From the NCBI GenBank assembly GCA_016783505.1, contig JADHWK010000007.1:5122-69121 (forward strand): 64,000 nt of DNA. The letters are read 5' to 3'. The position numbers and the translations under genes are program-made. Shown here piece by piece: positions 1-64,000 of the stretch (positions within the stretch are counted from its first letter, which is position 1; each line of letters opens with the position of its first letter). The notes below the pieces were generated by a model. That model did not search any database and was not told the DNA's origin. It saw only the letters and a program-made list of their open reading frames with translations. Source of the DNA: Candidatus Zhuqueibacterota bacterium. Lineage in GTDB: Bacteria > BS750m-G25.

Positions 1-77
1 ATTTATTAGGAAAGAACTTCATAAAATTCTCATTGTTGCAGCATAAAATAGAGACATAAAAATATTTTCAACATTGA

Positions 78-269
78 ATTATACCAATATTTGTTAATAC
101 TGACATCTTTGTTTTTCCATCTATTAGGGAGGTCTATAGTATGGTAATTGTGGAGGGTTTATATGATGGTTTGCCAGTCATTACTACAAATGTTGGTGGA
201 ATCCCCGAAATCGTCAAAGATGGGATTAATGGATACCTGGTCAAGCCTAAGGATTTTGTGTCTTCATAG
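78..269 (+). pseudogene. Glycosyltransferase family 4, C-terminal fragment
   Basis: An open frame of about 63 codons encodes only the C-terminal donor-binding part of a GT4 enzyme. It reads ...DIFVFPSIREVYSMVIVEG, then GLPVITTNVGGIPEIV and DGINGYLVKPKD, and stops at 267-269. These are the hallmark segments around the EX7E-like motif and the nucleotide-sugar contact loop of GT-B enzymes. The frame is closed by a stop just upstream (75-77), and no N-terminal acceptor domain is visible in bases 1-77, so this cannot be a working enzyme. The in-frame ATG at 141 would give only 42 residues. It lies at the edge of a decaying, AT-rich glycan locus. The identity as a GT4 fragment is clear; whether it came from the same gene as the other GT fragments nearby is not known. 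Confidence 0.75.
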
Positions 270-359
270 CAATTAAATCGCGGTTTTGCCGTGTTAAGTA
301 ATATTATCAATAGTTGAATCATTTGGCAAGTCATGTATTTAAAAAAATTGGAGGGGGAA

Positions 360-2231
360 ATGAAAACCAAAATACTAGTTATTCTATGCTTAATTCCATT
401 TACATTAGGCTTTGCCCAGGGACAAGCAGATTATTATGGTATATATTTTAAAACCTTTCCTTGGACAATTGTCGAATATCCCGAATGGGTTGATGCAGTT
501 GTAAGCGACTGGGGAGCTACAGGTGTTCAACTGGAGGCAGTATGGCGTATATTCGAGCCAGATCGCAGTGATCTTGAAGCTGATCCTATCTATACATGGA
601 CACAATTTGATCAATCTCTTGATACTTTAATAAACAAGGGCGTAGACATTTCATTTAGAGTAAGAATAGGTTCGCTTTTACCAGATTGGGTTGATTTTAA
701 AATGGATGCTACCAGTGCATCCGATGGACTAAACCATGTGGGATTATTTGATAAGGAGGATTTTCACATTGGTGATAAAGGAAATCATATTTGGAAAGGC
801 CAAGCACCATTATCAAACAATAATTCTAATCGATATTTTAATTTAACTTCGAAAAAAGGTATTGAAACTATGACACGGTTTTATGAAGATGTAGTAAAAC
901 ATATTAAAGAATATTTAATTGATTCTGGACGTTATGGTTCGGATCGTAGACCTATAGAAATTATTCCTACGGTAAATCTTGTTGGTGAAATGGAATTGAA
1001 TTCGGACTGGAACATGACGGGATATTCACCAATTGAAATAGATTCTTTTCGGGTTTATTTAGTGAATAAATATCTTACAATTGATAGGTTAAATTCCAGA
1101 TGGTGTTCGAATTTTTCAAATTTTTCTGACATTAATTCAATAGATTCCAGTTGGCGTTGGCATGAGTATAAAAATATGTCATTTAAAGATTATACATATC
1201 CTCCTGGAAGATTAGATTGGTTAAATTTTAAATTTAAACAATCGAAAAAGATGGTAGATCGTTTTGCAAAAATTACCAAAAAATATGGATTTAAAATGGG
1301 AGTGCAACTCGGTTGCTTGCATGATTATCGCTTAGATTTTAGAGGATTCTACGACCCTACTTCTTTATTAGGACGTGCTTACGCTTTTAGACTTGCGGAC
1401 ATAAAAGGTTATAAAGAGGTTTTTGCATTTGGTGCAAATTATGCTCGCTCTATTTGTGAGTATTGGGATTGGAAGTGGAAGGATGGAGAAAGACGTGGGT
1501 TCACATCGGAAACAAATAATCATATGTATGGATATGTTTCCGGTGATTCTGCTGATTATGCAAGAGAACTAGCCAGTATTTGGGCGGATCAAGTAGAATC
1601 ATATTATGACAGGGGCGCAGATATTCATGTAATAGCTGGTGGTTGGGGTAATTCTCAAGATCGTGAGGGCTTTTTTATAAACGGCTCATTACTTGTCAAA
1701 GACTCAACAATACAAAGCTGGTATGAAGAATTTAGGACAGTGTTACAAGAAAAAAAAGGTACAAATAGACAAACTGTAATCAATAATAAAGCTATTCATT
1801 TAAGTACAAATTGTTATTTAATCATAGCAAATAGATCATCAGAAAACATATTTTTTCTTTATAATTCTGTTAAACCAGATTCAGATTATATAGATCCATC
1901 TGCAAGTTATCAAGATGATGGTTGTGATATTGTAACAAATTATATGATAATATATGATCCAGGATATCTAAATAAATACAATAATTTTTCACTTACTAAA
2001 AGTAGCAAATATATGTCCGATGAGGTTTATCTTTCTCTGATGAGAACGGACATAGATGATAATATTGTAAATATCAGAAATGCAACCGCAATTTATGATA
2101 ATGGACATGGTGAATTTAAAACAACACCGGGCTTAAGAAATGAGATTGATAAAGAAAGAATATCACCTATTCATTTAATTTGGCGTTCTCGGCGTGATCT
2201 GAAGATAAAATTTCCTGATTCAAATAGGTAA
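360..2231 (+). CDS. Secreted glycoside hydrolase-like TIM-barrel protein (GH42-like)
   Basis: The 623-residue product starts at ATG 360, chosen because a strong GGAGGGGG ribosome site lies at 350-357 and a signal peptide (MKTKILVILCLIPFTLGFAQ) follows immediately. The body resembles the GH42-type beta-galactosidase barrel. Near residues 205-215 is NLVGEMELN, where E210 is a candidate acid/base. After it comes the family-like stretch with FRVYLVNKY, LTIDRLNSRW and a following F-rich loop. TSETNNHMYGY near residue 384 offers a candidate nucleophile (E384). It is probably exported to the periplasm or surface to trim or modify the polysaccharide made by the surrounding genes. It is AT-rich like the rest of 1-7040. 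The GH42 assignment is from motif resemblance only; another clan-A hydrolase is possible. Confidence 0.55.
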   Translation: MKTKILVILCLIPFTLGFAQGQADYYGIYFKTFPWTIVEYPEWVDAVVSDWGATGVQLEAVWRIFEPDRSDLEADPIYTWTQFDQSLDTLINKGVDISFRVRIGSLLPDWVDFKMDATSASDGLNHVGLFDKEDFHIGDKGNHIWKGQAPLSNNNSNRYFNLTSKKGIETMTRFYEDVVKHIKEYLIDSGRYGSDRRPIEIIPTVNLVGEMELNSDWNMTGYSPIEIDSFRVYLVNKYLTIDRLNSRWCSNFSNFSDINSIDSSWRWHEYKNMSFKDYTYPPGRLDWLNFKFKQSKKMVDRFAKITKKYGFKMGVQLGCLHDYRLDFRGFYDPTSLLGRAYAFRLADIKGYKEVFAFGANYARSICEYWDWKWKDGERRGFTSETNNHMYGYVSGDSADYARELASIWADQVESYYDRGADIHVIAGGWGNSQDREGFFINGSLLVKDSTIQSWYEEFRTVLQEKKGTNRQTVINNKAIHLSTNCYLIIANRSSENIFFLYNSVKPDSDYIDPSASYQDDGCDIVTNYMIIYDPGYLNKYNNFSLTKSSKYMSDEVYLSLMRTDIDDNIVNIRNATAIYDNGHGEFKTTPGLRNEIDKERISPIHLIWRSRRDLKIKFPDSNR

Positions 2232-2293
2232 AACACAAATTGGCTTAAGCTTCTGGTGGAAAGAATTTCGGTCACTAATATGGGTATAATTAA

Positions 2294-3283
2294 ATGAAAG
2301 TTACTTTCTTTTGCCATGTGGAAAAAAAGGCGTTAGAGGTTGTTGAATTTTACAAACAGGATATAGAAATATTGAGGGAATTGGGGCATCAATTATCCGT
2401 TGCAACAAAATGGTCTGCTATAAATTGGAGTGCAGATGTTCTGTACATTTGGTGGTGGACCTACGCATTTTTACCTATATTGATTGGTAAAATATTCAAT
2501 AAGAAGACAATAATTACTGGAACCTTTAATTATTGCTGTCCAATGATGAATAGGGATTTTTTTAGGCGTAATTGGTTTGAGAGATTCTTAATAAAATTTT
2601 CGGCGAAATATGCTGGTCTCAACGTCCTTGTATCAAAACATGAATACGATGCTATGTTAAAAGATTGGAAATTAAAAAATCTCTATTACTCCCCTCACTG
2701 TGTGGATATTAAAAAGTATAAACCTAGTAATACTCGAAAAAAGGATTTGATATTTACCATTTGTTGGATAGCAGAAGAAAATCTTAAAAGAAAGTGTTTA
2801 CCTGAAATTGTACAAGCTGCAAAATTATTAGTACAAAATAATTTTCAACTAAAATTCATAATTGCAGGACGAAAGGGTAATGGATTCCTAAATTTAAAAA
2901 GGATGATTGAGAAAAATAATTTATCGGACAATTTTGAAGTGATTGGTCAAATCAGTGAAGAAGAAAAAATTTCATATTTGCAAACGTGCACAATATATTT
3001 ACAGCCATCTAAATATGAGGGATTTGGTTTGGCAATTGCAGAAGCTATGAGTTGTGGTGCACCTGTAATTAGCTCAGATGTTGGTGAAGTAAGAGAAGTT
3101 GTGGGGGAAGCAGGAATTATCTTAAAAGGATGTTCCCCAGAAGAAATTGCAGGGGTTATTATTGATTTATTGGGTAATGAATATAAAAGAGAACAATTAA
3201 GCAAATGGGCAAGGGAAAAAATCGTAAGAGATTTTCCCAGAATTAGAAGGAAAAAAGAGTTAGAAAAAATATTAAAATATTAG
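2294..3283 (+). CDS. Glycosyltransferase family 4
   Basis: This 329-residue GT-B glycosyltransferase probably adds a sugar to a lipid-linked glycan at the cytoplasmic face of the membrane. The C-terminal Rossmann domain is typical: IAGRKGNG near residue 192, PSKYEGFGLAIAEAM with the EX7E pair at E242/E250, then CGAPVISSDVGEVREVV. The N-terminal acceptor domain is short, and a hydrophobic segment (YIWWWTYAFLPILIGKIF, about residues 51-68) may sit against the membrane. Of the GT4 sequences in this 5-kb block it is the only complete one. Its stop codon overlaps a possible GTG of the next (broken) gene. Sugar donor and acceptor cannot be read from sequence. Confidence 0.8.
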   Translation: MKVTFFCHVEKKALEVVEFYKQDIEILRELGHQLSVATKWSAINWSADVLYIWWWTYAFLPILIGKIFNKKTIITGTFNYCCPMMNRDFFRRNWFERFLIKFSAKYAGLNVLVSKHEYDAMLKDWKLKNLYYSPHCVDIKKYKPSNTRKKDLIFTICWIAEENLKRKCLPEIVQAAKLLVQNNFQLKFIIAGRKGNGFLNLKRMIEKNNLSDNFEVIGQISEEEKISYLQTCTIYLQPSKYEGFGLAIAEAMSCGAPVISSDVGEVREVVGEAGIILKGCSPEEIAGVIIDLLGNEYKREQLSKWAREKIVRDFPRIRRKKELEKILKY

Positions 3284-3288
3284 TGGCT

Positions 3289-4560
3289 ATGAAACAAATA
3301 ATTCAAAGTCTTAAAAATGGAAATTTAGAAATAGCAAATGTTCCTTTCCCCAAAGTAACCCCAGGTAATCTCCTTATTAAAACGGTTAATTCATTAATAT
3401 CAACAGGCACTGAACGAATGCTTATTGAGTTTGGGAAATCGAATTTGATTGCCAAAGCCAAACAGCAACCGGACAAAGTTAAACAGGTGATTGATAAAAT
3501 TAAGACTGATGGATTAATTCCGACTTTGAATGCGGTACGTTCGCGTCTGGACGAACCATTACTATTGGGTTATTGTAATGTAGGCGAGGTAATTTAAATC
3601 GGAGAGGGGGTTAGTGGGTTTAAAATTGGAGACAGAGTAATTTCAAATGGTCCCCATGCCGAATTTGTAGTCGTGCCTAAAAATTTATGTACAAAGATAC
3701 CTGAAGATCTTTCCTGTAAAGAAGCGGTATTTGCTGTATTGGGAGCGATTGGATTGCGGGGTGTCAGACTAGCTCAACCGACGATTGGAGAAACATTTGT
3801 TGTTATCGGCTTAGGACTTATTGGGCAACTGACGACACAAATATTGATTGCAAACGGTTGTAAGGTTATAGGTTTTGATTTAAATCCTAAAAGGGTAAAA
3901 CTATCGCAAAAATTTGGAGTAAAGGCATTTAATCTAAATGATATAGATGATCCTGTTGAAGTGGCTATGAGTTGTTCTGGAGACAAAGGCGTGGATGGTG
4001 TTTTAATAACAGCATTCACAAAAAGTAGTGAACCGATTTATCAGGCTGCTCAAATGTGCCGTAAAAGAGGAAGAATTATTCTGGTCGGTGTAACGGGATT
4101 AAAACTCACCAGGGCAGATTTTTATGAAAAAGAATTAATTTTTCAAGTGTTGTGTTCTTGCGGTCCGGGACGATATGATGAAAGTTATGAAAACAAAGGT
4201 AATGACTACCCTTTTGGATTTGTTCGATGGACAGCAAAAAGAAATTTTGATATATCTGTTTTCCCATCTATTTTAGAAAGTGAAAGTTTTGGCGTCGCCG
4301 CTGTTGAAACTCAAGCCTGTGGGATTCCTGTTGTTGTATCAAATGTTGGGGGTCTGCCCGAAGTTGTTAGGAATGGTAAAACAGGGATTGTTGTTCCTCC
4401 AAGAGACATTAATGGTTTAAAAAATGCAATTATTGATCTCATGTTAAATATAGAAAAAAGAAAAAGATATTCTATTAATTCAAGAGAACATGTTTTGCAT
4501 AATTACAACTGGAAAGAAAATGCTAAAATAATGGAAGATTTATACTTGGAGTTTAACTAA
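3289..4560 (+). pseudogene. Chimera: Zn-dehydrogenase N-part fused to glycosyltransferase C-part, with internal stop
   Basis: One frame runs from ATG 3289 to 4560 but carries an in-frame TAA at 3595-3597. The first part (3289 to about 4248) matches the alcohol-dehydrogenase half of the bi-domain oxidoreductases (Zn-ADH plus Gfo/Idh) found in polysaccharide loci: MKQIIQSLKNG, STGTERMLIEFGK, GYCNVGEVI-stop-IGEGVSGFKIGDRV, GLGLIGQLTTQIL, FVRWTAKRNF. The family normally has Glu where the TAA stands, so a GAA-to-TAA change is likely. From about 4249 the protein switches in frame to a GT4 C-terminus (DISVFPS, ESFGVAAVE, GIPVVVSNVGGLPEVV). The Gfo/Idh half and the GT N-terminal half are both missing. 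This is best read as deletion fusion followed by decay. Confidence 0.8.
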
Positions 4561-4564
4561 CTTG

Positions 4565-4708
4565 ATGAAAGAAAATAGAAAGGACATCCTTTTTTTAACC
4601 CATTATTTTCCACCGTAGGTAAATGTCCCAGTTTCCAGAACTTATGAACATGCGAAGCGTTGGGTAAAAAAGGGTATCAAAGTAACAATTATAACCAATT
4701 TTAGATAA
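4565..4708 (+). pseudogene. Glycosyltransferase family 4, N-terminal fragment with internal stop
   Basis: Forty-seven codons from ATG 4565 give MKENRKDILFLTHYFPP, then TAG at 4616-4618, then VNVPVSRTYEHAKRWVKKG and IKVTIITNF before a second stop at 4706-4708. This is the start of a WbuB-type GT4: the first beta strand, the YFPPE-N-P loop and the H-A--W---GH-VTV-T segment. The family usually has Glu at the TAG position. The rest of the gene is absent. It lies directly downstream of a GT C-terminal half, so the pieces are in scrambled order rather than a simple split gene. Confidence 0.65.
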
Positions 4709-4721
4709 TTCGGAAATAATT

Positions 4722-5750
4722 ATGAACACCCAAAACGATAATAAATACCCTCTTGTATCAATACTTTTTGCAGTTAGAAACGAAAATGATTATATAAGCA
4801 ATGCATTAGACAGCATAGTTCAGCAGGATTATCCAGAAGAAAGTATCGAAATTATTTGTGTCGATGGTTTTTCTGATGATGGAACTTATGAGCAGCTGAT
4901 TGAGAAGATTGAAATATTTAGAAATTTGAAAGTTTTTAGGAATTCTAAGAGAATATCGGCCGCAGGTTGGAACATTGGTTTAGAGAAATCCGAGGGAAAG
5001 TATGTTTTGATTATAAGCGGTCACGCAAAACTAAGTTCCAATTATATAAGAGAATGCGTAAATATACTTCAAACATCTGATTATATCGGAGTTAGTGGAC
5101 CAACAACCCCCGTCGGTTTAAATAATTTTGGAAAACTTCTTGCATTAACAATGAAAAGCCGCTTTGGGGTTGGTAATGCACAATATTTTTTATCAGGCAA
5201 AGAGAGGATAGTTGAAACCATTGTATATGGGTGCTATGTAAAAAAGGCTTTATTAGAAGTTGGAAAATTTTCTGAGGATATTAAAAGAGGCCAAGATTGG
5301 GAATTAAACTATCGATTAAGGAATCGAGGATATAAATTATTTCAAACTCCAAAAATTAGATCCAAATATTATGTTAGATCTGATTTAAAAAGTGTTTGGA
5401 AACGCCATTTTGAGGCTGGAAAGTGGAAAGTAAAGATCATCTATGATCACCCCTCGTCAATTTTACCAAGACATATTATACCGCTTTTTTTTAGTTTAGT
5501 ATTGATAAGTCTACTATTTATCAGTTTTTTAAATCTAATGCTTTTTAAAATATTTTTAGGAATAATTCTGTGCTATTTTTTGGCTGCTATGGCCGTTTCT
5601 ATTTCCTTCTGTTTAAAGAATTCAATTAAATCCTTATTGTTCTTTCCGGTCATTTTTTTCGCTATGCATTTTTCTTATGGACTTGGAATGATTATTGGAA
5701 TAGCTCAATTATTTGTATATGGCATTTTGAAGAAAAAACAACCCATATGA
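4722..5750 (+). CDS. Membrane glycosyltransferase family 2 (ExoA-like)
   Basis: The 342-residue protein has a GT-A domain of about 230 residues followed by two to three hydrophobic helices (roughly residues 245-340). Motifs seen are PLVSILFAVRNE, IICVDGFSDDGT and NSKRISAAGWNIGLEKS, then a long acceptor part with RGQDWELNYRLRNRGY near residue 188, the ED/QXXRW-like region. This resembles the succinoglycan ExoA group, which adds a hexose to a polyprenyl-linked oligosaccharide at the inner membrane. It is AT-rich and follows the glycosyltransferase fragment by 13 bp. The family is clear; the exact linkage is not known. Confidence 0.8.
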   Translation: MNTQNDNKYPLVSILFAVRNENDYISNALDSIVQQDYPEESIEIICVDGFSDDGTYEQLIEKIEIFRNLKVFRNSKRISAAGWNIGLEKSEGKYVLIISGHAKLSSNYIRECVNILQTSDYIGVSGPTTPVGLNNFGKLLALTMKSRFGVGNAQYFLSGKERIVETIVYGCYVKKALLEVGKFSEDIKRGQDWELNYRLRNRGYKLFQTPKIRSKYYVRSDLKSVWKRHFEAGKWKVKIIYDHPSSILPRHIIPLFFSLVLISLLFISFLNLMLFKIFLGIILCYFLAAMAVSISFCLKNSIKSLLFFPVIFFAMHFSYGLGMIIGIAQLFVYGILKKKQPI

Positions 5751-6033
5751 TTAAATCAAGTCCTAAATATTCTATAAGATTGGTTCAAGTTTGTTATCAG
5801 CAGAAATCGGAATGAACGTAGTGAATGGAGACTTCTTTTGATAAGAGTTATCGATTTTCTATCATTCCATTTTTAAATATCTACGCCCTGTTTATCATTC
5901 TTCGTTTTTTCTTATGCCCAAACAGACGATCAACTTTAAAGAAGATTGACTATTAAGAAATATCCAAATGACCTCTATCCTTGATTTCATTTCTTAATTT
6001 AAGGTTTTAAATACAAAAAGGAATTTATTTAAC

Positions 6034-7038
6034 ATGCATATTTTAGTTACAGGTAATCAGGGGTTTATTGGGTCTTTTTTGGCACAAGCGCTTCTTGAAG
6101 CTGGGCATACTATACGAGGGCTTGACATTAATAATGATGGTAAGCATTTGAATAATTTCCCAACTATTAAAGCTAATATACTCGATAAAAAAGCTGTATC
6201 AAAAGCTGTTAAAGGTGTAGAGTGCATTATTCATTTAGCTTCCGAACATAAAGATTTTGGGATTAGTAGCGAGGAATACTTCAGTGTGAATGAAAAAGGG
6301 ACTCGGGTATTATTAGAATGTGCTTCTGAAGCAAGGGTCAACAAATTTATTTTTTTCAGCTCTGTAGCTGTTTATGGGGATCAGCAAGCTACCACAGAAG
6401 AAACGCCACCAAATCCTACTAATCCCTATGGGGCCTCTAAGTTAGCCGCTGAAAAGGTTATTAAATATTGGGTTTATGAAAATCCACAGAGACAAGTTGT
6501 TATTATTCGTCCAACGGTTGTTTTTGGGCCTCGTAATTTCGCCAACATTTTTAGGTTAATTAAGCAGGTTTGCGATAGGAGATTTATTTGGATTGGAAAG
6601 GGGGATAATATCAAATCAGTTGCTTATGTAGAGAATCTTGTAGCTGCAACCCTATTCCTTTTGGATAGAATGAAACCAGGTTTAGAGGTATTTAACTATT
6701 CGGATGAACCCCATATGAAGACAAGACAATTAGTCAATTTAATTGCAGAAAAAGCCGGTGTTCCTGTTACTAAGTGTATAGTACCCTTTGGTTTCGCACT
6801 ATTTTTCAGCAAAATCTTCGATGCAGTAGGAAGTATAACCGGACATGATTTTCCGATAACATCTGCTCGAATAGAGAAATTTGATACACCGACCTATCAT
6901 AGAGCAGAAAAAATAAAACTATGGCGATTTACCCCAATCTATTCCATTGAAAAGGGGATTGAAATAACTGTTAGTTGGTATAACGATGAATATAAACCAT
7001 TGAAGAGGAAATTATTTTATTCTGAAAGCTTGGATTAG
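6034..7038 (+). CDS. NAD-dependent nucleotide-sugar epimerase/dehydratase
   Basis: The 334-residue short-chain dehydrogenase-type enzyme has the NAD-binding glycine motif at its start (VTGNQGFIGS, residues 5-14), the D-N-D strand after it, FFSSVAVYGD near residue 110 and the catalytic YGASK near residue 132. It probably epimerises or dehydrates a nucleotide sugar (UDP- or GDP-linked) that feeds the glycosyltransferases around it. The 283 bases upstream contain no recognisable gene and are AT-rich. It is the last AT-rich gene of the locus: six bases after its stop the composition rises sharply with the next gene. The substrate is undetermined. Confidence 0.8.
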   Translation: MHILVTGNQGFIGSFLAQALLEAGHTIRGLDINNDGKHLNNFPTIKANILDKKAVSKAVKGVECIIHLASEHKDFGISSEEYFSVNEKGTRVLLECASEARVNKFIFFSSVAVYGDQQATTEETPPNPTNPYGASKLAAEKVIKYWVYENPQRQVVIIRPTVVFGPRNFANIFRLIKQVCDRRFIWIGKGDNIKSVAYVENLVAATLFLLDRMKPGLEVFNYSDEPHMKTRQLVNLIAEKAGVPVTKCIVPFGFALFFSKIFDAVGSITGHDFPITSARIEKFDTPTYHRAEKIKLWRFTPIYSIEKGIEITVSWYNDEYKPLKRKLFYSESLD

Positions 7039-7044
7039 ACAATA

Positions 7045-8421
7045 TTGTCAAGACAGAAATTAATATTATTGGTAGTTGATTTCTTTACTATCAATCTGGC
7101 CTTCTTTCTTGCCTATTGGCTTAGGTTTGAGTCGGGACTTTTTCGGCTGCCCCTTCCGGTACCGCAATTCGTGATCTACGGCGGCCTTATTATCTGGGTC
7201 TATTGGCTGGTGATATTTACCTTTCGGGGACATTACCGGATCCAGCATGCGGTTTCCCGATTCGATGTATTTGTGAACGTTTTGAAAACGACCTTCATCG
7301 GCGTGCTCATACTCTTTCTCCTTACCACCGATATTTCCCATCCCATAACCCGATCTCGGTCGATCATTGCTAGCTATTGGTTATTGATGGTCTTTTGGGT
7401 TAGCCTGGGAAGGATAACATTCTATACCGTCCAGCGAAATTTGTTTAATAGGGGGATCGGCCTACGGCGGGCGGTGATCGTGGGGTGTAACGACAGGGGC
7501 AAAGACCTCTATAAAAGGCTCAAACGGTATCCGGCGTTGGGTTTTGAGATGGTGGGGTTTGTGGATAAAAAGAATCCGGCCGAGAATGGTCCGCTCTTTC
7601 TGGGCAAAATAAAGAACCTGGCCTCTATCATTGATAATTATAGGATTAATGAGGTGTTAATCGCCCTGGATTCCAAGGATCATCGGGAGATCATTCGGGT
7701 GATTTCCAGTTGTAACAGTCCCAACATAAGCCTTAAGATTATCCCCGACCTCTACGATATTATCTCCGGCCAGGCGAGGACAAACCAGATCTATGGGCTG
7801 CCGTTGATTGAGATCTTCCCCGATTTTATGCCCCCATGGGAGCAGGCAGCCAAGCGGGCCATAGATATTGTTTTTTCCCTATTTATTTTAATCATTACAC
7901 TGCCCATTTCTATGATCGTTGCTATAGCTGTAAAGGCTGATTCCCGGGGGCCGATTTTCTACCGGCAGAAGCGGGTAGGAAAGGGTGGGAAGGAGTTTAT
8001 AATCAATAAATTTCGATCCATGGTACACCGGGCAGAGGACCGCACCGGGGCGGTGTGGGCGGGGAAAGATGATTCCCGTATCACCCGGGTGGGACGGGTC
8101 ATCCGCAGCCTGCGGGTTGATGAAATTCCCCAGTTTATCAATGTCTTAGACGGGGATATGAGTCTGGTAGGACCCCGACCTGAACGATCGGTCTTCGTCA
8201 AGAAGCTGCGAAAAAAAATTCCCCTGTATGAACGGAGGTTAAACGTGCGGCCTGGCATTACGGGCTGGGCCCAGGTGAAACACAAATATGATGAGTCCTT
8301 AGACGACGTCAGGGTGAAGCTGCGCTATGATTTCTTTTATCTCGAAAACATGTCCCTGAGGATGGATTTTAAAATTTTATTAAATACAATCTGGGTCATA
8401 ATCAGTAGGAAGGGTCATTAA
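7045..8421 (+). CDS. Undecaprenyl-phosphate sugar phosphotransferase (initiating transferase)
   Basis: This 458-residue membrane enzyme probably transfers a sugar-1-phosphate to undecaprenyl phosphate, the first step of glycan assembly. It starts at TTG 7045; the second codon onward (RQKLILLVVDFFTINLAFF) is a usual N-terminus for the family. Four to five membrane segments occupy residues 1-120, a CoA-binding-like Rossmann domain (VIVGCNDRGKDLYKRL) lies near 145-260, and the catalytic bacterial sugar transferase domain fills the last 200 residues. That domain shows KRAIDIVFSL, RVGKGGKEFIINKFRSM, DEIPQFINVLDGDMSLVGP and RPGITGWAQV. GC content is clearly higher than in the genes before it, as expected for a conserved flank of a variable glycan locus. 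Confidence 0.88.
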   Translation: MSRQKLILLVVDFFTINLAFFLAYWLRFESGLFRLPLPVPQFVIYGGLIIWVYWLVIFTFRGHYRIQHAVSRFDVFVNVLKTTFIGVLILFLLTTDISHPITRSRSIIASYWLLMVFWVSLGRITFYTVQRNLFNRGIGLRRAVIVGCNDRGKDLYKRLKRYPALGFEMVGFVDKKNPAENGPLFLGKIKNLASIIDNYRINEVLIALDSKDHREIIRVISSCNSPNISLKIIPDLYDIISGQARTNQIYGLPLIEIFPDFMPPWEQAAKRAIDIVFSLFILIITLPISMIVAIAVKADSRGPIFYRQKRVGKGGKEFIINKFRSMVHRAEDRTGAVWAGKDDSRITRVGRVIRSLRVDEIPQFINVLDGDMSLVGPRPERSVFVKKLRKKIPLYERRLNVRPGITGWAQVKHKYDESLDDVRVKLRYDFFYLENMSLRMDFKILLNTIWVIISRKGH

Positions 8422-8452
8422 GCTTGTAGGGATATTGATTCTGTTGCTGTCA

Positions 8453-8554
8453 TTGAAAGAAAAAAAACGCTGTCAACCCATTTTTGAAGAAGGCGGTGTC
8501 CGATTTGCCTATCTTTTTGGATCAATAGCGAATGGAACTTATGGCCCAAAATAA
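8453..8554 (+). pseudogene. Remnant of a minimal nucleotidyltransferase (MNT) gene
   Basis: A frame of about 33 codons (possible TTG 8453 to TAA 8552-8554) encodes ...FEEGGVRFAYLFGSIANGTYGPK. AYLFGS-A-G is the signature of the small MntA/KNTase-fold nucleotidyltransferases that pair with HEPN proteins, but the following S-x-D-x-D catalytic aspartates are missing because the frame ends. The rest of the 200-base gap between the sugar transferase and the aminotransferase shows no partner gene. The motif match is short, so chance similarity cannot be excluded. Confidence 0.35.
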
Positions 8555-8623
8555 AACATTCGTTGGGGGACTTAGGAGGGTTTGCTCAGTACTTGATATC
8601 CCATCTGAAATTTAAGGGGTGCG

Positions 8624-9727
8624 ATGAAAATACCGATGGTTGATCTGGTAGACCAGTATCAGAAAATTGAAGCCGAAATAGATGGCGCCATTAAGGGGGT
8701 TTTAAACTCCGGGGCCTTCATCCAGGGACCCCAGGTCAAGGAGCTGGAAAGGGCGGTCGCCGCATATTTGGAATGCTCCTATGGGGTCAGCTGTGCCTCG
8801 GGGACCGATGCCCTCCAGGTGGCCCTCATAGCCCTGGGGATCGGTGAGGATGATGAAGTTATTATCCCCTCCTTCACCTTTGTGGCCACCGCTGAAGTTA
8901 TTGTTCTGTTAAAGGCGCGACTAGTCTTCGTGGACATTGACCCTCGCACCTATACCATTGATGTCTCCCGGATCGAAGGGGCGATAACTGGAAGGACAAA
9001 GGCGATCATTCCGGTCCATCTCTACGGACAGAGTGCGGAAATGGATGGGGTGAACACCATTGCCAGAAAATACGATCTGAAGGTTATTGAGGATGCGGCT
9101 CAAGCCATCGGGGCCACCTACAAGAGTCGGAGGGTGGGCTCGCTGGGTGACGTGGGGTGTCTGAGCTTTTTTCCATCCAAGAACCTGGGTGCCTACGGGG
9201 ACGGAGGGATGCTGACTACTGGTGATGAGAATCTGGCCCAGCAGATGAAAATGATCACCCTTCATGGCTCAAATGCTAAATATCGTCACCAGATTCTGGG
9301 TGTGAACAGCAGACTGGATACCCTGCAAGCTGCCATTTTGCTGGTGAAGCTGAAATACCTGGACGGGTGGAACCAGGCCCGGGCGGAGAGGGCCGCCCGG
9401 TATTCGGCGAGGCTCAAGGACATGGATGTTGTTCTTCCGTTCGTGGAGGAACATAACGGACACGTTTTCCATCAGTATTCCATCCGGGTCAAGGATCGGG
9501 ATGGGCTGAGGGGATATCTCTCTGACAAAGGGATAGCTACCGCTGTCCATTATCCCATCCCCCTGCATCTGCAGGAGGCCTTCCGGTTTTTGGGATACAA
9601 GAAGGGCGATTTTCCAGTTTCCGAACAGGTGTCAATGGAGATTCTGTCTCTGCCCATGCATCCTGATCTTAAAGAAGAACAAATTGACTTTATTGCAGAT
9701 ACAATCAAAGACTATCTCAAAAACTAA
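8624..9727 (+). CDS. DegT/DnrJ/EryC1 family sugar aminotransferase
   Basis: The 367-residue PLP enzyme transfers an amino group (usually from glutamate) to a keto-sugar nucleotide, supplying amino sugars for the surface glycan. Family landmarks are SGTDALQVALIALGIG-DDEVIIPSFTF, VDIDPRTYTID, IPVHLYGQ, EDAAQAIGA and the PLP lysine in FFPSKNLGAYGDGG (K186). The C-terminal part contains YHQYSIR-like (VFHQYSIRV) and HYPIPLHLQEAF motifs. The length is normal. It closes the glycan locus; the gap after it holds only repeats. The exact sugar is not predictable. Confidence 0.9.
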   Translation: MKIPMVDLVDQYQKIEAEIDGAIKGVLNSGAFIQGPQVKELERAVAAYLECSYGVSCASGTDALQVALIALGIGEDDEVIIPSFTFVATAEVIVLLKARLVFVDIDPRTYTIDVSRIEGAITGRTKAIIPVHLYGQSAEMDGVNTIARKYDLKVIEDAAQAIGATYKSRRVGSLGDVGCLSFFPSKNLGAYGDGGMLTTGDENLAQQMKMITLHGSNAKYRHQILGVNSRLDTLQAAILLVKLKYLDGWNQARAERAARYSARLKDMDVVLPFVEEHNGHVFHQYSIRVKDRDGLRGYLSDKGIATAVHYPIPLHLQEAFRFLGYKKGDFPVSEQVSMEILSLPMHPDLKEEQIDFIADTIKDYLKN

Positions 9728-10198
9728 AAGGCTGAAGAGAGCATAAAAGGTAAAAAAGGTTTTACCCATAACAATTCAGGGGCAACATGAAAATATCGAA
9801 TATCGAACAACAAATTTCGAATGTTGTTGAAAATTCCAAATCACAATTTCCAAATCACAAACAAATCCTATCCCGAATATTCGGGAACCAAATGTTCAAA
9901 CCCAACCACGTTTTGGTCGTTCATACGGATGATCCGTTCTTCAGACCCGTCTGGGTAGGAGGCTACGCTCCCCGTTTGGGTCATTAAAATTTTGATCATT
10001 TGATATTATTTGCCTGCCCGGTCCGCCGTGCCCGGCTAGGGTAGAAGACTACGCTCCCAGGGGAATTTGGTGCTTCGGTCAGGCGCCCGACTGATGGAAT
10101 TTGGAATTTATCCCGAACCTTCGGGATGGAGCAATTATTTTGTAGCTAATTCTTAGAATTTCCGAGACGTTTAAATATCATTAATATGGACTCCGCCC
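9728..10198. other. Intergenic stretch with short palindromes, no convincing gene
   Basis: About 470 bases between the aminotransferase and serS. A 66-codon open frame at 9787-9987 is low-complexity (isn-, sq- and nq-rich) and I do not regard it as a gene. The stretch contains a perfect 16-base palindrome TCCCGAATATTCGGGA at 9871-9886, the near-copy TCCCGAACCTTCGGGA at 10111-10126, two related GTAG-ag-CTACGCTCCC segments (about 9956-9974 and 10042-10060), and one copy of the 20-bp GGCGCC repeat at 10075-10094. Confidence 0.6.
10075..10094 (+). repeat. 20-bp GGCGCC palindromic repeat, copy 1
   Basis: TCGGTCAGGCGCCCGACTGA, an interrupted palindrome centred on GGCGCC. Five other intergenic copies are at 18285, 37148, 41564, 44930 and 52131. 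All lie between genes, consistent with a REP-type element. Confidence 0.75.
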
Positions 10199-11467
10199 AT
10201 GCTGGATCTGCACTTCATACGGAACAACCTGGAATTAGTTCGAGCGGGAATTCGAAATAAAGGGGAAAAGGACGAACTGGATCGTCTGCTGGCCCTGGAT
10301 GACGAACGGAAGAATCTTTTAAGCGAGGTGGAAACCCTGAGGCATCGCCGTAATGTCGTTTCCAAACAAATCGGGGAGCTGCAAAAACAAAGACAGAATG
10401 CCGACCATTTGATTGCAGAGATGAGGATAGTATCCCAAAAGGTCAAGGATTTCGACCAAAAGTTGAGGGGGGTGGAGGAAAATCTGGAAGCGCTTATGCT
10501 CACCATTCCTAACGTTCCCCATCCCTCAACCCCGGTGGGGGATGGACCCCAGGGTAACAGCGAGGTGAGGCGCTGGGGAGAACCGAATGAGTTTGATTTC
10601 CCCGTCCTGGATCACCTGAAACTGGGGGAACGACTGGACATTCTGGACTTCAAACGGGCTTCCAAAATAGTGGGGTCGGGTTTTCCCCTTTATAAAGGAT
10701 TGGGTGCCCAACTGGAGCGGGCCCTGCTGAACTTTATGCTGGACCTTCATATCCAAAAGCACGGCTATCGGGAGATCCTTCCCCCCTTTCTGGCCAACCG
10801 GCGAACGATGGTGGGCACCGGTCAACTGCCGAAGCTAGAACATGACATGTATCATGTAGAAGGGGAGGACTACTTTTTAATTCCCACCGCCGAGGTGCCC
10901 CTAACCAACCTTCATCAGGACGAGGTTTTAAGCGGGGATGACCTTCCCTTAAACTACGTGGCCTATTCCGCCTGTTTCCGTAGAGAAGCGGGCTCCTGGG
11001 GAAAGGATACCCGGGGGTTTCTGCGGGTACATCAGTTTAACAAGGTGGAATTGGTCAAGATCGTCAAGCCGGAGGATTCCTGCGATGCCCTGGAAACCCT
11101 TGTAAGGCAGGCAGAGACGGTCTGTCAGGAGTTGGAAATTCCCTATCGGGTGGTGGAGCTGTGCACCGCAGATTTGGGTTTTGCCGCTACCAAGTGTTAC
11201 GACATTGAGGTGTGGTCGCCGGCTGAAGGGAGATGGCTGGAGGCTTCCTCCTGCAGCAACTTCGAGGATTTCCAGGCCCGGCGGGCCAACATCCATTTCC
11301 GGAGGGGGCCGGGGGCAAAGCTGGAATATGTTCACACCCTGAACGGATCGGCACTGGCCACCTCCCGGCTGATGGTGGCCCTGCTGGAAAACTACCAGAC
11401 CGACGAGGGGACAGTGATGGTGCCCCGGGTGCTGAAGAAGTATATAGGGGTGGGAGTGATAAAATAA
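10199..11467 (+). CDS. serS: Seryl-tRNA synthetase
   Basis: The 422-residue class II synthetase charges tRNA-Ser (and tRNA-Sec if present) in the cytoplasm. It begins with the typical MLDLHFIRNN, followed by the long antiparallel coiled-coil arm (about residues 25-100) that grips the tRNA. The catalytic core shows motif 1 around FPLYKGLGAQLERALLNFML, motif 2 in ACFRREAGSWGKDTRG and motif 3 in TLNGSALATSRLMVALLENY. TAEVPLTNLH and EASSCSNFEDFQARR are also diagnostic. Length and order match bacterial SerRS. It stands apart from the glycan locus and is followed by an AT-rich insertion. Confidence 0.97.
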   Translation: MLDLHFIRNNLELVRAGIRNKGEKDELDRLLALDDERKNLLSEVETLRHRRNVVSKQIGELQKQRQNADHLIAEMRIVSQKVKDFDQKLRGVEENLEALMLTIPNVPHPSTPVGDGPQGNSEVRRWGEPNEFDFPVLDHLKLGERLDILDFKRASKIVGSGFPLYKGLGAQLERALLNFMLDLHIQKHGYREILPPFLANRRTMVGTGQLPKLEHDMYHVEGEDYFLIPTAEVPLTNLHQDEVLSGDDLPLNYVAYSACFRREAGSWGKDTRGFLRVHQFNKVELVKIVKPEDSCDALETLVRQAETVCQELEIPYRVVELCTADLGFAATKCYDIEVWSPAEGRWLEASSCSNFEDFQARRANIHFRRGPGAKLEYVHTLNGSALATSRLMVALLENYQTDEGTVMVPRVLKKYIGVGVIK

Positions 11468-11515
11468 ATCATAACGTTATATGAAATTTACATCTTGCTA
11501 AGAAAGGGAAGTTAG

Positions 11516-12454
11516 ATGATTCCTTTTTCACAGAGGCACAGGGAAGCAATAGATAATAAGAAATTGACTGTATTTATATCTAAAAGAGTTAAGCAAAAAA
11601 TAGTTTATTGTATGCAAAACTATAATATACATTATGAATTGGAACCAGAGGGTTCATTCAATCCTATAGAATGTTCAATATTTTATGACGATTTGAAACG
11701 AAGCCTTATTGAAAATTATGGGGTAGCCTCTCTTAAAGTCTATGTAGACGATGTATTTCAGGAGACAGAAGATGTTAAACAATTTATTCTTGGTACTAAA
11801 CACGAGTATGTTCTTGATGCGATTGAACTATATATTACTCTTATTAGTGAACCAGATAAAGCATTAGATTTCCAAAAAGAGTGTAATCAAATATTCAAAT
11901 CAGAAAATTCTCCCCTTAGAATTCTTGATGGTTTCATAATTAAATTAGATTCCGATTTTTTGGAAAGTGAAATACTAAACAAAGCATTTGAACTCCTTGA
12001 AAACAATTATTTTGAAAAGGCATGTCGGGATTTTCTCAATGCTCGAAATAAATTCACTGCTGGAGATTATTCCGGGACAATTATGGAGGCAAATAATGCG
12101 ATTGAAAGTACTCTAAAGAAAGTGCTTTATAAGGATAGAGGCGAACAAGGAAATTTGAAAAAATGGTTAATGAAATCAGGTATTATTCCAGATTATTTTC
12201 AAGGATTTTGTGATCATTTTAAGGGTTTGCTGCAGGCTGCTTTTACAATAGCAAATGAATCATCACGACATGGTAAAAAGGAAATACCTGATAAAAAAAA
12301 TGAAGTCGATCGTGCAGTTGCTTCATTCTTCTTACATCTGACAGGTTCATTGATTGTTTTTATTATGGAAAGGTATCAAGAAAAATTACCAGAGCCAGAG
12401 ATGGAAAGGCATAAAGAAAATTTACCGGAGCCAGAGGAAGATTTGCCTTTTTGA
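11516..12454 (+). CDS. Abortive-infection-like protein (AbiJ-NTD/Abi C-terminal type)
   Basis: This 312-residue protein has an N-terminal segment opening with IPFSQRHREA and a C-terminal helical domain (about residues 170-300): FLNARNKFTAGDYSGTIMEANNAIESTLKKVL, LKKWLMKSG, then FTIANESSRHGKKE and FFLHLTGSLIVFIMERY. The C-terminal pattern (A-N-AIES--K---, then an R-HG motif, then a hydrophobic helix) is like the Abi C-terminal / DUF7014-type domains of phage-exclusion proteins, a HEPN-like helical fold. The N-terminus is reminiscent of AbiJ-type sensor domains. It ends with two near-repeat acidic segments (LPEPEMERHKEN). The gene is much more AT-rich than serS and trkA on either side, suggesting recent acquisition. 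No partner gene is visible. The role is inferred only. Confidence 0.45.
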   Translation: MIPFSQRHREAIDNKKLTVFISKRVKQKIVYCMQNYNIHYELEPEGSFNPIECSIFYDDLKRSLIENYGVASLKVYVDDVFQETEDVKQFILGTKHEYVLDAIELYITLISEPDKALDFQKECNQIFKSENSPLRILDGFIIKLDSDFLESEILNKAFELLENNYFEKACRDFLNARNKFTAGDYSGTIMEANNAIESTLKKVLYKDRGEQGNLKKWLMKSGIIPDYFQGFCDHFKGLLQAAFTIANESSRHGKKEIPDKKNEVDRAVASFFLHLTGSLIVFIMERYQEKLPEPEMERHKENLPEPEEDLPF

Positions 12455-12568
12455 TTTGGAATGTAATTTCATTTAGCACTTTTAAAAGCTGTAGGCAAAA
12501 GAAAAAATTCTTGCTTCACAAAAAGTGACTAACTTTATTATTATCTTTTTAATCTTTGGGGGATAAAC

Positions 12569-13915
12569 TTGCGTATTATCCTTATCGGTGCCGGCGAAGT
12601 CGGGTCTTACTTAGCTGAGGTTTTATCCCAGGAAGGCCACGACGTCACAGTGATTGAAGAAGATCATGAGAACTGTCAGCGGATCGCCAATTTGTTGGAT
12701 GTGCTGGTCATCGAGGGCAGTGGGGCCAGTAGCGAAAATCTGATGAGGGCGGGGGTTAAAGACACCGACATCATCATCGCCGTTTCCGCTGTTGACGAGA
12801 TCAACATCGTCGCCTGCATGATGGCCCGGGAGTTCGGGGTGGCCACCAAGATAGCCCGCATCCGCAACCTTGAGTATTCCTCGGAAGGGGCGGTGCTGCC
12901 CCTTGAGAAAATTGGTATTGATCTGGTCATTCATCCTGAGCTGGAAGCCGCCAGAGAGATCCTGAGGCTGATCAAATATTCTCAGGCCACTGACGTGTTG
13001 GAATTTGCCGGGGGAGCGGTGCAGATGGTGGGGGTTAAAGTTACCGATGATGCCCCGATCAAGGGAATGACGATGCGCGAGACGGCAGCCACCTTTCCCA
13101 AATTAACCTTTCGGACAGTGGCTATCAAACGTAATAAAAAGAGCCTCATCCCCCGGGGGGAGGATAAGTTCGAAGCGGGTGATCTGGTATATGTTATCTC
13201 CACCAAGGAATGTATCCCTGGGGTCTTCAGCATGGCCGGTCGGGCGGAAAAGGAGAGCAAGAACGTTATGATTTTAGGCGGGGGCAAGATCGGGCGTATG
13301 GTGGCCCAGGAGCTGGAAAAAGAAGGGGGTTACTTAGTCAAGCTGATCGAATCCAACCAGGAGAAATCACAATTAATCGCCGGCATGCTCAAGGATACCA
13401 TGGTCATTCACGGGGACGGGCTGGACGTTGACCTCTTGGCCCAGGAAGGTATCGTTGACATGGATGTCTACATTGCCCTCACCGATGATGACGAGAGCAA
13501 TATCGTATCCAGTCTGATGGCCAGCCACTTGCGAGTTCCCCGGACGATCACCTTGATCAGCAAGGGAGAATACCTGCCCATCATCAATACCATCGGCCTG
13601 GACGTGGCCGTGAACAAGCGCATCATTACCGCCGGGGTGATCCTGAAATATGTCAGGCCGGGACGCATCGCTTCCATAGCCCGAGTAAAGGGGATCAATG
13701 CTGAGATTATCGAATTTGATCTGACTGAAAAGAAGGGTCTCGTCAATGTCCCTTTAAAAGATCTTCATTTTCCCCAGGGGATGATCGTGGGGGCTATACT
13801 CCACAATGGGGTGGTGGCGGTTCCCACCGGAGATGATCGGATGAGGGGGGGTGACCGGGCCATCGTATTCGCCCTGCCGGAAGCAGTAAAAAAAGTGGAA
13901 AAGATATTTCAATAG
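12569..13915 (+). CDS. trkA: Trk potassium uptake system regulatory subunit TrkA
   Basis: The 448-residue cytoplasmic subunit gates the TrkH channel in response to NAD(H)/ATP. The start is TTG 12569, preceded by TTTGGGGGA. Two tandem RCK units are seen. Residues 1-130 carry RIILIGAGEVGSYLAEVLS with the acidic loop VIEED, followed by a TrkA-C domain to about 215. The second unit begins VMILGGGKIGRMVAQELE near residue 235, followed by its own TrkA-C domain (to about 447). Both Rossmann motifs are intact. The stop is 16 bases before trkH, so the two are surely one operon. Length equals the family norm. Confidence 0.95.
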   Translation: MRIILIGAGEVGSYLAEVLSQEGHDVTVIEEDHENCQRIANLLDVLVIEGSGASSENLMRAGVKDTDIIIAVSAVDEINIVACMMAREFGVATKIARIRNLEYSSEGAVLPLEKIGIDLVIHPELEAAREILRLIKYSQATDVLEFAGGAVQMVGVKVTDDAPIKGMTMRETAATFPKLTFRTVAIKRNKKSLIPRGEDKFEAGDLVYVISTKECIPGVFSMAGRAEKESKNVMILGGGKIGRMVAQELEKEGGYLVKLIESNQEKSQLIAGMLKDTMVIHGDGLDVDLLAQEGIVDMDVYIALTDDDESNIVSSLMASHLRVPRTITLISKGEYLPIINTIGLDVAVNKRIITAGVILKYVRPGRIASIARVKGINAEIIEFDLTEKKGLVNVPLKDLHFPQGMIVGAILHNGVVAVPTGDDRMRGGDRAIVFALPEAVKKVEKIFQ

Positions 13916-13931
13916 GGATCCCTTCTCCGGT

Positions 13932-15377
13932 ATGAACGTTAACAAAGTCCTGCACACCCTCGGGTTTCTACTCATCTTCCTCGCCCTATTTATGATCCTG
14001 CCTTTGTTCTTCTCCCTTTACTATAAAGACGGGGATCATTTTGCAATTTTGCTTTCCGCAGGAATAACAGCTACCTGCGGTTTTTTGTTATGGGCTCTCA
14101 CTCCTGGGGAAAAAGAGCTTTCTGTCCGGGACAGCTTCGCTATCGTCACCTTAGGCTGGATTGCCATGGCCTGCTTCGGCACCCTGCCCTATCTCCTTTC
14201 GGGGACGTTATCCTCCTTTACCAACGCTCTGTTCGAGTCTATGTCGGGGTTTACCACCACCGGGGCTACCATCCTTCAGAATATTGAAGCTCTGCCCCAC
14301 GGGGTGCTCTTCTGGCGCAGCCTCACCCACTGGATCGGGGGGATGGGCATCATCGTCCTCTCATTGGCCATCCTGCCCCTGCTGGGGGTGGGGGGGATGC
14401 AGCTCTTCCAGGCCGAGGTTCCTGGGTTGGTGATGGATAAGATCAGTCCCCGCATCCAGCAGACGGCCAAGATCCTGTGGGGGGTCTACCTGCTGTTGAC
14501 TGTCCTGGAAACGGCCCTCCTGTTTTTCGGCGGGATGTCCCTTTTCGACGCCCTGTGTCATACATTCGGCACCCTGGCAACGGGGGGGTTCTCCACAAAA
14601 AATGCCTCCATCGGTCATTTTGGGAGCGCTTACATTCACTATGTTATCATTATCTTCATGCTGATAGCGGGCGCCAACTTTGCCCTTCACTACCGTGCCC
14701 TGATGGGTAACTTCAGGAGCTATCTCAAAGACCGAGAATTTAATTTCTATATAGGAATGATCGTGGCAGCCTTTTTAATTGTGACCCTCTTTAATTACCA
14801 CGGACATCATTATTCCAGTCTTCCTGAGGTCATTCGAAAGTCCCTGTTTCAGGTCGTATCCATTCAGACCACCACTGGATATGTGATCGCCGATTTTGAA
14901 CAATGGTCAATTCTCTGTCAGTTTTTACTGCTCACCTTGATGTTTGTGGGGGGCTGCGCTGGTTCTACGGGTGGGGCCATGAAGGTGATGCGGATTATGT
15001 TGCTCCTTCGCCACGGATTGCGGGAGCTCAAGCGGCTCATCCACCCCCGGGCTGTTCTTCCGTTACGCATCGGGGAGAAGGTCATCCCCGACGGGGCCGT
15101 GACCAATATCCTAGGTTTTTTCTTTCTCTATATGTTAATTTTTGTCCTCGCTACCCTATTGATGGCCTCGCTGGGTTTAGACCTGGTCAGTGCCATCGCC
15201 TCGGTGGCGGCCACCATCGGGAACATCGGTCCCGGTTTGGGGTCAGTGGGGCCTACGGACAACTATGCCCACATCCCGTTGCTGGGAAAATGGATTCTGC
15301 TGTCCTGTATGTTACTGGGAAGGCTTGAGATTTATACGGTGTTAATCATCTTCAGTAGTAGCTTTTGGAAGAAATAG
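13932..15377 (+). CDS. trkH: Trk potassium transporter membrane subunit TrkH
   Basis: The 481-residue inner-membrane channel protein imports K+ with TrkA. It has the four-fold repeated membrane-pore-membrane architecture. The selectivity loops are visible as ESMSGFTTTGATIL near residue 100, HTFGTLATGGFSTKNAS near 212, VVSIQTTTGYVIADF near 312 and SVAATIGNIGPGLG-VGP near 425. The segment GGMGIIVLSLAILPLLGVGGMQLFQAEVPG is characteristic of TrkH/KtrB. It probably belongs to the osmotic response of this organism, which also carries trehalose and other solute genes further along. Confidence 0.95.
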   Translation: MNVNKVLHTLGFLLIFLALFMILPLFFSLYYKDGDHFAILLSAGITATCGFLLWALTPGEKELSVRDSFAIVTLGWIAMACFGTLPYLLSGTLSSFTNALFESMSGFTTTGATILQNIEALPHGVLFWRSLTHWIGGMGIIVLSLAILPLLGVGGMQLFQAEVPGLVMDKISPRIQQTAKILWGVYLLLTVLETALLFFGGMSLFDALCHTFGTLATGGFSTKNASIGHFGSAYIHYVIIIFMLIAGANFALHYRALMGNFRSYLKDREFNFYIGMIVAAFLIVTLFNYHGHHYSSLPEVIRKSLFQVVSIQTTTGYVIADFEQWSILCQFLLLTLMFVGGCAGSTGGAMKVMRIMLLLRHGLRELKRLIHPRAVLPLRIGEKVIPDGAVTNILGFFFLYMLIFVLATLLMASLGLDLVSAIASVAATIGNIGPGLGSVGPTDNYAHIPLLGKWILLSCMLLGRLEIYTVLIIFSSSFWKK

Positions 15378-15430
15378 AATGTTTTTTGGTCCCGATAAAT
15401 AAAAAAAGAAAGACAAACCCTAAAAAATAC

Positions 15431-15459
15431 TTGACTTTTTCTGAAAAATTTCCTATTTT
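15431..15459 (+). promoter_or_regulatory. Sigma70-type promoter for the exported Glu/Pro-rich peptide gene
   Basis: TTGACT at 15431-15436 and TATTTT at 15454-15459 are separated by 17 bases. The start codon lies 47 bases after the -10 box and has a good ribosome site (AGGAGGGTGAG). It matches the geometry of the promoters at 27200 and 61936. Confidence 0.7.
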
Positions 15460-15506
15460 ATCTTTGAGATTAATAAATAAGATTTATTAATTTAGGAGGG
15501 TGAGAG

Positions 15507-15806
15507 ATGAGGGGAAAGGTATTTGTTCTCGGTCTGGCGCTGACGGTTTTGATGGCCTTCTGCCTGGCTTCTGTATCCTTTGGGATTAGCAAGAAACCCA
15601 AGGAGGAAGCTCCACCGCCTGTCGAAGAAGTCTCCCCGGCGATAGAAGAACCTGCTCCGATTGAGGAGGTAAAGGAAGCAGAGGTTGTCCCCGAGGAAGA
15701 AGTTGCACCTGCTGAGACCACCGCTGTGGAGGTGGAAGAAGAAGTAGAGAAGGAAGAACCAGAGGAGGAGGGGGTAGAAAAAGAAGAGGCTCCCCCTGAA
15801 GAATAA
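15507..15806 (+). CDS. Small exported Glu/Pro/Val-rich protein
   Basis: This 99-residue product is of unrecognised function. Residues 1-26 form a clear signal peptide (MRGKVFVLGLALTVLMAFCL then ASVSFG). The mature part is almost entirely E, P, A and V in loose repeats (EEAPPPVEEV, EEPAPIEEV, EEEVAPAE), very acidic and probably unfolded. There is no lipobox cysteine at the cleavage site. The gene is monocistronic: a sigma70-type promoter lies 48 bases upstream and a strong terminator 50 bases downstream, so it is likely transcribed on its own and strongly. It could be a periplasmic acidic spacer or metal/cation-binding peptide; that is inference only. Confidence 0.65.
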   Translation: MRGKVFVLGLALTVLMAFCLASVSFGISKKPKEEAPPPVEEVSPAIEEPAPIEEVKEAEVVPEEEVAPAETTAVEVEEEVEKEEPEEEGVEKEEAPPEE

Positions 15807-15856
15807 CCAAATTTTCCACCGGTTATAGGACGGAAAAAGATTTGGTCACCACTAAG

Positions 15857-15885
15857 AACCCACCCTACCCAGGGGTGGGTTTTTT
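15857..15885 (+). terminator. Rho-independent terminator
   Basis: A 9-bp perfect stem AACCCACCC / GGGTGGGTT with a 7-base loop is followed by a run of T (15880-15885). It ends the transcript of the exported Glu/Pro-rich peptide. Confidence 0.9.
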
Positions 15886-15910
15886 ATTTCAAAATTAACT
15901 GACTTTTTGG

Positions 15911-15939
15911 TTGATTATTTGGTTCCTAAACGTTAAATT
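15911..15939 (+). promoter_or_regulatory. Possible promoter of the sulfhydrogenase genes
   Basis: TTGATT (15911-15916) and TAAATT (15934-15939) are 17 bases apart, 62 bases before the hydB start. The boxes are weaker than those at 15431 and 27200, so this is tentative. Confidence 0.4.
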
Positions 15940-16000
15940 AATAAAAAAGAACTGATAAGCCGATTAGGTTCGGTGGAATTGTGAAGAAGGAGTGCGGGTT

Positions 16001-17038
16001 ATGCGGGTTTTGAAGATGCAGAAGGAAAATCTGATGGTATTCTTAGAGTCCATCCGTGGGTTTGGGGAACTCTGGGGAGTGGTGGACAAAGGGAATAGGT
16101 TTGTCTTTGATAAGTTGGATGACCTCTCCGACTATGATTTTAAACCCCGAAAGCCCATGATTCCCCCTAAGTTGTTTATGCATCCACCAAAATTTTCCAT
16201 GTTCCGCTTCAATGAAAAGGGATATGAGGCCGAACTTGAGGAAATTCCCAACCGAGTAATCTTCGGTGTTCTCCCATGTGATATTCACGGGCTTCTAATT
16301 TTGGATAGGCTCTTTGGGGCAGAACCGCCTGATCCTTACTATATGAAGCGAAGGGAAAAAACCATCATACTGGGCCTTTCATGCGTTCCAGGTGATACCT
16401 GTTTGGCTAAAGCGACCAACACCCATGTGGTGGAAGAGGGATTTGATCTTTTCTTCAGCGATCTCGATGATTATTACTTGGTCTGGGTAGGGTCAAGTAA
16501 AGGGGATGATCTGGTGAGGGTTCAGCCTGATCTCTTCGAGGAGAAATTGGAATATAAGGATCTGGAAAAATTTATCGAATGGAAGAAGGACAGGGATTCC
16601 TGCTACCCAGTAGATTTCGATTTTACCGCTATGCCCGACATCATGGAGCTGAGCTACAACAGTCCGGTCTGGGAGAAGATCGGCGAAAAGTGCCTCGCCT
16701 GCGGCTCGTGCACCATGGTCTGTCCTACCTGCAACTGTTACGATGTGGTTGACAGGCTGGCCCTGGGAAAATTTGAGGGAATACGGGAAAGACATTGGGA
16801 TTCCTGTATGTATAAGGAATATTCTATGGTGGCCGTCGGACACAATTTCAGGGAGGCCAGATCTCAGAGATTGAAGCTCTGGTATACCCATAAACTCCAG
16901 GGCTTCATCGGGCAGTTTGGAAAACCCAGCTGCGTGGGCTGTGGACGCTGTGTAGAAACCTGTCCCGTGGACATCAATGTGGTTACGGTGGCAAAGGCAC
17001 TGAAGGGTGAACCAGTAGAAGCATTTTGGAATCGATAG
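16001..17038 (+). CDS. hydB: Sulfhydrogenase beta subunit (Fe-S electron transfer)
   Basis: The 345-residue subunit relays electrons between the flavin subunit and the NiFe heterodimer of a soluble group 3b hydrogenase (Pyrococcus hydBGDA type; related to AsrA of anaerobic sulfite reductase). ATG 16001 is preferred over GTG 15992 because AGAAGG at 15985-15990 is correctly spaced only for the ATG. The C-terminal third carries two ferredoxin-like clusters: CLACGSCTMVCPTCNC near residue 230 and CVGCGRCVETCPVD near residue 312. The N-terminal part shows VLPCDIHGLLILDRLF and SCVPGDTCLAK, conserved in this family. The gene order B-G-D-A that follows confirms the call. The 202-base gap to hydG is larger than usual inside an operon. 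Confidence 0.88.
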   Translation: MRVLKMQKENLMVFLESIRGFGELWGVVDKGNRFVFDKLDDLSDYDFKPRKPMIPPKLFMHPPKFSMFRFNEKGYEAELEEIPNRVIFGVLPCDIHGLLILDRLFGAEPPDPYYMKRREKTIILGLSCVPGDTCLAKATNTHVVEEGFDLFFSDLDDYYLVWVGSSKGDDLVRVQPDLFEEKLEYKDLEKFIEWKKDRDSCYPVDFDFTAMPDIMELSYNSPVWEKIGEKCLACGSCTMVCPTCNCYDVVDRLALGKFEGIRERHWDSCMYKEYSMVAVGHNFREARSQRLKLWYTHKLQGFIGQFGKPSCVGCGRCVETCPVDINVVTVAKALKGEPVEAFWNR

Positions 17039-17240
17039 AAAGTCCATTTTGCCAGGATTTAGTGGTAATCATCAAGTGAGAGAGTTGTCGAATTCTGTGA
17101 TTCGGGGTTACTCGTTTACGGGTTTATTATAAAACGCTAAAGCGGCAACTCTGTAAAAAAGAACGATAGCAACATTTAATTTAACAGTGCCGAATTTTAG
17201 CAGCAAGAATTCGGGAATAATCAAAATAGGAAGGGTTCCA

Positions 17241-18092
17241 ATGCGTGAAGTGGTGAAAGAAGAGAATCCTTTTATTCCAGAACCCATGAGAATTGTCAGA
17301 AGATATAATCTTATTGATGATGTCAAGCTATTTCAGGTGAGGGCCGTTGATATGGAAAGGGCCTTAACCCTGCGTTATCTTCCGGGCCAGTTCATGATGA
17401 TCTCCATCGCCGGGGTGGGTGAAGCCCCCTTCTCAATTTCCTCTACCCCTTCCCGGCCGGGACTATTGGAATTCTGCATCCGGGAGGTGGGGTCGGTGAC
17501 CCAGGCGTTATTCAAGTTAAAAGAAAACGCCCAGATTGGGATACGAGGCCCCTATGGAAATGGGTTTCCTATTGAAAAAATGGTGGGACACGACCTGATC
17601 ATTGTGATGGGGGGATTGGGAGTAGCTCCGCTTCGCTCCCTTCTGTATTATGCCCTGGACAATAGGAATCAGTTTGGAAAGGTCTACCTGCTGTACGGGG
17701 CTAAGCGTCCCGCCGAGATGCTTTTCAGGGAAGAGTTTTTAGCCCTGAGGGAAAGGGACGATCTCGAATGTCTGTTGACAGTGGACCAGGATGACACCAG
17801 GGACTGGCCGTGTCATACGGGACTGGTGACCAGTCTTTTCCAATATGTGAAGGGAATTGATCCCCATAAAACCTACGCCGCCATCTGCGGGCCGCCAGTC
17901 ATGTATAAATTCGTCATAGGCCAGTTTCTGAAATTCAATATTCCCAAACACCAAATCCTCATGAATCTGGAGCGAAGGATGAGGTGTGGTGTGGGAAAGT
18001 GCGGGCACTGCGTTATTGAGTATATCTACACATGTCTCGATGGGCCCGTCTTTTCCTATTGGGATGTCATCCACATGAAGGAGTTAATTTGA
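17241..18092 (+). CDS. hydG: Sulfhydrogenase gamma subunit (FAD/NAD(P)-binding)
   Basis: The 283-residue flavoprotein of the ferredoxin-NADP reductase family exchanges electrons with NAD(P)H for the hydrogenase. ATG 17241 is chosen over the in-frame GTG at 17187 because AGGAAGGG at 17228-17235 precedes it. The FAD domain holds PGQFMMISIAGVGEAPFSISSTP (about residues 46-68, family consensus RxYS/T-like here SISST). The nucleotide domain holds GGLGVAPLRSLLYYA near 125 and YGAKRPAEMLF. The C-terminus carries the 2Fe-2S ligands C249, C254 and C257 (MRCGVGKCGHC) plus C265 or so in YTCLDGP. All key parts are present and the length is normal. Confidence 0.9.
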   Translation: MREVVKEENPFIPEPMRIVRRYNLIDDVKLFQVRAVDMERALTLRYLPGQFMMISIAGVGEAPFSISSTPSRPGLLEFCIREVGSVTQALFKLKENAQIGIRGPYGNGFPIEKMVGHDLIIVMGGLGVAPLRSLLYYALDNRNQFGKVYLLYGAKRPAEMLFREEFLALRERDDLECLLTVDQDDTRDWPCHTGLVTSLFQYVKGIDPHKTYAAICGPPVMYKFVIGQFLKFNIPKHQILMNLERRMRCGVGKCGHCVIEYIYTCLDGPVFSYWDVIHMKELI

Positions 18093-18426
18093 CGTCTCGG
18101 AATTTCTAAAAAAGGGTTTTAAAGTAGATTAGAATGTCAGCAAATCAGTAAGAAGAAAATCAGATTATCAGTTTATCAGATTTTATCCTGTCCCCCTGGC
18201 CGTAGCCCGGCCACGGGCAGGCAAGATCGTTTCCCCCTGGCCGGGCAGGCAAGACCCTTCGGGCCGAATGTTCTGATCAACTGATCAGTCCGGCGCCTGA
18301 CGGATATTCCTCCAACTGACCCACCTGCCAAGGTTTAGCGGGCAGGTATCCTGATCACTTGATATACTTATTTCCATCATTTCACCATTCCATTGTTCCA
18401 GTTGCCCCGAAGGGGGTAAGTTCACT
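18093..18426. other. Repeat-bearing gap inside the hydrogenase gene cluster
   Basis: These 334 bases separate hydG and hydD, which usually abut. The gap contains CAGATTATCAGTTTATCAG-type repeats (about 18160-18180), two related GC-rich segments starting TCCCCCTGGCCG and ending GGCAGGCAAGA (about 18189-18252), and one inverted copy of the 20-bp GGCGCC repeat. No gene is visible. It looks like accumulated repeat insertions. Confidence 0.6.
18285..18304 (-). repeat. 20-bp GGCGCC palindromic repeat, copy 2 (reverse orientation)
   Basis: TCAGTCCGGCGCCTGACGGA. Its reverse complement aligns with the copies at 10075 and 37148, with two or three mismatches. Confidence 0.6.
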
Positions 18427-19191
18427 ATGGATAAAATAGGATTGTATAGTTTTACGGGCTGTGCTGGTGAGCTGCTCACCATTCTTCACTCAGAGGACGA
18501 ACTCCTCGACTTCTTTGGTTGCGCCGAAGTAAAATTCTTCCTCATGGCTCAGAGTAACAATGAAGAGGTCAATCTGGACATCGCTTTGGTGGAGGGTTCC
18601 ATCACCACCGACGAGCAGACCGAAAAACTCAGGGGGTTGAGAGCCCGATCCAAGACGCTGGTGGCCATGGGCATCTGTGCCTGCTTTGGGGGCATCCAGG
18701 CCATGAGACGGGGCGATGGGGGCTGGGAGAAACGTTTCAAAAAGATCTACGGTGAGGCGTTGCTTGAAGTTGACAAGCCTTTCGAGTCTCAACCCTTAGA
18801 TGCCTTGATCAAGGTTGACCATTACATTCCGGGCTGTCCTATGGACAAGGGACAGTTCTTCTCCGCCCTGACGAGACTTCTCAACGGCAATCCCCCATCC
18901 CTTTACAGATTTCCGGTGTGTAATGAGTGTAAGTGGCGGGGAAACGAGTGTCTGCTCCTGAAGAACATTCCCTGCCTGGGGCCACTCACGGCTGGCGGCT
19001 GCAACGCCATATGTCCATCGTATAGCCTTCCCTGCGTTGGTTGCTGGGGTCCCGTTGAGGAGGCCAATGTGGCCTCGGAGTATCAACTCCTGCAAGAAAA
19101 AGGATTTTCAGGGGATGTAGTCACCAGAAGGATGAAAACCTTTGGTGGGGTGCGAATGGCTCAACTCATCAAAGATGTGAAAAAAGTATAA
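18427..19191 (+). CDS. hydD: Sulfhydrogenase delta subunit (NiFe small subunit)
   Basis: The 254-residue small subunit carries the Fe-S clusters next to the NiFe site. The N-terminus DKIGLYSFTGCAGELL has the proximal-cluster Cys12, GICACFGGIQ near residue 80 gives further ligands, and PGCPMDK near 138 the last. The C-terminal half adds CNECKWRGNECLL and the CPSYSLPCVGCWGP segment, as in group 3b delta subunits. Only one base separates its stop from hydA, so the two subunits are translated together. The start is preceded by GAAGGGGG. Confidence 0.92.
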   Translation: MDKIGLYSFTGCAGELLTILHSEDELLDFFGCAEVKFFLMAQSNNEEVNLDIALVEGSITTDEQTEKLRGLRARSKTLVAMGICACFGGIQAMRRGDGGWEKRFKKIYGEALLEVDKPFESQPLDALIKVDHYIPGCPMDKGQFFSALTRLLNGNPPSLYRFPVCNECKWRGNECLLLKNIPCLGPLTAGGCNAICPSYSLPCVGCWGPVEEANVASEYQLLQEKGFSGDVVTRRMKTFGGVRMAQLIKDVKKV

Positions 19192-19192
19192 A

Positions 19193-20476
19193 ATGAAGAC
19201 GATTACCATTGATTCATTGGCCAGGGTTGAAGGCCACGGTGGGATTACGGTTGAAGTGGAAGATGGGCGGGTCAGGGGCGTCCGGGTTAACATTCACGAG
19301 GGGCCGAGATTGATCGAGGCTTTGGTGGTGGGTAAAACGCCGGAGGAGGATCTCAATATTGTCCCCAGAATCTGTGCCATATGCACGCTCTCCCATAAAT
19401 ATGCGGCTCTGAGGGGATTGGAGAAGGCTCTGGGCATCGAGGCCCCATGGAAGGCAAAGCTAACCCGGGATCTGATGCTTCTGGGTGAGATCATGGAGAG
19501 TCATTCACTACATATTTTCCTTCTATCTCTTCCTGATTTTCTGGGATATCCTTCAGCCATTGCCATGAGTGACCGATATGCGGAAGAAGTGAAGCGGGGT
19601 CTTGAACTAAAGCAATTTGCCCACCGCGTGATGGAGATCACCAGTGCCAGGATGATCCACGGGGAAAATCCCATCATCGGCGGCTTCGGACGGTATCCCA
19701 CCGATGCTGAACTCTCAGGGATAAAGGAATCCGCTCAAGAACTCGTGGGAGAGGCCGAAAGGGGTATTGAGCTCTTGGCTTCGTTGGATTATCCCTCCTT
19801 TATGGAAGAAGAGACAGTTTTCATGGCTCTCAATCCTCCGGACGACCATTATGGCTTTGTGGGTGATGGGGTTTTGATATCCACGGGCGAGGAGAGAAGC
19901 GTCGAAGAGTACCGGGAGCTCACCCAGGAGCGGGTCGTTCCTCATTCGTTTGCCAAGCGATCAAGGTATAATGGGAGAAGTTTTACCGTTGGTGCCCTCG
20001 GCCGAATGATTCTGGTGGGGGAGAGGTTGACGGGAAGGACGGGGGAATATTTCAAGAAGCTTTATAACCAACGCTGGAAGAAAAACCCACTTTTCAATAA
20101 TCTGGCCCAGGCGATTGAGATCCTCTATTGTCTTGAGAACATCCCTGAGCTCGTTGACGAGATTGTCAAACTCGAAGACCCACCTATCGCCAACCCCCCC
20201 AGGACAGACGGTGAGGCTACCGGTGCGGTAGAGGCACCCCGGGGTACCCTTTACCACCACTATAAAATAGAGGATGGGCTGATCTCAGAGGCGGATATCG
20301 TGACACCCACCGCCCAAAATCTGGACGATATCGAAAAATATATCGGGATAGCTGCTGAGAAGTTGATATCCCAGGGAGAAGGAAGTAACCTTGAACTCGG
20401 GCTTGAGATGGTGGCCAGGGCCTACGATCCCTGCATCAGCTGTTCTGCCCACCTGGTCAAAGTAGAGAGAAGGTAA
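19193..20476 (+). CDS. hydA: Sulfhydrogenase alpha subunit ([NiFe] large subunit)
   Basis: This 427-residue catalytic subunit binds the NiFe centre and reversibly oxidises H2 with NADP(H), or reduces sulfur, in the cytoplasm. The N-terminal RVEGHGGI motif, the L1 ligand pair RICAICTLSHK near residue 60 and the C-terminal L2 pair DPCISCSAH near residue 415 are all intact. The short tail after the final His (LVKVERR) is the part a maturation protease removes, and that protease is encoded by the next gene. Sequence length and operon order match group 3b (bidirectional NADP-coupled) hydrogenases. Confidence 0.94.
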   Translation: MKTITIDSLARVEGHGGITVEVEDGRVRGVRVNIHEGPRLIEALVVGKTPEEDLNIVPRICAICTLSHKYAALRGLEKALGIEAPWKAKLTRDLMLLGEIMESHSLHIFLLSLPDFLGYPSAIAMSDRYAEEVKRGLELKQFAHRVMEITSARMIHGENPIIGGFGRYPTDAELSGIKESAQELVGEAERGIELLASLDYPSFMEEETVFMALNPPDDHYGFVGDGVLISTGEERSVEEYRELTQERVVPHSFAKRSRYNGRSFTVGALGRMILVGERLTGRTGEYFKKLYNQRWKKNPLFNNLAQAIEILYCLENIPELVDEIVKLEDPPIANPPRTDGEATGAVEAPRGTLYHHYKIEDGLISEADIVTPTAQNLDDIEKYIGIAAEKLISQGEGSNLELGLEMVARAYDPCISCSAHLVKVERR

Positions 20477-20478
20477 AA

Positions 20479-20979
20479 TTGAAGGGCCTTAACCGGAGCC
20501 TGAAAGAGCTCGTTGATTCCAGGTTATTTGTCCTTATAGGACTTGGTAATCCTGATCGGGGCGATGATGTGATGGGGGTTTGGGTCGCTAAAAAGCTGAA
20601 AAATCTGGCCCCGAAAAGGGTTTTCGAGGAAGATGAAGGGATTGAGGGGATAATTCTTGACATTCTAAAGAGGGGGGATGTCGGAATGATTCTCTTCCTG
20701 GATACAGTGGATTTTGGGGGCCACCCCGGGGAGCTGCGACTATTCTCTCGGGAGAACCTTTCACCCTCTATCATTTCCACCCACAAGATACCCTTAAGAC
20801 CCCTGATGGAACTTCTTGGAAAAAAGGGGAAGGAGAGCTATCTTTTGGGCGTTCAGCCCCGCACCTTGGATTTTGGTTCAGAGATGTCAGATGTGGTTGA
20901 AGAAATCTCGAAAGACCTGATTTCTCATCTATCGCAGGTTATAATAGGGAAGAGAAAGAAAGAAGGGGATGGAACCTAA
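20479..20979 (+). CDS. Hydrogenase maturation protease
   Basis: The 166-residue HycI/HyaD-family endopeptidase probably clips the C-terminal tail of HydA after nickel insertion. It starts at TTG 20479, two bases after the hydA stop, showing translational coupling. VLIGLGNPDRGDDVMGVWVAKKL near residue 17 holds the nickel-sensing D/E position (GN-xRGDD), and LDTVDFGGHPGELRLF near residue 75 is the second conserved segment. The C-terminal LLGVQPRTLDFG is also typical. The only oddity is a slightly long charged C-terminus. Confidence 0.88.
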   Translation: MKGLNRSLKELVDSRLFVLIGLGNPDRGDDVMGVWVAKKLKNLAPKRVFEEDEGIEGIILDILKRGDVGMILFLDTVDFGGHPGELRLFSRENLSPSIISTHKIPLRPLMELLGKKGKESYLLGVQPRTLDFGSEMSDVVEEISKDLISHLSQVIIGKRKKEGDGT

Positions 20980-21062
20980 TTTAGGTTTCAAGATAAAAGA
21001 AGTTTTTGCCTATGGATTTTTAAAACTGGTAGCGGAGATTGGAATGTGGTAATGGGTGGGTA

Positions 21063-21443
21063 ATGAGAGTAGTTTTTTTATGCGAGGAGAACGCCTGTCG
21101 CAGTCAACTGGCTGAGGCACTGGCTAAAAGGATGTTTACTGATGTTGGGACAGAATTTGCCAGCGCCGGAACGCATCCTGCCCCAGAGGTTGACCACCGG
21201 GTCCTTAAGGTGTTGCAAGAAGAAGGGATAAACTGGCAAGGCAGGCCTCAATCCCTCGATCAGATAGGAAAACCGGACATCGTTGTCACCATGGGCTGTG
21301 ACGTGGTCTGTCCCTATATTTCAGGACTGAAAACGATTGAATGGGATCTTCCGAATCCGAGGGGAAAACCAATAGAAAAATATCGGCAACTAAAACGAAT
21401 TATTAAAGACAGGCTTTTGGAATTGCGGGAATTTAATTTTTAA
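21063..21443 (+). CDS. Low-molecular-weight phosphatase / arsenate reductase (ArsC type)
   Basis: The 127-residue protein starts at ATG 21063. The first residues VVFLCEENACRSQLAEAL hold the P-loop C-X5-R-S motif (Cys8 to Arg14). FASAGTHPAPEVDHRVLKVL and VTMGCDVVCPYI are typical of the thioredoxin-linked arsenate reductase branch, where the second and third cysteines form the redox relay. EWDLPNPRGKPIEKY contains the DP-type catalytic acid loop. It may detoxify arsenate or act on phosphotyrosine; the extra cysteines (C82 and C86, roughly) favour arsenate. It begins a run of redox and oxygen-stress genes. Confidence 0.8.
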   Translation: MRVVFLCEENACRSQLAEALAKRMFTDVGTEFASAGTHPAPEVDHRVLKVLQEEGINWQGRPQSLDQIGKPDIVVTMGCDVVCPYISGLKTIEWDLPNPRGKPIEKYRQLKRIIKDRLLELREFNF

Positions 21444-21470
21444 CCTATTCAGGGAAAGGAGGTGAGCAAA

Positions 21471-21590
21471 ATGCCAAAGGTCAAGGAGGTCGGAGAGGTT
21501 TACAGATGTTACATCTGTGGCAATGTAGTGGAGGTAAAAGAGGCCGGCGGCGGCGAACTGGTCTGCTGCGGCCAGCCCCGTAGGGTGTGA
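21471..21590 (+). CDS. Desulforedoxin, with tail altered by a 33-bp in-frame insertion
   Basis: This 39-residue iron protein would carry one Fe(SCys)4 centre and donate electrons to superoxide reductase. [14 protein letters not shown] and [11 protein letters not shown] give the full ligand set (two CxxC-type and the vicinal CC). AAAGGAGGTGAG precedes the start. After GQP the frame runs into RRV-TGA; if the following 33 bases are skipped the reading continues GQPMNLVEKPS to TAA 21636-21638, the normal family ending. Two 8-base copies of GGCCAGCC (21570-21577 and 21603-21610) border the extra segment. The metal site survives, so the product is probably still functional. Confidence 0.8.
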
Positions 21591-21763
21591 AGCTACTCAC
21601 GGGGCCAGCCGATGAACCTGGTTGAAAAACCAAGTTAATAAAAAGGAAAAATCCAATTAGGGTGAAAAGGAGAGGACGAGCTAACTGCCCATTAGTTCCG
21701 CCATTGATTGAAGGATGAGGGGGAATATCTATACACGTTCAGAAAATTCAAAGAAGAAGAATA

Positions 21764-21836
21764 ACATCACCGGTGCTTTACAAAAGTTTTAAGACTTTCC
21801 AGTAGGAGCTAATATCCGTACAACCCCCGGTGATGT
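21764..21836 (+). promoter_or_regulatory. Long hairpin upstream of superoxide reductase gene
   Basis: ACATCACCGG (21764-21773) and CCGGTGATGT (21827-21836) are a perfect 10-bp inverted repeat enclosing 53 bases; a T-rich stretch follows. It lies 46 bases before the superoxide reductase start, in an otherwise empty 290-base gap. It could be a terminator, an attenuator or a structured leader. Confidence 0.4.
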
Positions 21837-21882
21837 CTCTTTGTTTAATATATTAGAAAAAACATAAAAAGGAGGCCTCAAA

Positions 21883-22248
21883 ATGGCGAGATTTGGAGAG
21901 GTTATCAACCCTCCGGAGAAGGAGGGCAAGGAGAAGCACGTCCCGGTCATCGAGGCCCCGGCTTCAGTGAAGGCTGGGGAAAGTTTCCAGGTCACCGTCA
22001 CGGTGGGAAAGGACGTTCCCCATCCCAATACCGTCGAGCACCACATCAAGTGGATTCAGGTGTTTGTGGCATTGGAGGGCCGTCCCTATAATCCCGTTCA
22101 CGTGACCACTTTTGATGTAGGTCCCACTTTCGGTGATCCGAAGGTGACTTTCCCGATGAAGTTGGAGAAAAAGGCCACTCTTTTTGCATTGGAGTACTGC
22201 AACATCCACGGCGTGTGGGAGAACTCGGTCCCTGTCGGGGTTGAATGA
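21883..22248 (+). CDS. Superoxide reductase (neelaredoxin type)
   Basis: The 121-residue class II superoxide reductase reduces superoxide to H2O2 using electrons from rubredoxin or desulforedoxin. The iron site is complete: Glu/Lys and His in EKHVPVI near residue 14, two or three histidines in PHPNTVEHHIKW near residues 46-57, and Cys/His in YCNIHGVW near residue 108. There is no N-terminal desulforedoxin domain, unlike the desulfoferrodoxin at 30612; a separate desulforedoxin gene lies upstream. AAAGGAGG precedes the start. Confidence 0.93.
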   Translation: MARFGEVINPPEKEGKEKHVPVIEAPASVKAGESFQVTVTVGKDVPHPNTVEHHIKWIQVFVALEGRPYNPVHVTTFDVGPTFGDPKVTFPMKLEKKATLFALEYCNIHGVWENSVPVGVE

Positions 22249-22404
22249 CGGAATGATGGGGGGCGACCTGGCGTCGCCCCCTATTGCATTGATTTAATCA
22301 AGCCGACAATAAAATGGCATAGGGTGAGGAAAATCAATGGTGGCAACGAACATCCAGAGAAAACCCCCCTTAACAATCGCATTTCATTCCCAGGGAGTTT
22401 AAAG

Positions 22405-24075
22405 ATGATAGATATTAGTACAATTGTCTCCGGCGCCGCCGGTCAGGGGATTCATACCATTGGATATATGCTTGCCAAAACGGCTTCAGAAGCCGGATAT
22501 CATGTCTTTTCATGGCAAGAGTACGAATCGAGAATTCGCGGTGGATCAAATAGCTACCGGATACGAATCAGCGATAAACCTGTAAACGCCCCCCTTGGCA
22601 AGGCCGACATATTCATGTCGCTGGACAGGGAATCCAAAGCTAAACATCTGCCGTTGCTTAAAACGGATGGCATCTTGGTTGATGAGGAGGAGAGGGGCGA
22701 GAGGGTAATCACCGTACCATTTTCAGCGATAGCCCAAAGGGATTTTGGCAACAAGTTGTTCGCTAACACGGTAGCGGTCGGGGCTCTTACTGCTGTTTTG
22801 GGAATCGAGCTGGCATCGCTTAAAAAGGTGATATCCCACGAGTTCGCCGGAAAGGGTGGAGAGATAGTAAGTAAGAATCTCTCTGCGGCGGCGGAGGGAT
22901 ATAAGCTGGCCAAAAGAGACTGTGAGGGGAGATGCCCCTGGACACTAACGAAGAGGGAACAACGGTATTATCTAATTTCAGGAAATGAGGCTTTAGCCCT
23001 GGGCGCCTCCGCTGCCGGATGTCGCTTCATGGTTGCCTATCCCATGACCCCTTCTACGGGAATAATAACTTTTCTGTCTAAGCACAAAGATGAATTGAAG
23101 ATATTCACCGAGCAGGCTGAGGATGAAATAGCAGCGGTAAACATGGCTATAGGGGCAAGTTATGCCGGTGCCAGGGCGATGACCGCTTCCTCGGGTGGTG
23201 GGTTTGCCCTGATGGTCGAAGGGATCAGCCTCGCCGGGATGACGGAGACGCCGCTGGTCATCATTCTGGCCCAAAGACCGGCCCCGGCAACCGGGCTTCC
23301 TACCCGAACGGAACAGGGCGATTTGCTTTTCGCAATTAACGCCGGTCACGGGGAGTTCCCCAAGATCGTGTTCGCTCCCTCTGATCCAAAAGACGCCTTC
23401 CATAAAATTGTCCGCGCCTTCAACTTAGCTGACAAATACCAGACACCCGCCATAATTATGACCGACCAGTTCTTAGCCGATTCATATTTCACGGTAGAGA
23501 ATTTCGAGCTCGATAAAATGGTAAGTAAATCCTGTCTGGTAAATCCTGATAAGATACAAAATTACAAAAGGTTCCAACTGAACGATACCGGCATTTCGCC
23601 CCGGCTTTTTCCCGGCCAGAGCCAGCATCTGGTCTGTTGTGACAGCGATGAACATGATGAATACGGTCATATCACTGAAGATCTGGAGCTGAGGAAAAGA
23701 ATGGTGGAAAAGAGGCTCAAGAAATACGAGCTTCTGAGAAAGGAGATGAGGCCACCAGAGGAATATCATATCTCCGATGCTGGGGCCATATTTGTGAGTT
23801 GGGGGTCATCGCGGAACGCCGTGCTGGAGGTAGTGGATGTGCTCAGGGAAAATGGAGCTAAGGTTGGGGCAATACATTTCACCGAACTCTGGCCCCTTCC
23901 CGAGTATGAATTTCCGCCCGAGAAGAATTACTACACGGTTGAAAGCAACGCCACCGGGCAACTGGGAAAATTACTTCGAAGTGACTATGGTGTAAAAGTG
24001 AAGGGCACAATAAATCGCTATGACGGTCTGCCGTTGGATCAGGAATATATAAGGGAGAGATTTGAAAATGGTTAA
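22405..24075 (+). CDS. korA: 2-oxoacid:ferredoxin oxidoreductase, gamma-alpha fusion subunit
   Basis: The 556-residue subunit oxidatively decarboxylates a 2-oxoacid (2-oxoglutarate type most likely) to acyl-CoA and reduces ferredoxin together with the beta subunit. ATG 22405 is preferred (CAGGGAG 8 bases upstream) over the in-frame GTG at 22324. Residues 1-180 are the gamma domain (VSGAAGQGIHTIGYMLAKTA, SRIRGGSNSYRIRI). From about 195 follows the alpha domain with YPMTPSTGI, EQAEDEIAAVNMAIGAS and GMTETPLVIILAQRP, then the C-terminal domain. The 3' end overlaps korB by 8 bases. Which oxoacid is used cannot be settled from sequence. Confidence 0.88.
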   Translation: MIDISTIVSGAAGQGIHTIGYMLAKTASEAGYHVFSWQEYESRIRGGSNSYRIRISDKPVNAPLGKADIFMSLDRESKAKHLPLLKTDGILVDEEERGERVITVPFSAIAQRDFGNKLFANTVAVGALTAVLGIELASLKKVISHEFAGKGGEIVSKNLSAAAEGYKLAKRDCEGRCPWTLTKREQRYYLISGNEALALGASAAGCRFMVAYPMTPSTGIITFLSKHKDELKIFTEQAEDEIAAVNMAIGASYAGARAMTASSGGGFALMVEGISLAGMTETPLVIILAQRPAPATGLPTRTEQGDLLFAINAGHGEFPKIVFAPSDPKDAFHKIVRAFNLADKYQTPAIIMTDQFLADSYFTVENFELDKMVSKSCLVNPDKIQNYKRFQLNDTGISPRLFPGQSQHLVCCDSDEHDEYGHITEDLELRKRMVEKRLKKYELLRKEMRPPEEYHISDAGAIFVSWGSSRNAVLEVVDVLRENGAKVGAIHFTELWPLPEYEFPPEKNYYTVESNATGQLGKLLRSDYGVKVKGTINRYDGLPLDQEYIRERFENG

Positions 24076-24931
24076 AATAGAGGCTTATCGCAGCGATGCG
24101 GAAAACCAGTGGTGTCCCGGATGCCCGAATTTCGGAATACTGGCTGCGCTGAAAAACGCTTTGGTGAACCTGGGCAAAAAACCTGAGGAGGTATGTCTGG
24201 TCTCCGGCATCGGTCAGGCGGCCAAAATGCCGCATTATTTAAAATGCAATTTCTTCAATGGACTTCATGGTAGAACCCTCCCCGTTGCCGTGGCCATCAA
24301 TGTTGTGAACCCGGAGCTGATCACTATCGTGGTGACCGGAGATGGCGATTGCTACGGTGAGGGCGGAAATCATTTCCTACATAACATCCGCAGGAACCCT
24401 AATATTACCCTTATCGTACACAATAATCAGATATATGGGCTTACCAAAGGGCAGGCTTCTCCCACTACTGAGGCCGAAGATAAAACGAGGCTTCAGTTCG
24501 AAGGGGTCGAACTCGAACCATTACAGCCGCTGGCGATAGCACTTCTGCACGGATGTTCGTTCGTTGCCAGGGGATATGCCGGCGATTTTAAACATCTGAG
24601 TAATCTGTTAGTCGAAGCAATAAGTTTTAAAGGCTTCTCCTACGTGGACGTGATCCAGCCCTGTATTAGCTGGGGAACCCATTCCGTCAGTTGGTATAGG
24701 GAGAAAATTTACAAACTGCCGCAGGAGTACAATCCCCGCGATAAAGAGGAAGCGCTGAAAAAGTCAGCAGAATGGGGCGACAGAATTCCCATTGGCATAA
24801 TCTACAGGGACGACAAACCACATAGGCTTTTCGGCGATTATTTCCGAAAGAACATCTTTGATGGCAAGCTAACTGAGCTCGGGTGTCCCCCGCAACGATT
24901 AATAGCTGAAATGATAGAAAGGTATAGATAA
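24068..24931 (+). CDS. korB: 2-oxoacid:ferredoxin oxidoreductase, beta subunit
   Basis: The 287-residue subunit binds thiamine diphosphate. ATG 24068 is used because AGGGAGAG lies 8 bases upstream. WCPGCPNFGILAAL near residue 17, with Cys ligands for a 4Fe-4S cluster, is typical of KorB/PorB. The TPP motif is GDGDCYGEGGNHFLHNIRRN near residue 90 and VHNNQIYGLTKGQASPTT follows. The stop is followed by a repeat-rich gap. Overlap with korA ensures equal synthesis. It supplies reduced ferredoxin to the oxygen-defence proteins and perhaps the hydrogenase (inference). Confidence 0.9.
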   Translation: MVKIEAYRSDAENQWCPGCPNFGILAALKNALVNLGKKPEEVCLVSGIGQAAKMPHYLKCNFFNGLHGRTLPVAVAINVVNPELITIVVTGDGDCYGEGGNHFLHNIRRNPNITLIVHNNQIYGLTKGQASPTTEAEDKTRLQFEGVELEPLQPLAIALLHGCSFVARGYAGDFKHLSNLLVEAISFKGFSYVDVIQPCISWGTHSVSWYREKIYKLPQEYNPRDKEEALKKSAEWGDRIPIGIIYRDDKPHRLFGDYFRKNIFDGKLTELGCPPQRLIAEMIERYR

Positions 24932-25046
24932 AAACGATTTGTAACATTTCAGCCACCCCCGAGGGGTCGGGGTCACTTGGCAACAAGGCACAAAGAAAAA
25001 CAAATATGATAATTCTAAAATTTGGTTCTATGTCAATTCTCCCGCT

Positions 25047-25095
25047 AAATCCCCCCCAGCCCCCCTTTATTAAAGGGGGGAATAAGGGGGGATTT
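25047..25095 (+). repeat. Long C/G-tract inverted repeat (hairpin element)
   Basis: An AAATCCCCCC arm, an inner CCCCCCTTTA/TAAAGGGGGG stem, then AATAAGGGGGGATTT form a nested near-perfect inverted repeat of about 49 bases. The right half with its following bases recurs at 41355-41380. It lies in the 293-base gap between korB and tpx, which has no gene. Confidence 0.75.
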
Positions 25096-25224
25096 CAAAT
25101 AGGGACTTTTAAAAAGGCCAAAGAATTCAGAAATAGAATTTAGTGGTTAACTGTTACAAAGATTTTAAGAAGGGCAATAAATAAGTCGTTCAATCAAAGT
25201 GAATTCTTTAGAAAGGAGGAAAAG

Positions 25225-25758
25225 ATGGAGCCCACTCGGATACCTGAAAGAAAAGACCTTGTGACCTTCAAGGGAGAGCCCATAATCCTGCTGGGACAGG
25301 GGTTGAAAGTCGGCGATAAAGCGCCTGAGTTTCATGTCGTGGATAACGATATGAATCCAGTCAAACTTAGCGATTTTAGTGGGAAAGTGGTGCTGATCAG
25401 CGTCACCCCCTCGGTTGACACACCGGTGTGCAACCTCCAGGCGAGCCGGTTCAACCAATTGGCGACCAAGGTTTCCGAAGATGTGGTTATACTCAACGTC
25501 AGCATGGACCTGCCGTTCGCCCTGGGGAGGTGGTGCGCCGCTACGGGATCGGAACAGATTAAAACCCTGAGCGACTATCAGGAAAGGGATTTCGGGCTCA
25601 AATACGGTCTGCTTGTTAAAGAACTGAAACTTCTGGCTCGTTCAGTCTGGCTTATAGATAGTAAGGGAGTCATCCGATACATAGAACTTGTCCCGGAAAT
25701 GACCCATGAACCGGACTATGATAAAGCCTTGGAGGCGTTAAAACAGGTGATTTCCTGA
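25225..25758 (+). CDS. tpx: Thiol peroxidase (peroxiredoxin)
   Basis: The 177-residue thioredoxin-fold peroxidase reduces H2O2 and organic peroxides using thioredoxin. The peroxidatic cysteine is in SVDTPVCNLQASRFN near residue 72 and the resolving cysteine in GRWCAATG near residue 105, the atypical 2-Cys Tpx spacing. Preceding FSGKVVLISVTP is the family beta-strand. The product acts on the peroxide made by the superoxide reductases of this region. GAAAGGAGG sits before the start. It has a few more N-terminal residues than E. coli Tpx. Confidence 0.93.
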   Translation: MEPTRIPERKDLVTFKGEPIILLGQGLKVGDKAPEFHVVDNDMNPVKLSDFSGKVVLISVTPSVDTPVCNLQASRFNQLATKVSEDVVILNVSMDLPFALGRWCAATGSEQIKTLSDYQERDFGLKYGLLVKELKLLARSVWLIDSKGVIRYIELVPEMTHEPDYDKALEALKQVIS

Positions 25759-25809
25759 GAAATAGAGGAGGACCTTAATGATAAAACCATTTCAAACAAG
25801 GGAGAAAAA

Positions 25810-26367
25810 ATGTCAACTGCTATTATTGACTTGCTTCAGAAAAGAAAGGCCTCTCGTGCCATTGAGAGCAAGGGATTGAGTGATGTGATTATTGATAAAC
25901 TGATGAATGCCGCTCAACTTTCGGCATCCTGTTATAACAACCAACCGTGGCGATTTTTATTTCTAACCGAGGAATCGGCTCTGGAAAAGGGCAGAAAAGC
26001 ACTGGCCGCTGGTAATAGCTGGGCTAAAAAGGCGCCTTTGCTGATCGCCGGGTTTTCAAAACCAGATTTGGATTGCCAGATACCGGATGAACGAAATTAT
26101 TACTTATTCGATCTGGGTATGGCCACACAGTTAATATTATTACAGGCCACTGAACTAAATCTGGTAGCCCGGCCGATGGCGGGTTTTTCCCCAAAAGTAA
26201 TAAAAAAAGAATTCAACATTCCACCCAACTACGAAGTATATGTAATGATAGCCGTTGGCTATGAAGGAAAAATAGAAGAACTCGATGAGAGATTACAGAC
26301 CCTATCCAGAGCACCGAGAGAACGGAATCCTTTATCAATGAGTTTTTTCTTCAATAAGTTTGATTAA
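25810..26367 (+). CDS. Nitroreductase family FMN protein
   Basis: The 185-residue flavoprotein starts MSTAIIDLLQKRKASRAIESK, a usual nitroreductase N-terminus with the R-S/A-R FMN phosphate contact. SASCYNNQPWRFLF near residue 38 is the conserved N-QPW motif, and the glycine-rich GYEGKIEELDERL near 155 ends the fold. It probably reduces nitro compounds, quinones or disulfides with NAD(P)H; the physiological substrate is unknown. It lies 52 bases after tpx and likely shares its transcript, with its own AAGGGAG. Confidence 0.85.
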   Translation: MSTAIIDLLQKRKASRAIESKGLSDVIIDKLMNAAQLSASCYNNQPWRFLFLTEESALEKGRKALAAGNSWAKKAPLLIAGFSKPDLDCQIPDERNYYLFDLGMATQLILLQATELNLVARPMAGFSPKVIKKEFNIPPNYEVYVMIAVGYEGKIEELDERLQTLSRAPRERNPLSMSFFFNKFD

Positions 26368-26605
26368 TCCTGATCTTAAAGAGAAGTGGTCTATTTCAAT
26401 AGCGTGTTTGTGGTTTTTCTTTCCTGGCAGGCTTACCCAAATCCCGTCCAGAAACTTCGGGACCGGGACCTCGCACTTTCAAAACCACTAAAGTTCTCGG
26501 TGGATGTTGTCCTACGGACGGGTTATCCGCCGGAGTATCCTTCAAATTGGCGTCGGGGAAGACAACTTCCCTGCCTAGCTTCTGATAGCTTAAGGAGGAA
26601 GACCG

Positions 26606-27166
26606 ATGGAGAGATCTGATCAGCCGACATACGATAAAAAGGGGTATGATGCCTCAATCATAAGGCCCCAGATGCGGATTGAGGATTTCCAGATGAGGGG
26701 GCGGGGGATGTCTGCGGAAAGATTAAAGGCTATCAAAAAAGGACTGCTCACTTTGCATACCCTGGAGACGATGGCTGCTAATATCTATAAGTTTCAAATA
26801 AGGAAGAGGGTGGATGAACACAATCGCCAGTTAATCACTGCTATGTGTAATGAGATGACCCATCTCCAGGACTTCCAGGTCAAACTCTTTGAATACGGCT
26901 GGATGCCGGGAAAATTCAGATGGGCCTATTGGATGGTGGGTTTTACCTTTGGGTTCTTTTCACGGCTGCGGGGCACAAAGGCCATTCTCAAACTGGGCAT
27001 CTGGGTGGAGACCAAAGCCGTTTACCACTACGATGATCTCCTCCGGACAATAGACTGGGACGAGGACACCCGCAAGGTTATCGAAAAGAATCAATCTGAT
27101 GAACAAGGGCATATCAACCGGTGGAAAAACCTTCTCCAATCAGTAGAAGCGAAAGACAAACTTTGA
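26606..27166 (+). CDS. Coq7-like ferritin-fold di-iron protein
   Basis: The 186-residue helical protein resembles the DMQ hydroxylase (COQ7/CatA) family. Iron ligands appear in order: E in HTLETMAANIYKFQ, E-xx-H in NEMTHLQDFQ, E in VETKAVYHYDDLL and E-xx-H in SDEQGHINRW. A hydrophobic segment (WAYWMVGFTFGFFSRL, about residues 112-127) could let it sit on the membrane. In an anaerobe the likely role is peroxide or O2 scavenging or iron handling rather than ubiquinone synthesis, as suggested by its neighbours (tpx, PerR, ferritin-like proteins). TAAGGAGGAAG precedes the start. Confidence 0.7.
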   Translation: MERSDQPTYDKKGYDASIIRPQMRIEDFQMRGRGMSAERLKAIKKGLLTLHTLETMAANIYKFQIRKRVDEHNRQLITAMCNEMTHLQDFQVKLFEYGWMPGKFRWAYWMVGFTFGFFSRLRGTKAILKLGIWVETKAVYHYDDLLRTIDWDEDTRKVIEKNQSDEQGHINRWKNLLQSVEAKDKL

Positions 27167-27199
27167 AGCGAAAGAAAATTAAAAAAATAAAAAAAATAC

Positions 27200-27228
27200 T
27201 TGACTTTGTAATAAATTTATATTATATT
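27200..27228 (+). promoter_or_regulatory. Sigma70-type promoter of the PerR/Fur gene
   Basis: TTGACT (27200-27205), 17-base spacer, TATATT (27223-27228). The start codon lies 42 bases downstream, with a palindromic operator in between. Confidence 0.8.
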
Positions 27229-27246
27229 TAATACAAATTTAAAATC

Positions 27247-27262
27247 GTTACAAATTTGTAAC
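27247..27262 (+). promoter_or_regulatory. Palindromic operator, probable PerR/Fur box
   Basis: GTTACAAATTTGTAAC is a perfect 16-base palindrome lying 18 bases after the -10 box and 8 bases before the regulator's ATG. Its TTACAAA-TTTGTAA arms resemble PerR/Fur boxes. Its position implies autoregulation by blocking early transcription. Confidence 0.65.
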
Positions 27263-27270
27263 TAATCAAA

Positions 27271-27681
27271 ATGGAAGAATATAAAAAGATTCTTATCGCT
27301 AAGGGGATAAAACCGACGTTTCAGAGAATAAAGATCTTGGAATATCTTAGTCGGAATAGAACGCATCCCACAGTTGATATGATTTATACTGCCCTATTTA
27401 AAAAGGTTCCTACTTTATCAAAAACTACCGTGTATAACACATTGGATATATTAAGGGAAAATGGATTGGTGGATGTGCTGACGATTACTGAATCAGAAAT
27501 GAGATACGAGTACTGCACTGAACCGCACCATCATTTTTTATGCAGAAGATGCGGACGCATCATTGATCTGGATGTAAAATGCCCTTATTTAGAAAAAATG
27601 AAATTCGGTGAACATAAACTTGAACAAATCCACGGCTATTTTAAAGGCATTTGTAAAGATTGTTTAGAGGAGGCACAATGA
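27271..27681 (+). CDS. Fur-family regulator, probably PerR
   Basis: The 136-residue metal-dependent repressor has a winged-helix N-terminus (KGIKPTFQRIKILEYLSRN, TPSLSKTTVYNTL-like TLSKTTVYNTLDILRENGLV). The C-terminal domain carries the regulatory metal ligands (CTEPHHHFLCRRCGRIIDLD) and a second CxxC (GICKDCLEE) for the structural zinc. Genomic setting (superoxide reductase, rubrerythrin and peroxidase genes) favours a PerR-type peroxide sensor over an iron-uptake regulator. Its promoter and a palindrome lie immediately upstream. There is no obvious Shine-Dalgarno before ATG 27271. The stop overlaps the next start (ATGA). Confidence 0.85.
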   Translation: MEEYKKILIAKGIKPTFQRIKILEYLSRNRTHPTVDMIYTALFKKVPTLSKTTVYNTLDILRENGLVDVLTITESEMRYEYCTEPHHHFLCRRCGRIIDLDVKCPYLEKMKFGEHKLEQIHGYFKGICKDCLEEAQ

Positions 27682-28172
27682 GCATTTTCTTTAATGCCGA
27701 CGAGATCTTCGAAATGGCGGAACAGATCGAGAGAAACGGGGCTAGGTTCTACCGTCGGGCGGCGGAAGGGGCCCCAGATGCCCAGACCCGTGCGGTGTTA
27801 TTGGAACTCGCTGACATGGAAGATGAACACGAAAAAGTCTTCGCTGCCATGAGGGCGGAGCTTTCGAAGCAGCAGTGGGGATCGGATGTGTTCGATCCCG
27901 ACGGCCAGGTATCGTTGTACCTTAAGGCCATGGCGGACGGACAGGTTTTCGACCTTAAGGCAGACCCTTCCAAAGGCCTTACGGGAAAAGAGTCATTAGA
28001 AGATATTATCAGGAAGGCTATCGGGTTGGAAAAGGACTCCATCGTTTTCTACATGGGTATACAGGAGATGGTTCCGGAGGCGCTGGGGAAGGACAGGATC
28101 AACGCCATCATCAAGGAAGAGATGAGTCACATTACCGTCTTAACTGAGAAACTGGCGGCCTTTAAACAATAG
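27678..28172 (+). CDS. Ferritin-like / rubrerythrin-family protein
   Basis: The 164-residue four-helix protein starts at ATG 27678, overlapping the PerR stop by four bases; GAGGAGG at 27667-27673 drives it. Di-iron ligands are visible: E in EMAEQIERNGARFYRRAA, E-xx-H in MEDEHEKVF, E in GLEKDSIVFYMGI and E-xx-H in EEMSHITVL. It lacks the C-terminal rubredoxin domain of true rubrerythrin. It likely reduces peroxide or stores iron and, because it is co-translated with the regulator, is itself peroxide- or iron-regulated (inference). Confidence 0.85.
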   Translation: MSIFFNADEIFEMAEQIERNGARFYRRAAEGAPDAQTRAVLLELADMEDEHEKVFAAMRAELSKQQWGSDVFDPDGQVSLYLKAMADGQVFDLKADPSKGLTGKESLEDIIRKAIGLEKDSIVFYMGIQEMVPEALGKDRINAIIKEEMSHITVLTEKLAAFKQ

Positions 28173-28193
28173 TTGGGGTAGTTTAGAAATCAA

Positions 28194-29087
28194 ATGAACA
28201 ATTATTTTACAATCATTCTCACCATATTGGCTACTGTTACATCTATATCTGCTGGTGAACTACTTGTGGATTCTTTGAAATATGACGAATTATTAGCAAT
28301 AGCTGAAAACACCACATTACCACAAAGTTTTAAAGCAATTCTTCGGTTACGTGAGGTTGGGGATGAAAGAGCCGTCCCAATATTAAAACAGATTCTAATC
28401 GAACACACTAACTCAACACGAATCCACAGATTTGGTGCGGCACAGGCATTATTTTGCATTGGCACTGATAAAGCACATCAAATTCTTCGGGAACACCTAT
28501 TGGATGCAGAATATCCGGTTGATTTAAGTATTATGTATGGCTTTCACTGGAGAATGGAAGAATCAAAACGTGATACTTTTATAGCTCAACATCATCTTCA
28601 AAATTTATCAACGGACGTATCTTTAAAATTGGAAGTTAAAAATGGTATTTTTAACAGTAAAATTTTCACACTCATTCTTAGAAATGATTCTGAGAAGACA
28701 TTGAGACTATATAAACCAAAGGTATATTTAGGTGCCTATCTTATGTTCCGATCCTCTTTAGGTCATTTTATCGAGCATATAAAAGCTATCTTATATGATG
28801 AACGTGGAAGAACTCCAGAGGGAACTTATCCAAAAATAGCCCCAGGTAAAGACTTAAAACTAAGTTGTAGTGCAAGACCTCAAACAAATAGGAAAATATA
28901 TAAATATCCAGAGCCAGTATCCCTAGTGTTAGATTTTGGAGATACTATTCATCTCCTTGGAAACTCTGGTAAATTTAAAGTGTATGCCATATATTCGTAT
29001 AGGAAAAGACCAAATGAGCTGTATCCAAATATTTGGACTGGAAGAGTTGTGTCAAACCCCGTTGAAATCGAAATACTCCTAGAATAA
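28194..29087 (+). CDS. Exported hypothetical protein with a HEAT-like N-terminal part
   Basis: This 297-residue protein belongs to no family I recognise. Residues 1-21 form a signal peptide (MNNYFTIILTILATVTSISAG). Residues 40-110 carry paired helices with a HEAT-like rhythm (LREVGDERAVPILKQIL, HRFGAAQALFCIG, AHQILREHLL). The rest looks like a beta-sandwich (LEVKNGIFNSKIFTLILRN, SEKTLRLYKPKVYLG, AIYSYRKRPNEL). It is much more AT-rich than its neighbours and interrupts the oxygen-defence genes, so it was probably inserted. It was perhaps acquired as a single gene; function unknown. Confidence 0.55.
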   Translation: MNNYFTIILTILATVTSISAGELLVDSLKYDELLAIAENTTLPQSFKAILRLREVGDERAVPILKQILIEHTNSTRIHRFGAAQALFCIGTDKAHQILREHLLDAEYPVDLSIMYGFHWRMEESKRDTFIAQHHLQNLSTDVSLKLEVKNGIFNSKIFTLILRNDSEKTLRLYKPKVYLGAYLMFRSSLGHFIEHIKAILYDERGRTPEGTYPKIAPGKDLKLSCSARPQTNRKIYKYPEPVSLVLDFGDTIHLLGNSGKFKVYAIYSYRKRPNELYPNIWTGRVVSNPVEIEILLE

Positions 29088-29215
29088 AGTCTATACTGAT
29101 AATGTGAATATATAACAAAAATCAAATTAGGGGTGGTAAAGTTATCTACTGTATTTCATAATTTTATTAAAGAATAAAGGCAAAAGATGAACAAAAATTA
29201 GAAAGGAGGCAAGAA

Positions 29216-29791
29216 ATGGAAAACTTGAAGGGCACAAGGACAGAGAAAAACCTGCTTACCGCTTTTGCCGGTGAGTCGCAGGCGCGCAACCGCTACACCT
29301 ACTTTGCCAGTCAGGCGAGGAAGGATGGATTCATGCAGATTGCGGAAATCTTCGAGGAGACGGCCAATCAGGAGAAGGAGCACGCCAAAAGGCTGTTCAA
29401 GCTGCTTGAGGGGGGTGAAGTGGAGATTCAAGCCGCATTCCCAGCCGGGGTAATTGCCACCACCGCCGAAAACCTCAAGGCCGCTGCTGGTGGGGAGCAC
29501 TATGAGTGGGAAGAGATGTATCCCTCGTTTGCCAGGGTTGCCCGGGAGGAGGGTTTCGAGGACATCGCCAAGGTATTTGAATCCATTGCCGTGGCCGAGA
29601 AGCAACACGAGAAGCGTTACCTCGGTCTTCTGGATAACATCGAGTCGGGAACGGTGTTCAAAAAGGACCGTGTGGTCCTGTGGCGCTGCCGAAACTGCGG
29701 TTATCTACACCAGGGTACAGAAGCTCCTGAAATCTGCCCAGCCTGCGCTCACACCCAGGCTCACTTCGAATTGCTATGTGAGAACTGGTAA
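29216..29791 (+). CDS. rbr: Rubrerythrin
   Basis: The 191-residue peroxidase uses NADH-derived electrons via rubredoxin to reduce H2O2 to water. The N-terminal di-iron domain has GTRTEKNLLTAFAGESQARNRYTYFAS, EETANQEKEHAKRLF and AVAEKQHEKRY. The C-terminal rubredoxin-like domain has two CxxC pairs (WRCRNCGYLHQG, ICPACAHTQAHFEL). Length and motifs match classical Rbr. GAAAGGAGG precedes the start. It sits downstream of an AT-rich inserted gene, with its own probable transcript. Confidence 0.96.
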   Translation: MENLKGTRTEKNLLTAFAGESQARNRYTYFASQARKDGFMQIAEIFEETANQEKEHAKRLFKLLEGGEVEIQAAFPAGVIATTAENLKAAAGGEHYEWEEMYPSFARVAREEGFEDIAKVFESIAVAEKQHEKRYLGLLDNIESGTVFKKDRVVLWRCRNCGYLHQGTEAPEICPACAHTQAHFELLCENW

Positions 29792-29877
29792 AATCAAATA
29801 AAAAAACTGGTTGCTGCGTCCCTAACCGGTTAGGGGCCTAAGGAGTTGAAGTAAAAATAATTGAAGGGGAGGAAGAA

Positions 29878-30333
29878 ATGAAGAGATTTAATTCCGTTGA
29901 GGAGATTTTAAATTACTCTATCGCTAAGGAGCAGGAATCCTCCCAATTTTATAATGATTTGGCAGGCCGGGTTGAGAGACCCGAGATGAGCCGAGTCTTT
30001 GAGGATTTCGCTCAGGAGGAGATGGGGCATAAGGCCAAGTTGCTGTCCATAAAGCAGGGGAAGCTCTTGATGCCCGCAGAGCGTAAAATACTGGATCTTA
30101 AAATAGGCGACTACCTGGTGGGTGTAGAGCCGGGGCCTGATCTGGACTATCAGCAGGTACTTGTCCTGGCGATGAAGAAGGAGAAGGAGTCCTTCAGGCT
30201 GTATACCGACCTTGCCGCCGCTACCGACGACAGCAATCTGGGCACAACCCTGCAATCACTGGCCCAGGAGGAAGCAAAGCACAAGCTGCGGTTTGAAATC
30301 GAGTACGACGACCATATTCTGGCCCAAGATTAA
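29878..30333 (+). CDS. Ferritin-like di-iron protein (rubrerythrin family)
   Basis: This 151-residue four-helix protein is a second ferritin-like member without a rubredoxin tail. Ligands appear in YSIAKEQESSQFYNDLA, FAQEEMGHKAKLL, AMKKEKESFRLYTDLA and LAQEEAKHKLRFE. The internal two-fold repetition (residues 5-65 and 85-145) is plain. It likely handles peroxide or iron with Rbr, 86 bases upstream. GGGGAGG precedes the start. Confidence 0.88.
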   Translation: MKRFNSVEEILNYSIAKEQESSQFYNDLAGRVERPEMSRVFEDFAQEEMGHKAKLLSIKQGKLLMPAERKILDLKIGDYLVGVEPGPDLDYQQVLVLAMKKEKESFRLYTDLAAATDDSNLGTTLQSLAQEEAKHKLRFEIEYDDHILAQD

Positions 30334-30611
30334 GATAGCTGGGATAAAAATTCCCAGGGCGGAGGACAGCCCAAAACCGATATAAAAAGTGGCACTTCTT
30401 CGTTCAAGCGATTAAAAATCGCCGGATATTAGTTTTTGAAAAGTTTACCGTGTATCAACCGAGCATTAACGGCAAGCCACTGTTTATGTCAGAATCATCA
30501 CTGAAAATTTCCAGCAACAGATATGACTGAAATGTGGGGATTGCTCAATGTGAAGAAACCATTAAAAAGGTATACCAAAATTTTATTTTACAAACAAAAG
30601 GAGGCGGGGAA

Positions 30612-30986
30612 ATGACGGAAAGATTCCAGGTGTACAAATGTGAAGTGTGTGGGAATATTGTTGAGATGTTGCACCCCGGAGCAGGGGAATTGGTCTGTTG
30701 CGGCCAGCCCATGAAACTTTTTGTGGAGAACACCACCGATGCTGTCAGGGAGAAACATGTCCCCGTATTAGAGAAGACCGAAACAGGCGTCAAGGTAAAG
30801 GTTGGGAGTGTGGCCCATCCCATGGAGGATAAGCACTACATTGAATGGATTGAGATCCTCACCGGCGATAGGGTCTACCGTAAGTTTTTAAGACCTGGGG
30901 ACGCGCCAGAGGCTGCCTTCGAGATCGAATTGTACCGGGTTACCGCCCGCGCGTACTGCAACCTGCACGGGCTGTGGAAGGGATAA
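30612..30986 (+). CDS. dfx: Desulfoferrodoxin (class I superoxide reductase)
   Basis: The 124-residue two-domain protein starts at ATG 30612 (AAAGGAGGCGGGG upstream). The N-terminal desulforedoxin domain carries YKCEVCGN and [10 protein letters not shown]. The catalytic domain carries [17 protein letters not shown] and YCNLHGLW around residues 50-120. It reduces superoxide to peroxide without making O2. It duplicates the split pair (desulforedoxin 21471, SOR 21883). The 278-base leader has two small hairpins (30341-30359 and about 30410-30424) but no gene. Confidence 0.95.
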
Positions 30987-31113
30987 TTGCCTTGTGTAAA
31001 AAAGTTTGCTGGATTAAACCAGTAAGTACGAGAGTTTTAGAAGGCCAACTCAGCAGGGAAGAATTAATCGGGGCAGAGTGCTAAGAGAGAGTTGAACTGA
31101 ATAGGTAGGCAAC

Positions 31114-31878
31114 ATGCAGTCGAATATAATCATAGCCTTATTACTAACTGCCGGAGCCGGTCTGGCAACGACTATCGGGAGCTTGATCGGCCTGGCAGTA
31201 CGTAAGCCTGGACCACGATTCATGGGGTTCACATTGGGCTTCTCGGCCGGTGTGATGGTCCTGGTCTCCTTTGTCGAACTGCTCCAGGGGAGCATCGAGT
31301 CCATCGGATTTTTATCCGCACACGGGGGGTTCTTCCTAGGCATGGTGAGCTACTTTCTCATAGATTATCTTATCCCCCACGACTACATTGATCAGCACGA
31401 CCATCCCAGGGGCGAATCTGGGGAGGCCCTGATGAAGACCGGAATGCTGGTGGCTTTGGGTATTGGGATTCACAACTTTCCCGAGGGGATGGCGACTTTT
31501 GCCGGTGCGCTCAAGGACGTGCGACTTGGGATTGCCATCGCGGTGGCTATTGCTATCCATAACGTTCCCGAAGGGCTGGCCGTTTCGGCCCCGGTCTATG
31601 CTGCCACCGGCAGCCGCAGGAAAGCCTTCCTCTGGTCGTTTCTTTCGGGGGTGAGTGAGCCCGTAGGGGCAGCGTTGGCCGCTATCGTGCTGCTGCCCTT
31701 CCTGACGGCGACCGTGTTGGGCTGGTTGCTTGCCGCCGTTGCCGGTATCATGGTTGCCATCTCGATTGACGAACTTGCCCCTGCTGCTAAATCGTTCGGG
31801 AGCGAGCACACGCCGATCATGGGGGCAATAGCAGGTATGATCGTCATGGCGCTCAGTCTTTGGATATTGAAAGGGTAA
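31114..31878 (+). CDS. zupT: ZIP-family zinc/divalent metal transporter ZupT
   Basis: The 254-residue inner-membrane importer of Zn2+ (also Fe2+, Mn2+) has about eight membrane helices. The metal-binding motifs HNFPEG near residue 118 and HNVPEG near residue 152 in adjacent helices are diagnostic. A short His-rich loop (PHDYIDQHDHPRG, about residues 89-101) may collect metal. In this setting it may supply iron or zinc to the iron-sulfur and di-iron proteins (inference). The C-terminal helix LSLWIL closes the fold. Confidence 0.93.
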   Translation: MQSNIIIALLLTAGAGLATTIGSLIGLAVRKPGPRFMGFTLGFSAGVMVLVSFVELLQGSIESIGFLSAHGGFFLGMVSYFLIDYLIPHDYIDQHDHPRGESGEALMKTGMLVALGIGIHNFPEGMATFAGALKDVRLGIAIAVAIAIHNVPEGLAVSAPVYAATGSRRKAFLWSFLSGVSEPVGAALAAIVLLPFLTATVLGWLLAAVAGIMVAISIDELAPAAKSFGSEHTPIMGAIAGMIVMALSLWILKG

Positions 31879-31964
31879 CCCCGGAGTTCTTCACTAATTA
31901 AATGGCACAAGATGCTAAAACATTGGCTTAATAAAAAGCCAACTGAATGAAAGGAGGATTAACC

Positions 31965-32183
31965 ATGAAAGAAAGAGTGGAAGAAGTACTGGACAAAATA
32001 CGACCCGCTTTGCAGGCGGACGGCGGCGATGTGGCTTTAGTCTCCGTTGAAGAGGGGGTTGTTAAACTGAGGCTGCAGGGGGCCTGCTTTGGCTGTCCCA
32101 TGGCGCAGATTACCTTAAAACAGGGGATCGAACGAAAGTTAAAAGAAATGATCCCTGAAGTAAAAGAGGTAATGGCAGTGTGA
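31965..32183 (+). CDS. NifU C-terminal-domain Fe-S scaffold/carrier
   Basis: The 72-residue protein consists of the NifU-C (Nfu) domain only. [28 protein letters not shown]-type start followed by [17 protein letters not shown] gives the CxxC pair (C44 and C47, roughly) that holds a [4Fe-4S] cluster between two subunits. It delivers clusters to target enzymes such as the hydrogenase, KorAB and others. ATG 31965 follows AAAGGAGG; an in-frame ATG at 31947 would put that ribosome site inside the gene. It opens a group of Fe-S assembly genes. Confidence 0.92.
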
Positions 32184-32440
32184 TGTTTGTCCCCAAGATT
32201 GCCGCCCGTTGAGGGTGATTACCTTTATTCAAAATAAACAAATAAATTTTCAAGAAAAAGAGAATCCGGAACTTGGAGTGATGGAGGGGTGAAGTATTAG
32301 GGATTTAATGTAATGTACCTTTTCCGCATTACCCCAGTACTCTACAACTTCCTCGAACTCTTATAATTTTGTTGGCGCAACTTTATTCAAATTAGTCAGA
32401 TAAAACAGATGTATTGTTTAGGATAATTCATGAGAAAATT

Positions 32441-33604
32441 ATGGAAGGAATAATAAATTTTGACCACGCTGCTGCCACCAGGCCTTTACATGATGTTGCA
32501 GAAAGCATGAAGCCGTACATGCTGGATGTGTTCGGAAATCCTTCCAGTATGCACAGCGAAGGACAGAGGGTAAAAGAAGCAATTGACGAAGCCAGAGAGC
32601 AGGTGGCCAGCCTAATTAACGCTTCGCCTGAGGAAATTGTATTCACCGCTTCAGGAAGTGAGTCTAACAACTTTACCCTGAAAGGAGTTGCCTTTGCTAA
32701 CCGAAAGAAGGGGGATCATATTGTCGTCTCGGCAATCGAGCATTTTTCTGTGCTGCAAGCGGCAAAATCGCTGGAAAAGCTGGGCTATCAGGTCTCCCAA
32801 ATTCCTGTGGATAAAGATGGGCTTGTGGACCCTGATGATGTGAAAAAGGCCATTACCGATAAAACCATTCTCGTTTCTATCATGTATGCCAATCATGAGG
32901 TTGGTACCATCGAACCCATTGAAGAGATTGCCAAGATTGTCAAAAAAAGGGGTATCCTTTTCCATTCAGATGGGGTCCAGACGGTGGGAACAATTCCAGT
33001 GGATGTCAAAAAATTGAATGTTGATTTTTTAAGTTTTGCTGCCCAAACATTTTATGGACCCAAAGGGGTTGCCGGGCTTTATATTAAAAAGGGGGCGAGA
33101 ATTGACCCATTGATTGTTGGTGGGATTCAAGAAGGTGGGCGACGCGCGGGTACCGAAAACGTGATGGGCATCGTGGGCATGGGCACAGCAGCCGAGCTTG
33201 CTTCAAAAGAAGTGGCCAAAAGAATTGCCCACGTGCAGGTTTTACGTGATCTATTGATTCAGTCAATAGAGGAAAAGATTGATCATGTATGTCTACACGG
33301 GCATCGTGAATTGCGATTACCGAATAATGTTAATTTTGGATTCGAATATATTGAAGGTGAGTCCATCCTTTTACTTTTGGGAATGGAAAATATTTTAGCT
33401 TCGAGCGGATCGGCATGTACTTCGAAAGCGCTGAAGGCATCACACGTGCTATCCGCCATAGGGGTGTCACCTGAGATTGCCAATGGTTCGATACTATTTA
33501 CATTGGGCATTGATAATACGGAAGCCGATGTTAATCTACTGTCGGAAAAATTACCCCGGATAGTTGATAGACTTCGGGCCATGTCGCCCTTGTATCAGAA
33601 ATAG
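32441..33604 (+). CDS. nifS: Cysteine desulfurase (NifS/IscS type)
   Basis: The 387-residue PLP enzyme removes sulfur from cysteine for Fe-S assembly and sulfur relay. ATG 32441 gives the canonical MEGIINFDHAAATRPL. Conserved features are VFTASGSESNN near residue 70, MYANHEVGTIEP near 148, the PLP lysine in SFAAQTFYGPKG near 205 and the sulfur-accepting cysteine in SSGSACTSKA near 326. Length is normal. Downstream are IscU-like, DsrE-like and TusA proteins, the natural acceptors of its persulfide. The 257-base gap upstream contains nothing recognisable. Confidence 0.95.
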   Translation: MEGIINFDHAAATRPLHDVAESMKPYMLDVFGNPSSMHSEGQRVKEAIDEAREQVASLINASPEEIVFTASGSESNNFTLKGVAFANRKKGDHIVVSAIEHFSVLQAAKSLEKLGYQVSQIPVDKDGLVDPDDVKKAITDKTILVSIMYANHEVGTIEPIEEIAKIVKKRGILFHSDGVQTVGTIPVDVKKLNVDFLSFAAQTFYGPKGVAGLYIKKGARIDPLIVGGIQEGGRRAGTENVMGIVGMGTAAELASKEVAKRIAHVQVLRDLLIQSIEEKIDHVCLHGHRELRLPNNVNFGFEYIEGESILLLLGMENILASSGSACTSKALKASHVLSAIGVSPEIANGSILFTLGIDNTEADVNLLSEKLPRIVDRLRAMSPLYQK

Positions 33605-33615
33605 GAAATAGAACA

Positions 33616-33649
33616 CGGATTTAGCGGATTGAACGGATTATCACGGATT
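33616..33649 (+). repeat. Four spaced CGGATT repeats
   Basis: CGGATT occurs at 33616, 33625, 33634 and 33644 with 9-10 bases from start to start, just before the IscU-like gene. Its role is unknown; similar arrays are common in intergenic DNA. Confidence 0.6.
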
Positions 33650-33671
33650 AATATATGAAAGGATAAAAAAC

Positions 33672-34097
33672 ATGGATAGTCCATATAGTGAAACGGTCAT
33701 GGATCATTTCATGAATCCCAGAAATGTGGGGGAAATTAAAGATGCCGATGGGGTGGGGACTATAGGGAATCCGGCCTGCGGCGATATTATGCAGATGTTC
33801 ATCAAAGTCGAAAATGACGTGATTGTAGATGCAAAATTTAAGACTTTTGGCTGTGGTGCAGCAATTGCCTCCAGCAGTATGGCTACAGAATTGATAAAAG
33901 GTAAATCCATTAATGAGGTTTTGAAGGTAACCAATAAGGCTGTTACCAAGGCTCTGGGTGGCCTTCCTAAAGTAAAAAGGCATTGCTCGGTTCTAGCGGA
34001 GCAAGCACTTCAAAGCGCTCTTAATGACTATTATAAGAAAGAAGGGATTCCTTCTCCTGTTAAAATGAAATCAGAAGAGGAAATACTTGCAGAGTAA
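33672..34097 (+). CDS. iscU: IscU/NifU-type Fe-S scaffold protein
   Basis: The 141-residue scaffold on which [2Fe-2S] and [4Fe-4S] clusters are built. SETVMDHFMNPRNVGE is a typical start. The three ligand cysteines lie in NPACGD (near residue 36), TFGCGAA (near 61) and RHCSVLAEQAL (near 106), with the conserved Asp following the first. A short charged tail (KMKSEEEILAE) is unusual but harmless. It follows nifS by 67 bases and precedes a DsrE-like protein by 13. Confidence 0.92.
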   Translation: MDSPYSETVMDHFMNPRNVGEIKDADGVGTIGNPACGDIMQMFIKVENDVIVDAKFKTFGCGAAIASSSMATELIKGKSINEVLKVTNKAVTKALGGLPKVKRHCSVLAEQALQSALNDYYKKEGIPSPVKMKSEEEILAE

Positions 34098-34110
34098 AGG
34101 AGGAGAAATC

Positions 34111-34593
34111 ATGAATGAAAAAAATATGGTTACCATTGTCGTCTTTAGCGGTGATTTAGATAAAACGCTAGCCAGTTTTGTGATTGCCACCGGGGCGGCA
34201 GCATCCGGGATGAAAGTAAATATGTTCTTTACCTTCTGGGGATTAAAACTCATTCAGCGGGAAAAAGCGAGGCCGAAAGAATTGGATTGGATGAGAAGGA
34301 TGTTTAGTTTTATGGTGAAAGCAGGACCTGAAAAACGCCCGCTATCGAAAATGAATATGTTTGGTATAGGGCCGATGATGATGAAAAAATTGATGAAAAA
34401 ATCCAATGTTCCCTCACTTAAGGAGATGCTGGCAACAGCCAAGAGCCTCGGCGTCAAATTAACAGCCTGTTCCATGACGATGGGTGTTATGGGTGTAACC
34501 AAAGAAACCCTGATACCGGAGGTCAATAATGTTGCCGGGGTTGCTTCCTTTTTAGCCGATGCGAAGGATAGTCAAATTACTCTCTTCATTTGA
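34111..34593 (+). CDS. DsrE/DsrF-like family protein
   Basis: The 160-residue protein of the DsrE/F/H-like (COG2210-type) family is implicated in persulfide transfer. It starts at ATG 34111 after AAAGGAGGAG. VTIVVFSGDLDKTLASFVIATGAAASGMKV and MFFTFWGLKLI are the N-terminal signature, and KLTACSMTMGVMGVTKETLI contains the single conserved cysteine near residue 124. It sits between a cysteine desulfurase / scaffold pair and TusA, so it likely belongs to a sulfur relay. The membrane-like pieces are probably part of its core. Confidence 0.85.
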   Translation: MNEKNMVTIVVFSGDLDKTLASFVIATGAAASGMKVNMFFTFWGLKLIQREKARPKELDWMRRMFSFMVKAGPEKRPLSKMNMFGIGPMMMKKLMKKSNVPSLKEMLATAKSLGVKLTACSMTMGVMGVTKETLIPEVNNVAGVASFLADAKDSQITLFI

Positions 34594-34605
34594 GAGAATG
34601 ATAAA

Positions 34606-34734
34606 ATGCTAAAATCGTATTTGAAAACAATATATGAAATTGCCAGGTTTGAATATCTAGAGCGGGAAAATACAACGAATAAATTAGAACGCTATCGTCC
34701 TATCTTTCCGAACTTGAGACCTGTTCAGGCTTGA
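34606..34734 (+). CDS. Possible small protein of 42 residues
   Basis: MLKSYLKTIYEIARFEYLER then a basic tail. It begins 12 bases after the DsrE-like gene and has no clear ribosome site. It may be a fragment or a chance frame; I give it low weight. Confidence 0.2.
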   Translation: MLKSYLKTIYEIARFEYLERENTTNKLERYRPIFPNLRPVQA

Positions 34735-34810
34735 AAAGGAGCTAGAGTAAAGAAAACCAAATATACCACCAAACTTTTTACGGCTCTCTCTGAAGCCTTT
34801 AAGAGGATAA

Positions 34811-34885
34811 GTCAGACATTCTTGTCTGACAATAATAAGAGACCAATTATGAGAACATCTAGGGGAACAGGCAAGAATGCCTGTT
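34811..34885. repeat. Pair of related hairpins in inverted orientation (REPIN-like)
   Basis: Hairpin 1, GTCAGACA-TTCT-TGTCTGAC (34811-34830), and hairpin 2, AACAGGCA-AGAA-TGCCTGTT (34866-34885), each have a perfect 8-bp stem and a 4-base loop. They lie head-to-head: the reverse complement of hairpin 2 shares the CATTCTTG core with hairpin 1. They occupy the 280-base gap before tusA. Confidence 0.65.
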
Positions 34886-35015
34886 ATACCGATACCCGAT
34901 ACCGGTGTCAATTTCAATATTATTAAACCAAAGAAAACCATAGAATTTGCAAACGGGTAAGACTTTTATAAACAGAATATTCTTTAAAAGGAAATTTTAG
35001 TACGGGATTCAAATT

Positions 35016-35246
35016 ATGGAAGCCAATGTAACTTTAGATTGCTTGGGACTTTATTGCCCTATGCCTATTATTAAGACTGCTGAAAAGATAAAAGAACTTA
35101 CAATAGGCGAAATTCTTGAAGTAATCTCCGATGATGTAGGCATTGTTGAGGACATGCCCAACTGGTGTAAAATGACCGGTCAGGAATTTTTATGTATCGA
35201 AGAAGAGGGCGATGAGTTCAGGGCTTATGTTAAGAAAATTGTGTAA
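35016..35246 (+). CDS. tusA: TusA-family sulfur carrier
   Basis: The 76-residue sulfur carrier protein takes persulfide from the cysteine desulfurase. The LDCLGLYCPMPIIKTAEKIK start holds the conserved CPxP cysteine (C14 or so). MPNWCKMTGQEFL near residue 47 is a family feature with a second cysteine. Its neighbours (DsrE-like, nifS, iscU-like) support a sulfur-relay role; tRNA thiolation or sulfite/sulfur metabolism are possible. No strong ribosome site precedes ATG 35016. Confidence 0.9.
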   Translation: MEANVTLDCLGLYCPMPIIKTAEKIKELTIGEILEVISDDVGIVEDMPNWCKMTGQEFLCIEEEGDEFRAYVKKIV

Positions 35247-35352
35247 GTACTTATTTTGTTGACAATGGTCTCGATATCTGCCGGTTTTAAGTCGGGAGAA
35301 AGAACGGAGCCAGACTTTGGTGTAGCCCACTTTACCTTAGGGAGGAGAAGCG

Positions 35353-35514
35353 ATGAAAAATTATGTTTGCTCGGTTTGCGGTTACGTGTATGATCCAGAA
35401 AAGGGCGACCACGACAGCGGGATTGAACCGGGAACTCCCTTCGAGGATTTACCTGAGGATTGGGTCTGCCCTGTTTGCGGTGCTGGAAAGGATCAGTTTG
35501 AGCTGGAGGAGTAG
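35353..35514 (+). CDS. rub: Rubredoxin
   Basis: The 53-residue one-iron electron carrier has two CxxCG pairs ([11 protein letters not shown] and [14 protein letters not shown]) that bind the FeS4 centre. The [22 protein letters not shown] spacer is exactly that of bacterial rubredoxins. It can pass electrons to rubrerythrin and the superoxide reductases. GGGAGGAGAAG precedes it. Directly after its stop comes the 24-codon stub of a flavodiiron protein, its classical partner. Confidence 0.96.
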
Positions 35515-35515
35515 C

Positions 35516-35590
35516 ATGAAACCGATAGAAATCAAACCCAAAATTTACTGGGTAGGGGGTCAGCTGGCAAAAATGATCCAGGAAGGATGA
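35516..35590 (+). pseudogene. Stub of a flavodiiron protein (rubredoxin:oxygen oxidoreductase) gene
   Basis: Twenty-four codons starting at ATG 35516 encode MKPIEIKPKIYWVGGQLAKM then IQEG-stop. The first 14 residues match the N-terminus of flavodiiron (FprA/ROO) proteins, which usually continue IYWVGA-DW-----GY. The rest of that about 400-residue protein is missing. The frame runs straight into the ribosome site of the next gene, suggesting a deletion. The rubredoxin-fprA pair is common in anaerobes, which supports the reading. Confidence 0.55.
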
Positions 35591-35591
35591 A

Positions 35592-36800
35592 ATGTTTATT
35601 CTGCTTTACCAAATCCTGCAGGAATCTGTAGACTTGTGGCTGGCCATTTCCCCTTATCTGCTTTTGGGGATGTTTATCGCCGGGGTTTTGCATGCCTTTC
35701 TGGGTGAGAACTTCGTGGGACGGCATCTGGGGGACGGCGGCTTTAAATCCATCCTGAAAGCAACCCTGTTCGGCATACCCCTGCCCCTCTGCTCCTGTGG
35801 CGTTATCCCCGTAGCCGCCTCTCTAAAGAAAGAAGGGGCTAGCAAAAGCGCGGTGCTTTCCTTCTTAGTCTCCACCCCCACCACTGGAGTAGATTCTATT
35901 CTGGCCACCTATTCCTTGATGGGACCCCTGTTCGCCATATTTCGACCGCTGGCTGCCTTCGTCAGCGGGATTACCATCGGGGTTTTCAACCGGCTCTACA
36001 ATCGGGAGGAAGAGAAGAAAGCAAACACGCATTCCCATTCCCCACTACCTTCGCCTTTTAAGCTAAAGGAGGTTTTCCGCTATGGATTTGTAGAACTTGC
36101 AGAAGAGATCGGGAAATGGCTGTTGGTGGGGGTGGTCGCCGGGGGTATCCTGACGGTGGCTATTCCGGAGGGTTTGTTAACCCGCTATCTTCCCTATCCC
36201 GCTCTTCAATTCTTCATCATGCTGGCTCTAGCGATTCCACTTTACGTCTGCGCTACCGGTTCTATTCCTATCGCTGCTGCCCTGATCGGTAAGGGTTTTT
36301 CCCCGGGGGCGGCGCTGGTTTTTCTAATCGCCGGCCCGGCTACCAATACGGTAACCCTATCATTTGTTTACTCCAAGCTGGGCCGACGGGCATTTTATAT
36401 TTATCTGTCCATCATTATCCTAGTCTCTCTATTGATGGGTTGGATTTTTAACCTTCTGTGGCGGGGTTTGGGCGGTGATGTGGGGTTGATATCGCCCCAT
36501 GGACAGGTTTTATCCCCGGGCTTTACCATAGCTGCGGGGATAGTGCTCTTGCTTCTTATCATCAGAGGATTTTTTCCAACAAGAAAGGGGAGCCAGGGGA
36601 TGAAATATCAACTTCAGGTTTCTGATATGACCTGTAAGCATTGCAAGATGACTATTGAGAACGGACTGCGGAAACTTCCCGGGGTGGATCAGGTAGTGGT
36701 AGATCTGGAGCATAAAACGGTAGGAGTAGATGGCGAGGTTAGTCTGGAGGATATTAAAAAGGCGATACGGGAGGTGGGATATACCCCGGAGGGGGAATAG
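35592..36800 (+). CDS. Metal permease with C-terminal HMA domain (SO_0444-like)
   Basis: The 402-residue membrane protein belongs to the DUF318/ArsP-type permease family with about eight helices in residues 1-320. PLPLCSCGVIPVAASLKKEGASKSA near residue 58 with the C-x-C-G motif is diagnostic, and FLVSTPTTGVDSI and FLIAGPATNTVTL are the paired inner repeats. Residues 337-402 are a separate heavy-metal-associated domain (SDMTCKHCKMTIENGL). This combination occurs in SO_0444-family Cu/Zn effluxers. It exports a soft metal or metalloid, protecting iron-sulfur enzymes (inference). Confidence 0.85.
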   Translation: MFILLYQILQESVDLWLAISPYLLLGMFIAGVLHAFLGENFVGRHLGDGGFKSILKATLFGIPLPLCSCGVIPVAASLKKEGASKSAVLSFLVSTPTTGVDSILATYSLMGPLFAIFRPLAAFVSGITIGVFNRLYNREEEKKANTHSHSPLPSPFKLKEVFRYGFVELAEEIGKWLLVGVVAGGILTVAIPEGLLTRYLPYPALQFFIMLALAIPLYVCATGSIPIAAALIGKGFSPGAALVFLIAGPATNTVTLSFVYSKLGRRAFYIYLSIIILVSLLMGWIFNLLWRGLGGDVGLISPHGQVLSPGFTIAAGIVLLLLIIRGFFPTRKGSQGMKYQLQVSDMTCKHCKMTIENGLRKLPGVDQVVVDLEHKTVGVDGEVSLEDIKKAIREVGYTPEGE

Positions 36801-36906
36801 GAATAATGAAACTGTCTCACAGTTTAGGTTAAAAAAAAAAACAAAAAATAGGTGATTTTAAGACAAAAAATTCGTATTTTTATTCAATGATTAGGGTAAT
36901 TGAAAA

Positions 36907-37047
36907 ATGACCGAAATAAACGATAATAACTGTGTCACTTTTGAAGCAATCGAAATGGCTGATGAGGAGATACTTCATCGCTGGTTTTTAACCGATGAAT
37001 TTTATCATCTTAGCAATAATGCTGGTATGTGGTTCTGGGGGGATTAA
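36907..37047 (+). CDS. Possible 46-residue protein or gene fragment
   Basis: MTEINDNNCVTFEAIEMADE then EILHRWFLTDEFYHL and a short tail. The pattern resembles the first helix of GNAT acetyltransferases (the -LHRW- segment) but no acetyl-CoA-binding motif follows. It lies in the 470-base gap between the permease and the DUF438 gene, which otherwise holds A-tracts and the GGCGCC repeat at 37148. Confidence 0.25.
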   Translation: MTEINDNNCVTFEAIEMADEEILHRWFLTDEFYHLSNNAGMWFWGD

Positions 37048-37147
37048 TTTATCATAAAGGTTTGGTGAAGTACGTTGTTTTCAAGTAAAGTGGGTATGGG
37101 GTAAAGAGCAACCGATTAGATTCCCTCCCCCTCAATGGGGGAGGGTT

Positions 37148-37167
37148 TCGGTCAGGCGCCCGACTGA
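37148..37167 (+). repeat. 20-bp GGCGCC palindromic repeat, copy 3
   Basis: TCGGTCAGGCGCCCGACTGA, identical to copy 1 at 10075. Confidence 0.8.
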
Positions 37168-37270
37168 AGGGAGGGGAACTAATAAGATTATCGAAATGAT
37201 AGGATAGAACGGGATTGACTGAATTATACAATTTATCAATAATCAATTTCAAAGTGAAAGGAGGTAAGAA

Positions 37271-38494
37271 ATGAGTAAACAGTCGCTTGAAAGAGGTGTG
37301 GGGAAAAAGGTAGCCCTGAAAGGGATGATAAAGAGGCTGCATGAGGGGGAGAGTCCCGAGAAGATCAAAGAGGAATTTAAAGAATTGATAAAAGATACCA
37401 CGCCCACTGAAATATCCCAGATTGAGGAAGAGCTTATTAAAGAGGGCATGCCAAGAGAAGAGATACACAGGCTCTGTGATGTTCACCTCGCTGTATTTAA
37501 AGAGTCGGTTGAAAAGGAGAAGACTTTAGCCCCGCCTGGACACCCTATCCATATTCTTATGGAAGAGCACAAAATCCTTCTCCAATTTGCTGATGAATTG
37601 AAAAATATTACAGCGGACATTAAGGGGGCAGGAGGTTTTGATGCTGTTGGTGAACAGATGAATCACATAAAGCACATCGCCGAGCATCTTAAGGAATCGG
37701 AGAGCCACTATGTACGGGAGGAAAACGTGCTTTTCCCTTATCTTGAGAAACACGGGATCACCCAACCCCCGGCCATGATGTGGATGGAACACGACAAGAT
37801 CAGGGGGATAAAGAAGGAAATCTACAAGCTGGTTGATGCCCACAAGGACATGGGTTTTCAAGATTTTGCAGAACAACTGGGGGAAATGGCAATATCCTTG
37901 GCTGATATGCTGTCAAATCATTTTTTTAAGGAAAATAACATTCTCTTTCCAACCGCTTTAAAGGTTATATCGGAAACTGAATGGAAGGATGTAAGACATC
38001 AATTTGACGAACTCGGCTATTGCTGTTTCACCCCCGAGCAGGCCAAGGTTGCGGTTGAGAAGGCAGAGGCACCTACTTCAGAACCGGTGACAGAGGGTGT
38101 CGTTTCTTTTGAAACCGGTACCCTGTCAAAAGTGGAGATCGAAGCCGTACTTAACACTTTGCCCGTAGATATTTCCTTTGTGGATAAAGAAGACACGGTT
38201 CGTTATTTCAGCCAGACCAAAGAGAGGATCTTCCCCAGAGCAAAGGCGGTGATCGGCCGAAAGGTTCAGCAGTGTCATCCCCAAAAGAGCATCCATGTCG
38301 TCAATCAAATTCTTGACGATTTCAAGCATGGCCGCCGGGAGGTTGCTGGATTCTGGCTGCAATTAAAGGGGCGGTTCATTCACATTCGCTACTTTCCGGT
38401 TCGTGATAAAAACGGCCAATATCTTGGATGTTTGGAGGTAACTCAGGACATCACCGATATAAGAAAGCTTGAAGGCGAGAAAAGATTATTATGA
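37271..38494 (+). CDS. DUF438 / hemerythrin / PAS protein
   Basis: The 407-residue cytoplasmic sensor-type protein has three parts. Residues 1-75 are DUF438 (KGMIKRLHEGESPEKIKEEFKEL). Residues 85-235 are a hemerythrin-like HHE domain with iron ligands in HPIHILMEEHKIL, HIAEHLKESESHYVREENVLFPYLEKHG, WMEHDKIRG and LSNHFFKENNILFP. Residues 280-400 are a PAS domain, with VDISFVDKEDTVRYFSQTKERIFPR and the VGRKVQ-CHPQKS segment. It may sense O2 or NO and act with the nitrite reductase encoded next. AAAGGAGG precedes ATG 37271. No kinase or other output domain is attached. Confidence 0.88.
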   Translation: MSKQSLERGVGKKVALKGMIKRLHEGESPEKIKEEFKELIKDTTPTEISQIEEELIKEGMPREEIHRLCDVHLAVFKESVEKEKTLAPPGHPIHILMEEHKILLQFADELKNITADIKGAGGFDAVGEQMNHIKHIAEHLKESESHYVREENVLFPYLEKHGITQPPAMMWMEHDKIRGIKKEIYKLVDAHKDMGFQDFAEQLGEMAISLADMLSNHFFKENNILFPTALKVISETEWKDVRHQFDELGYCCFTPEQAKVAVEKAEAPTSEPVTEGVVSFETGTLSKVEIEAVLNTLPVDISFVDKEDTVRYFSQTKERIFPRAKAVIGRKVQQCHPQKSIHVVNQILDDFKHGRREVAGFWLQLKGRFIHIRYFPVRDKNGQYLGCLEVTQDITDIRKLEGEKRLL

Positions 38495-38568
38495 TGCAAT
38501 GTTAATTTGTTTGTTATCTATCAAAACCGGTGAAGAACCTTTTTAAAGACTAACCCGGAGGGATGCTG

Positions 38569-39876
38569 ATGAGTAAGGCAAAACTAACTCTCGTTTTACT
38601 ATCCGCATTGGTACTTACGATATTAATCGTGGTACTTTTGGTTAGCATTTTTGAACACAAGCAGGAGGCTAAGCTGACATACTTCAAGGTGGTCGAGTTA
38701 GAGGATGGCGAGCCAGACCCCGCCGTGTGGGGCCAGAACTTCCCAAGACACTACGATGGATACACCAAGACGATGCGCACATCAGAGCTTATGAAGTACA
38801 GCTTGTATGGTCGTTACGGAGGATCCGAAGCGTTCTCCAGGCTGGATAGATATTCCGAATATCGGCGGCTCTTCGACGGATATTCCTTCTCGGTTGAGTA
38901 TGGTGAAGATCGGGGGCATGTGCGGGCTTTAGAGGATATGCTGGCCACCGCCCGGCTGGGCGATAAGAAACCAGGCACCTGCATGACCTGTAAAAGCAGT
39001 CAAGTCCCCTCAATGATGCAGAAGTTGGGAATTGACGGGTTCTACGCCACACCGGTTAAGGAATTGATGGACCGGTTTAACCCCAAACACCCGATTGCCT
39101 GTGCGGATTGTCATGATGCCAAAACCATGGCTTTGCATATTTCACGCCCTGCCTTCAAAGAGGCGATGGCTCAGCGAGGAATTGACTTAGCCCAGGCTAC
39201 ACGCCAGGAAATGAGAACCTATGTCTGTGCCCAGTGTCATGTGGAGTATTTCTTCAGAGGGAAGGACAATTACCTGGTTTTTCCCTGGGCCAAAGGTTTG
39301 AAGCTGGAGGATCTTGAAACTTACTATGATGGGATCAATTTCAGGGAATGGGAACACGGGGAAACGAAGGCACCCCTGGTCAAAATCAATCATCCGGAGT
39401 ATGAGCTTTGGTCTTCTGGAATCCATGCCCGTTCCGGGGTTGCCTGCGCCGACTGTCATATGCCCTACGAGCGGGAAGGAGCTGTCAAGATCTCCAGTCA
39501 CTGGGTTCGTACGCCATTGGCGAACCTGACGAATGCCTGTGGGACCTGTCATCGCCTGCCGGAAGAGGAATTGCGGGTACGGATACTGGAAGCGCAAGAT
39601 CGTACTTACAGCCTGATGAAGCGGGCAGAGGAGGCCATCCTGGATGCCCAGGGTGCCATTCGTACGGCGATGGAGAGGGGTGCCGCGGATCAGGCCCTCC
39701 AGGGGGCACGAAGACTGCATCGCAGAGCCTTTATGCGGTGGGATTCTATCAGTGCCGAGAACAGCATGGGCTTTCACAGTCCTCAGGAGGCAGTACGGAT
39801 CTTGGGCGATGCCATTGATTATGGCCGTCAGGCCGAACTGGAAGCGTATAAGGCCATGGAGGGCCCGGGGCAATGA
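38569..39876 (+). CDS. nrfA: Cytochrome c nitrite reductase catalytic subunit (pentaheme)
   Basis: The 435-residue exported enzyme reduces nitrite to ammonium with six electrons. ATG 38569 fits CGGAGGG 6 bases upstream better than ATG 38563. An N-terminal hydrophobic helix (about residues 5-28) directs export and may remain as an anchor. Five heme sites are present: the catalytic CMTCK (C138 to K142, the rare lysine-ligated heme), CADCHDAKTM, CAQCHVEYFF (with the active-site tyrosine), CADCHMPYE followed by SHW, and CGTCHRLP. All are intact. The gene overlaps nrfH by four bases but precedes it, whereas nrfHA order is usual. Confidence 0.95.
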   Translation: MSKAKLTLVLLSALVLTILIVVLLVSIFEHKQEAKLTYFKVVELEDGEPDPAVWGQNFPRHYDGYTKTMRTSELMKYSLYGRYGGSEAFSRLDRYSEYRRLFDGYSFSVEYGEDRGHVRALEDMLATARLGDKKPGTCMTCKSSQVPSMMQKLGIDGFYATPVKELMDRFNPKHPIACADCHDAKTMALHISRPAFKEAMAQRGIDLAQATRQEMRTYVCAQCHVEYFFRGKDNYLVFPWAKGLKLEDLETYYDGINFREWEHGETKAPLVKINHPEYELWSSGIHARSGVACADCHMPYEREGAVKISSHWVRTPLANLTNACGTCHRLPEEELRVRILEAQDRTYSLMKRAEEAILDAQGAIRTAMERGAADQALQGARRLHRRAFMRWDSISAENSMGFHSPQEAVRILGDAIDYGRQAELEAYKAMEGPGQ

Positions 39877-40331
39877 TGGTGAAGGGCGCCAAGAAAACCC
39901 CGAAGGTGGCTTTGTTCCTTGGCATCGTAGTCGGTATGCTCGTGGGCCTGGGCGGCTACACCTTCTGGTATGGACGCGGTTACTCTTATTTTTCAAATGA
40001 CCCGGCGGCCTGCGTGAACTGCCATGTGATGTGTGACAGCTTCAACTCCTGGGGCGTTTCCAGTCACCGTGGCGTAACCTGCAACGATTGTCATATTCCC
40101 CACAGTCCTGTTTTGAAGTACGCTGCAAAATTAGAAAATGGAATCCATCATTCCATAGCCTTCACCTTTGAAGATGTTCAGGTAATCCGAATCACCCCGA
40201 GGAATCTTCAGACTCTTCAGCAGAATTGTATCCGCTGTCATGAGCCTATGGTAAGTCTGATCCTCCAAGGGGAACAGGGGCTGGCTATTTCCTGCACCCG
40301 GTGCCACCAAGGCGCCGGACATGTGTTCTGA
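39873..40331 (+). CDS. nrfH: NrfH quinol dehydrogenase, tetraheme membrane cytochrome
   Basis: The 152-residue NapC/NirT-family protein passes electrons from the quinol pool to NrfA. One membrane helix (VALFLGIVVGMLVGLGGYTFW, residues 12-31) is followed by four CxxCH motifs: CVNCHVM (heme 1 with the Met typical of NrfH), CNDCHIP, CIRCHEP and CTRCHQG. It begins within the nrfA stop (ATGA at 39873), so the pair is translated together; the ATG at 39876 is an alternative. Length is normal. Confidence 0.93.
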   Translation: MMVKGAKKTPKVALFLGIVVGMLVGLGGYTFWYGRGYSYFSNDPAACVNCHVMCDSFNSWGVSSHRGVTCNDCHIPHSPVLKYAAKLENGIHHSIAFTFEDVQVIRITPRNLQTLQQNCIRCHEPMVSLILQGEQGLAISCTRCHQGAGHVF

Positions 40332-40368
40332 AAAAGTCACCCAAAAGACAAAAGATTAGGAAGACATC

Positions 40369-41304
40369 ATGTCCAAAGTTGCTATCATAGGGGTAGGTGA
40401 TGTGGGGGCTACGTTAGCCTATACCCTGCAGCTATCCGGCCTGGCAACGGAGATTGTGTTGGTTGATTTAGACAAAGAGAGGGCAGAGGGACATTCGCTT
40501 GATATGAATCATGGCCTTTTCTTTATTCCTCCGGTGAGAATATACGCCGGTGATTATCCCGACTGCAAAGGGGCAAAAGTCATCATCATCACCGCAGGTG
40601 CCCGGCAAAAGCCGGGTGAAACCCGACTGGAACTGGTTCAGCGAAATGCGGGAATATGTAAATCCATCGTTAATCAAATAACCCCTTACCTTGAGGAAAA
40701 CATACTACTGGTCACCACCAATCCCGTGGACGTGATGACCTTGGTGGTGCTCAAAAGTTCGGGGCTACCCTGGGGACAGGTTTTGGGATCAGGGACTGTT
40801 TTGGATTCCGCCCGTTTCCGATATGCGCTCAGCCAGAGGTATAACGTAGATGCTAGAAACGTTCACGCCTACGTGATCGGTGAGCACGGCGACAGCGAGG
40901 TACTTCTATGGAGCTCGGTGAATATCTCCGGAATCCCGCTGGAGTCCTTCTGGAAAGGATCTAGAATAAAATACACACCGACCCCCCCCAGCCAGATTGA
41001 AGAAACAGTAAGAAAATCCGCCTATCACATCATCGAGGCCAAGGGATTTACCAACTATGGGGTCAGTCTGGCCATGTTGAGAATATTGGGGGCCATTCTC
41101 CGGGATGAGCACTCAGTTCTGACGGTCTCGACCTTCCTGAATGGGGGGTATGGACTTTACGATCTCTGTCTCAGTGTTCCCTGTATGGTCAGCGCCGATG
41201 GAATTGAACGGATAATAGAAACCCCCCTTTTGGCAGAAGAAAGTGCTGCCCTCCAGAAGTCGGCTGGAGTGCTAAAGTCTGTCATCAAAAGTCTGGGCTA
41301 TTGA
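40369..41304 (+). CDS. ldh: L-lactate dehydrogenase
   Basis: The 311-residue NAD-dependent enzyme of the lactate/malate dehydrogenase family has VAIIGVGDVGATLAYTL at the start (NAD motif), D38 in LVDLD for NAD selectivity, and the specificity loop ITAGARQKPGETR with Gln at the position where malate dehydrogenase has Arg. This favours pyruvate/lactate. TNPVDVMT, GSGTVLDSARFR and the catalytic His in GEHGDSEV complete the active site. It lies 37 bases downstream of nrfH with a weak ribosome site; it could allow lactate to feed the nitrite-reducing chain, but that is inference. Confidence 0.88.
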   Translation: MSKVAIIGVGDVGATLAYTLQLSGLATEIVLVDLDKERAEGHSLDMNHGLFFIPPVRIYAGDYPDCKGAKVIIITAGARQKPGETRLELVQRNAGICKSIVNQITPYLEENILLVTTNPVDVMTLVVLKSSGLPWGQVLGSGTVLDSARFRYALSQRYNVDARNVHAYVIGEHGDSEVLLWSSVNISGIPLESFWKGSRIKYTPTPPSQIEETVRKSAYHIIEAKGFTNYGVSLAMLRILGAILRDEHSVLTVSTFLNGGYGLYDLCLSVPCMVSADGIERIIETPLLAEESAALQKSAGVLKSVIKSLGY

Positions 41305-41354
41305 CTTAGCATATTCCCTCAAAAAATAATTTGACAGAGAATAATTGATAGTGG

Positions 41355-41380
41355 GGAAATAAGGGGGGATTTCAAAGGGG
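41355..41380 (+). repeat. Half copy of the 25047 C/G-tract inverted repeat
   Basis: AAATAAGGGGGGATTTCAAA followed by GGGGGACTT matches the right arm and flank at 25081-25107 but has no left arm. Confidence 0.65.
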
Positions 41381-41501
41381 GACTTGAGTGGGGGGTAATA
41401 GTAAGACATCAAAGGGGAAAATGAAGATTTTTCGATGAAGTTTCCTTTCCTCTGGTGATAGAGGCGAAGGCTGAGGAGAGCATTTTAAGGTGAAACCCTC
41501 A

Positions 41502-41583
41502 TCCCGAAGGTTCGGGACTGACCGAGGGGTCAGGACAAGTTCAGGGCTTCGGTGAGACACCTTTCGGTCAGGCGCCCGGGTCT
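41502..41583 (+). repeat. Composite repeat: TCCCGAA-hairpin plus 20-bp GGCGCC repeat, copy 4
   Basis: TCCCGAAGGTTCGGGA (41502-41517) is a 7-bp stem with a 2-base loop; TCGGTCAGGCGCCCGGGTCT at 41564-41583 is the GGCGCC element with a diverged right half. Both are also neighbours in the 9728-10198 gap. Confidence 0.6.
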
Positions 41584-41597
41584 GTTGCAGAACTACC

Positions 41598-41709
41598 GCA
41601 TAGGAATAAATTCCTATGCTAATCCAAATAAAGTATGTTGAAACATACTGTAATCAGTCCCGAAGTTTCGGGGCTTTCTTTGAAATAGCGTGATAATTTA
41701 TTATCACGC
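41598..41709 (+). repeat. Cluster of four hairpins
   Basis: Within 112 bases: GCATAGGAAT-AA-ATTCCTATGC (41598-41619, 10-bp stem), AGTATGTT-GA-AACATACT (41632-41649, 8-bp), CCCGAA-GT-TTCGGG with G-C/T-G extension (41657-41674) followed by TTTCTTT, and GCGTGATAAT-TT-ATTATCACGC (41688-41709, 10-bp). Three have perfect stems and 2-base loops. The arrangement resembles the ends of IS200/IS605 or REP-associated elements, but no transposase is present. The last two could also terminate or start transcription. Confidence 0.8.
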
Positions 41710-41787
41710 AAATAGGAAACCAGCGATTTCAGGGTTGTGCCACAGGCCCGCCCGACCGACGCCCTAGAGAATTTTGGTGTAGATATT

Positions 41788-43926
41788 ATGAAACAGAGGG
41801 TATTTTCGGAGGAAAAATTTATCCATATCGCTGTTCTGCTCTTGTCTTGCGTAGCGCTATCTTTGGGTCAGCCATCAAAGGAGGATGTAAATCGTGATAC
41901 CGTTGCTCATATTAGACCATTTAAATTCGGGTGGATTACCGATACACATGTGGGTGCCGGATTCACTGAGGGAGGATTGCAAGGGGTTATCAGTGACATA
42001 AATGGAATGAGCGAAGAACTTGACTTTATTATTAACACCGGTGACCTCACCGAAAAGGGACTAAACGCCGAACTAACCCAATATAAAAATATTATTAGCA
42101 ACTGCCACATTCCAATATGGAATATTCCCGGAAACCATGATACCAAATGGACGGAATCGGGACTGGAAAAATATAAACAGTTTTTTGGACCCGTTCATTT
42201 CTCCTTTCACCACAATGGATTTCAATTTATCGGCATTAACTCCGGTATTCCATTAAGAGGGGGTGGTGGATACTTTGATCCCGCAGAGATTGTCTGGCTG
42301 GAAAATGAGCTGGGGAGCATGGGTTCCCCCGATACGCCGGTTATCATAGCATGGCATCATCCTGGCGACTTCGGTTCCATTTCTAATTACTGGAAAATAC
42401 TCGACCTTCTTAAGGACTATAATACTGCCCTGATTATGGTTGGTCACGGACATCATAATGCACAATACGATTTTGAAGGTATTGCTGGTGCTATGGGGCT
42501 TGATACCTATGGCGAGATCTCAGGGTTTAATATAGTGAGTGTCACCCCAGATGAAATAATCATCAGCACCCACCTTACCAATGATGAAACTGGTGATCCC
42601 TGGTACATCATACCGATTACAGGTCCTTCCCAAACGAAGATTTATTTCCCCAATCTGGGGGAAAATGCCCCTGTTTCCGGAACTAAAACCTTTGAGATTC
42701 AACTCAATCAACCGGCAACAAATGGCATCTGGGATATTACGTATGACGATAGGGGGGCCCAACCCCTTTCAGGAAGGGGAACATCGTGGAATTTTACCCT
42801 TAACACCGCAAATCTCGAGAATGGCTATCACACCTTGACAGTAAGTTTCACCGAACCGAGCGGTCGCAGAGTTTCCCGCACCCGGGGATTCTACGTGGAG
42901 AATGGCTATCCCCGTGCAATTTGGCGATTCCATGCCGGAGCCGGGATTATTACCGCTCCTGCATACGATGACAATCACGCCTATGTGGGTACCAGCGATG
43001 GCAGAATTATTGGTCTCAATCTAAGTGATGGTAGCCTGGCATGGGAACCGGTGCAGACCCAAGGAACTGTATTCTCTTCACCTGCTGTTTCTGATAGTAT
43101 TATATATATAGGTTCTTCGGATGGTTATCTTTATGCGGTTAATGCTAGTTCCGGTTCTATCCAGTGGCGTTACGAAACAGGTAGCGCTATTCTAACTCCC
43201 CCTATAATTGCTGACTCCCTCATTTATTTTGGAAGCGGCAATAATTTTTACGCCCTTAATCTTAATACACATGAACAGGCCTGGGGACGATCTATTAATG
43301 GAATGATGGAGTGCAAGCCGGTTCTGGCTGGGGATTACGTTATTTTTACTGCATGGGACAGATCAGTCCATGCTTTAAACCGGTTTACTGGGGCATCCCA
43401 ATGGAACTGGAGCCGGACCCCCAGTTTTTACTATTCACCGGGTGCGTGTTGGCCTGTTGTAGGACTCCACCGGGTATTTGTAACTGATCCTCAACGTTAT
43501 ACAAGTGCCATTAATCTAGAAAATGGAGAAACTATTTGGTCGCATAACTCCCCTGAGGCTTGGGAATCTGTAGGCATTTCATCGGATAAAACTCAGGTGT
43601 ATATCCGATCCCTTGATGGGAATCTATACGCTTTTTCTGCCGCAGAACCCTCTATGCAACAAATTTGGTCGGCTCCTGTCGGTTACGGATGGGATTCTAT
43701 TCCCTCCATGCCTGTTGAGAAAAACGGCAGTGTTTTTACCGGAAGCAAGAAGGGGTTCGTAACGTCTGTGGACTCAAAGGATGGGCAGGTTTCCTGGAGG
43801 TATTGGACAGCCCACGCTTATGTGGCAACGGTAACCCCGCTGGATGAGGATCGAGTGCTGGTAACTGCACTGGATGGAACTGTAATCCTCATATCTGGTG
43901 ACCCGGCATTAGGAGTTGAAGAATAA
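41788..43926 (+). CDS. Exported metallophosphoesterase with C-terminal PQQ-like beta-propeller
   Basis: This 712-residue protein starts at ATG 41788 with a signal peptide after a short polar stretch (IHIAVLLLSCVALSLG, residues 12-27). The calcineurin-like phosphoesterase domain occupies about 45-280: DTHVGAG, NTGDLTEKG, PGNHDTKW, WHHPGDF and VGHGHHN give the two-metal ligands. A linker domain of about 90 residues follows. Residues 370-710 are PQQ-type propeller repeats (TAPAYDDNHAYVGTSDGRI, YIGSSDGYLYAVNASSG, YIRSLDGNLYAF and others). It probably hydrolyses a phosphodiester in the periplasm, with the propeller for substrate or protein binding. It is followed 14 bases later by a HAD hydrolase gene. 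Confidence 0.75.
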   Translation: MKQRVFSEEKFIHIAVLLLSCVALSLGQPSKEDVNRDTVAHIRPFKFGWITDTHVGAGFTEGGLQGVISDINGMSEELDFIINTGDLTEKGLNAELTQYKNIISNCHIPIWNIPGNHDTKWTESGLEKYKQFFGPVHFSFHHNGFQFIGINSGIPLRGGGGYFDPAEIVWLENELGSMGSPDTPVIIAWHHPGDFGSISNYWKILDLLKDYNTALIMVGHGHHNAQYDFEGIAGAMGLDTYGEISGFNIVSVTPDEIIISTHLTNDETGDPWYIIPITGPSQTKIYFPNLGENAPVSGTKTFEIQLNQPATNGIWDITYDDRGAQPLSGRGTSWNFTLNTANLENGYHTLTVSFTEPSGRRVSRTRGFYVENGYPRAIWRFHAGAGIITAPAYDDNHAYVGTSDGRIIGLNLSDGSLAWEPVQTQGTVFSSPAVSDSIIYIGSSDGYLYAVNASSGSIQWRYETGSAILTPPIIADSLIYFGSGNNFYALNLNTHEQAWGRSINGMMECKPVLAGDYVIFTAWDRSVHALNRFTGASQWNWSRTPSFYYSPGACWPVVGLHRVFVTDPQRYTSAINLENGETIWSHNSPEAWESVGISSDKTQVYIRSLDGNLYAFSAAEPSMQQIWSAPVGYGWDSIPSMPVEKNGSVFTGSKKGFVTSVDSKDGQVSWRYWTAHAYVATVTPLDEDRVLVTALDGTVILISGDPALGVEE

Positions 43927-43940
43927 AGAAGGGGTCTACT

Positions 43941-44909
43941 ATGCCTTTGACCCTGGAGGAATACGCCGCATCTCTGGAAGACAGGATCAGACCACGTCTG
44001 CCCCATATTACCCCTCCAGAGGATATTAAAGCCAAGCTAACCGCCTTACCCAATATGAAAGCTGTGTTGTGGGATGTGTACGGAACGTTAATGGCGGTAG
44101 ATACCGGGGATTTGGGGGAAACCCTGAAGCTGAAGCACAAGTTAATTCAGGCGTTTGAATTAACAATCCAAGAGTTTAACCTTAAGGACACCCTTCTAAA
44201 GCTTACCGAGAATCCGGCGGAATATCTTTTAAACCGGTATGTCCGGTTGATAGAGGAGGATCATCAGCGGGAGAGGGAAAGGGGAGTCCAGTTCCCCGAG
44301 GTGAAGATCGAAGCCATCTGGCAAGGGATTATTCGGGAGTTACAGACGGCGGGATATACCTATGATGGGGCGGCCTACGGGCCCCTGCCGGATTTTTCCA
44401 TAAAGATGGCCTACTTCTTCGATTACGTATTCCATGGTAAACGGTTTTACCCCGGAGTAAAAGAAACCCTGATCTCTCTCAAAAACCGTGGCCATAAGCA
44501 GGGGTTGATCTCCAACGCCCAGTTTTATACCCCCATTCAACTCGATCGCCTGCTTGCTGCCGGGACCTCCGATAAAGAGGCTGGCTTCCGTTTTCTATTC
44601 GACCGAGAATTAATCTGTTTTTCCTACCTGTTGGGGGTAGCCAAACCGAACCCCCTCATCTTTGAGAAGGCCGCCCTCACCCTCAGGAAATACAATATTG
44701 ACCCAGTGGAGACGGCTTATGTGGGCAATGATGTGTTCAATGACCTTTTGCCCGCCCATAAGCAGGGGTTTAAAACGGTCCTCTTCGCCGGGGATGGAAC
44801 GACCCTGAAGTTACGGAAGGACCATCCCTCGTGCCGGGATTTTATCCCGGATGCGATCATCAACAAAATTCCCCAAATTAAAGAGATTTTGGTTTTTTCC
44901 GGACTTTAG
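43941..44909 (+). CDS. HAD-superfamily hydrolase
   Basis: The 322-residue cytoplasmic phosphatase-like protein has all four HAD motifs in order: VLWDVYGTL near residue 36 (nucleophile Asp), LISNAQF near 190 (Ser/Asn position), the lysine in GVAKPNPLIFEKAA near 236, and YVGNDVFNDLLPAHKQGF near 260 (acidic pair). A long alpha-helical cap of about 140 residues sits between motifs 1 and 2, which is larger than in most relatives. Substrate unknown. The N-terminal 30 residues (TLEEYAASLEDRIRPRLPHI) are not part of the fold. It could supply the phosphatase step missing from the solute cluster 8 kb away, but no evidence places it there. Confidence 0.82.
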   Translation: MPLTLEEYAASLEDRIRPRLPHITPPEDIKAKLTALPNMKAVLWDVYGTLMAVDTGDLGETLKLKHKLIQAFELTIQEFNLKDTLLKLTENPAEYLLNRYVRLIEEDHQRERERGVQFPEVKIEAIWQGIIRELQTAGYTYDGAAYGPLPDFSIKMAYFFDYVFHGKRFYPGVKETLISLKNRGHKQGLISNAQFYTPIQLDRLLAAGTSDKEAGFRFLFDRELICFSYLLGVAKPNPLIFEKAALTLRKYNIDPVETAYVGNDVFNDLLPAHKQGFKTVLFAGDGTTLKLRKDHPSCRDFIPDAIINKIPQIKEILVFSGL

Positions 44910-44929
44910 TGGATAGAAATCAATTCCTG

Positions 44930-44949
44930 TCAGTCAGGCGCCTGACTGA
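44930..44949 (+). repeat. 20-bp GGCGCC palindromic repeat, copy 5 (perfect palindrome)
   Basis: TCAGTCAGGCGCCTGACTGA is identical to its own reverse complement. A second perfect stem ATTCCAAT-GA-ATTGGAAT follows at 44969-44986. Confidence 0.85.
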
Positions 44950-45044
44950 TCCTATTTTTCCTTTAGTAATTCCAATGAATTGGAATGGGCAATCCAAATT
45001 TAGAAGATTTCTCTTGATTTTTAGTAAATTTTATGTGATATTTA

Positions 45045-45899
45045 GTGATAGAAAAAGGGGGACACAAAGCGTTGAAAACAATTTATAGCATTGTCAACGT
45101 TCTGCTATTTTGTGGAACAACCCTTGCTGATATCATTCATGTTCCTGGCGATCAACTCACGATTCAAGCCGGGATTGATTCCGCTGCTGTAGGTGATACC
45201 GTGTTGGTGGATACGGGGCGGTATGTGGAACACATCAACTTTAATGGTAATGATATAGTTATCGGGTCACTGTTTCTGATTACTGGCGATACTTCCTACA
45301 TTACTCAGACGGTGATTGATGGAGATAGTAGTGGAAGTGTGGTGACGTTTGAGAATGGTGAAGATTCCACAGCGGTGTTAAGTGGTTTTACCATTACCAA
45401 TGGACAAGGTGGAGGCTCTTGGCCACATTACACTGCTGGTGGAATTACATGTAAATATTCTTCCAGCCCAAGTTTGGTGAATGTAACGGTGAGTGGGAAT
45501 ACGACATTTTGAGAAATGTCTGGAAGTGGAACTGGCGGTGAGATTATCTGCTAGGCTAATTCCAATCCCACATTGACCAATGTGATCATTATCAGGAATT
45601 ATGCTAATTACGGTGGCGGGATTTTATGTTGGAATAACTCCGGTCTGAGTTTGGTGAATACCATTCTCTGGAACGATTCGCCGCAGGAAATTTGTTTCAG
45701 CGAACAGGCTGCTTCGAATTCTATTACCATTGCCTATTCTGATGTGCAGGGCGGTGAAGCAGGAGTTGTGACTAACAACAACGGCACCGTGAACTGGCTG
45801 GAAGGGAATATTGATGCCGATCCCCTGTTTGCAGATCCTGATAATGGCGATTTTCACCTTCAAGAAGGCTCCCCTTGCATTTTAGATAAAAGGAGATAA
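45045..45899 (+). pseudogene. Broken right-handed beta-helix (pectate-lyase-like) surface protein
   Basis: A signal-peptide start (LKTIYSIVNVLLFCGTTLA) is followed by beta-helix rungs (TIQAGIDSAAVGDTVLVDTGRY, GFTITNGQGGG, TNVIIIRNYANYGGG, NTILWNDSP, ADPLFADPDNGDFHLQEGSPC). In-frame TGA at 45510-45512 and TAG at 45552-45554 interrupt it, and the frame closes at SPCILDKRR, where relatives continue with DAGDP. All pieces are in one frame, so no frameshift is needed. It is a decayed gene. Confidence 0.75.
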
Positions 45900-45903
45900 T
45901 AAT

Positions 45904-46470
45904 ATGTCATCTGATAAGCTTCAAGCAATCATTTCTGAATATCAAATGTTGAGAGAAGAGATCCAGCGGAGATCTACAGATCAGATGCATTGTGTTGTAG
46001 CTTCTGTTCTCTCAATCGGAGTTTTAATATCTCTCATTGCACAAAATCCCACTAAATATTCACCCGTTCTTATTGTAATTCCATGGATTTTAGCGGTTTT
46101 TGGAATAATTTGGTTGGATTGTAACTGCAGTATTTTCTTGCTAGGACAATATATAAGAGATGAAATTGAAGGGAAAAAATTACCTGCATTGTTGGAATCT
46201 TCTGAGATTAACTGGATAGGATGGCAACATTATATTTATAAAAAACGTGAAAAGTGGAAATTTCCATCATATATCGTATTTATTTTGCCATTCTTCTATT
46301 TTGTTATACCTTCCATCGTTTGTGTAATTGCTTATATAATTCTACGCTTATATGGTATTATTACGATGCCAAAAACAATTGAATGGTGCTTTTTAGCAAT
46401 TGGCATAATCTTTATTATAATATTATTATATAGTTGGTACAAATCATATGAAACCACAAAGGGAAGATAA
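45904..46470 (+). CDS. Hypothetical membrane protein with four helices
   Basis: This 188-residue protein is not recognised. AGGAGATAATA precedes ATG 45904. After a coiled-coil-prone N-terminus (LQAIISEYQMLREEIQRRS), four hydrophobic segments lie at about 30-46 (VASVLSIGVLISLIA), 52-75 (PVLIVIPWILAVFGIIWL), 121-150 (YIVFILPFFYFVIPSIVCV) and 160-180 (WCFLAIGIIFIIILLY). A cytosolic loop with KKREKWKF separates the pairs. AT-rich composition and location beside a pseudogene and IS element suggest acquisition. Function unknown. Confidence 0.6.
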   Translation: MSSDKLQAIISEYQMLREEIQRRSTDQMHCVVASVLSIGVLISLIAQNPTKYSPVLIVIPWILAVFGIIWLDCNCSIFLLGQYIRDEIEGKKLPALLESSEINWIGWQHYIYKKREKWKFPSYIVFILPFFYFVIPSIVCVIAYIILRLYGIITMPKTIEWCFLAIGIIFIIILLYSWYKSYETTKGR

Positions 46471-46541
46471 AATAAAAAAGGTGATATAGAACAAATAGAG
46501 AGTTATGTCAAATGAGAGCAGCACGGCACAGGCGCATGACA

Positions 46542-46610
46542 CAGCATAAAAGGTTCGTGCCTGATGGCAGTCACCTAAATTTTTGCTTCGTAAAAACTTC
46601 TTTTATGCTG
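46542..46610 (+). repeat. Structured element with 11-bp perfect inverted repeat
   Basis: CAGCATAAAAG (46542-46552) pairs with CTTTTATGCTG (46600-46610). The enclosed 47 bases hold two further small hairpins (TGCC-TGAT-GGCA, and TTTTTGC with GTAAAAA). It lies 340 bases downstream of the transposase gene end; it is perhaps a mobile-element end or a structured RNA. Confidence 0.5.
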
Positions 46611-46794
46611 GATCTATAAAAAGGTAAAAGTCAAGAGAAAAAAATCCCTCTACGCCCTGCCCGTAGGGTCATGGAATTAGTGTCATCTCGAAATTAGTCG
46701 GGATAGGGCTCTGAAACAAAGCAAAGATTTCCGGCTCTTTGATAATCTTTTCAGGGGGAATGCTGCGAACAGATTGGGTTTTGCCAAGTCGACT

Positions 46795-46906
46795 GACCGT
46801 ATATGTTACGAAGGGGTGTCATTCCCGCTTGCGCAGGATGACCATCAATCTATTCAACCTGCCGGAACGGTCTTGGGAACTAAACGGTTATCGTATGTAT
46901 ACGGTC
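46795..46906 (-). other. Structured noncoding region next to the IS110 transposase
   Basis: GACCGTATA (46795-46803) and TATACGGTC (46898-46906) form a 9-bp stem around about 94 bases, inside which GTCATTCCCGC and GCAGGATGAC (46818-46842) form another near-perfect hairpin. This lies 38 bases beyond the transposase stop, on its 3' side. Its position is where IS1111-group elements carry their guide (bridge) RNA region; this is inference. Confidence 0.4.
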
Positions 46907-46944
46907 GGCCCGAACCCGATAATAAACGTTAGAACGTGCCTCTT

Positions 46945-48001
46945 TCAGCCGTTATTCGCGCTGTTGTTCGTGATCCAGGCCGGCTTGATTTTAGTTCCCC
47001 GATACAGTTCATTGTTTCGCAGCATAAAGTACACGGCCTTAGCTAGTTTTCTGGCAGTGGCCACAATAGCCTTGCCGTGTCCTTTAGTGGCCTTTTTATA
47101 CTCGTAATAGGCCTTCAGTCCCGGATCTTTTCGAATGGCAACGAGGGCAGCCTCAATAAATGCCGTTCTCAGATACTTATTGGACTGTTTATTGATTTTT
47201 CCTTGATAGAGCTTATCTGCTGATCCCCGGGTGTTGACAGCCAATCCGGCGTATCGGAGAAGGCTCAATTCGTGGGAATCGATGGACCTTTACAATCTCG
47301 GCGATGATTGTCGAAGCATGTACTACTCCAACCCCGTCAATCGAGTTCAGAAGCGGATAGAAGGGGTGGTTAAGGATACGGTTTTTGATCATCTCATAGA
47401 GTTCGTCGATGAAAATGGAGAAGGTCTCGATGAGGTTAAGCTGCTTGGCGATGATCTTTCTGATGGGCTCGGGGAAATTCTGAGCTTCGATCCAGCGGAT
47501 ACCCTTGGAACCGAACACATATTTGTAGAGTCCTTGAAAATTGTACTTATCCAAGTAGGCACGGATGGTGTTTTTGAGGCTGGTGCGTAGGGTCACTAGC
47601 CGATATCGCTGGCGGTTGAGTTCCCGGAGGTGCCGGTACCAAATGTCAGGCACGTAACAGGTTGCAACCATTCCGGCTCTTGAAAGTTGAGCCAGCATAG
47701 CCGAGTCGTACTTGTCATTCTTAGCATGAACCGTTGCAATGGCTCGATTTAGAAAGGGGTTAGCCATTGTGAAGGGGATTCTCTTGAGATTGAGATAATC
47801 AGCGAGCCAGAAGTAGTTTCGAGTAGCCTCGAAGGTCACATGGATGGGTTCAGCGAAGGAATCGAATAAGACATCCAGTTCCTCGGGCCGATTGGGGATC
47901 TGATGGGTTCCCAGTTTTTTGCCGTCAGAATCGACTACAGAAAGAACAGAGTTCTTTTTGTGCAGATCCAGACCGATTTGATATTGAATTGAAGAATCCA
48001 T
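46945..48001 (-). mobile_element. IS110-family transposase, frameshifted
   Basis: The DEDD-type transposase gene starts on the minus strand at 48001 (AAAAGGAGGTCAAC before ATG). The N-terminal part shows IGLDLHKKNSVLSVVD (first Asp), VTFEATRNYFWL (Glu) and AKNDKYDSAMLAQL (Asps), the catalytic set of the RuvC-like domain. The C-terminal Transposase_20 domain begins at NSIDGVGVVHASTIIAE. Near 47268-47285 the frame breaks after HRFPR; the next frame continues with SLLRYAGLAVNTRGSADKLYQ and ends at 46945. About 350 residues would result without the break. Only one copy is seen and no terminal inverted repeats are expected in this family. Confidence 0.85.
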
Positions 48002-48128
48002 GTTGACCTCCTTTTGAGACTTGAGTTTATAACTAAGATACAAAATATTCTCTTTCGAGACTACCTTTTTATAATATAAACTTTTTACGACATTCATAAA
48101 TAGAAAACCCAAGGGGGGTGAGAGGATC

Positions 48129-50327
48129 ATGAAAAGGTTATTAATCGTTTCAAACAGGTTGCCAATTACTGTCGAAAAAAGGAAGGGTAATTTACTTTTT
48201 CGGCAGAGCACAGGAGGCCTGGCTACGGGACTAAGGTCATTCTATAGATCATATGACAGCATATGGATAGGATGGTCTGGAATTACATTAGATAAAATTA
48301 GTACCGAAGAAAAGAAGAGTATTGAAACAAAACTGATGTCTGAGTTTAACTGTTACCCGATTTTTCTCTCGCAAAATAACATTGAAAAGCACTACCATGG
48401 TTTTTGCAACAAAACTATCTGGCCCCTTTTCCACAGTTTCACCCAATATGCAGTTTACGAAAAGGGTTTATGGGAGTCTTACAGGCAGGCAAATAAACTT
48501 TTTTTTGATGCAATTATAGAAAAATCTGAGCCAGATGATATTATCTGGATACATGATTATCATTTAATGCTTCTTCCCAAACTTTTAAGAGAAAAATTAT
48601 CGAATGCTTCAATAGGTTTTTTCCTCCATATACCCTTCCCAACCTTTGAAATATTTCGCCTACTTCCATGGCGTAAGGAAATTTTAGAAGGACTCTTAGG
48701 AGCAGATGTTATAGGTTTTCACACCTATGATTATGCACGACATTTCCTCAGTAGTGTGCAGCGTTTGTTAGGATACGAATACAGTTGGGGTCAAATTACT
48801 GCCTATGATCGTATAATAAATACAGATGTATTTCCAATGGGAATAGACTATCAACTATTTTCAAAAGCTGCTCAGGATCCAGGAGTACAAAAAGAGGTGA
48901 CGAAGTTTCGTAAAAAACTTAGCGATCGTAAAATAATTTTATCAATAGACCGCCTAGACTATACAAAAGGGATACCCCAACGCTTAGAGGTTTTCGACAA
49001 CTTTTTGAAAAAAAACCCAGAGTATAAGGAGAAGGTGAGTCTTATTTTGGTTGCAGTTCCTTCACGCACACAGGTAGAACATTATAAGTTACTGAAAAAA
49101 CAGGTAGATGAACTTATCGGCAAGATTAATGGAGAACATGGAACGATTGGGTGGGTTCCCGTCCTGTATCTCTACCGCTCTCTACCCTTTTCCAGCCTTG
49201 CTGCTTTGTACAGTATTGCTGATATTGCCATTGTCACCCCTCTAAGAGATGGTATGAATCTCATAGCAAAAGAATATATCGCAACTAAGGCAGATGGAAA
49301 AGGGGTCTTGATATTAAGTGAAATGGCTGGAGCATCAAATGAGTTGGGTGAGGCAATCATAGTAAACCCTAACAACAGCAATGAGATGCTAGAGGCATTA
49401 GAAAAAGCCCTGATGATGCCGGAAAAGAAACAGATAGAACACAATAAGCCAATGCAAGAACGCCTCAAACGGTATAGTGTGGTGAGATGGGCAGAAGAGT
49501 TTATAGATAGATTGCTATACACCAAAAAACTTCAGAGTGAGATGTATACGAAGATGCTAACTTATGAAGTCAGATGGAAATTGGTTAGCGATTATCGTAA
49601 AAGCAAGAGGCGGCTTTTACTATTTGATTATGATGGAACTCTTGTCCCTTTTTTTGGTAAACCTGAAGAGGCAAAACCCAGCAATGAGATTTTAAAATTA
49701 CTCAAAAAACTCGCTGAAGATCAAAAAAATGAAGTGGTTCTCATAAGTGGACGTGACAAAGATACTTTAGAATCTTGGTTTGGCAACTTAAATCTGAGTC
49801 TTGTGGCTGAATATGGTGTGTGGCTAAAAGAATCTGTCCGTCCGCCAGGCGGGAAAGAGTGGGAATTAATAGAACCCCTGACTTCCGATTGGAAGGAAAA
49901 GATACGACCAATCCTTGAACTGCATGTAGATAGAACCCCTGGTTCTTTTATTGAAGAGAAAAATTTTTCCCTTGCCTGGCACTATCGAAAAGCCGATCTA
50001 GGATTAAGTTTAATGAGGGCAAGGGAGTTAATGGATAATCTCATAAATCTCACAGCCAATCTTAACCTTGAGGTTCTGGAGGGGAACAAAGTAATTGAAG
50101 TAAAGAATGCTGGTATAAACAAGAGCCGGGTTACGTTAAGATGGATTTCAAAGAAAAGTTGGGACTTTATCTTGGCGGTCGGTGACGATTGGACTGATGA
50201 AGATATTTTTGCTGTGTTACCGGATGAAGCTTATTCATTAAAAGTTGGTTTAACCCCTACGAAGGCAAAGTTCAATCTTAATTCAGTAATGGATGTAAGA
50301 TTATTACTAAAAGATCTGGGGAGGTGA
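48129..50327 (+). CDS. otsAB: Bifunctional trehalose-6-phosphate synthase/phosphatase (OtsA-OtsB fusion)
   Basis: This 732-residue enzyme makes trehalose in two steps. The GT20 synthase occupies about residues 1-465: RLLIVSNRLPIT, STGGLATGL, DIIWIHDYHLMLLP, GFFLHIPFPTFEIFRLLPWR, SIDRLDYTKGIPQRL and TPLRDGMNLIAKEYIA are all in place. The HAD phosphatase occupies about 495-732, with FDYDGTLVPFF (D500 and D502), LISGRD, EYGVWLK and AVGDDWTDEDIF. In E. coli these are two proteins. AT-rich composition and a neighbouring IS element suggest acquisition. It shares a transcript with treT (4-base gap). Confidence 0.95.
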   Translation: MKRLLIVSNRLPITVEKRKGNLLFRQSTGGLATGLRSFYRSYDSIWIGWSGITLDKISTEEKKSIETKLMSEFNCYPIFLSQNNIEKHYHGFCNKTIWPLFHSFTQYAVYEKGLWESYRQANKLFFDAIIEKSEPDDIIWIHDYHLMLLPKLLREKLSNASIGFFLHIPFPTFEIFRLLPWRKEILEGLLGADVIGFHTYDYARHFLSSVQRLLGYEYSWGQITAYDRIINTDVFPMGIDYQLFSKAAQDPGVQKEVTKFRKKLSDRKIILSIDRLDYTKGIPQRLEVFDNFLKKNPEYKEKVSLILVAVPSRTQVEHYKLLKKQVDELIGKINGEHGTIGWVPVLYLYRSLPFSSLAALYSIADIAIVTPLRDGMNLIAKEYIATKADGKGVLILSEMAGASNELGEAIIVNPNNSNEMLEALEKALMMPEKKQIEHNKPMQERLKRYSVVRWAEEFIDRLLYTKKLQSEMYTKMLTYEVRWKLVSDYRKSKRRLLLFDYDGTLVPFFGKPEEAKPSNEILKLLKKLAEDQKNEVVLISGRDKDTLESWFGNLNLSLVAEYGVWLKESVRPPGGKEWELIEPLTSDWKEKIRPILELHVDRTPGSFIEEKNFSLAWHYRKADLGLSLMRARELMDNLINLTANLNLEVLEGNKVIEVKNAGINKSRVTLRWISKKSWDFILAVGDDWTDEDIFAVLPDEAYSLKVGLTPTKAKFNLNSVMDVRLLLKDLGR

Positions 50328-50331
50328 CAAA

Positions 50332-51540
50332 ATGCATAGTTTGGAAGATTATTATGAAATTGTAGGTGATAGGGTTATATCTGAGATACACAAGAGGGCG
50401 AGAAGGCTTTTTGGAAAGCATATATTACACGTTAATTCTACATATCAGGGCGGCGGTGTTGCCGAAATGCTGGCATCCCTTGTGCCTCTCATGAATGACG
50501 TAGGGATTGACACCGGCTGGAGAATATTCCATGGAAACCCTGATTTTTTTACAATCACCAAAAAATTTCACAACGCACTTCAGGGCGATAAGATTAATTT
50601 GTCCGAGATAAAAAAACGCTTGTATTTCCTGGCCAATGAAGATTTTTCTGTCTATACACACTTAGATCACGATTATATAATCATCCACGATCCACAACCC
50701 CTACCTTTAATAAAATATTATAAGAAAGGTCAGCCATGGATTTGGCGGTGCCATGTAGATTTATCGCATCCCAATAAAGAACTATGGGAATTTCTTACAA
50801 GGTTCATTCTTAAGTATGACATGATTATTATTTCAAACGAAAAATATAAGAGAGAAGGCCTACCGGTAGAACAAAGGATTATTTATCCTGTTATCGATCC
50901 TCTATCTCCTAAAAATATGGAAATATCCGACACAACGATTTCAAAATATCTTAAAAAGTTTGGTGTTCCTACAGATAAACCGATCATAACTCAGATATCG
51001 AGATTTGATAAGTGGAAAGATCCGGTAGGTGTAACAGAAGCATTTAAAATTGTTAAGAAACATGTAGATTGTAGATTAGTATTATGTGGAAGTATGGCCA
51101 CCGATGACCCAGAAGGCTACCAGATTTATGAGAAGGTAAAAAGAAAGGTTGAAAAATTTATTGCCAATAACGATGTAATTCTTATAACTACCGAGAACAA
51201 CATTCTTGTAAACGCTTTACAGCGCAGTTCTGCAGTAATAATACAAAAGTCTATAAGGGAGGGCTTCGGGCTTACGGTAACTGAGGCGCTTTGGAAGGCA
51301 AGACCTGTCGTGGCTTCAAATGTAGGGGGGATTCCTCTTCAAATAAAGGATGGAGAAAATGGATTTTTGCTTGATCCTTACAACACAAAAGGTTTTGCTC
51401 AGATGATTGTTCAAATATTGCAAAATCCCAGACTGGCAGAGAAGATGGGTAAAGAAGGTAAGGAAATTGTCAGGAAAGAATTTCTCATAACAAGGCTTTT
51501 GTCAGACTATTTAGATTTATTTAATGATATGGAAAAATGA
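50332..51540 (+). CDS. treT: Trehalose glycosyltransferring synthase (TreT)
   Basis: The 402-residue GT4 enzyme joins NDP-glucose and glucose directly (reversibly) into trehalose. Family hallmarks are HVNSTYQGGGVAEML near residue 36, DTGWRIFHGNPDFF near 60, HDPQPLPLI near 118, IWRCHVDLSHPN near 136, and the C-terminal REGFGLTVTEALWKARPVV with SNVGGIPLQI. Best known from Thermococcus/Pyrococcus and some bacteria. GGGGAGGTGACAAA precedes the start. It provides a second trehalose route beside OtsAB, perhaps for degradation or for a different sugar donor. Confidence 0.9.
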   Translation: MHSLEDYYEIVGDRVISEIHKRARRLFGKHILHVNSTYQGGGVAEMLASLVPLMNDVGIDTGWRIFHGNPDFFTITKKFHNALQGDKINLSEIKKRLYFLANEDFSVYTHLDHDYIIIHDPQPLPLIKYYKKGQPWIWRCHVDLSHPNKELWEFLTRFILKYDMIIISNEKYKREGLPVEQRIIYPVIDPLSPKNMEISDTTISKYLKKFGVPTDKPIITQISRFDKWKDPVGVTEAFKIVKKHVDCRLVLCGSMATDDPEGYQIYEKVKRKVEKFIANNDVILITTENNILVNALQRSSAVIIQKSIREGFGLTVTEALWKARPVVASNVGGIPLQIKDGENGFLLDPYNTKGFAQMIVQILQNPRLAEKMGKEGKEIVRKEFLITRLLSDYLDLFNDMEK

Positions 51541-51739
51541 ACGACGTATAACAGTGGATAAGAGAGGAATCAAAGATTTCTCTAAATTGTCTTCTCTAAC
51601 CTCTTTTATTCACAACCCGTTATATGAAATTGCGGTTCTTTAAATGCTTTTCAAAGGTAGTGGGGTTAAATAAGTAGAAGAGGCAAGCAAGAAATTTATG
51701 ATATTTTACTCCCACCTCTCTTCTACTGTTTATACCAGT

Positions 51740-51973
51740 GTAAAGGACAGCGGTGTCCTATTAACTATACGTTATCTTTATGAGCCTCGACGTCGTCGTA
51801 GCACCGAATAGGCAATCTGGGAAGATATTTTACAAGAGTTCTCCAAAGGTGCAGATATAGATTTCGCATATCCTACACAACGGTTCTATAATAATCGACT
51901 CGAGGTAAAGGCTGGGATTAGACCTTTCTCCGGGGAAGAGAATACAAAAACATCCGGAAATAAGCCAAAGTAG
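51740..51973 (+). pseudogene. C-terminal remnant of a mechanosensitive channel (MscS family)
   Basis: The frame reads VKDSGVLLTIRYLYEPRRRR, then STE-TAG (51809-51811), then AIWEDILQEFSKGADIDFAY and PTQRFYNN before a stop at 51971-51973. -SGVLLT-RYL-EPRRRR and DI-FAYPTQR are the cytoplasmic beta-domain ends of YbdG/MscS-like channels, where Gln normally stands at the TAG. Nothing of the membrane domain is left. The 693-base gap that contains it also has a 51673-51727 inverted repeat (AGTAGAAGAGG / CCTCTCTTCTACT) and no other gene. Confidence 0.65.
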
Positions 51974-52130
51974 CTCACAATATAACTGTTAAGACGTCAG
52001 TCTTTTATAAAATCCTAAGGATTAAATCCAACGGATTAAACTGAAAAAATGAGAGGCATTCAGTCATTTTGAAAATACACCCACTACTAGTTTGTGCTAC
52101 AGTAGATGAAAACAATGGATTTATGTTATT

Positions 52131-52150
52131 CGGTCAGGCGCCCGATTGAT
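52131..52150 (+). repeat. 20-bp GGCGCC palindromic repeat, copy 6
   Basis: TCGGTCAGGCGCCCGATTGA, one base different from copies 1 and 3. It lies 84 bases before the first solute-cluster glycosyltransferase. Confidence 0.75.
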
Positions 52151-52233
52151 TTCGATATTCGAATTTCGGATTTACTTATGATTACCACAAAAACCCTGAA
52201 AGAGGGGAAATTTTAACCTAATGTCCTGAGCCA

Positions 52234-53985
52234 ATGAGCCGTTCAAGGATTCTTCACTTTGGGATCTGGCACTATCACCTGAAACCGGGGGGGGTGCGGA
52301 CCGTCATCGAGAACACCCTAAAGGCGCTGACCTACCTAAATGATTACCACGGGGTGTCCGTGGAAATTTTCAGCGGGGATGACAGGGGAGTAGAATTCGA
52401 TAAGGATAGGGTGGAAGAAGGATCGAGGTCGGGGCTCTCCATCACCGTCAGGACCATCCGTATTCCTGAATTGAGTTATTCTGACCGCCTCTACGAAAGC
52501 AGGGGACAACTTAAGGCCACCGCCAAGGGAATAAGGGATACTATGATAAGGAGTATGTCCCTGAATCACTGTGACCAGGATAATCCCTATATTTTAAACT
52601 CCCATAATCTGGCCCTGGGAAAGAACCCTGCCGCCTCCTGGGCGTTGAAATTATTGGCGGAATGGGCTTTAGTCCATAAAAAACCCCTTTGGGTCCTTAA
52701 TCAGGTCCATGATTTTGCCGAAAATAACCGCCCCGACCGCCTTCGGGTGCTGCAAAATTGTACGGGAACCAGGGATAATCGGTTTGCCGCCGGACTGATC
52801 TATCCCAACCTGCCCGGGGTGCTTTACGCCGTTCTTACCAGGGCTGACCGGGATAATCTAATCCAGGTGGGACTGGACCCCCAAAGGCTTTTCGTCCTTC
52901 CTAATTCAATAAATATTCTGCCTTTTGAAAGTGGGCTTTCCCAGACGGAACTGGAAGTTAAAGGGGAACTCCTCCGCCGAATAAGCCGTTATGCCAGAGA
53001 ACAGGACTTTGTCTTCGATCCAGAATCCCCCATTTTGCTCTCCCCCATGAAGATCATGCGCAGAAAAAACTCCCTGGAATCGGTGTTGATTTTAATCCTC
53101 CTGAACGCCCTGGGAGAAGGATATCAGTTGCTGTTGTCTCTGGGCGCTCAGTCACCCCATGACTTAAAATACGGAAATCACTTAAAGCAATTCATTAGGA
53201 AATATCGGTTGCCGATAACGGTTGGATTCGGGGACGAATTTATTCTGTCTGGCAAGCAGAGACTGGTGAGGAACGGCCGCATCCTTCAATTTTCCCTGTT
53301 TGACCTTTACGCAATTTCCACGGGTGTGATTACCACTTCGATTATGGAAGGATTCGGGCTGGGTTTTCTGGAGGGCTGGCTGTTGGGTCTTCCGGTGGTG
53401 GGCCGCAGGATCCCGGGGGTCATCGAGGAATTTGAGCGGGCCGGTTTGGATTTCGGTCATCTTTACGATAGGGTGGAGGTTAGGGTTGAATGGCTCGATG
53501 GGGGGCTTGCTGGGCTGATAGAGATATTTCGCCTGAAATTAAACAAGCAGCGGCGGCAGCAGGGCCTGGCCCCGTTAATCCCGGCTGAGATTGAGAGGAG
53601 ATTCCGGGCGAGAAAGATATTTATTTCAGCGGGGAGGAAATGCATTGACTTTACTGAATTGGATCCCCCCAAGCAGTTGGCACTTATGGCAAAGATTATG
53701 AAAAATAGGAGGCTTTTGGACGAATTGTTGTATCTGAACCAAAAGATTAAATCTATACCAGAGCTCGTGGGCGGCGGCTCAAGAAAGTTGATAAAAAGAA
53801 ATCGAGAGGCTATAGTTAAAAATTACTCAACCCGAGCAAAAGCGAATAGGTTAAAGCAGATTATTCGCCAGGGTAATAAATTGTACCGAGAACCTATGGA
53901 AGCCAGGCAGGCACAAAAGGAAATTTCCAACCGGGGGCTCATCGAAAAATACCTTTCTGTTGAGCAAATAAACCTTTTATATTAA
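52234..53985 (+). CDS. Glycosyltransferase, GT-B fold, solute-cluster paralogue A
   Basis: This 583-residue enzyme is a diverged GT4-like protein. The N-terminal half opens LHFGIWHYHLKPGGVRTVIENTL (acceptor-side loop). The C-terminal half holds SPMKIMRRKNSLESV, TVGFGDEF, TTSIMEGFGLGFLEGWLLGLPVVGRRIPG and a long helical tail (about residues 440-583) not seen in most GT4 enzymes. It is clearly paralogous to the 57751 gene: both share the G-D-----L then ATTS---EGFG--F-E-W-L---V-GR-IP pattern and the long extra insertion. It is the first gene of a five-gene run with glycerate kinase and probably glycosylates a glycerate-based acceptor (inference). Start: ATG 52234. Confidence 0.7.
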   Translation: MSRSRILHFGIWHYHLKPGGVRTVIENTLKALTYLNDYHGVSVEIFSGDDRGVEFDKDRVEEGSRSGLSITVRTIRIPELSYSDRLYESRGQLKATAKGIRDTMIRSMSLNHCDQDNPYILNSHNLALGKNPAASWALKLLAEWALVHKKPLWVLNQVHDFAENNRPDRLRVLQNCTGTRDNRFAAGLIYPNLPGVLYAVLTRADRDNLIQVGLDPQRLFVLPNSINILPFESGLSQTELEVKGELLRRISRYAREQDFVFDPESPILLSPMKIMRRKNSLESVLILILLNALGEGYQLLLSLGAQSPHDLKYGNHLKQFIRKYRLPITVGFGDEFILSGKQRLVRNGRILQFSLFDLYAISTGVITTSIMEGFGLGFLEGWLLGLPVVGRRIPGVIEEFERAGLDFGHLYDRVEVRVEWLDGGLAGLIEIFRLKLNKQRRQQGLAPLIPAEIERRFRARKIFISAGRKCIDFTELDPPKQLALMAKIMKNRRLLDELLYLNQKIKSIPELVGGGSRKLIKRNREAIVKNYSTRAKANRLKQIIRQGNKLYREPMEARQAQKEISNRGLIEKYLSVEQINLLY

Positions 53986-53999
53986 CAGGAGATACCTAA

Positions 54000-55223
54000 A
54001 TGGGTGATTTCTATCAACACGGGGTGGTGGCCACCCTGCATCGGTTGGGCAGGCAGAAGTTGGAGGAATTGGAGAAAAAGCTGATGAAACTTTCCGAGCG
54101 CCGTGCTATAGTCCTGATTCTTCCGATCATCCCAAGGGATCTTGAGGCTGAGCCGTTTATGAAGATCGTCGAGGAATTAAGAGGGGCTAATTATCTCCAT
54201 GAGATTGTGATTGCCCTGGGGAGGACGACCCAAAAGGAGCATTTTATTGAAGCCAAGAAGAAAGTTTCGGATTTGCCCCAGAAGGTCACTATTCTCTGGA
54301 CCAGCGGGTCGAGGCTGGATGATCTCTATCACCTCCTAAAGATTAACCACTTAGAAGTGGGACCCGATGGGAAGGGACGGTCTACCTGGGTGGCTTACGG
54401 CTACGTTCTGTCTAAAGATGAATGCGGTATAATCGTCCAACATGACTGCGACATCGTGAATTACAACAGGGAGCTTTTGGCCCGGCTTTGCTATCCGCTG
54501 GTTAACCAGGACCTGGATTTCAAGTTTTGCAAGGGTTATTATCCCCGGGTCACCGACCGCTTTTACGGAAGGGTTACCCGGCTATTTGTTACCCCTTTGA
54601 TCAGGTCATTGATGAAGATGGTTGGATACCATCCGTTTTTAGTTTACTTGGATAACTTCCGTTATCCCCTCTCCGGGGAGTTCTCAATGACCGTAGATCT
54701 GGCCCGCACCAACCGGGTGCCCGGGGACTGGGGGTTGGAAATCGGAACATTGGCGGAAATTTATCGCAACTGCCATCTGAAGCGGGTCTGTCAGGTTGAT
54801 CTCGCCGATACCTATGAGCATAAACATCAGCCCCTGTCTAATCATGACCCGAGCAAAGGATTGATGAAGATGAGCATTGACATAGGGAAGGTCTTTTTCC
54901 GAACCCTCAGTAGCGAGGGTGTGATATTTACCGATGAATTCTTTAAAAACCTGACCGCCGCTTTCCTGCGCACGGCTCAGGACACCCTGAAGCAATACGA
55001 GGCCGATGCCGCCATCAATGGGCTCTATTTCGACCGGCATCAGGAAGGGCAGGCGGTAGAAACCTTTACTAGAAGTATCCAGTTCGCCAGTGAGGAATTT
55101 TTAAAGGACCCGCTAGGGGTGCCCCAGATCCCCAACTGGAGCCGGGTAATATCGGCGATTCCTGAGATTTTATACCTTCTGGCAGATGCCGTAGAAGAGG
55201 ATAGTAGGAAAATCAGAGCGTGA
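54000..55223 (+). CDS. GpgS-like glucosyl-3-phosphoglycerate synthase (GT81-type)
   Basis: The 407-residue GT-A enzyme has HDCDIVNYNRELLARL near residue 150 (D149-C-D151, the metal/NDP-binding triad) and then the characteristic segment FRYPLSGEFSMTVDLAR near 222 and GDWGLEIGTLAEIYRN near 242 with QVDLADTYEHKHQPLS near 262. These match glucosyl-3-phosphoglycerate synthases (RPL-GE----, EIGLL---Y, QVDLG--RAHR-QPL), which use NDP-glucose and 3-phosphoglycerate. The first 70 residues (KLEELEKKLMKLSERRAIVLILP) are longer than typical. It overlaps nothing, 14 bases after gene A. It would commit the pathway to glucosylglycerate. Confidence 0.75.
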   Translation: MGDFYQHGVVATLHRLGRQKLEELEKKLMKLSERRAIVLILPIIPRDLEAEPFMKIVEELRGANYLHEIVIALGRTTQKEHFIEAKKKVSDLPQKVTILWTSGSRLDDLYHLLKINHLEVGPDGKGRSTWVAYGYVLSKDECGIIVQHDCDIVNYNRELLARLCYPLVNQDLDFKFCKGYYPRVTDRFYGRVTRLFVTPLIRSLMKMVGYHPFLVYLDNFRYPLSGEFSMTVDLARTNRVPGDWGLEIGTLAEIYRNCHLKRVCQVDLADTYEHKHQPLSNHDPSKGLMKMSIDIGKVFFRTLSSEGVIFTDEFFKNLTAAFLRTAQDTLKQYEADAAINGLYFDRHQEGQAVETFTRSIQFASEEFLKDPLGVPQIPNWSRVISAIPEILYLLADAVEEDSRKIRA

Positions 55224-55235
55224 GGAGGAAAAACG

Positions 55236-56477
55236 ATGGAACAATCTGCCCTTAAGAAAGCAGACTGGGAAGCGATTGAAAGGCTTGGTCGGGCTGACCT
55301 GCTGGTGGGTATCCCCAGCTTTAACAATGCCGCCACCATCGGGCATGTGGTGGTGGCGGCGGTCGGGGGACTTGCCCGCTATTTCCCCAATCGGAAGGGG
55401 ATCATTATCAACTCCGATGGGGGTTCTACAGATGGCACCCAGGGAGTCTTTCAGGGTGTTCCAATACAGATCGGACTTAAGTCTCATACCTTGACTTACC
55501 AGGGTATACCGGGGAAAGGAACCGCCTTCAAAGCTTTGTTCGAGATCGGGATGAGGCTGGGGGTAAAAGCCGTGGTGGTGGTGGATTCAGATTTAAGGAG
55601 TATTACCCCAGAATGGATCCAGAAGATGGGCTCCCCGGTGCTGGAGGGGGGATATGGGTTGGTGACACCCCTCTATTCCCGGCATAAATACGACGGAACC
55701 ATTACCAACGCCATCGCCTACCCCTTGACCCGGGCCTTATACGGCCTCCGGGTGCGCCAGCCCATCGGGGGGGATTTCGGTTTATCATCCGAATTGGTGG
55801 GACGACTGCTGGAGATGGATGTCTGGGATACCGATGTGGCCCGTTTCGGCATTGACATCTTCCTGACAACTACAGCCATCTACATGGGGATAAAAATAGG
55901 TCAGGCCCCTTTAGGGGCCAAAATTCACGACGTCAAGGACCCGGCGGCGACCCTGGGACCCATGTTCCGCCAGGTGGTGGGCACCCTGTTCGGGTTAATG
56001 AAGACTTATCAAGGGCGTTGGCCTGAAATCACCGGAAGCACACCAGTTGACCTACTGGGGTCGGTAGAAGAGGCCGAGCCAGAACCTGTAAAAGTGACCC
56101 TTCCGGCCCTGACAAAGAATTTCCGGGATGGCTTCGGGGATCATTTCCCCTTCTACCAGGAGTTTATTTCCCCCGAAATCCTGAAGGAATTGGAAAAACT
56201 GCGAGCCTCCCCCGAGGATCTCTTCCATTTCCCCGCTTCCCTCTGGGCCAAAATAGTCTATGAATTTGCGGTGGCCTACAATCAGGGTTGCCATCCACCG
56301 ACCCAGGTGGTGGACGCCCTGACCCCCTTATATTTTGGCCGCACTGCCTCTTTTGTAATGGAAACCCGGGAACTGTCCACCCAGGAAGCGGAGAGGGTAA
56401 TCGAAAATGTGGCGGAGCAATTTGAAAAGGAAAAGAAATATTTAATTAAAAGATGGTCGCAGAGGATTAAAAAATGA
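55236..56477 (+). CDS. Glycosyltransferase family 2-like, solute cluster
   Basis: This 413-residue GT-A enzyme shows LLVGIPSFNNAATIGHVV near residue 20, DGGSTDGTQ near 59, PGKGTAFKALFEIG near 89, VVVDSDLRSITPEWI with D117-S-D119, and QPIGGDFGLSSELVGRL near 172. The PGKG-x(3)AL--, DSD and QP-GG-- pattern is like mannosylglycerate synthase (GT78) and GpgS-type enzymes. A C-terminal helical domain of about 120 residues with PPTQVVDALTPLYFGRTASFV ends it. It follows the GpgS-like gene by 12 bases and overlaps the glycerate kinase start (ATGA). It likely adds a second hexose (mannose or glucose) to the product, by analogy only. Confidence 0.65.
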   Translation: MEQSALKKADWEAIERLGRADLLVGIPSFNNAATIGHVVVAAVGGLARYFPNRKGIIINSDGGSTDGTQGVFQGVPIQIGLKSHTLTYQGIPGKGTAFKALFEIGMRLGVKAVVVVDSDLRSITPEWIQKMGSPVLEGGYGLVTPLYSRHKYDGTITNAIAYPLTRALYGLRVRQPIGGDFGLSSELVGRLLEMDVWDTDVARFGIDIFLTTTAIYMGIKIGQAPLGAKIHDVKDPAATLGPMFRQVVGTLFGLMKTYQGRWPEITGSTPVDLLGSVEEAEPEPVKVTLPALTKNFRDGFGDHFPFYQEFISPEILKELEKLRASPEDLFHFPASLWAKIVYEFAVAYNQGCHPPTQVVDALTPLYFGRTASFVMETRELSTQEAERVIENVAEQFEKEKKYLIKRWSQRIKK

Positions 56478-57613
56478 AGATTGTGGTGGCTCCCAATGCC
56501 TTTAAAGAGAGCCTGACCGCCCTTGAAGCGGCCAATTTTATCGAAGAGGGGATTAAAAGGGTTTTTCCTGAATGTGAGGTGGTAAAAGTCCCCATGGCCG
56601 ACGGGGGGGATGGGACGGCCGCGGCTTTAGTAGGGGCTACGGGGGGACGGATTCTCGCAGAAGAGGTAAATGGTCCCCTTGGGGAGAAGGTGAAGGCAGA
56701 TTATGGTCTACTGGGGGATGGGGAAACGGCGGTGGTGGAGATGGCGGCGGCCTCGGGACTGAGGCTAATTCCTTCCAAAAAAAGAAACCCTTTGATAACT
56801 ACCACCTACGGGACCGGTGAACTTATTAAAGCATGCCTGGGTCAGGGGGCCAAAAAGGTAATTGTGGGCATCGGGGGGAGCGCCACCGTGGACGGGGGAG
56901 CCGGGATGGCCCAGGCCTTAGGAGCCAGACTGTTGGACCGAGACGGAAAGCAAATTCCCTTCGGGGGCGGCGGGTTGGGTCAATTGGATCACATTGATGT
57001 AAGCGGAATGGACGAACGAATAAATCAGATTGAGTGCCTCGTTGCCAGCGATGTAGATAATCCCCTTACTGGCCCTTCGGGGGCAGCGGCGGTCTACGGA
57101 CCCCAGAAGGGGGCTACACAGGAGGAAGTGGTTCAATTGGATAGGAATTTATCCCATTACGCTGATGTAATCAGACGGGATTTGGGAATTAATGTCAAGG
57201 ATGTCCCCGGGGCTGGGGCCGCCGGGGGGCTGGGGGCGGGTCTCTTAGCCTTTTTTGGGGCCCAGCTTAAGTCAGGCATCGAGATCGTCATCCAAGCCTC
57301 GGGTCTTAAAGAAAAGCTTCAGGGGGCGGACCTTATCATCACGGGCGAGGGAAAAATTGACTCCCAGACCGCCCACGGGAAGGCGGTGGCCGGGGTGGCC
57401 AAGCTGGCGAAAAGAGAAAGGGTCCCCGTCGTTGCGGTGGGGGGGAGCCTCACGGAAGATGCCAGGGCCGTTCACCCCATCGGGGTGGATGCCCTCTTCA
57501 GCACGATTCCCCGTCCTGTTTCTCTTGATCGAGCCATGGAAAGAGCAGGCCCATTCTTAGCCGATGCCGTAGAAGAAATTATGCGATTATGGGTGTGTTG
57601 CCGAAAATCATAG
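56474..57613 (+). CDS. garK: Glycerate 2-kinase (GarK/GlxK family)
   Basis: The 379-residue kinase phosphorylates glycerate to 2-phosphoglycerate. MKIVVAPNAFKESLTALEAA, PMADGGDGTAAALV, GTGELIKACLGQGAKKVIVGIGGSATVDGGAGMAQALG, GP-GAAAVYGPQKGA and VPGAGAAGGLGAGLLAFFGA are all conserved. It overlaps the upstream glycosyltransferase by four bases, so it is in the same operon. Here it would interconvert glycerate with the phosphoglycerate pool, either activating the acceptor or recycling glycerate from broken-down solute. The C-terminus has an odd short tail (LWVCCRKS). Confidence 0.92.
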   Translation: MKIVVAPNAFKESLTALEAANFIEEGIKRVFPECEVVKVPMADGGDGTAAALVGATGGRILAEEVNGPLGEKVKADYGLLGDGETAVVEMAAASGLRLIPSKKRNPLITTTYGTGELIKACLGQGAKKVIVGIGGSATVDGGAGMAQALGARLLDRDGKQIPFGGGGLGQLDHIDVSGMDERINQIECLVASDVDNPLTGPSGAAAVYGPQKGATQEEVVQLDRNLSHYADVIRRDLGINVKDVPGAGAAGGLGAGLLAFFGAQLKSGIEIVIQASGLKEKLQGADLIITGEGKIDSQTAHGKAVAGVAKLAKRERVPVVAVGGSLTEDARAVHPIGVDALFSTIPRPVSLDRAMERAGPFLADAVEEIMRLWVCCRKS

Positions 57614-57750
57614 GAGAAAAGGTCACCACCGGAGAAAGGAAGACGGCGGAGTAAGCCCTTCATGGCTGTGAAACCAGGATTCATCAGGTCACGGGCCTGA
57701 AGGCATTATTCCCGAGGGGTTACAAAATTTTAAATGGGGAGCAATTAGAA

Positions 57751-59259
57751 ATGAAAGGGAAACTGCATCTAGCGATCGGCCATTATTCCATAGGTTATCG
57801 GGACGGAGTTAACACCGTATTGGTCCGCACGGTGCGGGGCCTGAAGGATATTGACCCCTCCCTAAAGATCACCGTGTTCGGAAAGCCCAGCCCGTTGATC
57901 GAGTCCTTCCTTCCCTGGGATAGGGGGAAGCTGGATTATGTGGGGATGGAGGAGTTGGATACCCATCACACCATGCCGGGACTGGGAGGGATGGGGATCG
58001 AGGAACAGGACGCCCATGATTATGTCTGGCTGGGCACCAAGATCGCCAAGAAGTTCGGGAAATTGTTTGCGGATGTGGATGTAGTAATAATGGAAAACCT
58101 GTCCATCGGGGTGCACCCGGCGGTCACCTACGCCTTCTTCCTGACGGCCATGGACAATTATAACCGCTCCACCACCCGGAGGTTCATCTCCCGGGTTCAC
58201 GATTTCGCCCAGCAGCGGCCCCGGAATTTCCAGAACATGAAGAAGTTTCATGATTATCGTTTCGGTTATGTCCCCGACTGGCATGAAGTTCTCTATCCTA
58301 ATATGCCCAACGTGGACTACATCTCCATCAACACAGCTGATATGGATCGCCTGCTGGATCACGGGATCGACCGAGACCGTATCTCTTATATTCCCAACTG
58401 CATTGACGATTCCCTGCTGGTGCCCGATGATAAAGGTCAAGAACTGCGGCGGTTACTCCAGAACAAAGAAGGCATTGAAGAGGATACCTGTCTCATCTTC
58501 TATCCGGTGCGGTGCATTCCCCGCAAGAACGTGGAGGAGGCCATTTTTATCACCATGCTGCTGAACAATTTGACAAAGATGGATTTTTATAAGTCGAAAT
58601 ATAATCTGATGCCTAAATATCACCTCCTGGTCAGTCTGGAAGCAACCACCGGTGATGAGAAGAAGTATACCGATACCCTGAAGGATTTCGTTAAAAAGCA
58701 TCGCCTTCCGGTTACCATTGGTCTTGGGGATTGGGTGGCCCTGAAGAGGGAATATGATATTGTCGACGGGGAGAGACGCCTGACAAAGTTCGGGGTGGCC
58801 GACGCCTACGCCATGGCTGATGTGGTCATCACCACCAGCTATCTGGAGGGTTTTGGTTTTGTTTTTATCGAGCCCTGGGTATTGGACAGATGTGTTATTG
58901 GTAGAAATATTCCCCAGGTCACCCCTGACTTCCAGCGGGCCGGAATGCATTTAGATCACTTCTACACCGTTCTCAGGGTGGACGGAAGAGATTTTAAAGA
59001 GTTGGGGATGGACCAGGGACCCAATAAGGCTCTACAGGTTCGCTTGGCTGAGATTTTAAAGCTGGGTAGTCAAGATTATGTCGAAAAAATCATGGCCCAA
59101 AATGTGGTCCCATTGAAAGGAACCCTGAGGATCATGCATACCAATAAAGGCGTTTCGGTGCGGAAGACCAATAAAAAGGTAGTCATGGATAACTATTCCC
59201 AAAGTAGGATTTCTGAACAGGTGTATCGGGTCATCCGGGGATGGGAGGGGGAAAAATGA
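57751..59259 (+). CDS. Glycosyltransferase, GT-B fold, solute-cluster paralogue B
   Basis: This 502-residue enzyme is paralogous to the 52234 gene. The N-terminus AIGHYSIGYRDGVNTVLVRTV matches the acceptor-side start of GT4 relatives. YPVRCIPRKNVEEAIF near residue 250, TIGLGDWVALKREYD near 322 and TTSYLEGFGFVFIEPWVLDRC-IGRNIPQVTPDF near 362 are the core of the donor domain. The same insertion as in gene A (YRL-L-RKNP-E type) is present. It closes the cluster 137 bases after the kinase, with GGGGAGC upstream. The two paralogues probably act on successive sugars or alternative acceptors. Confidence 0.7.
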   Translation: MKGKLHLAIGHYSIGYRDGVNTVLVRTVRGLKDIDPSLKITVFGKPSPLIESFLPWDRGKLDYVGMEELDTHHTMPGLGGMGIEEQDAHDYVWLGTKIAKKFGKLFADVDVVIMENLSIGVHPAVTYAFFLTAMDNYNRSTTRRFISRVHDFAQQRPRNFQNMKKFHDYRFGYVPDWHEVLYPNMPNVDYISINTADMDRLLDHGIDRDRISYIPNCIDDSLLVPDDKGQELRRLLQNKEGIEEDTCLIFYPVRCIPRKNVEEAIFITMLLNNLTKMDFYKSKYNLMPKYHLLVSLEATTGDEKKYTDTLKDFVKKHRLPVTIGLGDWVALKREYDIVDGERRLTKFGVADAYAMADVVITTSYLEGFGFVFIEPWVLDRCVIGRNIPQVTPDFQRAGMHLDHFYTVLRVDGRDFKELGMDQGPNKALQVRLAEILKLGSQDYVEKIMAQNVVPLKGTLRIMHTNKGVSVRKTNKKVVMDNYSQSRISEQVYRVIRGWEGEK

Positions 59260-59340
59260 TAGGATAGCGGTGAAGGATAGATGACTGGATGAACGGAATG
59301 ATGGATTAGTGTAGTAATGGATTAAACCGGAGTAGGAAAT

Positions 59341-59970
59341 TTGACTGACATTTCCTCCTTCAAGGTAATAGGGCTGGATCTGGCTGGAGTGGAGACTCGA
59401 CCCACGGGTTTTTGTCTGCTCGAAGACCATCAAGTGAAAACATCCCTGTTGGGGACTGACAGGGAGATCTTGGACACTATTGATGAAGGGGCTGGGGTCA
59501 TCTCCATTGATGCTCCCCTTTCGTTGCCGGCCGGGCGCTGCTGTCTGCGGGATACCTGTTCCTGTGCCGGGGAAAATCATTTTCGCCAGTGCGATCTGGA
59601 ACTTCGTAGGATGAGGATTAAATTTTTCCCCATTACCTTGGGTCCCATGCGAAAGTTGACCGAGCGGGGACTCCGATTAAAACAGGGGTTGAATGAGCGG
59701 GGCTTCGATGTCATTGAGACATTTCCCGGTGCCGCTCAGGACCTATGGGGTATTCCTAGGCAAAAGAATCCCGAAGGGTTGAGGGAGGGGTTGAGAAAAT
59801 TTGGACTGACCGGGGATATTGAGAATGAGGACCTCTCCTGCCATGAGTTGGACGCTATTACCTGTGCACTGGTTGGGGATGATTATCTGAAAAATAGATT
59901 CATCGGTATTGGAGATGAAGGGGAAGGGCTAATTATCCTGCCTTCTACCTTAAAAGTCAAGGGAAAGTAA
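59341..59970 (+). CDS. DUF429 family protein
   Basis: The 209-residue protein starts at TTG 59341 after GGAGTAGG. VIGLDLAGVETRPTGFCLL near residue 10, ISIDAPLSLPAGR near 57, CDLELRRMRIKFFPITLGPMRKLTERG near 84 and DELDAITCALVGDDYL-like (HELDAITCALVGDDY) near 172 define DUF429, an RNase H-like fold of unknown function. A cysteine-bearing insert (CCLRDTCSC) after the first Asp is unusual. It stands between the solute cluster and trxB. Not assigned to a pathway. Confidence 0.8.
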   Translation: MTDISSFKVIGLDLAGVETRPTGFCLLEDHQVKTSLLGTDREILDTIDEGAGVISIDAPLSLPAGRCCLRDTCSCAGENHFRQCDLELRRMRIKFFPITLGPMRKLTERGLRLKQGLNERGFDVIETFPGAAQDLWGIPRQKNPEGLREGLRKFGLTGDIENEDLSCHELDAITCALVGDDYLKNRFIGIGDEGEGLIILPSTLKVKGK

Positions 59971-59994
59971 GGGTTATTCTTTTGGTGACATAAA

Positions 59995-60933
59995 ATGGAA
60001 GACGAGAATTATTATAAGGTAATCATCATCGGTTCCGGCCCGGCTGGTATCACCGCCGCTATCTACACCGCCCGGGCGGATCTGGCCCCCCTGGTCTTTG
60101 AGGGCAGTCAGCCCGGGGGACAGTTAACAATTACCACAGATGTGGATAATTTCCCCGGTTTCCCAGAGGGCATTCTGGGGCCAAAACTGATGGAGGAGAT
60201 GAAGAAACAGGCCCAGCGGTTCGGGGCCCAGTTTTTATTTCAATCCGTTAGTTCAGTGGATTTATCCAAAAGGCCCTTTTCGGTTTTATCCGATGACCAT
60301 ACCTATTGGGCCCAGGCGTTGATAATCGCTTCCGGGGCCTCGGCCCGGATGCTGGGTCTGGAGGCGGAAAAGCGGCTGATGGGCCACGGTATCTCGGCCT
60401 GTGCCACCTGCGACGGGTTCTTTTTCCGGGACAAAGGGGTAATCATAGTGGGGGGCGGGGATGCGGCTTTGGAGGAGGCGATTTTCCTGACCAAATTTGC
60501 CCGTAAGGTGACTGTGATTCATCGCCGGGATCAACTCCGGGCCTCCAAGATTATGCAAGCGAAAGTAGTTCAAAACGACAAAATTAATTTTCTCTGGGAT
60601 TCGGTATTGGTGGATATATTGGGAAAGCCCGACCAGAAGGGGGTGGTGGGTGTTAAAGTCAGGAATGTGAAAACCGGGAAGATTTTCAAGAAGCTCATTG
60701 ACGGCGTCTTCTATGCCATCGGGCATGAACCCAATACAAAATTGTTTGAAGGACAATTAGAGTTGGATCAAAAAGGATATATTGTCACCCATGATGGGAC
60801 GGCCACCTCAATCCCAGGCGTATTTGCCTGTGGGGATGTCCAGGACTTCCGGTATCGGCAGGCCATCACCGCCGCCGGGTCGGGCTGTATGGCCGCCCTG
60901 GATACGGAAAGGTTTTTAGAAGCAGAAAAATAA
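59995..60933 (+). CDS. trxB: Thioredoxin reductase
   Basis: The 312-residue FAD/NADPH disulfide reductase keeps thioredoxin reduced. IIGSGPAGITAAIYTARAD near residue 10 is the FAD site, ACATCDGFFFRD the redox pair C136/C139, VGGGDAALEEAIFLTKFA near 150 and VIHRRDQLRAS near 172 the NADPH site, and GVFACGDVQDFRYRQAITAAGSGCMAALD the C-terminal FAD contact. Length and motifs are fully standard. Electrons can pass to Tpx through thioredoxin. The start has a weak ribosome site. Confidence 0.96.
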   Translation: MEDENYYKVIIIGSGPAGITAAIYTARADLAPLVFEGSQPGGQLTITTDVDNFPGFPEGILGPKLMEEMKKQAQRFGAQFLFQSVSSVDLSKRPFSVLSDDHTYWAQALIIASGASARMLGLEAEKRLMGHGISACATCDGFFFRDKGVIIVGGGDAALEEAIFLTKFARKVTVIHRRDQLRASKIMQAKVVQNDKINFLWDSVLVDILGKPDQKGVVGVKVRNVKTGKIFKKLIDGVFYAIGHEPNTKLFEGQLELDQKGYIVTHDGTATSIPGVFACGDVQDFRYRQAITAAGSGCMAALDTERFLEAEK

Positions 60934-60945
60934 GTGTTTTAGCCA

Positions 60946-61761
60946 ATGCCCGAACTTCCAGAGGTAGAGACGATTACCAGGCAACTGCGATCCTTCGTGT
61001 CTGGGAAGAAAATAGATTCCATAACTGTATTAAGACCCTCCGTTCTACCCAAAGAGACCCCATCAACATTTTCAGCCCGGTTAAGGGGAAGGCGCATTAG
61101 AAAGGTAGGGCGTCGGGGAAAGTATCTCATCTTTTGTCTGGACGGGTATAAGTTGATCGTCCACTTGAGAATGACGGGAAAATTCTTAAGTTACCATACG
61201 CGGCCTCGGGAGAATGCCCATCTACGCATCCTCTTCGGATTTAATGATGGAAGTTGGCTTGCATATCATGATCAGCGAGCCCTGGGTACCCTGTTTACCG
61301 TTCAAGATAAAGAAGTCGTTTCTGAATTGGATAAATTGGGCGTGGAACCGTTTAGCCCTTCTTTTACCCCCAACTTTCTTTATCAAATGACCCGGCAAAG
61401 TCGTCAGCCGCTCAAGGAATTTTTGCTCAACCAAAACCGGGTGGTCGGTCTCGGCAATATTTACGCCTCGGAAGTTCTTTATGATTGCGGCATGCATCCG
61501 GAAAGGGGGGCCGAATCCCTGAGCCGGGACGAAGTGAAAAGGCTGACGGCCAGCATTAAGGGAATTCTCAGGCAGGCGGTGGAGGCCAACGGTACCAGCC
61601 TCTCTAACTACCGGGATCTGCTGGATCAAACCGGGAATTTTCAGACGTCACTAAAGGTATATGGCCGTGAAGGGGAAAGATGCGAAAGGTGCGGAACTGA
61701 AATAAAACGCATAAAACAAAAGGGAAGAAGTAGTTACTTCTGCCCCCAATGTCAAAGGTGA
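60946..61761 (+). CDS. mutM: Formamidopyrimidine-DNA glycosylase
   Basis: The 271-residue repair glycosylase removes 8-oxoguanine and nicks the strand. The catalytic PELPEVETI N-terminus (P2, E3) is intact. HLRMTGKF with the conserved lysine/His region, QNRVVGLGNIYASEVL near residue 165 (H2TH helix) and the C-terminal zinc finger CERCGTEIKRI-QKGRSSYFCPQCQ are all present. It follows trxB by 12 bases, an oxidative-damage pair. Confidence 0.97.
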   Translation: MPELPEVETITRQLRSFVSGKKIDSITVLRPSVLPKETPSTFSARLRGRRIRKVGRRGKYLIFCLDGYKLIVHLRMTGKFLSYHTRPRENAHLRILFGFNDGSWLAYHDQRALGTLFTVQDKEVVSELDKLGVEPFSPSFTPNFLYQMTRQSRQPLKEFLLNQNRVVGLGNIYASEVLYDCGMHPERGAESLSRDEVKRLTASIKGILRQAVEANGTSLSNYRDLLDQTGNFQTSLKVYGREGERCERCGTEIKRIKQKGRSSYFCPQCQR

Positions 61762-61775
61762 AAGGAGGTGCTATT

Positions 61776-61883
61776 ATGGCGGTGTTTAAATGCAGTAAAT
61801 GTGGATTTGAGAAAGAAACCCGGTGTAAACCCCGGAAATGTCCCCAATGCGGTGCATCCGACAGCTTTACCAAAAAAGGATAA
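61776..61883 (+). CDS. Small zinc-ribbon (RCKP/rubredoxin-like) protein
   Basis: This 35-residue protein starts at ATG 61776 with AAAGGAGGTG upstream. FKCSKCGFEKETRCKPRKCP and QCGASDSFTKKG give two CxxC pairs in a small ribbon with the RCKP motif. It is probably a zinc or iron site protein. It lies 14 bases after mutM and is closed by a terminator 25 bases later, so it is the last gene of the trxB-mutM transcript. Function unknown. Confidence 0.85.
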   Translation: MAVFKCSKCGFEKETRCKPRKCPQCGASDSFTKKG

Positions 61884-61907
61884 TTCTCATCCTGTAATCT
61901 TTTTTCA

Positions 61908-61934
61908 AAACCGGCCTCTGAGGCTGGTTTTTTT
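61908..61934 (+). terminator. Rho-independent terminator
   Basis: AAACCGGCCT-CTG-AGGCTGGTTT, a 10-bp stem with one G-T pair, is followed by TTTT. It ends the trxB-mutM-zinc-ribbon transcript. Confidence 0.9.
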
Positions 61935-61935
61935 A

Positions 61936-61964
61936 TTGACAAAATAGAATTTATTTGATATATT
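61936..61964 (+). promoter_or_regulatory. Strong sigma70-type promoter of the YbbR gene
   Basis: TTGACA (61936-61941), 17-base spacer, TATATT (61959-61964), just after the terminator. The expected transcription start (about 61970-61972) lies only a few bases before the chosen ATG at 61975, so the message would be nearly leaderless. Confidence 0.7.
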
Positions 61965-61974
61965 GATGGATGTA

Positions 61975-62928
61975 ATGAAGATACAAAAGGTTTTAATAAG
62001 ATTTTTCACCGAAGACATGGCCTTAAAGGTCGGGCTCCTGCTTCTGGCCTCCTTTGTGTGGTTTTTTGTGGTGACAAACCTGGAGTATGAATACGCCTTC
62101 AGTATTCCCATCTCAATTGAAAACCTGAAAGAAGGAAAGATACTGGTCAAGGAGGTGCCCCAAAATGCCCAGGTTCTTTTTAGGGGCAACGGGAGAAACC
62201 TTCTCACTTTAAGATATCTTTCCGATGTGAAATTAAGGCTTGATCTTAAAACCATAAACTGGTATTACGATTTCATCCTTAAAAATCGCTATGTAGAACT
62301 TCCCAGGGGAATGGATGTGAAGGTGGTGGAGGTTATCGAGCCGGACACGGTGACCATCAGTTTGGATGATTTACTGGAAAAAGAGGTCCCCGTTCTGCCC
62401 CAGGTTTCCTGTAAACTTAAGGCCGGATATGTTCAGGTTGGGGAAGTGCGATGTGATCCCCCTAAAATAAGGATTTCCGGACCCCGGAGTCTGGTGGCTC
62501 AGATTAATGGGGTAAGGTCCATCGAGAGTAAATATTTTGACGCGTACGTTGATATTCGGGACCGGTTGCAACTGGAGCCCTTCAGCAGCCCGTCAATTTC
62601 CCGTGACCGTGACTATGTAACGGTTATCGTGGATGTTCAGAAATTGGGGGAGCACTGGTTGGAAAAGGTTCCCGTACGGGTGGTGAATGTTCCTAAATCC
62701 CTTACAGTGATAGTGGAACCTCCGGAGTTTGATTCAATGTTAGTGCGGGGTGGGGTGGATGAGATCATGAAGCTATCCCCTGAGAAAGTAGTAGCGACCA
62801 TTAATTTCGGCCGGAACTGGCGACCAGAGAAGGAGAATTATTCACCATTGATCAGCCTCCCTGAGGGGATTGAGGTCGTTTCCTTCGACCCCCCTACTTT
62901 TGTGTTAATCGTCAGAAAGTCGAGATAA
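61975..62928 (+). CDS. YbbR-domain protein (membrane-anchored)
   Basis: The 317-residue protein has one N-terminal membrane helix (LKVGLLLLASFVWFFVV, residues 17-32) and then repeats of the YbbR fold. Each repeat has V-V-PRSV-like edges (ISGPRSLVAQINGVRSIES near 165, VPVRVVNVPKSLTVIVEPPEF near 235). ATG 61975 is chosen because it is the only Met start compatible with the promoter; ATG 61966 lies before the predicted transcription start. YbbR proteins are often next to the diadenylate cyclase gene, which is not seen here; the neighbour is tsaD. No clear ribosome site is present. Confidence 0.8.
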   Translation: MKIQKVLIRFFTEDMALKVGLLLLASFVWFFVVTNLEYEYAFSIPISIENLKEGKILVKEVPQNAQVLFRGNGRNLLTLRYLSDVKLRLDLKTINWYYDFILKNRYVELPRGMDVKVVEVIEPDTVTISLDDLLEKEVPVLPQVSCKLKAGYVQVGEVRCDPPKIRISGPRSLVAQINGVRSIESKYFDAYVDIRDRLQLEPFSSPSISRDRDYVTVIVDVQKLGEHWLEKVPVRVVNVPKSLTVIVEPPEFDSMLVRGGVDEIMKLSPEKVVATINFGRNWRPEKENYSPLISLPEGIEVVSFDPPTFVLIVRKSR

Positions 62929-62990
62929 CCGAAATAATACAGAGAAGAGTTCTTAAAGCCGGGAAAAGTCCTGAGAATTTACGGATAACG

Positions 62991-63983
62991 ATGGTGGTAT
63001 TGGGCATAGAGACCTCTTGCGACGACACCGCCGTGGGGGTGGTGGAGGATGGGGTGGTGCTCTCCGATATTACCTCCACCCAACTGGTCCATCAGAAATA
63101 CGGGGGAGTAGTACCTGAGCTGGCCTCCCGGGCCCACGATCGACTTCTAATACCCGTCATTAAAGAGGCCCTGCGGGGGGCGGAGATAGAAAAGACAGGG
63201 ATAGACGGGGTGGCGGTGACGGTGGGACCCGGTCTGGTGGGGGCCCTGTTGGTGGGCCTGAATGTGGCTAAGGGGTTGGCCCAATCTTTAGATCTCCCAT
63301 TAATTGGGATAAATCATTTAGAGGGTCATATCTCATCGGCCTTTCTCAGCCATAAAACACTTAAAACCCCCTTTATTGCCCTAATCGTTTCGGGGGGACA
63401 TACCGAGTTGATATATGTTGAGGATTTCGGTTCTTACCGGGGGTTGGGTCAGACCCGTGACGATGCCGCCGGTGAGGCTTTTGATAAGGTGGCCAAATTG
63501 TTGGGGCTTGGCTTCCCCGGGGGACCGGCCATTGATGGGGTGGCCCGCACTGGTGACCCCGGAGCGGTGCGGTTTCCCCGGGCCCGCTTGGGACAGAGCC
63601 TTGACTTCAGCTTCAGCGGCCTTAAGACAGCGGTGCGAAATTACCTTATGGGTGAGGTTAAGCTAACCCCCCAGGGGATCGCTGACATCGCCGCTTCTTT
63701 TCAGGAGGCGGTGGTAGACGTGTTGGTCAGCAAGGTCGAAAGGGCCGCCGACCGCTTGAGCGTACACCGGGTGGTGGTGGTGGGGGGGGTGGCGGCCAAC
63801 CAGAGACTGCGTCAACGGCTTAAACAGAATGGATCCTTAGGGGAGGTTGAGGTTTATATCCCGGAGGAGAGGTTCTGCACCGACAATGGGGCCATGATCG
63901 CCTGGGCTGGATGGATGCGACTTAAACGGGGGGAACGTTCAGGCCTTGATCTTGAGGCGGATCCCAGTTTGGGATTGGCATAA
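62991..63983 (+). CDS. tsaD: tRNA threonylcarbamoyladenosine synthase subunit TsaD
   Basis: The 330-residue essential enzyme attaches threonylcarbamoyl to A37 of ANN-decoding tRNAs. VLGIETSCDDTAVGVVEDG, ELASRAHDR (HXXXH-like metal site region), GVAVTVGPGLVGALLVGLNVAKGLA, the H in HLEGHISSAF, IVSGGHTELIYVEDFG, RTDDAAGEAFDKVAKLLGL-like (TRDDAAGEAFDKV), SFSGLKTAVR and VVVVGGVAANQRLR are all conserved. The end (CTDNGAMIAWAGWMRLKRG) is complete. It is the last gene in the window. Confidence 0.97.
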   Translation: MVVLGIETSCDDTAVGVVEDGVVLSDITSTQLVHQKYGGVVPELASRAHDRLLIPVIKEALRGAEIEKTGIDGVAVTVGPGLVGALLVGLNVAKGLAQSLDLPLIGINHLEGHISSAFLSHKTLKTPFIALIVSGGHTELIYVEDFGSYRGLGQTRDDAAGEAFDKVAKLLGLGFPGGPAIDGVARTGDPGAVRFPRARLGQSLDFSFSGLKTAVRNYLMGEVKLTPQGIADIAASFQEAVVDVLVSKVERAADRLSVHRVVVVGGVAANQRLRQRLKQNGSLGEVEVYIPEERFCTDNGAMIAWAGWMRLKRGERSGLDLEADPSLGLA

Positions 63984-64000
63984 ATTATAGATTGAAGTTA

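Follow-up and report, generated by a model that had tools for sequence, protein, structure and literature searches.

Among compatible solutes, the sugar-glycerates form a small family for which few makers are known to us. Petrotoga mobilis is said to reach mannosylglucosylglycerate (MGG) by two routes, MggA acting on phosphorylated glucosyl-3-phosphoglycerate (GPG) and MggS on glucosylglycerate (GG). The glucosylglycerate pathway itself combines the GT81 enzyme GpgS with the HAD-IIB phosphatase GpgP. MGG is a proven solute and is both salt- and nitrogen-dependent (PMC3694870). A single-step pathway through glucosylglycerate synthase (Ggs, EC 2.4.1.268) is attributed to Persephonella marina by a 2007 paper, as cited in PMC3899277. 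Further, the mycobacterial methylglucose lipopolysaccharide (MGLP) is started by GpgS and GpgP, after which one more glucose is added (PMC4555173).

The window analysed here, a stretch of 64,000 nucleotides from Candidatus Zhuqueibacterota bacterium, carries a run of five genes that can be compared with these systems:

52234..53985, + strand: gene 1, long GT-B enzyme (583 aa), GT4-like; ATG ORF with the EX7E motif intact
54000..55223, + strand: gene 2, GpgS-type GT81 enzyme of archaeal/methanogen type (407 aa), from NF040724, motifs and tree
55236..56477, + strand: gene 3, putative Ggs-like enzyme of a GT81-related clade (413 aa), from GpgS linkage and fusion in relatives and an Arg-to-Thr change
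56474..57613, + strand: gene 4, glycerate kinase (379 aa), from PF02595 and TIGR00045
57751..59259, + strand: gene 5, short GT4-like GT-B enzyme (502 aa) with an intact EX7E motif, a relative of MggS that stands apart from it

ORF calling returned these five genes as same-strand ATG ORFs and confirmed the sizes and the junctions of +14, +12, -4 and +137 bases given in the first-pass annotation. Stretches resembling ribosome sites precede genes 2 and 5, and no Rfam family was found in the window. The arrangement is not due to chance, because a genome of another phylum has GT-B, GpgS, gene 3 and GT-B in the same order (identities of 35, 60, 56 and 42%, respectively). The cluster probably encodes a compatible-solute pathway leading to an oligosaccharide of glucosylglycerate, either MGG-like or longer.

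By its motifs and full-length similarity, gene 2 is a predicted GpgS-type glucosyl-3-phosphoglycerate synthase of family GT81, and the earlier description of it as GpgS-like holds over the whole length of the protein. NF040724 is matched across residues 3-404 at 353.6 bits (E 1e-105; below the strict cut-off of 700) and NF010496 at 63.6 bits (cut-off 262). The GKG, DxD, GRVT, PLSGE and metal-binding His motifs are all present and are kept across 31 relatives; GRVT is the acceptor motif, while PL(S/A)GE selects glucose over mannose (PMC2581804, PMC7185993). The tree, too, supports gene 2 as an archaeal/methanogen-type GT81 enzyme, and the same similarity and motifs tie it to the GpgS/GpgP pathway. 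A search of 103 Thermotogota genomes, which had no positive control there, found no GpgS of the gene 2 type, and the Petrotoga GpgS/MggA locus had no match among the genomes searched. One GpgS-like match, in G442, was rejected as a membrane-type GT2 enzyme.

Gene 3 belongs to a GT81-like clade that stands apart from GpgS in the tree, and its profile matches are weak (GpgS, E 2e-14; mannosylglycerate synthase, E 9e-4). The mannosylglycerate-synthase-like pattern reported for it previously is thus a fair description of a faint signal. The catalytic domain of the GT78 mannosylglycerate synthase from Rhodothermus marinus (PF21969) is matched by genes 2 and 3 at 16.9 and 19.2 bits, below the family cut-off of 27. 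In GpgS, Arg185 holds the phosphate of the acceptor (PMC7185993); at this position 53 of 54 gene-3 type sequences have Thr and none has Arg. Gene 3 carries GTIT where GpgS has GRVT and retains the carboxylate-binding Thr; it also keeps the Ile-Thr pair with which the GT78 enzyme binds the carboxylate of glycerate. Loss of the Arg together with the kept Thr is consistent with a glycerate acceptor lacking a phosphate. Gene 3 is most likely a glucosylglycerate synthase, a reading adopted because the Arg is absent and because relatives lie beside or fused to GpgS and near pathway partners. A single-sequence structure prediction for gene 3 was unusable (pLDDT 41).

The linkage of gene 3 takes several forms. 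Three fusions to GpgS were found (G019, G167 and G306), and relatives occur near glycerate kinases, GpgP-type phosphatases, mechanosensitive channels and MggS. Within 6 kb, 37 gene-3 loci include GpgS at 12, an MscS channel at seven, a glycerate kinase (counting two unrelated families) at six, TreT/OtsAB-like genes at six and an MPGP/GpgP-type phosphatase at five; at 18 of the 37 none of the expected partners was found within that distance. Across 386 genomes sampling bacterial diversity widely, gene 3 is present in 16 of the 26 with GpgS and in 39 overall (Fisher 1e-11, uncorrected for kinship), which places a probable Ggs in about a tenth of them. The Persephonella enzyme would likewise be a GT81-like protein adjoining GpgS. 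One locus (L058) has the order GpgS, HAD phosphatase of MPGP/GpgP type, gene 3 homologue, which we take to resemble the Persephonella gene set. Similarly, in a Thermotogota genome (G474) the gene 3 homologue overlaps MggS by four bases, a link to the MGG pathway.

Gene 4 is clearly predicted to be a glycerate kinase, in agreement with the first-pass annotation, scoring 513.8 bits with PF02595 (cut-off 23.3) and 505.4 bits with TIGR00045 (cut-off 168.5). At a further locus (L204), a kinase of this type lies three bases before a gene 3 homologue.

Genes 1 and 5 were correctly recognised as paralogues (38% identity over 296 aa, E 1e-40). By inspection of the sequences, both keep the EX7E motif, as E372/E380 in gene 1 and E366/E374 in gene 5. 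The top NCBIfam match of gene 5 is MggS (E 1e-13). The MggS model NF041101 has a cut-off of 640 bits, which is passed in G474 and G407, and it also finds a match in the Thermotoga maritima control; for genes 1 and 5 it gives 12.8 and 50.6 bits. In a tree with eleven MggS or MggS-like sequences, the long and short GT-Bs form separate clades of ten, sisters at 100/99 and apart from MggS; neither score nor tree supports MggS as the identity of either gene. Modelled with AlphaFold (mean pLDDT 86), gene 5 has a GT-B fold and matches retaining GT4 enzymes (BshA, HepE, TreT and sucrose-phosphate synthase) at 11-15% identity, BshA at Z 26.3 over 352 residues with an rmsd of 3.2; no solved structure related to gene 5 by sequence was found. 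Both proteins are thus assigned as retaining GT4-type GT-B enzymes, gene 5 by motif and model and gene 1 by motif. A contig scan with gene 5 alone gave no matches, and relatives emerged with an alignment of three sequences; plasmid searches returned distant matches only. Only the two GT-B clades are new in this cluster; GpgS, glucosylglycerate as the likely intermediate and solutes of this class had been described before.

Upstream of the run, the window holds the following features:

43941..44909, + strand: HAD-IA hydrolase, candidate phosphatase (322 aa), from orthology to the HAD of relatives and GC3
44910..52233, no strand: apparent low-GC inserted segment, from GC3, a frameshifted IS110 and the HAD-GT-B spacing in relatives
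48129..50327, + strand: OtsAB, fused trehalose-6-phosphate synthase/phosphatase (NF011071, 1033 bits, cut-off 634)
50332..51540, + strand: TreT-like trehalose glycosyltransferring synthase (TreT_GT1 Pfam, 1e-59; NF041139, 425 bits, below the cut-off of 775)

In G023 and G171 an HAD that is 42-44% identical to this one immediately precedes the long GT-B; the gap between the two genes is 23-30 bases there and about 7 kb in the window. GC3 is 0.57-0.63 for the HAD and the cassette (0.61 for the HAD) and 0.27-0.36 for the genes of the segment between them, in which the IS110 transposase is frameshifted. The HAD has apparently been cut off from the cluster by an inserted low-GC stretch bearing trehalose genes and a broken IS110. 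The trehalose genes (OtsAB and TreT) now lie inside the locus.

The claim that no dedicated phosphatase is present is true of 52234-59259. It may fail for the window as a whole, where the HAD at 43941-44909 may be the phosphatase thought missing. The earlier proposal drawn from that absence, of a new way of dephosphorylation or of a product that keeps its phosphate, is not supported, given an HAD that lies upstream here and beside the cluster in relatives. It should, however, be noted that the HAD family may be something other than a phosphatase, because motif I reads DxYGT and not DxDxT in 10 of 10 members, with Tyr replacing the general-acid Asp. The HAD at 43941 has no match to TIGR01486 or TIGR02461 (GpgP/MPGP) and matches other HAD subfamilies below their cut-offs, so that a HAD-IA family with DxYGT is linked here in place of the HAD-IIB phosphatase of the GpgS/GpgP pathway. 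One search of the draft genome, which is 59.9% complete, found no HAD-IIB of GpgP/MPGP type. The gene 3 branch may not need a phosphatase, because gene 3 resembles a synthase that acts on glycerate itself.

In other genomes, the GT-B enzymes keep similar company. The short GT-B was found in ten genomes (the window, G023, G031 and G486-G492), all ten of which have GpgS or the gene-3 type and eight the long GT-B. Genomes with both GT-B types come from several distant phyla. The long GT-B adjoins GpgS in four (the window, G023, G171 and G487), and the HAD overlaps or abuts it in six (G023, G171, G486, G488, G491 and G492). G171, from the same family as the other-phylum genome with the conserved order, has HAD, long GT-B and GpgS in one run; G380 combines GpgS, a long-clade GT-B, an MggS-like GT-B and an HAD of the same family as that in the window. 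The first-pass annotation had held that paralogues placed with lipid or capsule genes, and never with GpgS or kinase genes, would speak against an osmolyte. The osmolyte reading survives because genomes with the GT-B paralogues also have GpgS or gene 3, and because neither capsule nor lipid genes adjoin the GT-B pair in the loci read.

From the gene content, gene order, orthology, conserved linkage and motif differences described above, we infer a pathway in all its substrates, sugars, linkages, step order and physiological role. GpgS would join glucose to 3-phosphoglycerate, the long GT-B would add a second sugar to the phosphorylated intermediate, glucosyl-3-phosphoglycerate, and the HAD hydrolase at 43941-44909 would take off the phosphate. 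In a parallel branch, the Ggs-like gene 3 would couple glucose directly to D-glycerate, while the glycerate kinase would recycle free glycerate or set its level. The short GT-B would then place a sugar onto dephosphorylated glucosylglycerate or onto the longer product, giving a compound like mannosylglucosylglycerate or one sugar longer. The oligosaccharide-glycerate osmolyte proposed earlier is retained as a glucosylglycerate-based product, probably a compatible solute, that further glycosyltransferases would extend; its 'three or four sugars' were a guess. The pathway shares two GT81-like and two GT-B enzymes with the MGG pathway of Petrotoga and Thermotoga (GpgS/MggA, Ggs/MggS), but its GT-Bs lie outside the MggS clade and far under the MggS cut-off, and a glycerate kinase is added. 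The locus offers a testable gene set (GpgS, a probable Ggs, the GT-B-linked HAD and two uncharacterised GT-B clades) with candidate enzymes that may extend MGG-type solutes, and predicts sugar-glycerate solutes in lineages beyond the makers known to us.

A bolder version of this pathway, which we advance tentatively, is that three new enzyme families, the two GT-B clades and the HAD with DxYGT, together make an undescribed sugar-glycerate solute of at least three hexoses. These families would then be spread over Spirochaetota, Desulfobacterota, Planctomycetota and at least two little-known phyla, and the HAD would count as a phosphatase whose catalytic motif is unusual.

An ordinary MGG product with no third sugar is unlikely. 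Gene 1 would then be the MggA equivalent acting on GPG and gene 5 the MggS equivalent acting on GG, that is, the two-route Petrotoga set collected in one operon. Two alternative routes to MGG in Petrotoga mobilis are the subject of a study whose title is cited in PMC3694870; the pairing of gene 1 with GpgS and the HAD, the position of gene 5 after the Ggs/kinase pair and its top match to MggS all fit such a set. However, G023, G380, G488 and G491 have an MggS-like GT-B separate from the long type, and the tree of the two GT-B types with MggS and MggS-like sequences places MggS outside both window clades.

Glucosylglycerate could also serve as the primer of a longer intracellular glucan or lipopolysaccharide, for which MGLP with its GpgS/GpgP start is the precedent, although this is quite improbable given a run without a methyltransferase, acyltransferase, branching enzyme or glycogen-synthase-like gene and relatives that have ion-channel, antiporter and trehalose genes as neighbours. 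The methylmannose polysaccharide mannosyltransferase matches the gene 5 model (Z 24.9, rmsd 3.4, 344 residues), which can be counted in favour of a primer. Many GT4 enzymes score comparably on this model.

That the GT-B pair makes an envelope glycan, with GpgS nearby by accident, is barely credible: the short GT-B does stand beside another GT4 enzyme and away from GpgS in Spirochaetota and Desulfobacterota, but every genome found with it has GpgS or gene 3, the long type repeatedly adjoins GpgS, and the loci read lack capsule or lipid genes next to the pair. The acceptor of the short GT-B in Spirochaetota and Desulfobacterota could differ from that of the GpgS-linked enzyme. The Spirochaetota locus also contains a GH130-like gene.

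The source genome is a 2.5 Mb draft, 59.9% complete, with the window on contig C27; it is the sole representative of its phylum among the genomes surveyed. ORF calling on the window exactly reproduced the five ORFs and junctions of the first-pass annotation. They encode a long GT-B enzyme (gene 1, 583 aa, 52234-53985), a glucosyl-3-phosphoglycerate synthase (GpgS)-type gene (gene 2, 54000-55223), a putative glucosylglycerate synthase (Ggs; gene 3, 55236-56477), a kinase (gene 4, 56474-57613) and a short GT-B enzyme (gene 5, 502 aa, 57751-59259). By sequence, gene 4 is an ordinary glycerate kinase and gene 2 an archaeal-type (methanogen) GpgS, which aligned with NF040724 over residues 3-404 (E 1e-105, under the model's strict cut-off). 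Profile and sequence comparisons of gene 3 gave weak matches to both GpgS and mannosylglycerate synthase.

The arrangement recurs in a different phylum, where one genome (G023) has the order HAD (an HAD-IA hydrolase), long GT-B, GpgS, gene 3 and short GT-B, the four transferases being 35-60% identical to those of the window. HAD, long GT-B and GpgS are present in another member of that family (G171), and G380 carries a bacterial-type GpgS, a long-clade GT-B on a long branch, a GT-B resembling mannosylglucosylglycerate synthase (MggS) and HAD. In six genomes HAD overlaps or abuts a long GT-B. When named genomes were scanned, the short GT-B turned up in bins of Desulfobacterales, Sedimentisphaerales, Nitrospinota and Spirochaetota. 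Within the short-GT-B sample of ten genomes, metagenome bins among them, long GT-B occurred in eight; HAD was present in all those searched bar G031 and G489, and in G031 the short GT-B adjoins a bacterial-type GpgS. On searching, every short-GT-B genome from the scan contained GpgS or gene 3. GpgS and gene 3 themselves co-occur (16 of 26 GpgS genomes against 39 of 386 in all, Fisher 1e-11), by a statistic that ignores relatedness among the genomes.

Other neighbours were also seen. A family of 392-400 aa, M28-peptidase-like in two of three cases, abuts GpgS in three genomes (L165 5360-6538, L195 9834-11036, L196 9763-10944); the peptidase-like gene preceding HAD in G023 is unrelated to it. 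At three Spirochaetota loci (L014, L017, L018, ~10500-12000, minus strand), a 490-aa GH130-like gene is convergent with a GT4 and short GT-B pair. It might process the product or function as a GH130-like mannosyltransferase.

The two GT-B genes, 1 and 5, are paralogues (38% identity over 296 aa) whose Pfam matches are all sub-threshold; read by eye, both conserve EX7E, a motif shared by retaining GT4 enzymes. A sequence search found no solved structure related to gene 5. Its predicted structure (nine-sequence input, pLDDT 86) resembles GT4 enzymes, for example BshA (rmsd 3.2 over 352 residues, Z 26.3). The long and short clades, ten sequences each, are sisters (support 100/99); the eleven MggS and MggS-like sequences in the tree fall outside both.

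The known Ggs, that of Persephonella marina, is encoded in an operon with GpgS and the phosphatase GpgP. Strong matches to the gene-3 family occur in 39 of 386 genomes, spread over many phyla, and in 65 of 103 Thermotogota genomes, where its loci also carry alpha-mannosidase (GH38), an RpiR regulator and an ABC transporter. Partners within 6 kb at 37 gene-3 loci, identified with BLAST among ORFs picked mechanically, were GpgS (12), MscS channel (7), GT-B (6), glycerate kinase (6, two unrelated families pooled), TreT/OtsAB (6) and MPGP/GpgP phosphatase (5); 18 loci had no such partner within that distance. GpgS and gene 3 are fused in three genomes (733-755 aa; L079 7438-9642, L085 7270-9471, L067 7866-10133), and in the Thermotogota genome G474 there is a 4-base overlap between MggS and a gene-3 homologue. 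R185 makes contact with the phosphate of the acceptor in GpgS from Mycobacterium tuberculosis (PMC7185993); the carboxylate is bound there by Val186/Thr187, and in glycerate-using MgS by the counterpart pair Ile138/Thr139 (PMC2581804). GRVT is kept in GpgS of bacterial and archaeal type; gene 3 reads GTIT, and the Arg position is Thr in 53 of 54 family sequences. Because the phosphate-contacting Arg is lost and the carboxylate-binding Thr kept, glycerate is the favoured putative acceptor of gene 3. Ggs is on record as an enzyme (EC 2.4.1.268; PMC3899277). Beside gene-3 homologues lie glycerate kinases of two unrelated families, DUF4147/MOFRL and PF02595 (L058 4146-5441, L055 7466-8845, window 56474-57613, L204 576-1727), a convergence that ties these genes to free glycerate.

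Neighbours of the relatives include mechanosensitive channels, CLC, Na+/H+ and Na+/Ca2+ exchangers, a TrkA-type channel and trehalose synthesis, which fits osmotic adaptation; none of the neighbours seen was a lipid or capsule gene. Since, further, mannosylglucosylglycerate is a real solute whose level tracks salt and nitrogen (PMC3694870), we favour a putative oligosaccharide solute derived from glucosylglycerate as the product.

The genome's best match to the G023 HAD lies at 43941-44909 in the window (44%, E 1e-65). Profile comparison rejected membership of the GpgP family, and motif I reads DxYGT in 10 of 10 members; HAD is accordingly only a candidate phosphatase. A 729-aa metallophosphoesterase with PQQ/BamB-type propeller repeats (41737-43926) lies 14 bases ahead of HAD; no counterpart adjoins HAD in G023.

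HAD is separated from the long GT-B by 23 bases in G023, 30 in G171 and 7.3 kb in the window. Genes in this interval, which holds trehalose genes and a frameshifted IS110 transposase (either a degraded copy or an assembly error), have GC3 of 0.27-0.36 versus about 0.6 on both flanks. Insertion is the simplest account, although trehalose genes recur near gene 3 elsewhere.

47213-48211, minus strand: IS110 transposase, C-terminal part in a different frame
10074-10095, 18284-18305, 37147-37168, 44929-44950 and 52133-52150: five copies of a ~22-base palindromic repeat, GTCAGGCGCCTGACTGAT

A copy of the repeat flanks the low-GC segment at either end, and 9 strand matches were observed versus 0.08 expected.
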